Of a stretch of 29,474 bases of DNA, positions 1 through 29,474 are shown piece after piece; within the stretch, counting starts at the first letter, position 1; the number at the start of each line of letters is the position of its first letter. A program made the translations under genes and the position numbers. Origin of the DNA: a virus. The notes under the pieces are model-generated. The model saw only the letters and a list, made by a program, of their open reading frames with translations, searched no databases and had not been told where the DNA came from. The stretch is taken from positions 1 to 29,474 of IMG/VR virus record IMGVR_UViG_3300035071_000003; one strand, 5' to 3'.

Positions 1-1
1 G

Positions 2-613
2 CACTTCGTCCAGATGGGCGTGCAGGCTGTCGCCGACTGGGCCAAGGGCATCGCCACGCAAGTCGCGCTGACGATCTCCGGGCAGCAGCTCCAGACGGCG
101 GCCGTCGGCGCCGGCATTGCGGAGCGCTCAGGGCTGGAAGCTGGTGGGGCGGCGGTGAGCCTTGCGACCAAGGCGACATCGGTAATTAAGGCATTAGCTC
201 AGGATGCAGCGGAGGTCTTCGGGGGCGTTTTTGCATTCCTTGCTCCAATCATGGGTCCGGCTGCGGCCGCCCCGGCCGGCGCTGCCGCAGCGACCGTAGC
301 TGCCGCCAAATTCGAAACCGGAAGCTGGTATATACCGCATACGGGTTTGGCGGTGCTGCACGAAGGTGAAGGCGTTCTGACGGCGGGGCAAAACGCGCGC
401 CTGCACAACTTCATGGGTTATATCGAGAAGGGTGGCGCCGGCGGCGGCAATACGTTCCATGTCCGTCCCCAGGTGAATTTCAATGTCTCCGCTGCCGATC
501 ATCGTGACGTCGCGAGATGGCTCAACGGCTCGGGTCGCGATGTCATGAAGACGATCGAAAAGCAGGTGCGGCTCGGCTCGCATCTCGGCATGAAAGGACT
601 CGGCCCGGCGTGA
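2..613 (+). CDS. Phage tape-measure protein, C-terminal part (cut by window edge)
   Basis: The frame is open to the left edge, so only the last ~203 residues are visible and the first ATG at 14 is internal. The segment is Ala/Gly-rich and hydrophobic in its first half. It then has GSWYIPHTGLAVLHEGEGVL, the typical end of tail tape-measure proteins (Gly-rich turn followed by HEGEGVL, comparable to SNGEYVV in the tape measure at 16442-18985). In tailed phages this protein fills the tail tube, sets its length and is ejected with DNA. The stop overlaps the next gene (GTGA), as expected for a tape measure followed by distal tail genes. It is not the same gene as the complete tape measure on the other strand, which shows that two phage tail systems are present. 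Confidence 0.75.
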   Translation, partial: HFVQMGVQAVADWAKGIATQVALTISGQQLQTAAVGAGIAERSGLEAGGAAVSLATKATSVIKALAQDAAEVFGGVFAFLAPIMGPAAAAPAGAAAATVAAAKFETGSWYIPHTGLAVLHEGEGVLTAGQNARLHNFMGYIEKGGAGGGNTFHVRPQVNFNVSAADHRDVARWLNGSGRDVMKTIEKQVRLGSHLGMKGLGPA

Positions 614-1224
614 ACGCCCTTCCGAGGTTTCCTGATCTTCCCGGCCTGTCCTGGCCGGTGAAGAAAACGCCGCTCGCCGGCGCGACAAGAACGGTGAAGG
701 CCGCCTCCGGCCGCATGGCGCGTATGGCGCTGTGGCGATATCCGCTGTTCGAATTCGAGCTGACCTTCGATGCGCTTTGCTCCAGCGATCAGCGCCCGTC
801 GCTCTACGCCTATTCGGCGCAGATGCTCGAAGGATTTTTCCTGCAAATGCAGGGCTCCTATGGCGTCTTTGCCTTCGAGGACAAGACGAGCTCATATCAG
901 GAGGGCGCAGCGCTCGGCATCGGCGACGGGGCAACTACGACATTCGCGGCCGCCCGAAATGTCGGCGCCTATGCAGGGCCCGCCGATTACGTGCTCAATG
1001 TCGCCGCCGTCTACGTCAACGGCGTGGCGGTGGCGAATTGGAGCCTGAGCCTTCCGAGCAGCATTGTCTTCGCATCTCCCCCGGCCTCGCGCGCGGTCAT
1101 CACGATGGATTTCTGGTGGGCCTATATGTGCACATTCGCCGATGATCAGGCCGAGTTCGACCAGATCATGTTTGACATCTGGCAGGCGCAGAGCCTGAAG
1201 CTGCGAAGTGTGAGGCCCTCGTGA
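610..1224 (+). CDS. DUF2460 / TIGR02217 distal tail protein (GTA gp12-like)
   Basis: A protein of 204 residues read from GTG 610, which overlaps the previous stop as GTGA; an in-frame ATG at 517 lies inside the tape-measure gene and is rejected. Seen: an N-terminal FPDLPGLSWPVKKTPL stretch, an RMARMALWRYPLFEFELTFD strand region, and a C-terminal half with YVNGVAV and DFWWAYMCTFADDQ. This is the pattern and length of DUF2460, the GTA gp12 family, which forms the distal tail ring where tube meets baseplate. The next genes are the gp13-, gp14- and gp15-type proteins in the standard order, which supports the call strongly. Coupled start-stop overlaps on both sides suggest tightly co-translated structural genes. 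Confidence 0.85.
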   Translation: MNALPRFPDLPGLSWPVKKTPLAGATRTVKAASGRMARMALWRYPLFEFELTFDALCSSDQRPSLYAYSAQMLEGFFLQMQGSYGVFAFEDKTSSYQEGAALGIGDGATTTFAAARNVGAYAGPADYVLNVAAVYVNGVAVANWSLSLPSSIVFASPPASRAVITMDFWWAYMCTFADDQAEFDQIMFDIWQAQSLKLRSVRPS

Positions 1225-2090
1225 AAGCGGCGTCGAACGCGCTCAAAGCCTTCCTGGCGGCGCAGCAGGCGGCGGCTGATTCTATCGTCGCTGCCGCCGA
1301 GCTCTACACATTCACGCTCGCGAGCGGGACGGTGCTGCGCTACACGGGCGCCGACGTCGATATTTCCTACGGGGGAAATGTCTATTCAGCCTCCGGCCCG
1401 CTTATCGACGGGCTGCGCTACCATGCGACGATCGGCCTCAACGTCGACCAGCAGGAAATCACCATTGCGGCGCTACCGACTGTCACGGTGAATGGCGCGC
1501 CTTTCATGCAGGCGCTGCAGGATGGCGCTTTCGATCTCTGCCAAATCCAGCGCGATCGCGTGTTCTTTTCCGACTATGTGGGCGGCACGCTCGTCGGCGG
1601 CGTGACGCTGTTCAAGGGGCGCTTTCTGAATATTGAGGCTGGGCGCCTCGAGGCGCGCGTCACGGTCGCGAACAGTCTCGTCGTGTTGCAGCAGAACATG
1701 CCGCGGCGGACCTTCGCGCCGACCTGCCAGCATGTTCTTTACGATTCCGGATGCGGGCTCAATAAGGCGTCCTTCGCCACGGCGGCGACGGTCGGCGCCG
1801 GCTCGACGCGGCAATCGCTTGTCACCGCGGCCGCGCAGTTCCTGCATGCTGGCGGCTATGTCGAATTCACCTCAGGCGCGAACGCCGGCGTCATCGCGAC
1901 GATCAAGAACGCCAACGCCGGCTCGAATCTCTGGCTGATGTTTCCGCTTCCGGAGCCGATCGCGGTCGGCGACGCCTTTACGATCTATCTCGGCTGCGAT
2001 CACAGCGAGGCGACGTGCGTGAACACGTTCAATAATCTCGCGAACTTTTTGGGCTTCCCGAAAATCCCCAACCCGCAAACGGCGATATGA
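1221..2090 (+). CDS. DUF2163 / BR0599-type tail hub protein (GTA gp13-like)
   Basis: A protein of 289 residues from GTG 1221, overlapping the previous stop by four bases. The N-terminal ~160 residues are the DUF2163 part (YTFTLASGTVLRYTGADVDI, then LFKGRF). The C-terminal part is the phage BR0599-type domain with four cysteines at 169, 178, 259 and 266, spaced C-x8-C ... C-x6-C. The same spacing is known for the iron-sulfur binding tail-tip protein gpL of lambda, and cysteines of the GTA hub protein are also reported to hold a cluster; cluster binding here is inference. The protein would form the hub that plugs the tube and joins the tail-tip protein. It sits between the DUF2460 and NlpC/P60 genes, the standard GTA-like order. 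Confidence 0.85.
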   Translation: MKAASNALKAFLAAQQAAADSIVAAAELYTFTLASGTVLRYTGADVDISYGGNVYSASGPLIDGLRYHATIGLNVDQQEITIAALPTVTVNGAPFMQALQDGAFDLCQIQRDRVFFSDYVGGTLVGGVTLFKGRFLNIEAGRLEARVTVANSLVVLQQNMPRRTFAPTCQHVLYDSGCGLNKASFATAATVGAGSTRQSLVTAAAQFLHAGGYVEFTSGANAGVIATIKNANAGSNLWLMFPLPEPIAVGDAFTIYLGCDHSEATCVNTFNNLANFLGFPKIPNPQTAI

Positions 2091-2539
2091 CCACATCGGA
2101 TTTGCGCCAAAAGATCGTTGCGGAAGCGCGGTCCTGGCTCGACACGCCCTACCACCATGCCGCCGATGTGAAGGGCGTCGGGGTGGATTGCGCCATGCTG
2201 CTCCTGCGCGTCTATGTCGATCTCGGCCTCGCCGAGCCTTTCGACCCGCGCCCCTATCCGCACGATTGGCATTTGCACCGAGACGAAGAGCGTTACGCCG
2301 ATGCGTTGCTCTCCCGCGCGCATCGCGTCGAAGCGCCGCTGCCCGGCGACGCCGTCATCTTTCGCGTCGGGCGCTGCTACTCGCACGGCGCCATCGTGAC
2401 GCGCGCCGAGCCGCTGACGATCGTCCACGCTGTGCTGCAATATGGCAGGGTCGTGGAAGAAGAGATAGCGACGTCCGTAGACCTCACGGAGCGGCTGAAG
2501 ACGGCGATCATCGCCTCCGTCGTCGAGGACGCGCATTGA
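2087..2539 (+). CDS. NlpC/P60 tail peptidase (TIGR02219, GTA gp14-like)
   Basis: A protein of 150 residues overlapping the hub gene as ATGA. It has the catalytic pattern of NlpC/P60 cysteine peptidases: Cys35 in GVDCAML, His100 in CYSHGAIV and a third polar residue His114 in IVHA. In phages and GTAs this protein sits on the tail tip and cuts peptidoglycan peptide bonds so the tube can cross the wall; it corresponds to lambda gpK. Length is normal for the phage TIGR02219 subgroup. The stop overlaps a TTG start of the following tail-tip gene, so translation is probably coupled. The enzyme acts from outside during infection and carries no signal peptide. Confidence 0.9.
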   Translation: MTTSDLRQKIVAEARSWLDTPYHHAADVKGVGVDCAMLLLRVYVDLGLAEPFDPRPYPHDWHLHRDEERYADALLSRAHRVEAPLPGDAVIFRVGRCYSHGAIVTRAEPLTIVHAVLQYGRVVEEEIATSVDLTERLKTAIIASVVEDAH

Positions 2540-5064
2540 GCCTGCTGCGCTCCCCGCACGCGTCGACGCAGTCGTCGGCCGTGTATCCGCAATATACCGG
2601 CATCCAGCTGCCGACCTCGGCGAATTCACTTCCAATCCCCATCGTTTATGGGCTCTCGAAGCTCGGACTCAACATCATCTACTACGCCAATTTTCTCACA
2701 TGGCCGATTTACCAGGCGCAGCAGAAAGCGGGTAAGGGCGGTGGAATTTTCGGCGGTGGCGGTGGTGGTAGCATGCAGTTGCAGATCGTCGGCTATTACT
2801 ACACCGCCGATCTACAAATGGCGCTATGCGAGGGACCGATTACGGGCATCGGTCAGGTCTTCGTTGGACAGAGCCAGTATATCTATGGCTTCGGCTCGCC
2901 CAATCCGCTCGGCCTGGCGTTGCCGATCTGGCCCCAGGTGACAAGCCTTTTCACGGGAACGTCAACGCAGGCCGCTTGGTCCTATCTCGGCAGCGGCGGC
3001 AATCCGCTCTCCAGCTCGGCGATCCCCTATCGCGGGGTCGCCTATCTCGCCGCAGCGCTATTCAACCTCGGGGAGTCGGCGAGCGTCGGCTCGCTGCAAT
3101 TCGAGGTCGCGGGACGCTTTTACGGAACTGGAGCCAATGGGATCGACGCCGACCCGGCGCTCGTCATTCAGGATTTCCTCACCAATCCACAATATGGCGC
3201 GGGCTTTCCGGCGGGAGAGCTCGATGCGGCGACGTTGCTTGGTGCGAGCGGCGACTCCTCGACGCAGACCTATTGTCGAGCCCTCAGCCTTTGCTTCTCG
3301 CCGCAGGTGGTCCAGCAAGAGCCGGCGAACACGATCCTGACGCGCTGGATGCAGCTGCTGAACCTCGGGCCTTTCTTCTCGGGCGGACTGCTCAAGATCG
3401 TCCCTTACGGGGATATGAACATCTTCGGCGTGGACGGCACGCAGTGGGTCGCACCCATTGTCCCCGTCGCTTATCTCGACGACAATGTCTTCATCTACAA
3501 GGACGGCGAAGACCCGATCCTGATTGATCGCGTCGATCCTTTCGCGCTGCCGACCGTCCAGCCTGTAGAGGTGCTCAACCGGGCGGGCGTCAATGTGTCG
3601 ACAGCGCTCGTCGTCGAGCAGGTCAATGACCAGATCGCGGCGCTGACGGCGCTGGCGGGCCGCGGTGGCGGCGGCTCTCTGCCGCAGCCGCAGGGCCAGC
3701 CGCAATATAATCCGACGCCCGTCTATGCGCGCGATCTCGCGGCGTCGCAATCGATCGGGCTCCGTGTCGCATCGACGATCACCGCGCATGAAATATGCGA
3801 TCTCAATGTCGCGTCGATCATCGCGCAGATCGCCCTTCAACGCGCGCTCTATATCCGAAAGACTTACAAATTCACGCTCGACTGGCGTTATTGCCTTCTC
3901 GATCCGATGGACATTGTAGCGCTGACGGACCCTGATCTCGGCCTTAATCAGGAGCTCGTCCGCATCACAGAGATTCATGAAAAAGACGATGGCACGCTTG
4001 ATTTCATCGCCGAGCAATTTACGCAAGGCGTATCGACGCCCGGCATTAACATCACCTCGGGCACCAATACGGGCGCCGCCAATGCGGCGGTCCCCGCAGA
4101 GCCGGTCAATTCGGTCCTGATTTATGAGCCGCCCCTCGCGGCGTCGAATGGCGTCGCGCAAATATGGCTCGGCGCATCAGGAGGCATTGGCGGCGTGCCT
4201 GATCCGAATTGGGGAGGCGCCTATGTGTGGGCGTCTCTCGACGGGTCGAGCTACTCGCAGATCGGGCGCATCGACGGCGCCATGCCGTCTGGCGTTTTGT
4301 CGGCGAATTTCCCGAGCGCCAGCGGCTGGGACACGGTCCATACGCTGTCCGTCAATCTGTCGCAGAGCGGCCAGCCTCTATCATCGACCTCCGCCACAAA
4401 CGCCCAGGCGGGCGCGGCGAATCTCGCGCTCCTCGGCGGATCAAATGGCGAGCTCGTCGCATTCGAGACGGCGACGCTGACCGGCGCAAACGCCTATAAT
4501 CTCACCAACATCCAGCGCGGACTTTACGGGACGACGCCGGCCGCGTGGGCGACGGGATCGGCTTTCTCTCAACTCTCCAATATCGCGCACATGGATCTGC
4601 CGGCCCAATACGTCGGGCGGACGATCTATTTCAAGTTTCAGAGCTTCAACCGCTATGGCGGCGGCGTGCAGGATTTGTCGACCTGCGCCGTCTTCACCTA
4701 TTCGGCGAGCGGAAACGGCTATCAGGAGTCCAACCCCTCCACGACCGTATCCGTGTCCGGAGCATCGGTCATTGTGCCGCTCACCCTGCCGGCGAACAGC
4801 TACATTACCAACGTCACCGTCAAAAATCTGACGGCCGTCTCCGGACCCACCTTATACAATGTCGACCCGCAATATACGCCGCTCGGCGCCGCCGGCCCGA
4901 CGAGCGGGACATGGGGCAACAATGGCGTCGGGAACGGCGCAACCAACAGCATGCCCATGAGCAATCAGCTCTGGAGCGCGCCCACGGAGCTTGTGCTCAC
5001 ACCGATCGGCGGCAGCTTCAGCGGCGGCACGGTGCAAGTCTCCATCACCTACATCACAATCTAA
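2536..5064 (+). CDS. Tail-tip / host-specificity protein (GTA gp15 / J-like)
   Basis: The frame is open from 2188, but the first part runs through the peptidase gene in another frame and is very Arg-rich. TTG 2536 overlaps the previous stop and has GAGGA six bases upstream, giving 842 residues. Features seen: a short N-terminal membrane-like segment followed by a Gly-rich linker at about 60-80, then a long middle with YKFTLDWRYCLLDPMDIVAL and ELVRITEIHEKDDGTLDF. The latter are typical of the phage-tail_3 region of GTA gp15-like and lambda J-like proteins. The C-terminal ~350 residues are Ser/Thr/Gly-rich beta-type sequence, probably receptor-facing. No GTA TIM-barrel domain was recognised, so this is a shorter relative. 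It would form the central tail spike below the hub. Confidence 0.75.
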   Translation: MSLLRSPHASTQSSAVYPQYTGIQLPTSANSLPIPIVYGLSKLGLNIIYYANFLTWPIYQAQQKAGKGGGIFGGGGGGSMQLQIVGYYYTADLQMALCEGPITGIGQVFVGQSQYIYGFGSPNPLGLALPIWPQVTSLFTGTSTQAAWSYLGSGGNPLSSSAIPYRGVAYLAAALFNLGESASVGSLQFEVAGRFYGTGANGIDADPALVIQDFLTNPQYGAGFPAGELDAATLLGASGDSSTQTYCRALSLCFSPQVVQQEPANTILTRWMQLLNLGPFFSGGLLKIVPYGDMNIFGVDGTQWVAPIVPVAYLDDNVFIYKDGEDPILIDRVDPFALPTVQPVEVLNRAGVNVSTALVVEQVNDQIAALTALAGRGGGGSLPQPQGQPQYNPTPVYARDLAASQSIGLRVASTITAHEICDLNVASIIAQIALQRALYIRKTYKFTLDWRYCLLDPMDIVALTDPDLGLNQELVRITEIHEKDDGTLDFIAEQFTQGVSTPGINITSGTNTGAANAAVPAEPVNSVLIYEPPLAASNGVAQIWLGASGGIGGVPDPNWGGAYVWASLDGSSYSQIGRIDGAMPSGVLSANFPSASGWDTVHTLSVNLSQSGQPLSSTSATNAQAGAANLALLGGSNGELVAFETATLTGANAYNLTNIQRGLYGTTPAAWATGSAFSQLSNIAHMDLPAQYVGRTIYFKFQSFNRYGGGVQDLSTCAVFTYSASGNGYQESNPSTTVSVSGASVIVPLTLPANSYITNVTVKNLTAVSGPTLYNVDPQYTPLGAAGPTSGTWGNNGVGNGATNSMPMSNQLWSAPTELVLTPIGGSFSGGTVQVSITYITI

Positions 5065-5077
5065 TACGAGGCAAAAA

Positions 5078-7543
5078 ATGGCCAATACGCTTCGCGGGCT
5101 CGCGCTCGCGCTGATTTTGCTCGTGCTATCCCCTGCTATGGCGATGGCCGATAATGTGCACTATCAGATTTGGACCGTCCGCTTTAACGGAAACTATTCG
5201 ACGGGAATTCCGATCCCTGGCGCGTCCACGACCGTTTATCAGCGCGGGACGACGACAAAAGCATCGCTATACGACGCGAGCGGCAAGGCCATATCGAATC
5301 CGTTCATATCGGACGCGAACGCGATTGCCGGCTTCTGGGCTGCGGGCGGGGCGAGCTACGACGTCGTTTGGAGCTCAGGAGCCTACATTTCTCCGACGAT
5401 CCAGCCATCGCCGATTATCTCAGCACGAAGCAACACATACAGCGTCCTCGATTTCGGCGCGTCATGCTCGTCTTCGTCCTTAGATGATGGCGTTGGACTT
5501 GCGAACGCGGCTGCGGCTAATGCCTTGCGCATCCCTGATGGCGCGAGCTGCTACATCAATGCCAACACGGCGCTGACGGCGCCTGCGTTGCGCGTTGGAC
5601 TCGGCTCAAAAATTTATGTCGGCAGCGGCGTCACATTGACCATCAATGCGATGGTCGACGCTAAGATGGCGTCTCAGATTTTCTACGCGACTGGAGCCAA
5701 CAATGGGACGATGGGCTCCGGGAAGATTGTTCTTGGCGTCTCGCAAGACGTGCTGCCAGAATGGTGGGGCGCGAAAGGAGACAGCACCACAATCAACAAT
5801 GTGCCGTGGCAGCAGGCGGCCAACGCCATCAGCGGCTCGATCGGCGGCACGCTGCGCGTGCTGCGCGGCCAGTATAAATTCGATTGTTCGTCTGGCGACG
5901 CTGTGACGGTCACGGGGGCTTACCCGATCAACATCATCGGCCTGAGCCAGGACAATTCGATCTTGCGGCCGACGACGAACTGCGCCGGGAACGCCATCCT
6001 GTCGATCAATCCGTCAGGCAACAACGGCGAGATCGCCAATCTGCAGTTCAACGGCGCCGCGCTCGGGATCGGCGACAAGACGCACACATGGACCGGGCTC
6101 AAATGCCTGCGCTGCGGCGTCGATGCGATCCACGATATCTACGCCTTCAAAGTCGGGACCGGCATCGACCTTCAGTTTTACAAATCTGGAAACGTCTACA
6201 ACACAAACATCCAATACGCCGCGAAATACTGCTACAATCTCGGAGGCAGTTCGTTGGCGAATGGCGGCGCCATCGTCGTCAGTTCTCTGAACATGGAGAA
6301 CTCGCAGTGCGCCACGATCGGCAGTCAGGCGACGAGCTTTCACATCGGCTCCGGCACATCGGAAGTGCAGTTCCGGAGAACGTATGTCGCGGGGTCTGGC
6401 GATAACACGGATTGGGCCAGCGTCGGCATCCTGATCGATAATCTGGCGACCAGCGGGTATGTCCCCGGGGGGCTGCGGTTCTTTGCGCCAAACATCGATC
6501 GGCATGCTCGCAACGTCTATATCACGGCCGGATGGAACGTCGAACTTCATGGCGGCGAGTTCGGCCAGAACTCCATCGGGAATATTGTTGCGGACGCGGG
6601 CGCCAATGGCGTTGCTACTGTTCGAAACCTCCGCGTCTACGATTCTCAGGTGAGGCCCGGCGGGCAGCACGTTATTGACTTTATCAAGGCCGCGGACCTC
6701 CTCGTCCAAGGCTCTGTGATCTTCGACGCAGGCGGCGGCGGCACTGGTGCTCTAACGCCCAACACTTATTCCAGCATCCACGTCGGTTCTGCCGCGATCG
6801 GAACGGTTGACATTGAAGATAACGAAATGTGCGCGCCCTTCGGCGAGTCTGTCTCGAACCGCTCGAAATACGCGCTCCAACTCGACGCAGGGGCGCTTAC
6901 GCCAACAACGGACGGATACAGCATCCTTCGCCCGGGCGCCCTGACGGTCAAGGGCAACCACTGGTGCGGGATGACGGAGGAGCTGAATGACGGCTCCACG
7001 CCGACGACCAAGAACATCCAGGAGTGGTTTAAGTCGCAGACGGTCTCGGCCGTTAATGAGATCGACTTCACGGCGCTGCCGACCGCCTATCGGGATTTCC
7101 GGCTGGAATGCTCCGGGCTGACGTTCTCGGCCGCCAACAAGCCGTCGATCCAGACAGGCCAGGGCGCGACGCCGACGTGGAACACGACCGGCTACACGAC
7201 GCAGCTAACCGGCTACTCGTCGACAGGGACCGGAGCGCAGATCGCTTTTTCCAACACATCGACGACGGGGCTTTGGTTGGGGGTCAACCAGCTACCGGCG
7301 AATTCCACCTTCCCGCTGTCGTTCACGATGTGGCTTCGCAACCACAACTCGACGTCGCAATACAAAACCTTGGAGCTGGTAAGCTCGAGCATGGAGTCGA
7401 GCGCCAATAATTATGAAACTGTGCGCGGCCATGGCGCCTATCTGACCGACACAAACGCCATCACGGCGCTGCGGATCATTCCGCAATCCGGAACCGAGTC
7501 CGGATCGTGCTCGCTCACCGGCTACGCGATGCAAGGCGGCTAG
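5078..7543 (+). CDS. Beta-helix tail fibre/spike with N-terminal signal peptide
   Basis: ATG 5078 is preceded by GAGG seven bases upstream and gives 821 residues; the frame is open further upstream but there it lies inside the previous gene. Residues 1-24 (MANTLRGLALALILLVLSPA then MAMA) form a clear Sec-type signal peptide, which is unusual for a virion tail protein. After an N-terminal domain comes VLDFGA near 125 and EWWGAKGD near 228. These are entry motifs of the right-handed beta-helix (pectate-lyase-like) fold found in tail spikes that bind or cut surface glycans. The rest is repetitive beta sequence, ending in a Ser/Thr-rich jelly-roll-like domain. It follows the tail-tip gene after 13 bases, the usual place for receptor-binding proteins. 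The substrate cannot be told, and catalysis is not proven. Confidence 0.7.
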   Translation: MANTLRGLALALILLVLSPAMAMADNVHYQIWTVRFNGNYSTGIPIPGASTTVYQRGTTTKASLYDASGKAISNPFISDANAIAGFWAAGGASYDVVWSSGAYISPTIQPSPIISARSNTYSVLDFGASCSSSSLDDGVGLANAAAANALRIPDGASCYINANTALTAPALRVGLGSKIYVGSGVTLTINAMVDAKMASQIFYATGANNGTMGSGKIVLGVSQDVLPEWWGAKGDSTTINNVPWQQAANAISGSIGGTLRVLRGQYKFDCSSGDAVTVTGAYPINIIGLSQDNSILRPTTNCAGNAILSINPSGNNGEIANLQFNGAALGIGDKTHTWTGLKCLRCGVDAIHDIYAFKVGTGIDLQFYKSGNVYNTNIQYAAKYCYNLGGSSLANGGAIVVSSLNMENSQCATIGSQATSFHIGSGTSEVQFRRTYVAGSGDNTDWASVGILIDNLATSGYVPGGLRFFAPNIDRHARNVYITAGWNVELHGGEFGQNSIGNIVADAGANGVATVRNLRVYDSQVRPGGQHVIDFIKAADLLVQGSVIFDAGGGGTGALTPNTYSSIHVGSAAIGTVDIEDNEMCAPFGESVSNRSKYALQLDAGALTPTTDGYSILRPGALTVKGNHWCGMTEELNDGSTPTTKNIQEWFKSQTVSAVNEIDFTALPTAYRDFRLECSGLTFSAANKPSIQTGQGATPTWNTTGYTTQLTGYSSTGTGAQIAFSNTSTTGLWLGVNQLPANSTFPLSFTMWLRNHNSTSQYKTLELVSSSMESSANNYETVRGHGAYLTDTNAITALRIIPQSGTESGSCSLTGYAMQGG

Positions 7544-7602
7544 CAACTCTTGATCAATCGCCGCGCGTATCTCGTGCGCGGCCTTTCCGAAGGATTCCAA
7601 TC

Positions 7603-8253
7603 ATGCAAATGAGCGCACAAGGCCGCGCGCTGCTGATCCAGCGCGAGGGCTTCAGGACGAAGGCCTATCGAGACACGGTCGGCGTCTGGACGATCGGCGT
7701 CGGACACACCTCGGCGGCCGGCGCGCCGCAGGTGACGCCTGGCCTCGTCATCACCAAAGCGCAGGTCGATGAAATCCTTTCGCGCGATCTGCGGAAATAT
7801 GAATTCGCCGTTTCGCATGCCGCCCCTGTGGCTTTGACGCAGGGCCAGTTCGATGCGCTCGTGTCGCTCTGCTTCAACATCGGCTGCGACGCCTTTCGCG
7901 CATCGACGATCGTTCGGCGCCTGAACGTCCTGAACTATCGCGGGGCGGCGGATGCGTTCCTCATGTGGAACAAGCCGGATGAGATCATGGACCGCCGCCG
8001 GGCCGAGCGCTCGCAGTTCCTCGCCGCGACGCCTGTCGGCGCGCTGGGCTACCCAGCGTATTTCGTTGACGAAGATCTGCACGAGCAAGAGTCGGTCACG
8101 GAAGATTACCTACGCGCATCCGGTGCGCGTGTGGCTCGCGGCGTGCGTGGAATGAGACTCGTCGCCTCGCTCGGCGCTCTCGTCGCGTTGTTCGTCGCCG
8201 CGCGCATCATCACAAATAACGCGGCAGACGGCGGCTGGAATCCGTTCCAGTGA
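7603..8253 (+). CDS. GH24 lysozyme (endolysin) with C-terminal membrane helix
   Basis: ATG 7603 with GAAGGA upstream gives 216 residues. The T4-lysozyme-type catalytic triad is present: Glu15 (QREGF), Asp24 (YRDT) and Thr30 (WTIGVGH), with the same 9 and 6 residue spacing as E11/D20/T26 of T4 lysozyme. CFNIGCDAF and the RRRAERSQF region also fit GH24. It hydrolyses the glycan bond between MurNAc and GlcNAc to lyse the cell. Odd feature: residues ~186-204 (LVASLGALVALFVAARII) form a strong hydrophobic helix followed by a short polar tail. Most endolysins of this family have either no membrane segment or an N-terminal signal-anchor. The enzyme may be tail-anchored and released or activated by membrane depolarisation; that part is inference. 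Confidence 0.9.
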   Translation: MQMSAQGRALLIQREGFRTKAYRDTVGVWTIGVGHTSAAGAPQVTPGLVITKAQVDEILSRDLRKYEFAVSHAAPVALTQGQFDALVSLCFNIGCDAFRASTIVRRLNVLNYRGAADAFLMWNKPDEIMDRRRAERSQFLAATPVGALGYPAYFVDEDLHEQESVTEDYLRASGARVARGVRGMRLVASLGALVALFVAARIITNNAADGGWNPFQ

Positions 8254-8306
8254 GCTATCACCTCCACTGCGTCGCGCCCTGATTTCTCAATAGCAAAAAG
8301 GCACGC

Positions 8307-8732
8307 ATGAAAAAGCTCGCTCTCTCGGGCGCGCTGGCGCTTGCGCTCGTTTCGACGCCAGCGCGCGCGGATTTCCTCGGCGATCTCTTCGGCGGCTCTT
8401 GGCTGGCGCTCGCGCGCGGCAATCTTGCTTCGGTCGCGCGGCGCTTCGTTGGGCGTGGGAACTTCACCGGCTTCCGGGGCCCATGGTGTGGCGCCGCCAT
8501 TTCGTCCTGGGTGGCGATCTATGCAGGCCGCAACCCGCATATCCTGCGCGCGCGCGATTGGGCGCGCTATGGCCGTCCGTCGCGCCTCGTGGCTGGGGCC
8601 ATCGTTGTCCAGCCACATCATGTCTACGTCTCGACGGGCGGGACATGCGGCGTCGGAGGCAATGAGCATGGCCGCGTCGCCTATCGCTGTGGGCGCTCGA
8701 TGCGCAGCGTCATTGCCGTGCGGGCGCCGTGA
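8307..8732 (+). CDS. Secreted CHAP/NlpC-like peptidoglycan hydrolase (TIGR02594-like)
   Basis: A protein of 141 residues with an N-terminal signal peptide (MKKLALSGALALALVSTPAR, probable cleavage after ARA). The mature part carries PWCGAAISSW with a likely catalytic Cys, ARDWARYGRP, an AGAIVV strand and PHHVYVSTG with a likely catalytic His. This is the layout of the small TIGR02594/CHAP-like cysteine amidase-peptidases. It probably cuts peptidoglycan in the periplasm, either helping lysis or acting on competing phage entry. It follows the endolysin gene, which supports a lysis role. The family assignment rests on motif order only. A short SD-like AAAGGC lies before the start. The stop overlaps the next gene's GTG. 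Confidence 0.6.
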   Translation: MKKLALSGALALALVSTPARADFLGDLFGGSWLALARGNLASVARRFVGRGNFTGFRGPWCGAAISSWVAIYAGRNPHILRARDWARYGRPSRLVAGAIVVQPHHVYVSTGGTCGVGGNEHGRVAYRCGRSMRSVIAVRAP

Positions 8733-8935
8733 GCGATGATGGTGCGCGTAGGGTCTCGCCGGATCTGCGGGCGCGCGTGCTGATCTACTTCATTTCCGGA
8801 TGGTCGCCGCGCGACGCGCTGATCCATCTCTACTGCCAGGGCGTGCGCATGACGCGCGCCGACTATCTCTCCGTCATCCGCGCCTATTGCGATTCTCAGG
8901 ACGAGACGCGGGAAATTCGAAAGGCCAAGTCATGA
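8729..8935 (+). CDS. Small conserved-looking phage protein, unknown
   Basis: A protein of 68 residues from GTG 8729 that overlaps the preceding stop (GTGA). I do not recognise a family. It is mostly helical with a charged C-terminus; LIYFISGWSPRDALIHLY followed by TRADYLSVIRAYC could be a small helix-turn-helix-like fold, but this is only an impression. Its stop overlaps the ATG of the following membrane protein. The overlaps on both sides argue that it is a real, co-translated gene of the lysis-region operon. Confidence 0.55.
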   Translation: MSDDGARRVSPDLRARVLIYFISGWSPRDALIHLYCQGVRMTRADYLSVIRAYCDSQDETREIRKAKS

Positions 8936-9153
8936 CAGGCTTGTCGCCGCGCATCATCGCGCCGTGGCTGATCATCATCGCCGCATGCGCGCTCGCCGTG
9001 TGGATCTGGCTCGAGATGATCTGCGAGAGGGACAGGCCATGGGGGTTCGGCGACCGGCCGCGGCGCCCCGCGTCGCCCGAGAGCCAAGTTGCGGGGCTCA
9101 TCGTGTTTCTCACGATCATTCTCGCGGCGAAAGACCTTGGCGGTTGGGGATAG
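8932..9153 (+). CDS. Two-helix small membrane protein, holin candidate
   Basis: ATG 8932 overlaps the previous stop (ATGA), giving 73 residues. Two hydrophobic segments are visible: about residues 8-29 (IIAPWLIIIAACALAVWIWL) and about 52-67 (VAGLIVFLTIILAA), with a charged, Arg/Pro-rich link. Small size, two membrane helices and position directly after the lytic enzymes fit a holin, which would form the membrane lesion that releases or activates the endolysin. No family motif was recognised, so holin is an inference from size, topology and neighbourhood. Another possibility is a simple membrane accessory protein. Confidence 0.5.
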   Translation: MTGLSPRIIAPWLIIIAACALAVWIWLEMICERDRPWGFGDRPRRPASPESQVAGLIVFLTIILAAKDLGGWG

Positions 9154-9242
9154 CCGACCCCGAGGGCTGCATATTCGCGGTCGCGGCGACGCTGCTTGCG
9201 ACCATGCTTTTCGGCGCTGCGATCGTCGCGGTGCTGTTTTGA
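9144..9242 (+). CDS. Possible 32-residue single-helix membrane peptide
   Basis: A TTG at 9144 inside the end of the preceding gene opens a 32-codon frame. It is mostly one hydrophobic helix (CIFAVAATLLATMLFGAAIV). The same frame is open further upstream to ATG 8964, but that part reads as a shadow of the neighbouring gene. The overlap with a membrane protein gene is reminiscent of paired small lysis proteins. There is no clear ribosome site and the call is weak. Confidence 0.25.
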   Translation: MGIADPEGCIFAVAATLLATMLFGAAIVAVLF

Positions 9243-9281
9243 CGCGCGCCCGGCGCTCTTCGGGCAATAGGAGAAAATCTC

Positions 9282-9770
9282 ATGTTGAAAAAGCTCGCCG
9301 TCGCGGCGGGGGCGATTGCGTTCGTCGCGGTCTGCCTCCTCGCGCCGATCGCCTATGCTGCCGCCGCTGTGGCCACGCCTTCGGACGCTCCCGCCTCAAC
9401 GCATGTCATCGTTCCGTGGGGTGAATGGGTTGCCGGCTGGATCGGCTCGATCACCGTCGACGGCGTTATCGGCTGGGCGACTTGGCTCGCTACGCGCCTC
9501 GGCGTCCCGTGGGTCAAAAACATCCTGATCAACGACGCGGTCGAGCGCGCGATTGGATCTGGCATCGCGACCGTTAAGGGCGCCGTTGGAACCGAAACGC
9601 TCGATGTGAAGGTCGCCAATGACGTCGCGGCGGCGGCGCTCTCCTACCTCGTCAGCCATGAGCCGGTCATCGCCAAATGGCTCGGCGACACGATCGGCCC
9701 GCGCATCCTGGCGCAGCTCGGCGCAATGCGTCTCGCGCCCGCCGAAGCGCTCGCGCCGCCAGCGGCCTGA
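9282..9770 (+). CDS. Membrane-anchored or exported protein, unknown
   Basis: AGGAGA sits eight bases before ATG 9282; 162 residues. The N-terminus (MLKKLAVAAGAIAFVAVCLL then APIAYAAA) is a signal peptide or N-terminal anchor. The remainder is predicted to be amphipathic helices with aromatic patches (PWGEWVAGWIG, GWATWLATRLGVPWV) and ends in an Ala/Pro-rich tail. No domain was recognised. The gene lies between the holin candidate and the Acb2-like gene, in a run of small exported proteins at the end of the late operon, so envelope remodelling or superinfection exclusion is possible but not shown. Confidence 0.6.
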   Translation: MLKKLAVAAGAIAFVAVCLLAPIAYAAAAVATPSDAPASTHVIVPWGEWVAGWIGSITVDGVIGWATWLATRLGVPWVKNILINDAVERAIGSGIATVKGAVGTETLDVKVANDVAAAALSYLVSHEPVIAKWLGDTIGPRILAQLGAMRLAPAEALAPPAA

Positions 9771-9847
9771 TCTCGCGCGGCGCGCTCAGTCCTCGCCTGT
9801 CCGCGCGCGGCGGTTCCGCGCAATCCAAAAAATAAGGATGAGCCAAA

Positions 9848-10075
9848 ATGGCATCTGTCGAAAGCACGTCTGACGAACGGACCATCAATAATACGATGCG
9901 CCATCAATATCGTGTCCTGAGCGACGCGGAAAAAGCGAACATGCAGAAGATCAAGGACATGGGCCTTGATTTCCATGAGTTCGTTTCGGGGCTGGGTGAC
10001 AGCCGCGAGCTCTCTGTCGCGAAAACCAAGATCGAAGAAGCGGTCATGTGGGCCGTTAAGCACATTACCGCCTGA
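9848..10075 (+). CDS. Acb2-like cyclic-nucleotide sponge (candidate anti-CBASS)
   Basis: A protein of 75 residues with an AAGGAT site upstream. The sequence QYRVLSDAEKANMQKIKDMG followed by SRELSVAKTKIEEAVMWAVK is, from memory, the pattern of the phage Acb2 (Vs.4-like) family, now grouped under the Acb2/Tad1 hairpin-domain name. Acb2 proteins form hexamers that bind cyclic dinucleotides and trinucleotides and so starve CBASS effectors. The two ligand residues known from PaMx33 Acb2, Tyr11 and Lys26, have equivalents here in Tyr21 and Lys36 with the same spacing of 15, and the helical C-terminal TKIEEAxMW motif is intact. The gene sits among small late genes, a common place for anti-defence genes. 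No search could be run; residues and spacing are what I rely on. Confidence 0.65.
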   Translation: MASVESTSDERTINNTMRHQYRVLSDAEKANMQKIKDMGLDFHEFVSGLGDSRELSVAKTKIEEAVMWAVKHITA

Positions 10076-10133
10076 CCTCTCACGCGCGGCGCTCTCGTGA
10101 GCGCTGCGCAGCCATCTCTCGCGCGAGGTCCGC

Positions 10134-10445
10134 ATGGACGCGAACACTGAAAAGATGCTGCTCAACACGGCCCTGAAGGTCGCTTACGACGCGACGGGGT
10201 TGATCCCCGGCCTCGCAGAGATCCATTCCGCGCTGGCCATTGCGAATGATGTCGCCCCCGCCGTCGAGGCGGCCGTCGAGTATTTCAGCAGCGACGAAGG
10301 ACAGCGCGCCGTCGCGCATCTGCGCGCGATCTTCGAAGCCTTCCCGCACGCGGAAGGCGCCAAGCCCGTTTACAGCAAGCCTCACTACCCCGGACATCAT
10401 CTCGAATGGGATGCGCTGCGCGGGTATGTCTGGGCAAAAGACTAA
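10134..10445 (+). CDS. Hypothetical phage protein, unknown
   Basis: A protein of 103 residues, predicted helical in the first ~70 (DANTEKMLLNTALKVAYDAT, then ALAIANDVAPAVEAAVEYF), followed by a Pro/His-rich end (KPHYPGHHLEWDALRGYVW). There is no signal peptide and no recognised domain. GAGG is present about nine bases before the start. A small inverted repeat with CTCACG and CGTGAG arms lies between the Acb2-like gene and this one. The next gene starts 10 bases after its stop with its own AAGGAG, consistent with one operon. Function cannot be inferred beyond membership of the accessory end of the late transcript. Confidence 0.5.
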   Translation: MDANTEKMLLNTALKVAYDATGLIPGLAEIHSALAIANDVAPAVEAAVEYFSSDEGQRAVAHLRAIFEAFPHAEGAKPVYSKPHYPGHHLEWDALRGYVWAKD

Positions 10446-10455
10446 GGAGCGATCA

Positions 10456-10914
10456 ATGCTTTTTCGCCGTCTTCTTCTCGCCGCCGCATCCTTGGCGCTC
10501 GCTGGCCCGCTCGCCGGATGCGCCCTCAACCCCGATGGCTCCATCGACTGGGGCGGATCGTTTACGCAGGCGTCGTCGCGCATCAACGCGGCAAACATCG
10601 CCGTCGCCAAATACGCGCCGATCGTCGGCAAGGATTTGCTCATGGTCGGCAATATCCTCGTGCAGGCCGAATGCTCCCCGGCCATGGGGCTCGCCTCCCA
10701 GACCGCGAGCAATATCCTCAAAATCACAGCGCCGTCGTCGAGCTCGGCCGCGCAGGTCCAGGATATCCTCGCGACCAATCAGGCCGTCGCCGCGCAGCTT
10801 TGCCCCCTCGTGAGCGCCATTCAGGCGTCGGTCGGCTCCGTCCCGACTGGCGCGCCGTCGCAGACCATTCCGGCGCCGGCGACAGCGGCAACGGTCGCGG
10901 TCGCCGCGCAGTAA
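10456..10914 (+). CDS. Phage-encoded lipoprotein, unknown function
   Basis: AAGGAG lies before ATG 10456; 152 residues. The N-terminus has a lipoprotein signal peptide with a clear lipobox LAGC, Cys22 being the expected lipidated residue. The mature protein is Ala/Ser-rich with two further cysteines and a low-complexity Pro/Ala/Thr/Val tail. The frame is open upstream to 10240, but that part overlaps the previous gene. Lipoproteins at this position can be outer-membrane spanin subunits or superinfection-exclusion proteins; neither is shown by the sequence. Acylation and outer-membrane sorting are inferred from the lipobox. Confidence 0.6.
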   Translation: MLFRRLLLAAASLALAGPLAGCALNPDGSIDWGGSFTQASSRINAANIAVAKYAPIVGKDLLMVGNILVQAECSPAMGLASQTASNILKITAPSSSSAAQVQDILATNQAVAAQLCPLVSAIQASVGSVPTGAPSQTIPAPATAATVAVAAQ

Positions 10915-10954
10915 TCCTGCGCGAATCGATGGAACGGGCTGGGGAACCGACAAA

Positions 10955-11224
10955 ATGCCGGAACTGACAAAGGAAGACGTCAAGCAGGTTGTCCGCGACG
11001 CCGTGCGCGAGGCGATGGCTGAAAAGTTCGAGCTCACGCTGGGGATAAATTGCACAGACCCGGACGAGCGGGACGAGACGCGCGAGGATATGAAATTTCT
11101 GCGCGCCCTTCGGAAAGTGTCCCGGACCGGGGGGGAGAAAATATTTTGGGGGCTCGCCGGCCTGGTCGGGACTGGCATTGTCGCGCTCTTTTGGCCGGAG
11201 CTGTCCAAGCACTTCCCAAAGTAG
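10955..11224 (+). CDS. Small protein with C-terminal membrane helix, phage accessory
   Basis: A protein of 89 residues. The N-terminal part is a charged helix (KEDVKQVVRDAVREAMAEKF), then a DPDERDETREDMKFLRALRK stretch, and the last ~25 residues contain a hydrophobic helix (IFWGLAGLVGTGIVALFW). The topology resembles XhlA-type small membrane-associated phage proteins, but I do not claim that family. It is the last gene before a strong terminator, so it closes the late operon. A role in lysis timing or membrane association is possible. Confidence 0.55.
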   Translation: MPELTKEDVKQVVRDAVREAMAEKFELTLGINCTDPDERDETREDMKFLRALRKVSRTGGEKIFWGLAGLVGTGIVALFWPELSKHFPK

Positions 11225-11252
11225 CCCAGCCGCATCCGCGTATCGCGGCTTT

Positions 11253-11290
11253 GCCCCCAGGAGCGGCTTCTGCCGGCCTGGGGGCTTTTT
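11253..11290 (+). terminator. Rho-independent terminator of the + strand late operon
   Basis: GCCCCCAGG pairs perfectly with CCTGGGGGC around a 15-nt loop and is followed by TTTTTG. It lies 28 bases after the last + strand gene and separates the phage late operon from the leftward island. Confidence 0.85.
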
Positions 11291-11354
11291 GTCGTTTCTG
11301 GGATCCGCCCCGTCCGCTAACTTCGCGAACCATAGGCTTTCTGCGGGTTTTCAA

Positions 11355-11606
11355 TTATGTCCCTAAAACACGGCTGCGCATCGCTGCCGCGAATGTCGAG
11401 GGCTTAGCCCCGGTCGCCAGCATCAATTCGACGGCGACGGCCGCCGGACCGCTCGGGCCGCGCTCCTCCCAATCCAGTATGCTTTGGCCTGGATCGCGGC
11501 CGCGCAGGCCAAGCAATCGCCCGAGCTCGGCGGCGTGCAATGGGCGCCCCAGGCCCCATATCTCGCCGAGCGTGCGGCGTGCGGCGCGAAGCTCTTCGCC
11601 GGTCAT
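11355..11606 (-). CDS. Small HTH (XRE-like) regulator
   Basis: A protein of 83 residues with GGAG about ten bases upstream of the ATG. TGEELRAARRTLGEIWG, HAAELGRLLGLRGRDPGQSI and WEERGPSGPAAVAVELML read as a divergent Cro/C1-type helix-turn-helix with the usual W-E-x-G-x-x-x-P segment after the recognition helix. It probably binds DNA near its own promoter or the accessory genes to the right. Two 22-bp near-identical repeats upstream of it (11676-11697 and 11741-11762) could be its operators, an alternative to the CRISPR-like reading given separately. The function as a regulator is a family inference. Confidence 0.6.
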   Translation of the reverse strand: MTGEELRAARRTLGEIWGLGRPLHAAELGRLLGLRGRDPGQSILDWEERGPSGPAAVAVELMLATGAKPSTFAAAMRSRVLGT

Positions 11607-11661
11607 TGACTCTCCTGCTCCTTTGTCGCATCGTGGCCATGTCGGCGCATGGGGCCGGCAT

Positions 11662-11760
11662 GTCGCGTCGCCCAGCCGGCGCGCTGGGTTGAAACAAGCC
11701 TTAGTTTAGACGTTAGTCTTGCAGCAGATGTCGCGCCGTTCCGGCGTGCTGGGTTGAAAC
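11662..11760 (+). CRISPR. CRISPR-like mini-array: two degenerate type I-C-like repeats, one 34-nt spacer
   Basis: Copy 1 (11662-11695, 34 nt) and copy 2 (11730-11760, 31 nt) both begin GTCGCG and both end GCTGGGTTGAAAC. They share a 22-nt 3' block that continues into AA and differs at one base. The gap between them is 34 nt, the usual type I-C spacer length. Type I-C repeats typically start GTCGC, end in TTGAAAC and are 31-33 nt, and both copies keep identical last 11 bases, the size of the I-C crRNA 5' handle. Copy 2 can form a CGCGCCG/CGGCGTG stem. A + strand terminator follows at 11800. No cas gene is near and no clear promoter is visible. Alternative: a pair of operators for the adjacent HTH gene. 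Confidence 0.4.
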
Positions 11761-11799
11761 AACAGTCATAACCCGTCTTGTGCGGTTGGATTTTGAGCG

Positions 11800-11835
11800 A
11801 GAGCCCGGCTTGACCGCCGGGCTCTTTGCACTTTA
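11800..11835 (+). terminator. Rightward intrinsic terminator after the CRISPR-like repeats
   Basis: AGAGCCCGGC and GCCGGGCTCT pair over 10 bp around a TTGACC loop, then TTGCACTTT. The T-rich side is only on the + strand, so it would end a rightward RNA carrying the two repeats, or protect the leftward genes from rightward reading. Confidence 0.7.
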
Positions 11836-12087
11836 GGCCGTCGGCGCGATCTCTCTCGCATGACCGCGCCGATAGTCCCACACAACCCCATTAGCGACCG
11901 CCTCCTCCTCAGCCAGACGCTTGCTGGCTCCTGCCAATCGCCAGTTGGCGTCAATCAACTCCGCGAGCTGGCGCGCCGTGAGCTTCTCGATGACGGATGC
12001 GGGGATGCTGTCGAGCATCCTCGCGAAGGCTTGCGGATGGGAGCCAATAGCGGCGATCTTGCGGGCGCGCTCAATCTTGATGGACAT
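11833..12087 (-). CDS. Small helical accessory protein, unknown
   Basis: The start chosen is ATG 12087 because GGAGG lies seven bases upstream; this gives 84 residues, and the longer open frame has no good site. The protein is predicted all-helical: MSIKIERARKIAAIGSHPQA, VIEKLTARQLAELIDANWRL, then a charged stretch and VVWDYRRGHAREIA. I know similar small proteins only as unannotated genes of rhizobial mobile elements. It is the second gene of a two-gene unit behind a regulated promoter at 12461-12488. Its size and its place next to HTH genes would fit an anti-defence or regulatory protein, but no function can be claimed. Confidence 0.55.
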   Translation of the reverse strand: MSIKIERARKIAAIGSHPQAFARMLDSIPASVIEKLTARQLAELIDANWRLAGASKRLAEEEAVANGVVWDYRRGHAREIAPTA

Positions 12088-12141
12088 GATAATCCTCCGA
12101 GGGTCGAGGCGCTCCGACTGCCGGAGCGCCAAGCGTGCGTC

Positions 12142-12411
12142 TCAGTCGCGCCAAAAGGCGGAGCGGCAGTAGATGGCGGCAAAAGCGCGGATGTTTGCGT
12201 AAAAATCACTGCTCATCGTGCCTTTGAGGCCGTCGATATTCCAGCCGGTCTTGACGTCGTAAAACACCTTGGCGTTGCGATCTCCTGCCTTGGCGCTGTC
12301 TTTTCCGGTGATGTTGACGTAGACGCGTCGGTCGTTCCAGATTTGCGCGCTATTGACGCAATCGAGCGCCTCGACTTCGGCCGCGATTTCGGAAAGGGTC
12401 TTGGCAGTCAT
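12142..12411 (-). CDS. Small alpha/beta accessory protein, unknown (anti-defence candidate by context)
   Basis: A protein of 89 residues with GGGAGA before the ATG. Visible features are an N-terminal helix (TLSEIAAEVEALD), then strands AQIWNDRRVYVNITG and AKVFYDVKTGWNI, and a C-terminal helix ending in AIYCRSAFWRD. No family was recognised. It is the first gene after a strong leftward promoter with paired TACGTA sites, followed by the 84-residue gene. Adjacency to HTH genes, small size and its own promoter are the traits used to guess anti-CRISPR loci, but that is guilt by association only; here one HTH gene lies upstream and another downstream. Confidence 0.5.
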   Translation of the reverse strand: MTAKTLSEIAAEVEALDCVNSAQIWNDRRVYVNITGKDSAKAGDRNAKVFYDVKTGWNIDGLKGTMSSDFYANIRAFAAIYCRSAFWRD

Positions 12412-12460
12412 CGGATCGTCTCCCGAGTGAGTGGGGCGCCGCCCCGTTGCTGATGAGGTT

Positions 12461-12488
12461 ATAATACGTATTTTTTACGTAGCGTCAA
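12461..12488 (-). promoter_or_regulatory. Leftward sigma70-type promoter with paired TACGTA sites
   Basis: On the minus strand TTGACG (12483-12488) and TATTAT (12461-12466) are 16 bp apart. Two TACGTA palindromes (12465-12470 and 12476-12481) lie one helical turn apart between them, an arrangement typical of a repressor operator. It would drive the 89- and 84-residue genes. Confidence 0.6.
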
Positions 12489-12566
12489 GTGGTGTCCCGG
12501 ATTTTAGTTTCTCGCCGCCGGGCGGGCGGTGCGGCGACCATCGATAGCGCGACCGCCGCCCACCCA

Positions 12567-12827
12567 TCATCCCATAATCATCCGCGCCAGCTCGAGGGCG
12601 GACCGTCTGACTGATGCCGGCGCCAGCATGGGGTCCATGCGTTCGACCGCGATATCCAGCGCCGCCCGCTCGGCCGCTTGAATATGGATCGCGCGAACCG
12701 TCGACCGGCCGCTTTCGAGATCATGATAGGCGCGGGTCGTCAGTCCGATTTTCTCCGCCATTTGCGCCTGCGTGAGGCCGAGCGACTTGCGGAGGGCAAT
12801 CATCTCTGAGGTTGAATTTTCGCTCAT
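12567..12827 (-). CDS. XRE-family transcriptional regulator
   Basis: A protein of 86 residues. A canonical Cro/C1 helix-turn-helix covers residues ~8-45 (MIALRKSLGLTQAQMAEKIG followed by LTTRAYHDLESGRSTVRAIH), with a C-terminal helical part (AAERAALDIAVERM ... ALELARMI). It should be a DNA-binding repressor or activator, small enough to act like a Cro or Aca protein. A near-consensus promoter with palindromic operators lies ~140-190 bp upstream, and a structured leader with a 22-residue peptide lies between, so it is probably autoregulated. It is transcribed toward the two small accessory genes, which have a second promoter after its stop. The SD near its start is weak (GTAGGCGACG), which suggests that its translation depends on the leader. 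Confidence 0.75.
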   Translation of the reverse strand: MSENSTSEMIALRKSLGLTQAQMAEKIGLTTRAYHDLESGRSTVRAIHIQAAERAALDIAVERMDPMLAPASVRRSALELARMIMG

Positions 12828-12847
12828 CGTCGCCTACTTTCTGGGAA

Positions 12848-12926
12848 CCAGAGAGGACTTGCGTCCTCCCTGGCCCCGTTGGTTTAGCGGGAGATGGAAA
12901 GGATCAGTTTCCATTTCCCCCAACGG
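12848..12926 (-). promoter_or_regulatory. Structured 5' leader of the XRE gene (two stem-loops)
   Basis: Just upstream of the XRE start, CCAG-a-GAGGAC pairs with GTCCTC-c-CTGG around TTGC (12848-12873). Next to it CCGTTGG (12876-12882) pairs with CCAACGG (12920-12926), enclosing a second stem ATGGAAA/TTTCCAT (12894-12914). The second structure overlaps the end of the leader peptide frame, so ribosome position could change which stems form. Confidence 0.5.
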
Positions 12927-12952
12927 AGTTCGATTTTGAGCGTCAAGCTCAT
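12884..12952 (-). CDS. 22-residue leader peptide upstream of the XRE gene
   Basis: GGAGAAAGAAG directly precedes ATG 12952, the best ribosome site in this region. The frame encodes MSLTLKIELRWGKWKLILSI then SR and stop. It is an alternating, amphipathic, basic and tryptophan-containing peptide. The position between a strong promoter and a weakly initiated regulator gene, with its coding sequence folded into stem-loops, fits a translated leader used for attenuation or coupling. It could also be a small stand-alone membrane-active peptide. I recognise no homolog. Confidence 0.45.
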   Translation of the reverse strand: MSLTLKIELRWGKWKLILSISR

Positions 12953-12966
12953 CTTCTTTCTCCGTC

Positions 12967-13035
12967 GTCAGGCGGTATTGCCTGACAGGGTTTTTATATG
13001 AAGAAACTTCTCACTCGTCAATGGCAGGTGAGAAG
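12967..13035 (-). promoter_or_regulatory. Leftward near-consensus promoter with two palindromic operators
   Basis: On the minus strand TTGACG (13016-13021) and TATAAA (12993-12998) are 17 bp apart. GTCAGGC-N6-GCCTGAC (12967-12986) covers the expected start point. AACTTCTCAC and GTGAGAAGTT arms (about 13006-13035) flank the -35. The latter inverted repeat followed by TTTTTTCATTTTT would also make a rightward terminator. This is a tightly regulated promoter for the leader peptide and XRE gene. Confidence 0.7.
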
Positions 13036-13039
13036 TTTT

Positions 13040-13260
13040 TTCATTTTTGATAGGGTCTTTTATCGGCGAAGAACGGTCCCGGAATTTTTGTCGAGGCAGG
13101 CCTCGGCGACCGCGCAGGGGTTATTATTTTCAGCTGAGCCGTTTTGTGGTTATGGTGTGGTTACGAAAACAGAACAACCTTAGTTTTCAAAAGCAACAGG
13201 CTCCGGCCAGGGGCACCAAGAAAAAGCCTAACATGCTGTTTTTACTGTGTTTAATCTCGC
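13040..13260. other. Intergenic stretch between regulatory island and integrase
   Basis: No convincing gene on either strand. It contains the left copy of the 15-bp att-like sequence and the 3' flank of the integrase gene. A CCCGCAC/GTGCGGG hairpin overlaps the integrase stop (13267-13290) but has no T-run on the integrase side. Confidence 0.4.
13204..13218 (+). repeat. Candidate attachment-site core, left copy
   Basis: CGGCCAGGGGCACCA, identical to 29262-29276. It looks like the 3' end of a tRNA gene (T-stem strand, acceptor CAGGGGC, discriminator A, CCA), a favourite target of tyrosine integrases, and lies 43 bp beyond the integrase stop. No tRNA body is attached. A 15-bp match can arise by chance in a 29-kb GC-rich window, so position is the main support. 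Confidence 0.4.
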
Positions 13261-14349
13261 CTAACTCCCGCACTTTTTTGGAGGTGCGGGAATAGATGTT
13301 CTCGTTTCGAGCTTCTCCATCGCCTGCCTCGCCAGCCGGATGCGGTCCGCCTCTTTCGTATAGACCTCCGCCATACGGCCGCTCTCCCATCCGAAGACGG
13401 CTTGCAGTTCGTGGACGCTGGCGCCGGCGTTGGCCAGTCGCGTCGCGCCGAGCTTGCGGAGACCATGCGCCGAGCCCGGAACCTTCGCGGCTTTGCAGGC
13501 GTCCTTAAACCAGTTGCCGAATGACTCTTTGGTCATCCCCTTCCCGGAAGGCGTCGAGACGAACGCCAAGCCTTTCGAGGGGGTCGCGGCGATGATCTCG
13601 GCGAGTTCCGTTCTAACAGGAATATGAACGACCGCGCCCGTCTTCTCGGTCCGCATGGTTATAACGTTTGATCGGACATGCTGGCGCCCAAGCTGCGAGG
13701 CGTCGCCGCGACGGAGGCCGGAATAGAGCAAGATCGCCAAGGCGAGGCGCTCGCGCGTTCCAATCGGCCACCGCGCTTCGAACTGTGCGACCTCCTCCTC
13801 TGTCCAGGCGTGAAAACCGGTCGTCTCTTGCGACAAGCTCCTAACGCCATCGCACGGGTTGGCGTCGACATGCTGCGCCTCGACGGCCCATTTGAAGAGG
13901 GCGCGCAGCGTCTTCAGATAGTCGTTGGCCGCGAAGGGCGTCTCCCTGCGACGGTCGCGGCCGTCGACGATATCGGCGCGCGTAATGGCCGCGAATGGCT
14001 CATCGCCCGCGCTTTCCAGAATCCGCTTGAAGATGTTCTCGCGGGCGCGGCGCGTCGCCATGGAAAGCTCTGTCCACGCCCCGCTATCCCGGTAGCGGTC
14101 GACCAACCAGCGCAGCGAGCCCGTCTTGACGCTTTGGCGCCTTGGCTTGGCGACCTCGCCGGCAAGCGCCGCGGCGTAGGCGTCCGCGAAGTCGGGCGCG
14201 CCGTAGTCAGGAAGCCGGATGCGCGGCCCCTGCCCTCGCCTAAAATACCAAACGCGGCGGCCGTGGCGCGTGATCTCGGAATGAACGAATGGCGGGCGCG
14301 GTCGCGGCATATCAGCCCCAGCGATCGGGTTGACGTTGCCGCGAATCAT
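13261..14349 (-). CDS. int: Tyrosine-type integrase
   Basis: A protein of 362 residues. The N-terminal part is an Arg-rich arm-type region (RPRPPFVHSEITRHGRRVWY). A SAM-like core-binding domain follows at about 75-175, and the catalytic domain from about 180. Catalytic residues visible are Arg in SGLRRGDA, Lys in TEKTGAVV, the HxxR box in AHGLRKLGATR, Trp in FGWESGRMAE and the tyrosine nucleophile in EVYTKEADRI. It catalyses site-specific strand exchange for integration and excision. ATG 14349 overlaps the stop of the upstream 65-residue gene (ATGA); an internal ATG at residue 14 is a possible alternative start. The gene runs toward the left att-like copy, the usual geometry of integrase next to its attachment site. 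Confidence 0.93.
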   Translation of the reverse strand: MIRGNVNPIAGADMPRPRPPFVHSEITRHGRRVWYFRRGQGPRIRLPDYGAPDFADAYAAALAGEVAKPRRQSVKTGSLRWLVDRYRDSGAWTELSMATRRARENIFKRILESAGDEPFAAITRADIVDGRDRRRETPFAANDYLKTLRALFKWAVEAQHVDANPCDGVRSLSQETTGFHAWTEEEVAQFEARWPIGTRERLALAILLYSGLRRGDASQLGRQHVRSNVITMRTEKTGAVVHIPVRTELAEIIAATPSKGLAFVSTPSGKGMTKESFGNWFKDACKAAKVPGSAHGLRKLGATRLANAGASVHELQAVFGWESGRMAEVYTKEADRIRLARQAMEKLETRTSIPAPPKKCGS

Positions 14350-14543
14350 AGGCGAATGCGAGGCTTAGGGGTAGAGTCCTTGCGCGCGGCGTCGTTATTG
14401 GGCGCCGGCGGCGCGGCGTAAGGCACAATGCGGATCGTGCCATCGGGTGCGACCTCGACGGCCATAGGCGCCGCTTCCTTCACCACGGCCCGAACGGCGC
14501 GGCGGATATCGGCTTCTGTGAAACGGGCGGCTCGCTTGCTCAT
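14346..14543 (-). CDS. Small integrase-coupled protein (possible excision/regulatory factor)
   Basis: A protein of 65 residues, stop overlapping the integrase start as ATGA. The first 25 residues form a basic helix region (MSKRAARFTEADIRRAVRAV), followed by a beta strand pair VEVAPDGTIRIVP and a Pro/Lys tail. Small proteins of this type commonly precede integrases in rhizobial elements. They are often unnamed; an excisionase-like or integrase-modulating role is inference from position. A GAGTC sequence, the GANTC target of CcrM methylation, lies just upstream of its start (about 14546-14550). Confidence 0.6.
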   Translation of the reverse strand: MSKRAARFTEADIRRAVRAVVKEAAPMAVEVAPDGTIRIVPYAAPPAPNNDAARKDSTPKPRIRL

Positions 14544-14595
14544 TTTGAGTCTATAGCGGCGGCGAGCAAGGTGCGGGTCGGAAAAACGCTGGCGG

Positions 14596-14625
14596 TATAA
14601 AAAAGCCCACCTGTGAGGGCGGGCT
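14596..14625 (-). terminator. Leftward intrinsic terminator
   Basis: On the minus strand AGCCC-gc-CCT pairs with AGG-t-GGGCT, followed by TTTTTATA. It ends the small-gene transcript coming from the right and insulates the integrase unit, which must then have its own start. Confidence 0.75.
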
Positions 14626-14644
14626 GTTTGTTGGTGATCAAAGA

Positions 14645-14914
14645 TCAGAGCCTATCGCGATAGGCGCGTGCGTTTTCCTGGATTTGCTCGATTCCGGCAA
14701 TCTTCCAAAACGCCGCAAGGTCGACATAGACGCTTTCCGGCGGAAGCGTGAAGTTGCCAGCTGTGTTCTCCGGATATTGGGTCTCGGGGTGAAGCTTTCC
14801 ATCGATACGGATAAAGTGCGGCGCTCCCCCGTCGCGGGAAAAGAACCAACGCGAAACGGCGCCTTCGGCGTTCGTGGTTTCGCCAAAATAGAATTCAGCT
14901 TTCGGATAGCTCAT
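14645..14914 (-). CDS. Hypothetical small protein
   Basis: ATG 14914 has AGGAGA eight bases upstream and is preferred over the longer frame; 89 residues. It is rich in aromatic and beta-type sequence: MSYPKAEFYFGETTNAEGAV, RWFFSRDGGAPHFIRIDGKL, then SVYVDLAAFWKIAGIEQI. I see no recognised domain and no signal peptide. It lies between the 85-residue gene and a terminator, so the two probably share one transcript. Function unknown. Confidence 0.55.
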   Translation of the reverse strand: MSYPKAEFYFGETTNAEGAVSRWFFSRDGGAPHFIRIDGKLHPETQYPENTAGNFTLPPESVYVDLAAFWKIAGIEQIQENARAYRDRL

Positions 14915-14931
14915 AGCTTTTCTCCTGTTTA

Positions 14932-15189
14932 TCAATATTCGTTCAAAGCAGCCGGCCACCGCTTCAGCCGTTTCAGTGTTCCGTTGTTCAATATTCGATA
15001 TATCGCCAGAATTCCGTTTTTGTTTGCCAGCCTGAAGTATTCCTTTCCTTCGTGCTCATCCACGCCACTGACTACATAGTCTGGCTGCATGAACATAAAA
15101 CCTTCCTTACTCGCCGATCTACAAAGAGCGGCCACAGCGCGTTTGAAATACGCTGGATTATCATCCTCTGAAACACAGTATGCTGGCAT
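14932..15189 (-). CDS. Hypothetical small protein
   Basis: GGAGGA directly upstream of ATG 15189 is a very strong ribosome site; 85 residues. It starts MPAYCVSEDDNPAYFKRAVA and has a beta-like centre (GFMFMQPDYVVSGVDEHEG, EYFRLANKNGILAIYRIL) and a basic end. Codon use is less GC-rich than in the neighbouring structural genes, suggesting separate acquisition. No family recognised. The next gene starts 17 bases downstream of its stop. Confidence 0.6.
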   Translation of the reverse strand: MPAYCVSEDDNPAYFKRAVAALCRSASKEGFMFMQPDYVVSGVDEHEGKEYFRLANKNGILAIYRILNNGTLKRLKRWPAALNEY

Positions 15190-15320
15190 CTAATCCTCCA
15201 AGTTCGTCGACAACACTATGTTCTCGACATGAGGTTGTTATAGCGAGCTTGCGAAGCTCGATGTATGGCAAATCATGAAACTTTCGTAATGTGTGATCGG
15301 CCTATCGCCAGCGAGTCCCG

Positions 15321-15500
15321 TCAGCGTTCGCTCGTGATCAACACGGCGCTGGTTATCCCTTGAATCGCCGCGACCTTGCCGAGCGCCGGATGGGTGCCAC
15401 TGATGACGTCGAGTTCGCCGATGACCTCGCGCGTCTGATCGACAATCGCCGGCAGGATGTTTTCGAGGAATTGCTCCAGCCCGATGTAACGAGTTTCCAT
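15321..15500 (-). CDS. Small protein of 59 residues, unknown
   Basis: An AGGA site lies about eight bases before ATG 15500. The frame reads METRYIGLEQFLENILPAIV, then DQTREVIGELDVISGTHPAL, then GKVAAIQGITSAVLITSER and stop. Codon choice is typical of the window and the amphipathic helix content is protein-like, while the overlapping frames are Arg/His-rich and look like shadows. It is the first gene after the terminator of the structured non-coding region. A CGAGCTT/AAGCTCG hairpin (about 15243-15259) lies downstream. Function unknown. Confidence 0.5.
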   Translation of the reverse strand: METRYIGLEQFLENILPAIVDQTREVIGELDVISGTHPALGKVAAIQGITSAVLITSER

Positions 15501-15594
15501 GTGAGTGATCCTGAAAGAAGCGAGCGCCTGTTTGCGCCGGCGAATAGGAGACTCGCACGGCCTCGCTTATTCCGTCAATCCTTTATTTTCAAAC

Positions 15595-15617
15595 ACTTAC
15601 GGTAAGTCAGCACTTAC
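15595..15617 (-). promoter_or_regulatory. Operator-like ACTTAC repeats upstream of the 59-residue gene
   Basis: ACTTAC-G-GTAAGT is an inverted repeat (15595-15607), and a third ACTTAC half-site follows at 15612-15617. It sits between the terminator and the start of the leftward small genes, where a promoter or operator is expected. No clean -10/-35 pair was found. Confidence 0.35.
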
Positions 15618-15630
15618 TTATCACGGCATA

Positions 15631-15668
15631 AAAAAACGGCTGGCGACGATGCAGGGCCAGCCGTTTTC
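15631..15668 (-). terminator. Strong intrinsic terminator ending the structured RNA
   Basis: On the minus strand AAACGGCTGGC pairs with GCCAGCCGTTT (11 bp, 11-nt loop), followed by further T residues (TTTTAT). Because of flanking A and T runs it could also work rightward. Confidence 0.85.
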
Positions 15669-16009
15669 GTTTCATATGGAGGATATGCGATTTATCGCCC
15701 GATAAGAATAGCACAAGCGATACTTGATGCAAGCAGTTATTTGGCTAAGCAAGACTAGCTTGAGACTCTGCCGATTTCGCGCCCGTTTTTTCTAGGTATC
15801 TTCTCGCGTGCTCTCGCGCGCGTCTTCTATGAAGAATCTCTATAAGAAGAATATTCTTATAAACACCGGAGGCCCATAGACCTTCTAACCTAATCCGGCC
15901 TCGTCAAAGCGCCCTCATAGGGAGGGCAAGAGAAGAGAGCGCGAATTAGGTTAGGATGTCTAAGAGCGGACTAAGAAACCCGAAGGTCACCGTCTGGCCC
16001 GGCGTCGCT

Positions 16010-16076
16010 AGGCGATTAGCGAACACGTTCGCTGGTAAATTCAAGACTTTCGTCTTGCCTCTAGGAGAGATCGCCT
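16010..16076 (-). ncRNA. tRNA-like four-way junction inside the structured RNA
   Basis: A closing stem of exactly 7 bp (AGGCGAT with ATCGCCT) holds three arms: a 4-bp CTCT/AGAG arm, a CAAGAC-GAAA-GTCTTG arm and an AGCGAA-CGTG-TTCGCT arm, with an 8-nt single strand between the last two. Arm order and sizes imitate a cloverleaf of 67 nt. It lacks a normal T-loop, a 7-nt anticodon loop and a CCA-compatible end, so it is not a functional tRNA as read. Confidence 0.35.
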
Positions 16077-16211
16077 CCCCTCCCTCTCGCTTCCAGCGTT
16101 AGACTGCGATTGCGCCGTGAGGGATACCCGTGGAGCGCTTACGATCCGTCGCCACTGTTTGCATCGTCCGACGGAAAGGCCTTTGGTGAGCTGGCAGTGC
16201 TCTATGGCAAA

Positions 16212-16240
16212 AGTATACGTTTGAACGGCTCAAATTGCAA
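16212..16240 (-). promoter_or_regulatory. Leftward sigma70-type promoter for the structured RNA
   Basis: On the minus strand TTGCAA (16235-16240) and TATACT (16212-16217) are 17 bp apart. It follows the tape-measure stop by ~200 bp; that gap holds only hairpins, for example GAGCTAC/GTAGCTC at 16380-16397 and CTCCGT/ACGGAG at 16354-16380. The expected RNA start is near 16205. Confidence 0.55.
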
Positions 16241-16441
16241 ATCGCTATTCTAGAGCTTATTTTGCGGATATTTGAAAAACGGGCCGCATAGTCTCGTAAA
16301 CATCTGGCCAGACAGAATAGGGCGTCGGCGATTCTCTAAGATCGACACAGAAGCTCCGTGGCAAGCGAAGCGAAACGGAGAGCTACCATCGTAGCTCCCA
16401 GCCCGTAAAGCGCATCAGCCGCCCTCCCTGTCGATTTCTAC

Positions 16442-18985
16442 CTATCGACTGAAACGGCTCCATAGAGCATTCCCCGGCCTCATCTGGCGCCGCAACTCGT
16501 CCGCCACGACGCCGCGCGCGTGCTGTTCGACGGCGGCGCCGACCTGTTTTGCAAGGTCCGCGTTTTGTTGCGCGTCTCCACCCTGGGCGTGGACCGTGAT
16601 TGGCATATGGACATTTACGGGCCCGGACGCCCCGCCCATGCTGAAGCTCGGCGCCGAGATGCTCGGCGCGCCGACGAAGCCGCCGTTCGCGAATTTCGGA
16701 ACACGGCCGGAGTTGAGCGCCTCCAAAAGCCCGCGGTTCTTTGTGGTCGCCGCGGCGTTGACGACATATTCGCCATTCGACACGGCGGCGAGGATGCTGT
16801 CGCTTCGGCCAGTGCCGGGCCCTTGAATAAGGCCGCCACTGGCGAATCCTAGAACGCCTTTCAGCCCGGAGAAGAGACCTCCGCCAGCGCCGCCGGTGAT
16901 CCCGGAAAAGAGCGCGTCAAAGCCATTTTCGAACGCGCGCGAGGCAAGCTTCTTCAGTAGACCGTCGATTGTCTTGGAGAGCTTCTCGCCGCTGAAAATC
17001 GCGCTTTCAAACGCGCCGCGCAGCTCTTCGCCGAACTCTTTGACGCCGGACTGCCAAGCTTCCTGAGACTGTTTCGCGTCGTCGAGTTTCACCTTCGCCC
17101 GGGCGTAAGTCTCGGCGAGGGCGTCGACCTTGGCGGATAGCTCGGGTGTGACGGCGACGTTGGCTTTCTTCGCGGCCTCCAGGAGATCGAAAGCGGTTTT
17201 CGCCTTTTCGACTTCGATGGCTTCCTTGCCGATACTCTCGCGCTCCTGGTCGAGGGCGCGCGCCTTCCTCTCAATCTCGGCGACCTCACGCGCGAATTCA
17301 TCCGGCGATTTCTCCTTCGCGCTCTTGCCAGCGCCGCCGGAAGCCTTGGGCGCGGTCGATTTCAGCTTGGCGTCGAGGGCCCCATCATCGGGCGCGGGCT
17401 TGTGGTTGAACGTGCGCTCGATCGCGGCCTTGTTCGCCTTGTCGCGAAGACGGTTGAGGGCGTCTCCAATTTCGCCGACATAATCCCGCTTCATCGCGGC
17501 CGCGCCGTCATTGAAGGCCTTGGCGACGGCCTCGCCGGCCGTGCGCGACGCGCCGGTGAGCCTCCCAAACTGCACAGGCTGAATCTGCGGAAACGCGGTC
17601 CCGACGCCTGCATTGGCCGATGACGTGATCTTGTTGACCGTCGACGCGACCTTGTTCGCCGCGCTCTCGACGGCGGCAATAACCGCATTCATGGCCGCGA
17701 TGATCGAATTCGTGATTGCGAGCCCGGTTGCGTCCCAAGCGGCGACGATCGCGTGACCGGCGCTTACAAAGGCGCCGATCGTGAGATTGGCCGTTTCCTT
17801 CACGCCCGCGAGCAAGTGCGCCAGCGCCTCGCCGGCGTCGACCGTCGAGAGGGCCGCCGTCACATATGAGGCCGCCTTGGCGAATTGCGTCTGAAACCAT
17901 GTCGCGGCCTCGCTGCCCTGGTCTTTGATCAGAGAGAACGCGACGCGCGCATAGTCGCCGAGCGTGGCAAGCTCTGAGCTGATCGGATGAATCTGCCCGG
18001 CGAAACCCGCAAGCGCCACGGCCGCCGCGCTAATTCCGCCGACGATCGGGCCGCCGGTCGCAAAGCCCGCAAGCCCAGCGGCGAGGGCCGCCGCCGCCGG
18101 CGCCACGACATTCATATTGGCGGCAAGGGCGCCGATTCCGCCCGCGAGCGCCGAAGACGCTCCGGTTGCTTGATCCAGCGTGCCAACCCAGCGCGTCAAT
18201 TCGGTTTTGAGCATCTGGACGCTTTGACTGATCGTCGGCGTTAGCATCTTCCACTTTTCGTCGAGACGATCGGTCGCATTTAAGATCGCTTCGAACAAAT
18301 CTTTCGACGTGATCTTTCCATCGCTACCGAGTTGCTTTAGCTGCCCAACAGCAACTTTCATTTGACTAGCGATAATCTGAGCAAGCTCCGGGGCATTCTC
18401 CAGAATCGAGCGAAGTTCGTCACCTTGCAGCGTGCCGGACGCGAGCGCCTGCGAAGTTTGGAGAAGCGCCGCTTTGGCCGCCTCGGCGCCCTGGCCGCCG
18501 AGCGTAAGCGCCTTGCTGAGATTTTCCGTGACTCGTAAAACTTGGGCCTCGCTCGCGCCAAGCTCGTCTTGCGATCTCTTGATGCCCTGATATGCGCCGC
18601 CGATGCCTTCGATGCTGGAGCGCGTTCTAACCGCGATGTCGGCTAATTGCTGCATTTTCGAGCCAACGTCTTCGGTCGCGACGCCAGAAGACGCGATGCG
18701 GTTCCGGAACTGCGACCACTCATCGGCGATCTTGCGAAGTTCGTTCGCGCCAAAGGCTGCCGTGAGGGCGCCCGCGGCCGTCGTGGCCATGAGGCGGAAC
18801 TTGTCGCTTACGCCCCTCGTCGCCTGCGCAAAGGTGCTTTCGAGCTTCTTCGCGCCTTGCTCGCCGCGCTTCTCAATATTTTGCCAGTTATCGTTGGCTG
18901 CTTTACTTGCACGCTTAAAGCTCTTTTCGAACTCATTAACGCGGGCTTCAAGAGAAACGACAAGTTGTTCGGCTGTTTCTGCCAT
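16442..18985 (-). CDS. Phage tail tape-measure protein
   Basis: A protein of 847 residues with GAGG before the start. The N-terminus is a coiled-coil (SLEARVNEFEKSFKRASKAA). Residues ~75-300 match the tape-measure N-terminal domain (FRNRIASSGVATEDVGSKMQ, then LASGTLQGDELRSILENAPE and DGKITSKDLFEAIL). A hydrophobic Ala/Gly stretch follows at about 290-345, a charged coiled-coil at about 530-660, and the typical end GGLIQGPGTGRSDSILAAVS with NGEYVVNAAAT. It sets tail length and enters the cell with the DNA. It is the last structural gene of the leftward operon; no tail-tip gene follows, which is unusual. It begins 10 bases after the large terminase gene, a neighbour not normally found before a tape measure. 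Confidence 0.92.
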   Translation of the reverse strand: MAETAEQLVVSLEARVNEFEKSFKRASKAANDNWQNIEKRGEQGAKKLESTFAQATRGVSDKFRLMATTAAGALTAAFGANELRKIADEWSQFRNRIASSGVATEDVGSKMQQLADIAVRTRSSIEGIGGAYQGIKRSQDELGASEAQVLRVTENLSKALTLGGQGAEAAKAALLQTSQALASGTLQGDELRSILENAPELAQIIASQMKVAVGQLKQLGSDGKITSKDLFEAILNATDRLDEKWKMLTPTISQSVQMLKTELTRWVGTLDQATGASSALAGGIGALAANMNVVAPAAAALAAGLAGFATGGPIVGGISAAAVALAGFAGQIHPISSELATLGDYARVAFSLIKDQGSEAATWFQTQFAKAASYVTAALSTVDAGEALAHLLAGVKETANLTIGAFVSAGHAIVAAWDATGLAITNSIIAAMNAVIAAVESAANKVASTVNKITSSANAGVGTAFPQIQPVQFGRLTGASRTAGEAVAKAFNDGAAAMKRDYVGEIGDALNRLRDKANKAAIERTFNHKPAPDDGALDAKLKSTAPKASGGAGKSAKEKSPDEFAREVAEIERKARALDQERESIGKEAIEVEKAKTAFDLLEAAKKANVAVTPELSAKVDALAETYARAKVKLDDAKQSQEAWQSGVKEFGEELRGAFESAIFSGEKLSKTIDGLLKKLASRAFENGFDALFSGITGGAGGGLFSGLKGVLGFASGGLIQGPGTGRSDSILAAVSNGEYVVNAAATTKNRGLLEALNSGRVPKFANGGFVGAPSISAPSFSMGGASGPVNVHMPITVHAQGGDAQQNADLAKQVGAAVEQHARGVVADELRRQMRPGNALWSRFSR

Positions 18986-18995
18986 TTTTACTGCC

Positions 18996-20609
18996 TCACC
19001 AAACCAAAAATCCGTCGGGGCGTTCGTTTATGTCGGCATAGATGCAACGCTGATCTTCGCCAGTTGCCGCACGCGCAACCGCCATCGCGCAAGCTACGGC
19101 GCCGTCTATGCGGTCGCGACTCTTGCCCTTGTGAAACGATCGATTCAGCGCCTTGTCAGTCTCAACGGCGACGTTATCGAAGTTCCATCTAAGAACCGGG
19201 TGGCCGCCGTGTCGGAACTTGCCGGCGATGATCGCGCGCTCGAGCTCGGCGATCGCCGGCGCCATCGTGACCCAGCCTTGCCTCATCTCGACGGCCGGGT
19301 ATCCATCGTCCAAGAGATTGTTGAGCGTGTTGCGGGCTAGGTGTGGATCGAAGGCGATCTCCCGCACGTCGAAGCGCTTGCACAGGTCACGGATGCGATC
19401 TTCAACAAGCCGGAAGTCGACCACGTTGCCCGGTGTCGGCTCGATGAATCCCTTCTCCGCCCAACGTGGATACGGAACGCCGTCATTGTCGGAGCGGCGT
19501 TGCAGATTGTCCTTCGGACAGAAGAACCATGGATGGACGATGTAGCCGCCCTCGCCGTCGCGCCACGCGGCGACAATGACGGTAAGGTCGCTGTTACTCG
19601 ATAGGTCGACGCCAAGCCAACAAGGCTCACCTTCGAGGGCCTTCAGGTCGATCGGCGCGGCGCCCTGGTCGTAAATCGACATATCCACGAACGGGTCGGC
19701 GGAATGATCCAGCCACATATTAAGGTGGAGCTGCTTGAACGCCTCGCGGTCCGCTGGCCGCGCTTCGGCCTCACGCGCGAGCTGACGCAAGCCCTCGATA
19801 TCCGGGAATCCATCAGCTAGGCCAGGATTGACGCGCCGCCAAACCTCTTCGTCCTTCCAATCGGCGTCGCGCGCCGTTTCGAGTAAGACAGGCAATGTCG
19901 CCGGATCGTTTATATCGCCGCGCGCCAGGCGCCGGGCATGATCGATGACGCTCCAGGCGACGTTCTCTTGTCCGCGCCCGGCGGTCGTTATGATGATCGA
20001 AAGCGTTCCGGGCGTCTTCACAAGGCCGGTTTTCAGGACGTCCCATAGCTCTTGGCCGCGAAGGCCCCAGGCGTGCAATTCGTCGGCGATGACGACTGAG
20101 GGCGTCGAACCATGTTTCGTTCCGGCGTCGGAACTAATCGCCTCGATTTGCGAGCCGGATTTGGGATGCAAAAGGCGGTTCTGGTAGTCGCGGAAAATCA
20201 GGGCGTCGGCGAAGCGCTTATCCGCGCGCGAAATGCCTGTCGCTTCCTCGAAACAGATTTTCGCCTGCTTTTGATCCGCCGCCGCCATGAGGATTTGGCC
20301 GCCGTTGACGCGCTCGGGCCCGAATAGGTGCAAGAGCGAGATTGCAGCCGCGAGCGACGTCTTACGGTTGCCTCGGGGAAGCAAGATGACGACGTTGCGG
20401 GTGATGCGGCGCCCGTCTGCATGGCAAGGGCCGTAAATCCGGCGAATGATCCGCTCTTGGAACCGGGGAAGCTCGAAAGCCTTGCCGCGCGAGCGGCTTT
20501 TGGGGTGGCGAAGTATCTTCAGGAACCTAATCGCGCGCTCGCCATAGCCAAATGGATCATCAATCGGCGAGTCGTCGAAAAGCCATGTAGGAAAGCCCTT
20601 GTCGGTCAA
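18996..20609 (-). CDS. terL: Terminase large subunit (HK97/Terminase_1 type)
   Basis: A protein of 537 residues. The ATPase domain shows a Walker A-like LLPRGNRKTSLAAAISLL, Walker B VVIADELHAW and a coupling motif TTAGRG. The C-terminal RNase H-like nuclease domain has WLGVDLSSNSDLT, AFDPHLARN and DRIDGAVACAMA with its acidic residues in place. It pumps DNA through the portal and cuts concatemers, acting with the small subunit whose stop overlaps its start (ATGA). Full family length. It is near the 3' end of the operon here, whereas in most HK97-like phages it opens the head operon. Confidence 0.95.
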   Translation of the reverse strand: MTDKGFPTWLFDDSPIDDPFGYGERAIRFLKILRHPKSRSRGKAFELPRFQERIIRRIYGPCHADGRRITRNVVILLPRGNRKTSLAAAISLLHLFGPERVNGGQILMAAADQKQAKICFEEATGISRADKRFADALIFRDYQNRLLHPKSGSQIEAISSDAGTKHGSTPSVVIADELHAWGLRGQELWDVLKTGLVKTPGTLSIIITTAGRGQENVAWSVIDHARRLARGDINDPATLPVLLETARDADWKDEEVWRRVNPGLADGFPDIEGLRQLAREAEARPADREAFKQLHLNMWLDHSADPFVDMSIYDQGAAPIDLKALEGEPCWLGVDLSSNSDLTVIVAAWRDGEGGYIVHPWFFCPKDNLQRRSDNDGVPYPRWAEKGFIEPTPGNVVDFRLVEDRIRDLCKRFDVREIAFDPHLARNTLNNLLDDGYPAVEMRQGWVTMAPAIAELERAIIAGKFRHGGHPVLRWNFDNVAVETDKALNRSFHKGKSRDRIDGAVACAMAVARAATGEDQRCIYADINERPDGFLVW

Positions 20610-20983
20610 AGATCGAACTCCGAAAGCTCGTCTTCGGGCTGATCGTCGCGAACAACCGGGCGGGCCCGAGAGACCGGCGTGAGGCCTAGTTCGGCCGCGA
20701 GCTGGCGGGCGGTGGCGGCCGCCTGGTTTTGCATTCGGAATAGCTGGGGTGTGAGCCCCTCGGACTGAATCAGGCGCTCAATCTCACGGGCGCGGCCGAT
20801 TGCAACGCAATAATTCTCGACGCTGCCCATGTCGGCTTCCGTGAGAATCTTGCGCTCGATAAGGAGCGGCATGATGCGGCGCCATTCCCTCTTCGCGTCC
20901 GGCGAAAGCCACTCGGGAACGCGCTTTGTGTAGGCGATGGCGTCTTTGTCGGTTCGCAGATGCGGCTTTGCGCCTTTCATCAA
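20606..20983 (-). CDS. terS: Terminase small subunit (P27 family)
   Basis: A protein of 125 residues, typical of P27-type small terminases: LSPDAKREWRRIMPLLIERK, ILTEADMGSVENYCVAIGRA, then an ARQLAAELGLTPVSRAR end before an acidic tail. It recognises the packaging start on phage DNA and recruits the large subunit. It overlaps both neighbours by four bases (head-closure stop and terL start). A second ATG one codon later is an equally possible start. Confidence 0.9.
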   Translation of the reverse strand: MMKGAKPHLRTDKDAIAYTKRVPEWLSPDAKREWRRIMPLLIERKILTEADMGSVENYCVAIGRAREIERLIQSEGLTPQLFRMQNQAAATARQLAAELGLTPVSRARPVVRDDQPEDELSEFDL

Positions 20984-21333
20984 AGCCCCCTATGCCGGGC
21001 GCGGATTTCCCAACCACGGCGCCGAGGGATTTCAGTTAGGGCGATGATTTCGAAGTCGCGGCCGTCATACGTGAGCCGATCGGCGATGCTGAGGGCGTTA
21101 ATCCAGCGCGTCCGGAAGGTCAGAACCTCTTCGATCGAATTGACCTCGCCGCTTTCCTTCACGGTCGACGAAGTAACACTGTCGCCGCGCAGCTCGGTCA
21201 CAAGCTCGGCGCGGAAGTCGCCGAGCGCCTGCCAAGTTGCGACCGGCGCGCCGTAATCGTCGATGGTTTCGGACTTCGCCTCGATAGAGATGGGGCGATC
21301 GAGGCGCCCGGCCCGGATGCGGGGCGATCTCAT
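20980..21333 (-). CDS. Head closure / head-tail adaptor (SPP1 gp16-like, Phage_H_T_join)
   Basis: A protein of 117 residues: GRLDRPISIEAKSETIDDYG, APVATWQALGDFRAELVTEL, then RTRWINALSIADRLTYDGRD and FEIIALTEI. This is the beta-barrel pattern of the head-tail joining family, where GxxxxRI, DxxGxxxxxW and a late YDGxxFEI are diagnostic. It seals the connector after packaging and forms the docking surface for the tail. Overlaps with DUF3168 and terS point to one translation-coupled block. Confidence 0.85.
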   Translation of the reverse strand: MRSPRIRAGRLDRPISIEAKSETIDDYGAPVATWQALGDFRAELVTELRGDSVTSSTVKESGEVNSIEEVLTFRTRWINALSIADRLTYDGRDFEIIALTEIPRRRGWEIRARHRGL

Positions 21334-21737
21334 GCGAGCGCCTCCCCAACCAAGGCCTCGAAAGTAACGACGCCATGGCTGGTAACGCCGTCCGGGTCGC
21401 GCAAGAAACGGGTGTCGTTATAACGGAAGTCGACCAACCCCAGCCGGACGGTTTGGCTGGCCACAAGCGTCTTTCGAAGCTGCCACGCGATGGCCTTCAC
21501 GTTAATCAAGCCCGCCTCGCGATCCCAAACATGGATCGTCGGGAAAAGCCGGACGTAATTGCGCTCAATCGCCATGTCGTCGAGCATTTCTTGCATCTCG
21601 CCCATGATGATGCACGGGAAGACTTCCGGGCGCGCGTGGCGGTCGAAGATTTGCGCCGCCGGCACAAGGGCGGTCATAGCCGGATCGGCGACAAGGGCCG
21701 CGCGCATGCCGGCCTGCAAATTCAAGGAAGGGCTCAT
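21330..21737 (-). CDS. DUF3168 tail-completion (tail terminator) protein
   Basis: A protein of 135 residues: LQAGMRAALVADPAMTALVP, AAQIFDRHARPEVFPCIIMG, then DREAGLINVKAIAWQLRKTL and a VDFRYNDTRFLRDPDGVTSHG end. These are the landmarks of DUF3168, related to the lambda gpU/SPP1 gp17 tail terminator proteins that cap the tube and join it to the head. It is preceded by a 24-codon relic whose TGA overlaps its ATG, and overlaps the head closure gene by four bases. Confidence 0.85.
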   Translation of the reverse strand: MSPSLNLQAGMRAALVADPAMTALVPAAQIFDRHARPEVFPCIIMGEMQEMLDDMAIERNYVRLFPTIHVWDREAGLINVKAIAWQLRKTLVASQTVRLGLVDFRYNDTRFLRDPDGVTSHGVVTFEALVGEALA

Positions 21738-21808
21738 GACGCCCTCGCGAATTCGCCCGTCGCCGGATCATAGGTCAGAAGCTCTTTGAGACGATCAGCG
21801 GTGAGCAT
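21734..21808 (-). pseudogene. 24-codon relic of an HNH/AP2 homing endonuclease gene
   Basis: The frame starts MLTADRLKELLTYDPATG and ends GEFARAS. The first part matches the start of the intact HNH/AP2 protein at 24699-25184 (MLTAERLREVLSYDPETG). The last seven codons and stop match, at DNA level, the 3' end of that gene (GGCGAATT, GCGAGG, CATGAG in the same positions), not its N-terminus. It therefore looks like a paralogous endonuclease gene that lost its middle in frame. It keeps TAATG coupling to gp10 and ATGA coupling to DUF3168, so ribosomes can still pass through. Confidence 0.65.
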
Positions 21809-22218
21809 TATATTTCCCATTGTTCGCGAACGGCCTTGGAGATCGCGCGTTTAAGGCGGCGCTGAATGCGGTCGCGGGTGAGGCGGAACGCGGGCCAGAA
21901 ATAGGGTTGGGCCGGCGTTTTCGAGGTGCCGTATTCGAGCAAATGCGCATACCTCACGTCGCTGTTGCCCGCCGTAATCAGAACCTCATTCTCCTTAGCG
22001 ACGCGCGAGCCTCCTGGTTGGCTGTAGGGAGGCGTCGACTGGCCCGGCGGCGTCATGGTGATGCTGTCTTTGAGCGCGCCGGTGTCTTCGGGCGCAAGCA
22101 GGCGCATTCGATCTACAAGCTCTTGGCCCGATTTCTCCAGAGCGGGCTTCACGGCCTCTTTGACCTCTTTCGGGATAGCGTCGAGGCGCTTCAGAAGGCG
22201 TTCAAGTTGCGCTGACAT
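21808..22218 (-). CDS. HK97 gp10-like neck/tail-completion protein
   Basis: ATG 22218 is chosen because it overlaps the gp6 stop (TAATG), giving 136 residues; a longer open frame would overlap gp6 fully. Sequence: MSAQLERLLKRLDAIPKEVK, LEKSGQELVDRMRLLAPEDT, GALKDSITM, and the diagnostic YAHLLEYGTSKTPAQPYFWP with RRLKRAISKAV. This is the HK97 gp10 family, which acts at the head-tail interface. Its stop overlaps the endonuclease relic. Confidence 0.88.
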   Translation of the reverse strand: MSAQLERLLKRLDAIPKEVKEAVKPALEKSGQELVDRMRLLAPEDTGALKDSITMTPPGQSTPPYSQPGGSRVAKENEVLITAGNSDVRYAHLLEYGTSKTPAQPYFWPAFRLTRDRIQRRLKRAISKAVREQWEI

Positions 22219-22499
22219 TAGAAAGCCCACGTCCGGTAGTTGTTCACCAAATCCCAAAACCCAAGCGGAAAATCATTCACGGTCGCGCCGACAAGCGAAA
22301 CCTCGCGGTTCTCGTAAAGGTGCGCGGCGAGCTTCCGGACGGCTTCCAAGAGCGGCGCGGGCGTCGCGTCGGTAAACGGGCCGCCGGTGAATTCCTCGAC
22401 GAAGGCGGTTGCCGCGTCGATTTTGCCTTGAAGCAACGTATCGTCGTCGGCGCCTGAGATGTTGAGATGCTGCTTGAGATCGTCGAGAGTGATCGTCAT
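22218..22499 (-). CDS. Head-tail connector (gp6-like)
   Basis: A protein of 93 residues: MTITLDDLKQHLNISGADDD, TLLQGKIDAATAFVEEFTGG, then PLLEAVRKLAAHLYENREVS. This is the classic helical gp6/gp15-type connector that docks below the portal. An AGAGG site precedes the start. A promoter-like pair is present at 22530-22559, so transcription may restart here after the GcrA-like gene. Confidence 0.9.
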   Translation of the reverse strand: MTITLDDLKQHLNISGADDDTLLQGKIDAATAFVEEFTGGPFTDATPAPLLEAVRKLAAHLYENREVSLVGATVNDFPLGFWDLVNNYRTWAF

Positions 22500-22529
22500 G
22501 GGAGAAACCTCTATCTAGGACGATATTCT

Positions 22530-22559
22530 ATCATAGGAATATTAACCTATAAACTCCAA
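22530..22559 (-). promoter_or_regulatory. Internal leftward promoter before gp6
   Basis: Minus strand TTGGAG (22554-22559) and TATGAT (22530-22535), 18 bp apart, lie in an unusually AT-rich 130-bp gap. TAGG and CCTA arms flank TTAATATT. An ATAGGAA heptamer here (22533-22539, + strand) also occurs twice at the portal promoter. Confidence 0.4.
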
Positions 22560-22629
22560 TTCGGCTCTCTAAAGAATGAGGCTCCCTGCACCGGTCCCCA
22601 AGGCCTTAAGAAAGTTGAAGCCCCCCCGG

Positions 22630-23424
22630 TCACGCCATCTCTTCCTCTAGCGCGAGGGCTCCGGCGCCCATCTGCTTTGGCGCTTCCTCTCTCTCGCGGT
22701 TTCTGCCCGATGGTCGCATGTGGTTATCGATGGTGGGCATTAGGATATGCTCGATAGACCAGCCACGGCTGACGCGATTTCGCATCGTGCTGTAGTTAAC
22801 GCCTGTCTCTTCGGCCCACTGACGAAGCGTTTGGCTTCTTCCGTTGTGTTCGTATCGACGTGCTGAACGTTCCTTCCGCTGTCGAGGTTCTTTCTCGACC
22901 TTCTCGACCTTGACGCGAGGCTCTTTTCTGGTGCGAACAACTTGGCCGCGAATAGCTTCGTTCGAAAACGCTTGCTCGACGGTCCAACCTCTCATTAAGC
23001 GGTTTTGAAGCGTTCTCCGCTTAGTTCCGAGACGCAGCGACCATTCCGTCAATGAAAGGTTTTCGCCATTGAACATATAGAGCTTGCAACTTGGTGTGCT
23101 TACTTGGCGTTGTCGCGGTTCACGACACACTCGTGGTTTTCTGGGAACCGGTTTAAACTCAAAGGCTGTAATTTCGAGCAATTGTTTTTGACAAACTGGT
23201 TTCGTTTTAGTTCGCGTGACAGCCTTGGATATAGAGCGATGACTACCGGCGATGTTCGATATCGGATGGTGGTGCGTGCAATACGACGAACCTTCGGCGC
23301 GCTTATCAGAACAGAAGGCGAAGCTGTCTTCGTCGCCGATCGGATATTTGCATTGATCTCGACGAAGAGACCAGACAGCTTCAGCTATCGGATTATGATC
23401 GAAGAGGCGTTCAATTGGCGTCAT
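22630..23424 (-). CDS. GcrA-like Cys/His domain fused to two HTH-type repeats
   Basis: ATG 23424 overlaps the preceding stop (ATGA); 264 residues. Residues 25-53 (CKYPIGDEDSFAFC, then YCTHHH) copy the conserved C-terminal motif of GcrA, CRWPIGDP...FxFC...YCxxH, which lies in the sigma70-binding part of that alphaproteobacterial regulator. Residues ~116-153 and ~191-228 are two similar units, each N-G-x(4)-L-x2-W-x5-G followed by R-x3-R-GW-x-[VI]-E. These are the DNA-binding repeats seen in phage HNH/AP2-type proteins; a basic linker separates them. No HNH motif is present. It could be a DNA-binding regulator that contacts host RNA polymerase, or a derelict homing protein. Its place between tail and head genes is that of an inserted gene. 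Confidence 0.6.
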   Translation of the reverse strand: MTPIERLFDHNPIAEAVWSLRRDQCKYPIGDEDSFAFCSDKRAEGSSYCTHHHPISNIAGSHRSISKAVTRTKTKPVCQKQLLEITAFEFKPVPRKPRVCREPRQRQVSTPSCKLYMFNGENLSLTEWSLRLGTKRRTLQNRLMRGWTVEQAFSNEAIRGQVVRTRKEPRVKVEKVEKEPRQRKERSARRYEHNGRSQTLRQWAEETGVNYSTMRNRVSRGWSIEHILMPTIDNHMRPSGRNREREEAPKQMGAGALALEEEMA

Positions 23425-23792
23425 GTTAGGAGATTGAAAGATTGAGTGAAGGTCGCTTTGATCGAACGGTAATTCTGGCCCTGGTAGGTCGCGGCAAGGA
23501 ACGAAACCTCCCATTGCTCGCAAGTCCATTTATCGGGCGTGCTTTTGCCGGGCGCGGTCCAATAGAATGGCGTTATGCCGCCTTGCTGTTGGAGGAAGGC
23601 CTCGATTGAATTAGCTTGAGCCGGCGTCAGGACTTCCCACGTGAGCGAGAATTCGTTCCGGATATGGTTCACGCCCGCCGCTGTGCTTTGGGAATACCCG
23701 TCTCCGAATTCCGCCTTTAGGATAGAGACCTTGGGCTTGTTGGTTGCGCCGACGCTGGGTTGCATGGGCGGCGTGAAGGTCGCGAGCGTCAT
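23421..23792 (-). CDS. Minor tail protein (lambda gpM-like, Phage_min_tail)
   Basis: A protein of 123 residues: VGATNKPKVSILKAEFGDGY, SQSTAAGVNHIRNEFSLTWE, FLQQQGGITPFYWTAPG, then WTCEQWEVSF and SIKATFTQSF. This fits the lambda M family (PF05939), a distal tail component connecting tube and tip. It overlaps the HNH gene upstream and the GcrA-like gene downstream by four bases each. No L-, K-, I- or J-type partner is encoded on this strand. Confidence 0.85.
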   Translation of the reverse strand: MTLATFTPPMQPSVGATNKPKVSILKAEFGDGYSQSTAAGVNHIRNEFSLTWEVLTPAQANSIEAFLQQQGGITPFYWTAPGKSTPDKWTCEQWEVSFLAATYQGQNYRSIKATFTQSFNLLT

Positions 23793-24136
23793 GCGCCGGC
23801 CCTCCGCTCTTGGGATTGTGTCGGGCCGTCATGGCAGGGCTTGCACATGGGCTCCCAATTCGAGCGGTCCCAAAATGCCTTCATGTCGCCCTTGTGCGGG
23901 ATCCTGTGATTGACGATCGTGGCCGGGGCGCCACAGCGCACGCAATGCGGATGCTTCGCGAGGAAACCGGCGCGCGCCTCACGCCATTTGGAGTCATAGC
24001 CGCGTGCGCTGGCGCTCGGGCGTGTGCGATCGAATGCAGCCTTACGCTCGACGTCGCGCTTAATCTGGCAGGCGCATTTCACGCCCGAGGCGACAACGCG
24101 GCCACAAGCGCAGATGCGAGGCGCGCGGATAGGCAC
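23789..24136 (-). CDS. HNH endonuclease
   Basis: GTG 24136 overlaps the tail chaperone stop (TAGTG), giving 115 residues; the longer frame runs through that gene. Four N-terminal cysteines (RICACG, VKCACQ) may bind zinc, then ARGYDSKWREARAGFLAKHP. The HNH core is HCVRCGAPATIVNHRIPHKG, NWEPMCKPCHDG with zinc-type CxxC pairs and the catalytic His of NHRI. Such enzymes are either packaging-associated nucleases next to terminase genes or free homing endonucleases. Here it is far from the terminase genes and tightly coupled to tail genes. Confidence 0.88.
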   Translation of the reverse strand: MPIRAPRICACGRVVASGVKCACQIKRDVERKAAFDRTRPSASARGYDSKWREARAGFLAKHPHCVRCGAPATIVNHRIPHKGDMKAFWDRSNWEPMCKPCHDGPTQSQERRAGA

Positions 24137-24702
24137 TAGATAGCCCTCGCACGAAGGAACGCTGCGAAGGCCGCTTCCGACTGTGCGGGCGTCTTCTTCC
24201 CTTCGCCGGCGCCGAAGATGGCCTTGAGCATGTCCAGGCGGCCGGCATAGGCGGCTTTGATCTCCGCCGGAGTGGCGTTCCAGGCCTCTTCCGGCGACCA
24301 GCCCAGCCAACCCGTGGCGAGCTTGAAGAGCCGGGCGTGGTGCTCCGCGTAGCTTGTGCGATCGTCGGCGCTGGCGTCGCTCTCTTTGGCAAGCTCTTCT
24401 TCGTCGATATCGGCGAGGCGTAGAGTCAGTGCCATAAACGACTCAACAAGCCTACCGACCTTGTAGGCCATGGGCTTACTCGGGTCGCCTGCCAGGAAGT
24501 CGCCGAGAACACATGGCCATTCCGAGCATTCCTCGACCAGCGCCGACATGACGGTGATATTTTGCTCGGCGAGGGCCTTCAGGATTTTGTGGAAGCCGCC
24601 GAAGCGACTTTCCAGGCGCATGGCCGCGCGCAACGTCGGCCGGAGCGTGATGCGACGCTCGCCGTCAAAGGTGATGATCATTTCAGAGTCTGCAAGGCTC
24701 AT
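24136..24702 (-). CDS. Tail assembly chaperone (fused G/T-type)
   Basis: A protein of 188 residues. The N-terminal half (MIITFDGERRITLRPTLRAA, MRLESRFGGFHKILKAL) resembles GTA-gp10-type chaperones. The C-terminal half (FKLATGWLGWSPEEAWNATP, AEIKAAYAGRLDML) resembles the small rcc01693-like/DUF2376 chaperone that usually follows. Normally these are separate or joined by ribosomal frameshift; here one frame seems to cover both. It would hold the tape measure during tube assembly. It follows the tail tube and an inserted HNH/AP2 gene, with ATGA coupling to the latter. Confidence 0.7.
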   Translation of the reverse strand: MSLADSEMIITFDGERRITLRPTLRAAMRLESRFGGFHKILKALAEQNITVMSALVEECSEWPCVLGDFLAGDPSKPMAYKVGRLVESFMALTLRLADIDEEELAKESDASADDRTSYAEHHARLFKLATGWLGWSPEEAWNATPAEIKAAYAGRLDMLKAIFGAGEGKKTPAQSEAAFAAFLRARAI

Positions 24703-25184
24703 GCGGTCCTCGCAAATTCGCCGTGGTAACCAGCGGCGGCGATGGCATACATGTAGCCGGCGAGGGCTAGGTTATGGGCGCTGCCGAGAGTGATCTGTCG
24801 GCCGTCGACGCGAATGCGGACTTGGTAATTTCCGCTCGGAATCTGCGTCACGCCCTTTACTCCGAGCTTTCCGCGTGGGCGCTTGTTCATTTCGTTCTGA
24901 CTGCGCGTCGCGGGCCGGAGATTCTCCCATCGATCATTCAAGCGATCTAAGTCGCGGTGATCTACAAGATTCTTGGGCCACTCGCCGGTCATGTAGAGAT
25001 GCGCGAGAAGCGACGCTAAATAGTTCTTCCCGTCGACCATGATTACGCGGCGCCCATCCTTCTTTCGGATCGTGCCGGCGATATCGCCGACTTTGACGCG
25101 CTGAGCCGTCTTGACGCGCCGCGTAAAAACGCCCGTCTCGGGATCGTATGAGAGAACTTCGCGGAGTCGTTCGGCCGTGAGCAT
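24699..25184 (-). CDS. HNH/AP2 homing endonuclease
   Basis: A protein of 161 residues. N-terminal part MLTAERLREVLSYDPETGVF, HNH_3-type centre LVDHRDLDRLNDRWENLRPA followed by TRSQNE, and a C-terminal AP2-like DNA-binding part (GVKGVTQIPSGNYQVRIRVD, then TLGSAHNLALAGYMYAIAA). Phage genes of this layout are site-specific homing endonucleases that copy themselves into alleles. It lies between tail tube and tail chaperone and is coupled to the latter by ATGA. A shortened paralog survives at 21734-21808. Confidence 0.88.
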   Translation of the reverse strand: MLTAERLREVLSYDPETGVFTRRVKTAQRVKVGDIAGTIRKKDGRRVIMVDGKNYLASLLAHLYMTGEWPKNLVDHRDLDRLNDRWENLRPATRSQNEMNKRPRGKLGVKGVTQIPSGNYQVRIRVDGRQITLGSAHNLALAGYMYAIAAAGYHGEFARTA

Positions 25185-25242
25185 TTCGATTTTTTCCGTT
25201 TAATTGGACGCGCCATATATAGCGGCGCGTCCAGACCTCTCG

Positions 25243-25722
25243 TTATGCCGCCGCGCCCATAGTGACGCCGGTCGTAATGCCGATCTTCACCTTCAACTTC
25301 ACGACGTCCTTGGAAGATCCCGCCTCGAACTGTTTCGAAAGGACCGTGCCCTTCCAGAAGAATTGCGAGCCATGGTGCGGGCCATCGCCGGCCGTGAGGG
25401 CGTCATTCAGTTCGGTCTTGAAATTGAACGGCGCGCCGTTGTTTGCGTCAAAAGCAGCGATCAGCGCGGTCTGCCCGGCGTCGCTCGGATCGTAGGCCAT
25501 GACGAGCTCCACGTCGCCGGCGTCCCGAGCGCCCGCGACCTTCTGGACGCGGGAATCAGAGAGCGACGTAAACTTGATCTCTTCGGCTTCTTCGCCGAAC
25601 GCGCCGAAAGATTCGATTTCGCCTACCTGCTGATAGGTGTCCTCCTGATACGAAGCCAGGTCAGTCGCTGCGGCCGTGGTTCCGACATAGAACTTCGTGC
25701 CGGATGCGGTTTTGATGCTCAC
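25243..25722 (-). CDS. Major tail tube protein
   Basis: A protein of 159 residues: TASGTKFYVGTTAAATDLAS, YQEDTYQQVGEIESFGAFGE, then KVAGARDAGDVELVMAYDPS and DAGQTALIAAF. These are the hallmarks of siphovirus tail tube proteins of the lambda gpV/Phage_tail_3 type (VGEIESFG, D-x-G-x-x-x-L). It polymerises into the tube around the tape measure. It sits directly after the capsid gene, so the usual connector genes between capsid and tube have been moved elsewhere. Confidence 0.88.
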   Translation of the reverse strand: MSIKTASGTKFYVGTTAAATDLASYQEDTYQQVGEIESFGAFGEEAEEIKFTSLSDSRVQKVAGARDAGDVELVMAYDPSDAGQTALIAAFDANNGAPFNFKTELNDALTAGDGPHHGSQFFWKGTVLSKQFEAGSSKDVVKLKVKIGITTGVTMGAAA

Positions 25723-25788
25723 TGGTCTAATTCCTTCTCATGAGAGAGCCGGCGCCTATACGGGCGCCGGCGATGTTTTGGAGAGCGC

Positions 25789-26958
25789 TTACGCGGTCGT
25801 TTTGAGGTAGCGAACTGCTTCCGTCTTCGCGACGTCGCCGCCGACGCGACGGCGGGCATGGAAGCGAACCTTGCCGTTGGTGCGCTGGGTGAAGTCGTCA
25901 CGCATGATGCCGACGCTGATGCGGTCGACGATGCGGTAAGCCGCCTGCATATCGGCGAAGGCAACCGAGATGGTCGACGGCGCAACGTCGGGGGCGTCGG
26001 GAACCTCGATAACCGGGCGGCCCAAGAGAACGCCGCTGTTGCCCGGAACCAGGCCGTTCTCGCCCGTGCCCGGAGCCCACAGGAACTCGCCCGTGGTCGA
26101 CTTGAAGGCTCGAATCTTGCCGATCGTCGAGCGGTTCATGAGCCACACGGCGTTGGCCGCATAGAAGCTCGGAAGCGCGTGATAGAGCTTGATCAGGTCT
26201 TCCGGGGAGATCGTCGCGCCGAAGGCGTCGACGATCGAACCAACGGCCGGCGAGTGAAGGAAGCCCGTCGGCTTGCCGTTGCCGTCGCCGTTGACGAAAG
26301 CGGCGCCCTCAGCGCGACCGAACTCTTCGGCGATGTCGCGCATAAGTTCTTGCTCGAGATTGAACTGGGAGTCCTCGAGCAACTGGAGCGACACGTCGAC
26401 GAAGGTCGCATACTCGTAAGCCGTGAAGGCCTGCGAGTCGTAAGTGGGCGCCGACTCGGTGCGATTTCCCGTCTCGGAAACCCACGCGCCGGACAGGTTG
26501 GCCGTGCGCTTCGGCAGGTCGACAGTGCCGACGCCAATCTGGGTTACGCGCGCGACGCTGCGGATGGGCGAATAAAGGACGAGGTTCTTCTGGAGCTCGT
26601 TCAAGAGAACCGGCGGAACCAGATAGGCGCCGTTGGCCGCGACGGAGAGAGCCTTCGTGTCGACGGCGCCCGTGCGGGCATAGTCGACGAACGCCTTGCG
26701 TTCGATTTCCGCGGCGTCTTCCTTCTTCGTGACGATAGCCGGCGCGCCCGGACGATTCAGGCGGGCTTCGATCTTGTCCAGGCGCGAGCCCAACGCGTCG
26801 CTGTTGTCGTTTTCGAACTTCTTTTCGATCGCCGCAAAGCGCTCGTTGACGGTCGCCGTAAAATCTTCGATCGCCTTCGTCACAATGTCGGCGGCGTCGT
26901 TGTCTTCGCCGCTTTTCAGTTCGATCGGCGCGAGCGCCGCATTCGTCATCTTTACCAT
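25789..26958 (-). CDS. Major capsid protein (HK97 fold)
   Basis: A protein of 389 residues with AAGGA before the start. An N-terminal scaffolding-like delta domain (charged coiled-coil, residues ~1-105) is followed by the HK97 capsid fold: VAANGAYLVPPVLLNELQKN, ARVTQIGVGTVDLPKRTANL, AAFVNGDGNGKPTGFLHSPA, AVWLMNRSTIGKIRAFKSTT and GRPVIEVPDAPDV. The delta domain is presumably removed by the protease encoded just upstream in transcription. A long open frame also runs antisense through this gene, which I treat as an artefact of GC-rich codons. Confidence 0.95.
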   Translation of the reverse strand: MVKMTNAALAPIELKSGEDNDAADIVTKAIEDFTATVNERFAAIEKKFENDNSDALGSRLDKIEARLNRPGAPAIVTKKEDAAEIERKAFVDYARTGAVDTKALSVAANGAYLVPPVLLNELQKNLVLYSPIRSVARVTQIGVGTVDLPKRTANLSGAWVSETGNRTESAPTYDSQAFTAYEYATFVDVSLQLLEDSQFNLEQELMRDIAEEFGRAEGAAFVNGDGNGKPTGFLHSPAVGSIVDAFGATISPEDLIKLYHALPSFYAANAVWLMNRSTIGKIRAFKSTTGEFLWAPGTGENGLVPGNSGVLLGRPVIEVPDAPDVAPSTISVAFADMQAAYRIVDRISVGIMRDDFTQRTNGKVRFHARRRVGGDVAKTEAVRYLKTTA

Positions 26959-26970
26959 TTGCTAACGTCC

Positions 26971-27474
26971 TTACTTGTTGAGAGCCGACGCGGCTCGATT
27001 CAGGGCCTCGACGATCTTGAGCGCCGTCGAGGCGTCTTTCGCGCTCGTAACCCGCGCGCCGGGATGGGCTGGAATAGTGACCAGGGAGCACTCGACTAAT
27101 TCGAGTGCGCTGATGGTGCGCCCGCCGCCCTTGCGCGGCGTCGCGCTCTTGGTCCGGAAGCCGATCGAAAGCCCAGTGACAGCGCCGGCTTTCACCAGCG
27201 CGCGGACTTCACGGGCGCGCTCAACATCGTCGACCAGAAGCCGGCCCTTCAGCGTGAGCCCGGCTCCGGTAGTGACGATATCCGTCCAAACGCCAACGGG
27301 TTGAGCCGGGTCATGAGCAAACAACAGCGGCAACGGCGCGCGGGCGTTTTGGAAGGCCTTGGGCTCAATCACGTCCCCAACGCGATCGGGCGTGCCATAA
27401 GGCCAAGCAATACCGGTGATATCGCCAGCGTCAGAGACGGATATGTTAGCCTTGATCTCGATCCGGTTAGACAT
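26971..27474 (-). CDS. HK97 family prohead protease
   Basis: ATG 27474 (MSNRIEIKANISVSDAGDIT) is chosen for its slight overlap with the preceding gene; 167 residues. GIAWPYGTPDRVGDVIEPKA, PLPLLFAHDPAQPVGVWTDI with the catalytic His, and LSIGFRTKSAT followed by ALELVECSLVTIPAHPGARV with the catalytic Ser are the standard U35/HK97 protease motifs. It matures the prohead by cutting the capsid delta domain and itself. It lies 13 bases before the capsid gene. Confidence 0.93.
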   Translation of the reverse strand: MSNRIEIKANISVSDAGDITGIAWPYGTPDRVGDVIEPKAFQNARAPLPLLFAHDPAQPVGVWTDIVTTGAGLTLKGRLLVDDVERAREVRALVKAGAVTGLSIGFRTKSATPRKGGGRTISALELVECSLVTIPAHPGARVTSAKDASTALKIVEALNRAASALNK

Positions 27475-27808
27475 TGGCGCCCTCGCCTTCCGTTTGCTCC
27501 CGGTCGTCTGTGCCAAACCACGTCGCTTCTAGAATTGAGACGGCGAGCGGATAGACGCGGGCAAGCGGCGCGTCGGTCGCATAGACCGCGACAAGGTTTG
27601 CCGCTTCCTGCGGATCGGCGCCGCCGCCGATCAGACCCAAGCGGATCGTCTCGCAAATGTCCTTATGGCTGAAGTCGCCGGCGAAGAGGCGCTTGCAGAG
27701 AGAGCCGATTCCGACTTCCGTAAGACGTTCAAGCTCGACGATCAGCTTGGGCGTCATTCGGAAGTCGCGCTCGGCGTGGCCAAAGAAGGCGCGATAGGTT
27801 GTGCTCAT
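27467..27808 (-). CDS. GTA-gp10-type protein (tail assembly chaperone family)
   Basis: ATG 27808 overlaps the portal stop (ATGA); 113 residues. Sequence RAFFGHAERDFRMTPKLIVE, LERLTEVGIGSLCKRLFAGD, ICETIRLGLIGGGADPQEAA and ARVYPLAVSILEATWFG fits the GTA gp10 family (PF11836), assigned to tail assembly chaperones. Its position between portal and protease is abnormal, since this gene normally follows the tail tube. With the 24136-24702 protein, the operon has two chaperone-like genes. Confidence 0.75.
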   Translation of the reverse strand: MSTTYRAFFGHAERDFRMTPKLIVELERLTEVGIGSLCKRLFAGDFSHKDICETIRLGLIGGGADPQEAANLVAVYATDAPLARVYPLAVSILEATWFGTDDREQTEGEGANV

Positions 27809-29064
27809 TGTGCGGTCTGTTGAGGCTGGGCGCTGGCGCGCGAGGTGTAGGGGTTGTCCAGCTTGTCGCCGTCGGCGTGGGCCGGGAGGGACTCGAATGC
27901 GCACGCTTCGTTGGCCGTCATGACGCCGGCCGCGCGCATCTTCGCGATGAATTCGCCACGGGCCGCCGAGTCGCCGCGCAACAGGTCGGACGTGTCGAAA
28001 AGGATTGAGTGCGTTTTACGCTCTTCGGAAGAGAGCATGACGCGCCGGTAAGCGGCCTCGAAACCGCGTAGCCAAGGCGCCAGGGTGTAGGTCAGGAACT
28101 GGCGGTTATACTCTTCCGAATTCGACCATGTGGCGCGCGAGGCGTCGCCGATCATGACCGGTGAGACGCCAAAGGCGCGGGCAATCTCGAAGATGGCGAA
28201 CTGGCGCATTTCGAGGAATTGCGCGTCGACCGAAGTAAGGGCGGTTTGGGTAAATTTCGCACCCTGTTCCAAGATAGCCGTCTTACCGCTCCCGGCGCCG
28301 GCGTGGGCCGCATTCCAAGAGTCACGCATGCGCGCGATGGCGTCGGATTTCAGACTGCCTTCGAAGCTAAGAATGCCAGACGGGCGGGCGCCGTTGCCGA
28401 AGAGCCGGGAGGCGTATTGCTCAAGCGCAAGGGCGAGGCCGATCGCCTCGCGCGCGTGGACGATCGGCGCAACGCCGATAATGCCGTTGATGGAGAGCGG
28501 CGAGGTGACGTGGATAATGTCGCGCCAAGAGTAGTCGCGGGGCTCGGCGCCGGAGGCCGGTATTGCCTGCGCAACATCGCCGAGCGTCGAGGCGCCAGGC
28601 GCGGGATTCCAGCGATAGAGCGGCTCCTGTGTCGCCGGGTCGTAAAGGACGATGACGCTGCCCGGCATGAGCCGGATAAGCTCGAAGGCCTCGCCGCTGG
28701 GGAGGCGGTTAGCCAGAGCGAAGCCGTCGCCGTGCAACATGGCGTCGATGGCAAGCTGTGTGCGGAGCGCGCTGGAGCTTGTCCAATCATTCGCCGCGTC
28801 GCCGATAATCTCGAAAGCCGGATGATCGGTTGCCGGAACATGCCCCTGCCCTTCGTCCTTATAGAGCGTGAGCGGAAGCGTTCCGATTGCGCCGGAGATC
28901 AGCGACACGGCGTTGCTTACAGCCGGAACCGTTAGGGCCGTCTCGGGCGAGACAGAGACGCCTGAGAGCGTCGGCGCCGCTAGGAGATCGGCGGGCCAAA
29001 CGTCGGGCGTGAGGGCCTTCTCTTCATACTGGGCGCTTGAACGCCTGCGCCTACGTCTGCTCAT
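27805..29064 (-). CDS. HK97 family portal protein
   Basis: The ATG at 29064 (MSRRRRRRSS) gives 419 residues; a TTG five codons upstream is possible but has no better site. Features: VPAVSNAVSLISGAIGTLPL, LTLYKD, TQLAIDAMLHGDGFALANRL, a DIIHVTSPLSINGIIGVAPI segment and FAIFEIARAFGVSPVMIGDA with SNSEEYNRQFLTYTLAPWLR. These are the ordered landmarks of Phage_portal (HK97 gp3 type). It forms the dodecameric DNA gate of the head and nucleates assembly. It is the first gene of the leftward operon, 32 bases after a promoter -10 box. Confidence 0.95.
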   Translation of the reverse strand: MSRRRRRRSSAQYEEKALTPDVWPADLLAAPTLSGVSVSPETALTVPAVSNAVSLISGAIGTLPLTLYKDEGQGHVPATDHPAFEIIGDAANDWTSSSALRTQLAIDAMLHGDGFALANRLPSGEAFELIRLMPGSVIVLYDPATQEPLYRWNPAPGASTLGDVAQAIPASGAEPRDYSWRDIIHVTSPLSINGIIGVAPIVHAREAIGLALALEQYASRLFGNGARPSGILSFEGSLKSDAIARMRDSWNAAHAGAGSGKTAILEQGAKFTQTALTSVDAQFLEMRQFAIFEIARAFGVSPVMIGDASRATWSNSEEYNRQFLTYTLAPWLRGFEAAYRRVMLSSEERKTHSILFDTSDLLRGDSAARGEFIAKMRAAGVMTANEACAFESLPAHADGDKLDNPYTSRASAQPQQTAQ

Positions 29065-29095
29065 AAAGAATTCTACCAAGGTTCAGCTTGGCATT

Positions 29096-29144
29096 ATTGT
29101 AGCAATACATTCCTATATAGCAAGGATATGTTTCCTATGTATTG
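29096..29144 (-). promoter_or_regulatory. Promoter of the leftward head operon with inverted repeat
   Basis: Minus strand TTGCTA (29118-29123) and an extended -10 TGCTACAAT (TACAAT 29096-29101), 16 bp apart. CAATACAT (29103-29110) and ATGTATTG (29137-29144) form an 8-bp inverted repeat around the -35. ATAGGAA occurs twice (29110-29116 and 29132-29138, minus strand). A regulated late promoter is likely. Confidence 0.6.
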
Positions 29145-29474
29145 GCGTCCTGTGCCTAAAGATGGTGCGGGAGACGCACCAGAGAACCCTTAGCTTTCAA
29201 TGGGCCTCTTAGCGTCCGCACATTCGCATAACAGTTTGTTTTAAAAGGCATTATCCTAGATCGGCCAGGGGCACCATTTGCCTTTTTCACAGCTTTCCAT
29301 AGCCTTCCAAGGTCTCCGAATTCGCCCGCAAAAATGGGCGAACACCGTTAGAAACCAAGGTGGTTGGAGCGGTTTACGCTCCCATTCCACCCATAGCGTC
29401 GCATTGGCAGCCGTTGCGGATTGTTGTTATTTCGTTGTTACGCGCTGGCTCGGTCGCCAGCGTAACAACGTTGG
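29145..29474. other. Non-coding end region with several hairpins and right att-like copy
   Basis: No convincing gene; a minus-strand frame of about 44 codons (GTG start near 29290) is too weak to call. Inverted repeats: TGGTGCG/CGCACCA (29163-29181), TTCGCCC/GGGCGAA (29321-29342), GGAGCG/CGCTCC (29366-29382) and CGTTGTTAC/GTAACAACG with inner GCTGGC/GCCAGC (about 29431-29470). Sequence right of 29276 would be host or a further element. Confidence 0.4.
29262..29276 (+). repeat. Candidate attachment-site core, right copy
   Basis: CGGCCAGGGGCACCA, identical and in the same orientation as 13204-13218. It lies ~200 bp upstream of the portal gene start, outside all structural genes. No tRNA body is attached, as expected if the intact tRNA lies left of the window. 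Confidence 0.4.

Follow-up and report, generated by a model that had tools for sequence, protein, structure and literature searches.

A diverged pair of type I-C CRISPR repeat-like units in a temperate phage, a candidate tandem RNA anti-CRISPR

A virus record of 29,474 bases (the window, that is, the whole stretch of DNA analysed) carries on its + strand, at 11662-11760, two diverged units that resemble type I-C CRISPR repeats. This resemblance is real, because the position of the stem, both ends, and the spacer length all fit. Diverged two-unit I-C pairs also recur in unrelated phage contigs. On the basis of the sequence, we lean towards reading the pair as a tandem RNA anti-CRISPR (Racr) directed against type I-C CRISPR-Cas, and below we weigh this decoy reading against five other explanations.

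Table 1. Positions of the repeat-like units and of selected neighbouring features in the window
Feature	Position	Strand	Details
Small ORF	11355-11606	-	83 aa; start 55 nt from unit 1, opposite strand
Unit 1	11662-11695	+	34 nt, GTCGCGTCGCCCAGCCGGCGCGCTGGGTTGAAAC; I-C covariance model 22.4 bits, E 1.6e-4; GT; possible 7-bp stem CGCGTCG/CGGCGCG; loop CCCAGC; extra C; 11-nt tail TGGGTTGAAAC
Spacer-like stretch between units	11696-11729	+	34 nt, equal to I-C spacer length
Unit 2	11730-11760	+	31 nt, GTCGCGCCGTTCCGGCGTGCTGGGTTGAAAC; I-C covariance model 21.2 bits, E 3.6e-4; GT; stem CGCGCCG/CGGCGTG; loop TTC; extra C; tail TGGGTTGAAAC
Hairpin 3' of unit 2	11800-11825	+	AGAGCCCGGC-TTGACC-GCCGGGCTCT; fold -25.5 kcal/mol for 11796-11840
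Small ORF	11833-12087	-	84 aa from ATG; far side of unit pair
Tyrosine integrase	13261-14349	-	PHROG 1 E 5.7e-44; Pfam PF00589 E 2.1e-17
Terminase large subunit	18996-20609	-	PHROG 9 E 3.7e-134
HNH endonuclease-like protein	22630-23529	-	PHROG 3377; in head-to-neck region

Anatomy of the two units and their match to type I-C repeats

An earlier note on this DNA had placed two I-C-like units around a 34-nt unique stretch, and a covariance model matched exactly there. The model was built from 49 distinct 32-nt bacterial I-C repeats, each with 7/7 stem pairs, and the window was scanned without filters. Units 1 and 2 were the only two places found, with the next-best match at 9.8 bits, and the same model gave nothing comparable on 898 kb of related phage and prophage DNA (best, 13.2 bits). 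True I-C repeats in viral mini-arrays scored about 50 bits, far above the 21-22 bits of the window units.

The E-values of about 1e-4 for single units hold per window, and the window was possibly selected from among many that were read, so that such values can arise by selection; we discount them for this reason. As they are not overwhelming alone, much of the weight is carried by the pairing of the units at I-C spacer distance. When a loose regular expression was run on 3000 order-3 Markov copies of the window, at least one unit was found in 9 copies and two units in 0. A chance match or an unrelated repeated element would have to account for two units in the same direction at that distance, and we regard it as highly improbable.

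The shared layout of the units is GT, CGCGYCG, loop, CGGCGYG, C, TGGGTTGAAAC, so that the GT end, the GGGTTGAAAC tail, and a possible 7-bp stem at the repeat position are kept in both. The two are 79% identical, and the identity extends 2 nt (AA) beyond the repeat end. The GT and the tail are the same in both units. In the stem there are two differences, one per arm, each changing G-C to G-U and keeping the pairing, and the loop differs both in length (6 nt in unit 1 vs 3 nt in unit 2) and in sequence. Conserved I-C ends with a diverged middle, as the earlier note had described them, were thus borne out, although it is mainly the loop that differs. This pattern of conservation, with invariant GT and tail, stem changes that keep pairing, and a free loop, supports the decoy reading, as does the distance between the units.

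Structure prediction treated the two units differently. For unit 2, the I-C hairpin lay at most 0.3 kcal/mol from the best predicted fold, which includes the same stem. For unit 1, the I-C-like hairpin (-10.4 kcal/mol) competed with a CCCAGC/GCTGGG hairpin that was favoured (-12.7) and that, in the predicted fold, masks the beginning of the tail; for this unit the I-C-like fold is therefore possible but is not the predicted optimum. This rival fold and the scores below those of true repeats count against the decoy reading.

Both units have an extra C between the stem and the tail. It was absent from all 149 distinct bacterial repeats, in which, unlike in the window units, the stem joins the 11-nt tail directly. 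Among viral repeats, an insert at this junction was found, besides the window, only in L293 (T) and L286 (TG). In L286 (6844-7055), the TG belongs to a viral I-C pair and adds a third case of an insert where Cas5c presumably cuts.

These features bear on whether the pair is the decayed remnant of an I-C array that the phage captured from a bacterium and that is now without function. Phages also carry intact pairs of identical repeats, which means that capture happens, and decay would agree with unit scores below those of real arrays and with the failure of the promoter scan to recognise a promoter. However, random decay should strike the tail and stem too, whereas here the differences lie mainly in the loop; both units share the extra C, which bacterial repeats lack; and diverged pairs recur in other phages. 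We consider this explanation unlikely.

A terminator in the same direction had also been proposed downstream of unit 2. A strong hairpin is indeed present there on the + strand, but its T-run is poor (TTTGCACTTT) and for this reason it was not called by the terminator scan; it is possibly a weak terminator at best, perhaps serving both strands. The promoter scan recognised no sigma-70-like promoter for the unit pair, which counts against the decoy reading. A search of Rfam gave only two matches, both sub-threshold. A 92-aa ORF across the unit pair (11603-11881, - strand) overlaps the next start, but it was rejected: it had no PADLOC match, did not look protein-like by eye, and the offset of the units is not a multiple of three.

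For the 34-nt spacer, the longest seed within the window was 9 nt, a length that shuffled spacers also reach, in line with the earlier remark that no spacer match in the window exceeds about 10 nt. Regulatory crRNA-like RNAs with partial matches exist in other systems, and by analogy a crRNA-like RNA from the pair could repress a phage or host promoter through Cascade. Cas-dependent repression by repeat-like sequences is also noted in the Racr paper (PMC10651486). As no target in the window combined a TTC PAM with a seed longer than in shuffled spacers, a result that concerns the phage side only, such regulation seems very improbable.

The spacer was further searched, as had been suggested, against 50,697 phage records and 72,556 plasmid records, with no match beyond chance, and no exact 20-mer of it was present in IMG/VR (2.9 million viral contigs). 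This argues against a phage mini-CRISPR array whose 34-nt spacer the host I-C system would use against a rival phage or plasmid, but only weakly, because few public viruses of this host group exist. A mini-array would explain the repeat-spacer-repeat architecture and the I-C spacer length, and mini-arrays directed against related viruses are an established phenomenon (PMC6858448, PMC11656645). Yet the units are identical neither to each other nor to any bacterial repeat collected, whereas the repeats of known mini-arrays are described as identical to the host's, and we judge this role quite unlikely.

The phage, its neighbouring genes and possible hosts

The window encodes portal, major head, terminase, tape-measure, and tail proteins, an endolysin, and a tyrosine integrase, and was therefore taken as a temperate tailed phage; the position of the integrase places the unit pair in its integration/regulatory region. 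The order of the modules is unusual, with head, terminase, and tape-measure genes on the - strand and tail-assembly and lysis genes on the + strand at the other end. The terminase gene adjoins the tape-measure gene, and the order terminase-tape measure-integrase is shared with the nearest phage, L002 (85% terminase), which ends beside its integrase, before the unit-pair region. Models of Cas5c and Cas8c had no match in the record, in line with the earlier remark that no cas genes are nearby.

The protein of the ORF before unit 1 had been labelled a helix-turn-helix protein. This label was not upheld: no match was found in Pfam, NCBIfam, PHROGs, or PADLOC and no significant one in PDB, and no search assigned a DNA-binding family. 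For want of a family match and a significant PDB match, a reading of this protein as an Aca-like regulator was dropped as well. It has three viral relatives (L180-L182) at 47% identity. The 84-aa protein on the far side of the pair had no family match and no viral relative.

The blocks could instead be DNA operators that bind the 83-aa protein and control its own - strand promoter in the AT-richer 34 nt. The pair lies 55 nt upstream of the start of this gene, GC drops to 52% at 11700-11799, and the AA shared after the repeats completes a TTGAAACAA palindrome. However, the gap between the inverted half-sites is 6 nt in unit 1 vs 3 nt in unit 2, a variation that a single dimer would not easily accommodate, and the C/T differences preserve pairing in RNA at the expense of symmetry in DNA. 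The window has no further copy of GGGTTGAAACAA, and no such blocks were found upstream of the genes in L180-L182, a weak point as these are three distant relatives with identical upstream sequence. Operators would also leave the I-C match as a coincidence, and the protein has no assigned DNA-binding family. The earlier note had named proof of operators as a refutation; they are not proven and are disfavoured by the half-site spacing and by the relatives, and we consider them very unlikely.

Relatives of the terminase were found in 52 of the 397 genomes of the order of Chelatococcus caeni (at most 72% identity) and in 16/119 of its family. Cas8c was present in 35/397 genomes of the order and, above its cut-off, in 24/298 of the family. 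Four family genomes (G408, G435, G445, and G459) had Cas8c and a terminase relative together, so phages of this kind do encounter I-C systems. Paired GGGTTGAAAC tails were found among the 298 family genomes in C. caeni only. Related I-C repeats in plausible hosts, another point on which the earlier note had made its proposal depend, thus exist: I-C systems occur in the order, and C. caeni has GGGTTGAAAC arrays. In the prophage regions around the best terminase matches, no I-C-like units were found.

A search of 84,980 species genomes for a tandem pair of TGGGTTGAAAC tails enclosing GTCGC returned 110 stretches, most of which show the match many times over, as arrays of several repeats of 31-40 nt. 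In addition, 55 regions that surround Cas8c were taken from genomes belonging to the order and the family of C. caeni, and repeats were read in 42 of them. The tails in these 42 arrays were TGGATCGAAAC in 24, CGGATCGAAAC in 9, TGGATAGAAAC in 4, and TGGGTAGAAAC in 2, with TGGATTGAAAC, CGGATTGAAAC, and CGGGTTGAAAC (Chelatococcus) in one array each. The tail of the window units, TGGGTTGAAAC, is thus rare in this order, in which TGGATCGAAAC is dominant, and this counts against the decoy reading. Most I-C repeats of the order in L229-L262 and L320-L339 end in GATCGAAAC, not in the usual GATTGAAAC, and for that reason searches with the common tail miss them.

Diverged two-unit pairs in other viral contigs

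Paired I-C units were sought in viral contigs by two scans, which returned 45 stretches; 20 clusters consisted of exactly two units. Units less than 90% identical were found in 7 of these 20 viral clusters, compared with 16 of 2402 neighbouring repeats in bacterial arrays with the same tail types. The two-unit array of the window itself was in no other viral contig by the unit-pattern scans, so that conservation within a lineage is without support.

Six other pairs were aligned. L162 was 91% identical, and the other five (L274, L284, L293, L298, and L303) were 77-87% identical; each of the five has two units, with kept stems and invariant ends, and with changed stem and loop sequences. Two further diverged two-unit I-C clusters, L280 (84%) and L300 (78%), were included in the counts only. 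The neighbours of the viral pairs were portal and terminase genes in L162, a terminase gene in L293, head and tail genes in L298, a tape-measure gene in L303, and a DNA ligase gene in L274; two ORFs near the L284 pair had no family match.

In a pooled alignment of 12 rows, including the window units, all 72 of 72 stem cells were standard pairs. Two-sided stem changes numbered 14 vs 4.3 in shuffles, an excess that was lost when the partners were slid; these figures lean towards structure, because the set was picked by eye from I-C-looking pairs and the alignment was cut to the outer six pairs. The window contributed one-sided G-U changes only.

Some of these contigs showed further features. In L303 (567-660), on the strand opposite the pair, a ribosome-binding-like GGAGG and an ATG precede a short frame that spans the two units and lies immediately upstream of structural genes; a very small translated ORF belonging to the structural operon may contain this pair. 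L298 has a third, solitary I-C unit (6177-6208) about 1 kb downstream of its pair, immediately followed by a hairpin with a long T-run, which is the layout expected of an ordinary Racr. In L293 (9075-9190), AT-rich 11-bp stems stand in tandem with a third partial unit after them, and the sequences after the units are also alike, as if unit and spacer had been duplicated together.

A possible decoy role and comparison with known systems

The earlier note had offered an RNA anti-CRISPR or a superinfection spacer. The second half gained no support, as no spacer match exceeded chance, and the first is the best explanation. In the mechanism that we infer, the + strand would be transcribed through both repeat mimics and the 34 nt between them, and each mimic would present the stem and tail recognised by Cas5c, which in type I-C both processes crRNA and forms part of Cascade. 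Cas5c would bind the mimics and, if it cuts despite the extra C, would release a full-length crRNA-like RNA with a spacer that has no target. Alternatively, the extra C may slow the cut and hold Cas5c. Either way, Cas5c, Cas7, and Cas8c would be diverted into non-targeting or misassembled complexes, and fewer would remain to load anti-phage spacers. The units may have drifted in sequence with their pairing kept, which would preserve the mimicry and reduce loss of a copy by direct-repeat recombination.

Published work offers parallels for these steps. Racrs mimic CRISPR repeats, and RacrIC1 inhibits a I-C system, in which the crRNA nuclease is Cas5; RacrIF1 binds the crRNA nuclease and gives an aberrant subcomplex, and a plain non-targeting crRNA alone lowers interference (PMC10651486). 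The hosts of Racrs had the matching CRISPR subtype for about 83% of prophage SRUs (PMC10651486).

Among known systems, virus-borne mini-CRISPR arrays (PMC6858448; PMC11656645) are similar to the pair in having two repeats and a spacer-length insert in a viral genome without cas genes. Such arrays have one or two spacers, and their repeats are the same as the host's (PMC11656645), whereas the window repeats are neither mutually identical nor equal to any host repeat found, and no target was found for the window spacer. A leader precedes the first repeat in the archaeal cases, and phage mini-arrays may lack it.

The I-C arrays of C. caeni (L074, L146, L231), which belongs to the same bacterial order as the genomes with relatives of the phage's terminase, share with the pair the GTCGC start, the stem, the GGGTTGAAAC tail, and a similar spacer length. 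They differ in having many near-identical repeats and I-C cas genes in the genome, and in repeats whose stem, of another sequence, is joined straight to the tail. The five diverged viral pairs are closer in their two units, kept stems, and invariant ends, and L293 also has an insert before the tail, as the window units do; these pairs belong to other phages, have the tail TGGATTGAAAC, and in some cases lie among structural genes.

The closest likeness is to Racrs, especially RacrIC1 (PMC10651486): like the pair, these are phage-borne, intergenic, and without cas genes, and RacrIC1 is likewise an I-C repeat mimic with a retained stem and a diverged sequence. However, Racrs are described as solitary, whereas the window units form a diverged pair separated by one spacer length and carry an additional base where the stem meets the tail. 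Under the rules of SRUFinder, a candidate is dropped when its 100-bp flank matches it at more than 70%, and a partner at 90% or above is called a mini-array (PMC10651486). By these flank and partner rules alone, the 79% pair would fall between the categories and be rejected, as would five of the six other aligned viral pairs (77-87%). By analogy, then, the pair probably works like a Racr, but it is not solitary, a defining feature of Racrs, and we do not file it as one.

A literature search on degenerate phage mini-arrays returned only the Racr paper (PMC10651486) and reviews. We tentatively raise the possibility that 'twin Racrs' form a separate recurring class in phages, in which structure is kept and sequence differs to avoid recombinational loss, some members have been converted from Cas5c substrates into traps by inserts at the cut site, and the members have gone uncounted because the published search excludes them. 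If so, the Racr catalogue would miss a whole layout, as its search rejects units with a similar neighbour. A decoy crRNA of full length, and not just a single repeat, would then be available from twin units, which makes it testable whether the complete non-targeting crRNA or the repeat by itself inhibits more strongly. Binding and cutting might also be told apart by means of the insert at the presumed cut site of Cas5c, and the contrast in divergence between viral pairs and bacterial arrays gives a cheap criterion for finding further diverged pairs.

Follow-up and report, generated by a model that had tools for sequence, protein, structure and literature searches.

A phage-encoded protein joining a GcrA sigma-interacting domain to two helix-turn-helix repeats, with a plausible role at two predicted promoters

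The window analysed here is the entire 29,474-base IMG/VR record IMGVR_UViG_3300035071_000003, and its features are collected in Table 1. The left 13 kb form a different phage module, apparently with its own tape-measure end, tail genes and lysozyme; the tail and lysozyme genes of this module were not found in the relatives described below. The remainder is occupied by an element of 16 kb (13204–29276) bounded by a direct repeat, with genes in the order integrase, tape measure, both terminase subunits, head closure, tail terminator, neck, adaptor and P0001 (the gene under study), followed by minor tail, HNH, a further tail-region gene, HNH-AP2, major tail, capsid, protease and portal. A gene for replication was not noticed in it, and it may be a satellite that forms capsids or a gene-transfer-like element of Rhizobiales. 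By inspection of its annotated genes, P0001 is the only regulator-like helix-turn-helix (HTH) protein besides the integrase. Relatives were found via the large terminase (TerL) in 22 bacterial and 80 viral contigs (L168–L269); the gene order is largely common to them, and all 22 bacterial contigs are alphaproteobacterial by their record titles.

Table 1 Features of P0001 and its surroundings in the window, in order of position
Feature	Position	Strand	Basis or remark
15-bp direct repeat, putative att site adjoining the integrase gene	13204..13218	+	
Head-tail adaptor gene, downstream of P0001	22218..22499	-	PHROG 40, 4.3e-22
Sigma70-like promoter upstream of the adaptor gene, TTTATA-17-TAGAAT, TG before the -10	22525..22553	-	1 found, 0.1 expected (shuffles)
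ATAGGAA site in the adaptor promoter spacer	22533..22539	+	One of three in the window
Conserved DNA element (G-run, AACTTT, GGGGACCGG), putatively cos-like	22550..22629	-	Directly 3' of the P0001 stop
P0001, GcrA-SID/HTH-repeat chimera, 264-aa ORF	22630..23424	-	ATG at 23424, stop ends at 22630
P0001 residues 187–229, HTH repeat 2	22738..22866	-	Repeat profile; PHROG 3377, 7.8e-19; AlphaFold model
P0001 residues 112–154, HTH repeat 1 (beta hairpin and three helices)	22963..23091	-	Repeat profile; AlphaFold model
P0001 residues 59–111, basic linker of low predicted order	23092..23250	-	Sequence; pLDDT 52–58 for residues 61–75
P0001 residues 12–58, GcrA SID with C25, C38, C49 and H52	23251..23391	-	PF07750, SID profile, alignment, fold match
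Minor tail protein gene upstream of P0001, ATGA overlap	23421..23792	-	PHROG 14, 2.2e-28
Sigma70-like promoter upstream of the portal gene, TTGCTA-16-TACAAT, TG before the -10	29096..29123	-	1 found, 0.3 expected
Two ATAGGAA sites, 22 bp apart, at the portal promoter	29110..29138	-	Same spacing in the sister
Second copy of the 15-bp repeat, putative att site	29262..29276	+	Closes the 16.07-kb element

The first-pass annotation had placed a chimera of a GcrA-like motif and phage HTH repeats at 22630–23424; these coordinates are exact, and the gene lies on the minus strand, not the plus strand. A longer frame of 299 aa opens 35 codons further upstream, its extra part lying inside the upstream tail gene; the P0001 start codon and the TGA of that gene share ATGA, so that 264 aa is the likely product. 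A sister contig (one contig under two locus numbers, L002 and L252; record of 15,722 bases) encodes a copy of P0001 (SID locus L045) that is 96% identical, and the two copies are non-independent evidence. The differences are mostly amino-acid changes (dN 0.024, dS 0.031), among them I29T within the KYPIGD motif, and constraint on the N-terminal domain is accordingly unproven. That only two members are known, differing in this way, would suit a functionless relic drifting after a chance fusion; such a relic is nevertheless very unlikely, given a frame that is open in both contigs, metal-ligand residues that are kept, HTH repeats that are identical, and the translational coupling to the tail gene.

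In the cell cycle of alphaproteobacteria, GcrA is a cofactor of sigma70; its DNA-binding domain recognises methylated adenine. The residue pattern C25-x12-C38-x10-C49-x2-H52 with KYPIGD (residues 26–31), which had been taken for the GcrA C-terminal signature at the N-terminus of a phage protein, is present in the translation, and the identification is borne out. The Pfam family PF07750 matches residues 14–55 with 36.8 bits (6.7e-9), above its gathering score of 26.9, over profile positions 100–143 of 155, i.e., the C-terminal part only, which holds the sigma-interacting domain (SID). A profile made from 157 viral SIDs, with the sister excluded, gives P0001 51.7 bits (E 3.7e-14); 20,000 shuffles of residues 1–73 were made as a control, and the best of the 18,547 that were scored reached 11.9 bits. 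With PF07750 above its cut-off and the SID profile far above the best shuffle, the match is beyond chance. All nine invariant columns of a 57-row SID alignment are kept, and a PDB sequence search with P0001 returned the GcrA SID and full-length GcrA as its first matches. Among the matches listed, the tyrosine of P0001 at the usual tryptophan position also occurs in 23 of 157 viral SIDs and the serine after FC in 6 of 157; by score the sister ORF ranks twelfth from the bottom of the 158 SID ORFs listed, and P0001 is thus read as an ordinary if diverged SID.

An AlphaFold model of residues 1–75, made from the SID alignment, has a mean pLDDT of 77 (about 87–95 over residues 21–50) and superposes on 5yix_B with an rmsd of 1.5 A over 42 of 48 residues (Z 4.8); 5yix, 7ye1 and 7ye2, all GcrA, are the sole PDB rows at Z>=2. 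As the model was built from the SID alignment, this match is a sign of compatibility and not independent proof. A generic zinc finger or treble clef that merely resembles GcrA would also present Cys3His ligands, and Pfam does give very weak matches to zf-TRM13_CCCH and WRC; these score 6.7 bits with the whole protein or 12.7 with residues 1–60 against a cut-off of 20.9, and 12.6 against 28.6, respectively, while PF07750 exceeds its own cut-off. The entire pattern C-x-[WY]-P-x-G-[DE]...F-x-F-C...Y-C-x2-H is moreover common to P0001 and GcrA, and the fold matches GcrA only; a zinc finger of this kind is already contradicted and scarcely credible. Judged from sequence and model, the Cys/His motif is a genuine GcrA SID and not a generic zinc finger, and neither of the two outcomes that the first-pass annotation had named as fatal, a missing structural match to GcrA or a generic zinc finger, was encountered. 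The domain would be expected to bind a metal and domain 2 of sigma70 (sigma2).

P0001 is not a GcrA orthologue, a candidate assignment that was rejected. The N-terminal HTH of GcrA, its methyl-DNA reader, was found neither in P0001 (Pfam positions 1–99 unmatched) nor in the sister copy L045; the order DNA-binding domain, linker, SID is not that of P0001, whose SID lies at residues 12–58 of 264; and the NCBI equivalog NF050816 (GcrA) gives 24.9 bits, below its cut-off of 280. Compared with GcrA of Caulobacter crescentus (PF07750; PDB 5yix, 7ye1, 7ye2), P0001 has the same SID signature and predicted fold, but its SID is N-terminal instead of C-terminal and the methylated-DNA HTH is replaced by two unrelated HTH repeats.

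Two NG..W..RGW units, read from the translation as had been claimed, make up these repeats, each of about 43 residues. They score 73 and 79 bits with the repeat profile, of whose ten seeds two are these same repeats; PHROG 3377 matches the region independently (7.8e-19), with its best stretch at residues 181–247. The SID and the repeats were modelled separately since a whole-length MAFFT alignment split the SID rows across both ends. In the AlphaFold model of the block, pLDDT is about 77–92 over most of both units, and the relative placement of the two is not reliable (pTM 0.36). Against the PDB the repeat model gives weak HTH-like rows at Z 2.0–2.5 (MerR-type 5d90, Xis 4j2n, Cro 2pij), and a UBA row scores higher, at Z 3.1. 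Repeat profile, PHROG 3377 and modelled hairpin/HTH units together support the chimera of a SID followed by two phage HTH repeats. Phage HNH endonucleases that carry NG..W..GW repeats (PHROG 3377, and matches by tblastn) have the same HTH unit; they have no SID, and P0001 has no HNH. The repeat unit is also common to PVL_ORF50-like proteins (PF07768), in which the SID is absent. P0001 as an HNH endonuclease was considered and rejected: no HNH family was found in it with Pfam up to E 10, and no nuclease domain.

P0001 lies in a slot between the HNH/minor tail genes and the adaptor gene. HTH repeats are found in this slot in 32 of the 73 loci with a bounded slot, corresponding to 31 of 72 contigs (L002 and L252 being one), a count that excludes the 30 of 103 loci without a bounded slot; among the bounded loci, repeats lie outside the slot only in L195. 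The slot proteins that were read begin with an ARxWL...VCxLAGLDP domain, with an MTPEE... coil, or with no further domain; L255, L190, L179 and L234 share the position and repeats of P0001 but have another N-terminal domain or none, and no SID. No SID was found in six frames in the other TerL-relative loci (L168–L269; 102 relatives, sister aside). P0001 thus has the position and the repeats of the slot family, as defined here, and not its shared N-terminal domain; with no SID elsewhere in the slot, it is read as a slot protein in which a SID took the place of the original N-terminus, unless the exchange ran the other way. As an observation in its own right, the ARxWL...DFxxVCxLAGLDPxxVR domain occurs in slot proteins of L255 (558–1370), L232, L194, L197, L263 and L190, and no Pfam or NCBIfam name was found for it.

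The conserved DNA element after the P0001 stop codon reads G-run, AACTTT, then GGGGACCGGCGCGGGG (elsewhere shortened to G-run/GGGACCGG), and precedes the adaptor gene in 41 of 80 relatives when searched as a loose 16-mer with up to 4 mismatches, the match in L183 being probably chance. It is strongly conserved, GC-rich and independent of reading frame (22550–22629 and L168–L269). The physical right end of HK97 has a similar G run, ATCTTC and GACCGCCGCC, with HNH as the last annotated gene before the end, and this likeness of layout is why the element is read as cos-like. In blastn against phage genomes it gave short chance-level matches only (E about 4), so that a physical genome end is tied to it solely by the resemblance to HK97; by that analogy, it is a candidate cos site for the whole prophage family.

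This neighbourhood offers an explanation of P0001 as an accessory of packaging or of selfish DNA. The slot family would consist of DNA binders derived from HNH endonucleases beside the cos-like element; they would bind it in support of HNH and terminase, or else mark a site for homing, and the SID would be a side acquisition that gives a loose coupling to RNA polymerase or is idle. It is consistent with the frequency of repeats in the slot (31/72 contigs), the HK97-like element directly after P0001, the HNH gene two genes upstream, the match of the repeats to an HNH-endonuclease PHROG, and the absence from the sister of the HNH-AP2 gene at 24699–25184, by which endonuclease genes come and go here. 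The alternative is a real one, since the slot adjoins the cos-like element and most slot proteins have no SID; P0001 itself, however, has no HNH or other nuclease domain, and a SID that keeps nine invariant positions is left unexplained, so this role is considered unlikely, though the least unlikely of the rivals.

Two sigma70-like promoters are predicted by consensus, one upstream of the portal gene and one between the cos-like element and the adaptor gene. ATAGGAA occurs three times in the 29,474 bases of the window and four times in the 15,722 bases of the sister record, in every case within these two promoter regions, and each spacer holds one copy. In the sister's adaptor promoter TAGGAA occurs three times in 88 bp, a density reached by none of 4,000 dinucleotide shuffles, and its enrichment in the portal promoter is reached by 6 of 4,000; in the window's own adaptor promoter TAGGAA is not enriched (P 0.16). 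The count of 8-mers that both promoters of the window have in common is, taken on its own, not significant (P 0.076–0.09), and the ATAGGAA motif was picked post hoc, after inspection. GANTC is absent from the 130 bp before the adaptor gene (22500–22629), with 0.48 expected. L190 and L263, both close relatives, have a promoter-like AT-rich stretch at the same place and no SID at all, which implies that the adaptor promoter does not generally need one.

The reading preferred here, to which we give about an even chance, is that P0001 is a transcription activator tethering host sigma70-RNA polymerase to the two late promoters of the element. A GcrA SID would have been joined by domain swapping to the DNA-binding portion of an HTH-repeat protein specific to the slot; the two HTH repeats would bind ATAGGAA-type sites in the spacers of the portal and adaptor promoters; the N-terminal SID would grip domain 2 of host sigma70 and tether the RNA polymerase holoenzyme; and P0001 may help open-complex formation as GcrA does, but without a methyl-adenine-reading domain. 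It draws on what is observed, namely the SID identity, the two HTH repeats, the loss of the GcrA DNA-binding domain, the consensus promoters, the confinement of ATAGGAA to them and the lone regulator-like HTH besides the integrase, together with the modelled SID fold; ATAGGAA recognition and promoter activation by P0001 are what we infer. The GcrA SID binds sigma2 and GcrA promotes open-complex formation (PMC7403470, in excerpt), and a precedent that supports activation is the GcrA-dependent structural operon of a Brevundimonas subvibrioides prophage (PMC7987155, in excerpt). The reading is weakened by the non-significant 8-mers, the post hoc motif, the non-independence of the sister, the SID-free promoter stretch of L190 and L263, and the I29T and other amino-acid changes between the two copies. 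The earlier suggestion that P0001 could direct host RNA polymerase to element promoters is hence plausible on the sequence evidence, with a candidate site motif at both.

The position of one ATAGGAA inside the spacer of each promoter would suit a repressor too, and is counted against activation. As a repressor or RNA polymerase decoy, P0001 would occupy sigma2 with its SID or cover the spacers with its HTH repeats, thereby silencing promoters of the element or of a competing phage, or it would compete with the GcrA of the host. In favour of this, the annotated genes of the element include none that was seen to resemble a CI repressor. On the other hand, the characterised sigma2-targeting factors listed in the excerpted text of PMC7403470 are all activators, the sigma repressors there targeting sigma4, and the P0001 gene is part of the late operon and lies downstream of the portal promoter. 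This role is thought improbable.

Phage-encoded homologues of GcrA are already known, namely phiCbK gp222 (PMC3556154) and Atu_ph08 gp5 (PMC6630229), both from the excerpted texts; what is new is the layout and the protein frame around the SID. Viral SIDs were collected from IMG/VR with two degenerate DNA patterns: the P0001 spacing gave 43 loci, 39 of which encode SID ORFs, and the canonical spacing at least 120 loci, of which 119 of those listed do; a spacing one residue longer gave 9 stretches, none a SID ORF. Like P0001, these and the phage homologues are virus-encoded SIDs, but 129 of the 158 viral SID ORFs listed have a GcrA-type HTH in the same ORF, whereas repeats of the P0001 type accompany a SID in the sister only. 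The 29 listed ORFs without a GcrA-type HTH comprise fifteen cut at a contig edge and the sister; L081, L121 and L161 have other N-termini (at best weak HTH matches in L081 and L161, the two scanned), and several further ones are short, apparently stand-alone SIDs, judged on the ORF alone. A viral ORF in L032 (4673–5821; IMGVR_UViG_3300037479_000047) carries HNH_3, AP2 and a complete GcrA (PF07750, 92.9 bits); GcrA is joined to homing-endonuclease-type domains there too, but is kept whole (HTH and SID) at the C-terminus.

Exact peptide patterns in bacterial genomes gave 31 stretches and no P0001 relative; P0001 against 385 alphaproteobacterial genomes gave 2 matches at E<=1e-6, both to the SID only; the repeat profile gave none in 190 genomes, a set without a positive control. 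In the phage collection, 29 records match the SID query. Among the sequences searched, P0001 and its sister remain the only predicted SID-first proteins with repeats, and the SID/HTH-repeat chimera is real and very rare in the collections searched. A search of openly licensed works found no GcrA fusion protein. The statement that no protein of this layout has been described agrees with these searches, with the qualification that phage GcrA homologues are known and that IMG/VR has at least one other SID chimera, in L032.

The function proposed for P0001, predicted from sequence and model, is plausible. More broadly, and more tentatively than the activator reading itself, the SID may be a portable RNA-polymerase-recruiting cartridge that alphaproteobacterial viruses transfer from one DNA-binding frame to another, unrelated one: ahead of HTH repeats in P0001, with HNH and AP2 as part of GcrA in L032, beside other HTHs in L081, L121 and L161, or as a short domain standing alone. 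In P0001 it would make a methylation-independent, element-specific sigma70 activator that switches on capsid and packaging genes in a satellite-like element of 16 kb. If a protein that retains only the SID of GcrA, at the opposite end of an unrelated DNA-binding protein, does activate, sigma2 tethering would suffice, independent of methylation and of domain order, and a question on the GcrA mechanism could be tested with one short phage gene. P0001 also suggests that phages shuffle RNA polymerase contacts as modules, and it is a candidate for the late regulator of a class of small Rhizobiales elements carrying head and terminase genes.

Further observations concern the element as a whole. The gene at 24699–25184, an insertion between tail genes that encodes HNH_3 and an AP2-like C-terminus, is taken for a mobile homing endonuclease because it is absent from the sister L002; similar genes lie at other positions in L248, L251 and L256. 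At its end (L275) the sister record diverges fully upstream of the portal promoter, about 65 bp around the promoter being nearly identical; viewed by eye, its outer part resembles the 3' end of a tRNA, which would be expected at an att junction, and ARAGORN called none. About 1.4 kb of the window (14959–16442) have no clear gene and no Rfam match; they belong to a longer stretch in which identity to the sister is about 95%, and could hold an RNA of a new kind or regulatory DNA.
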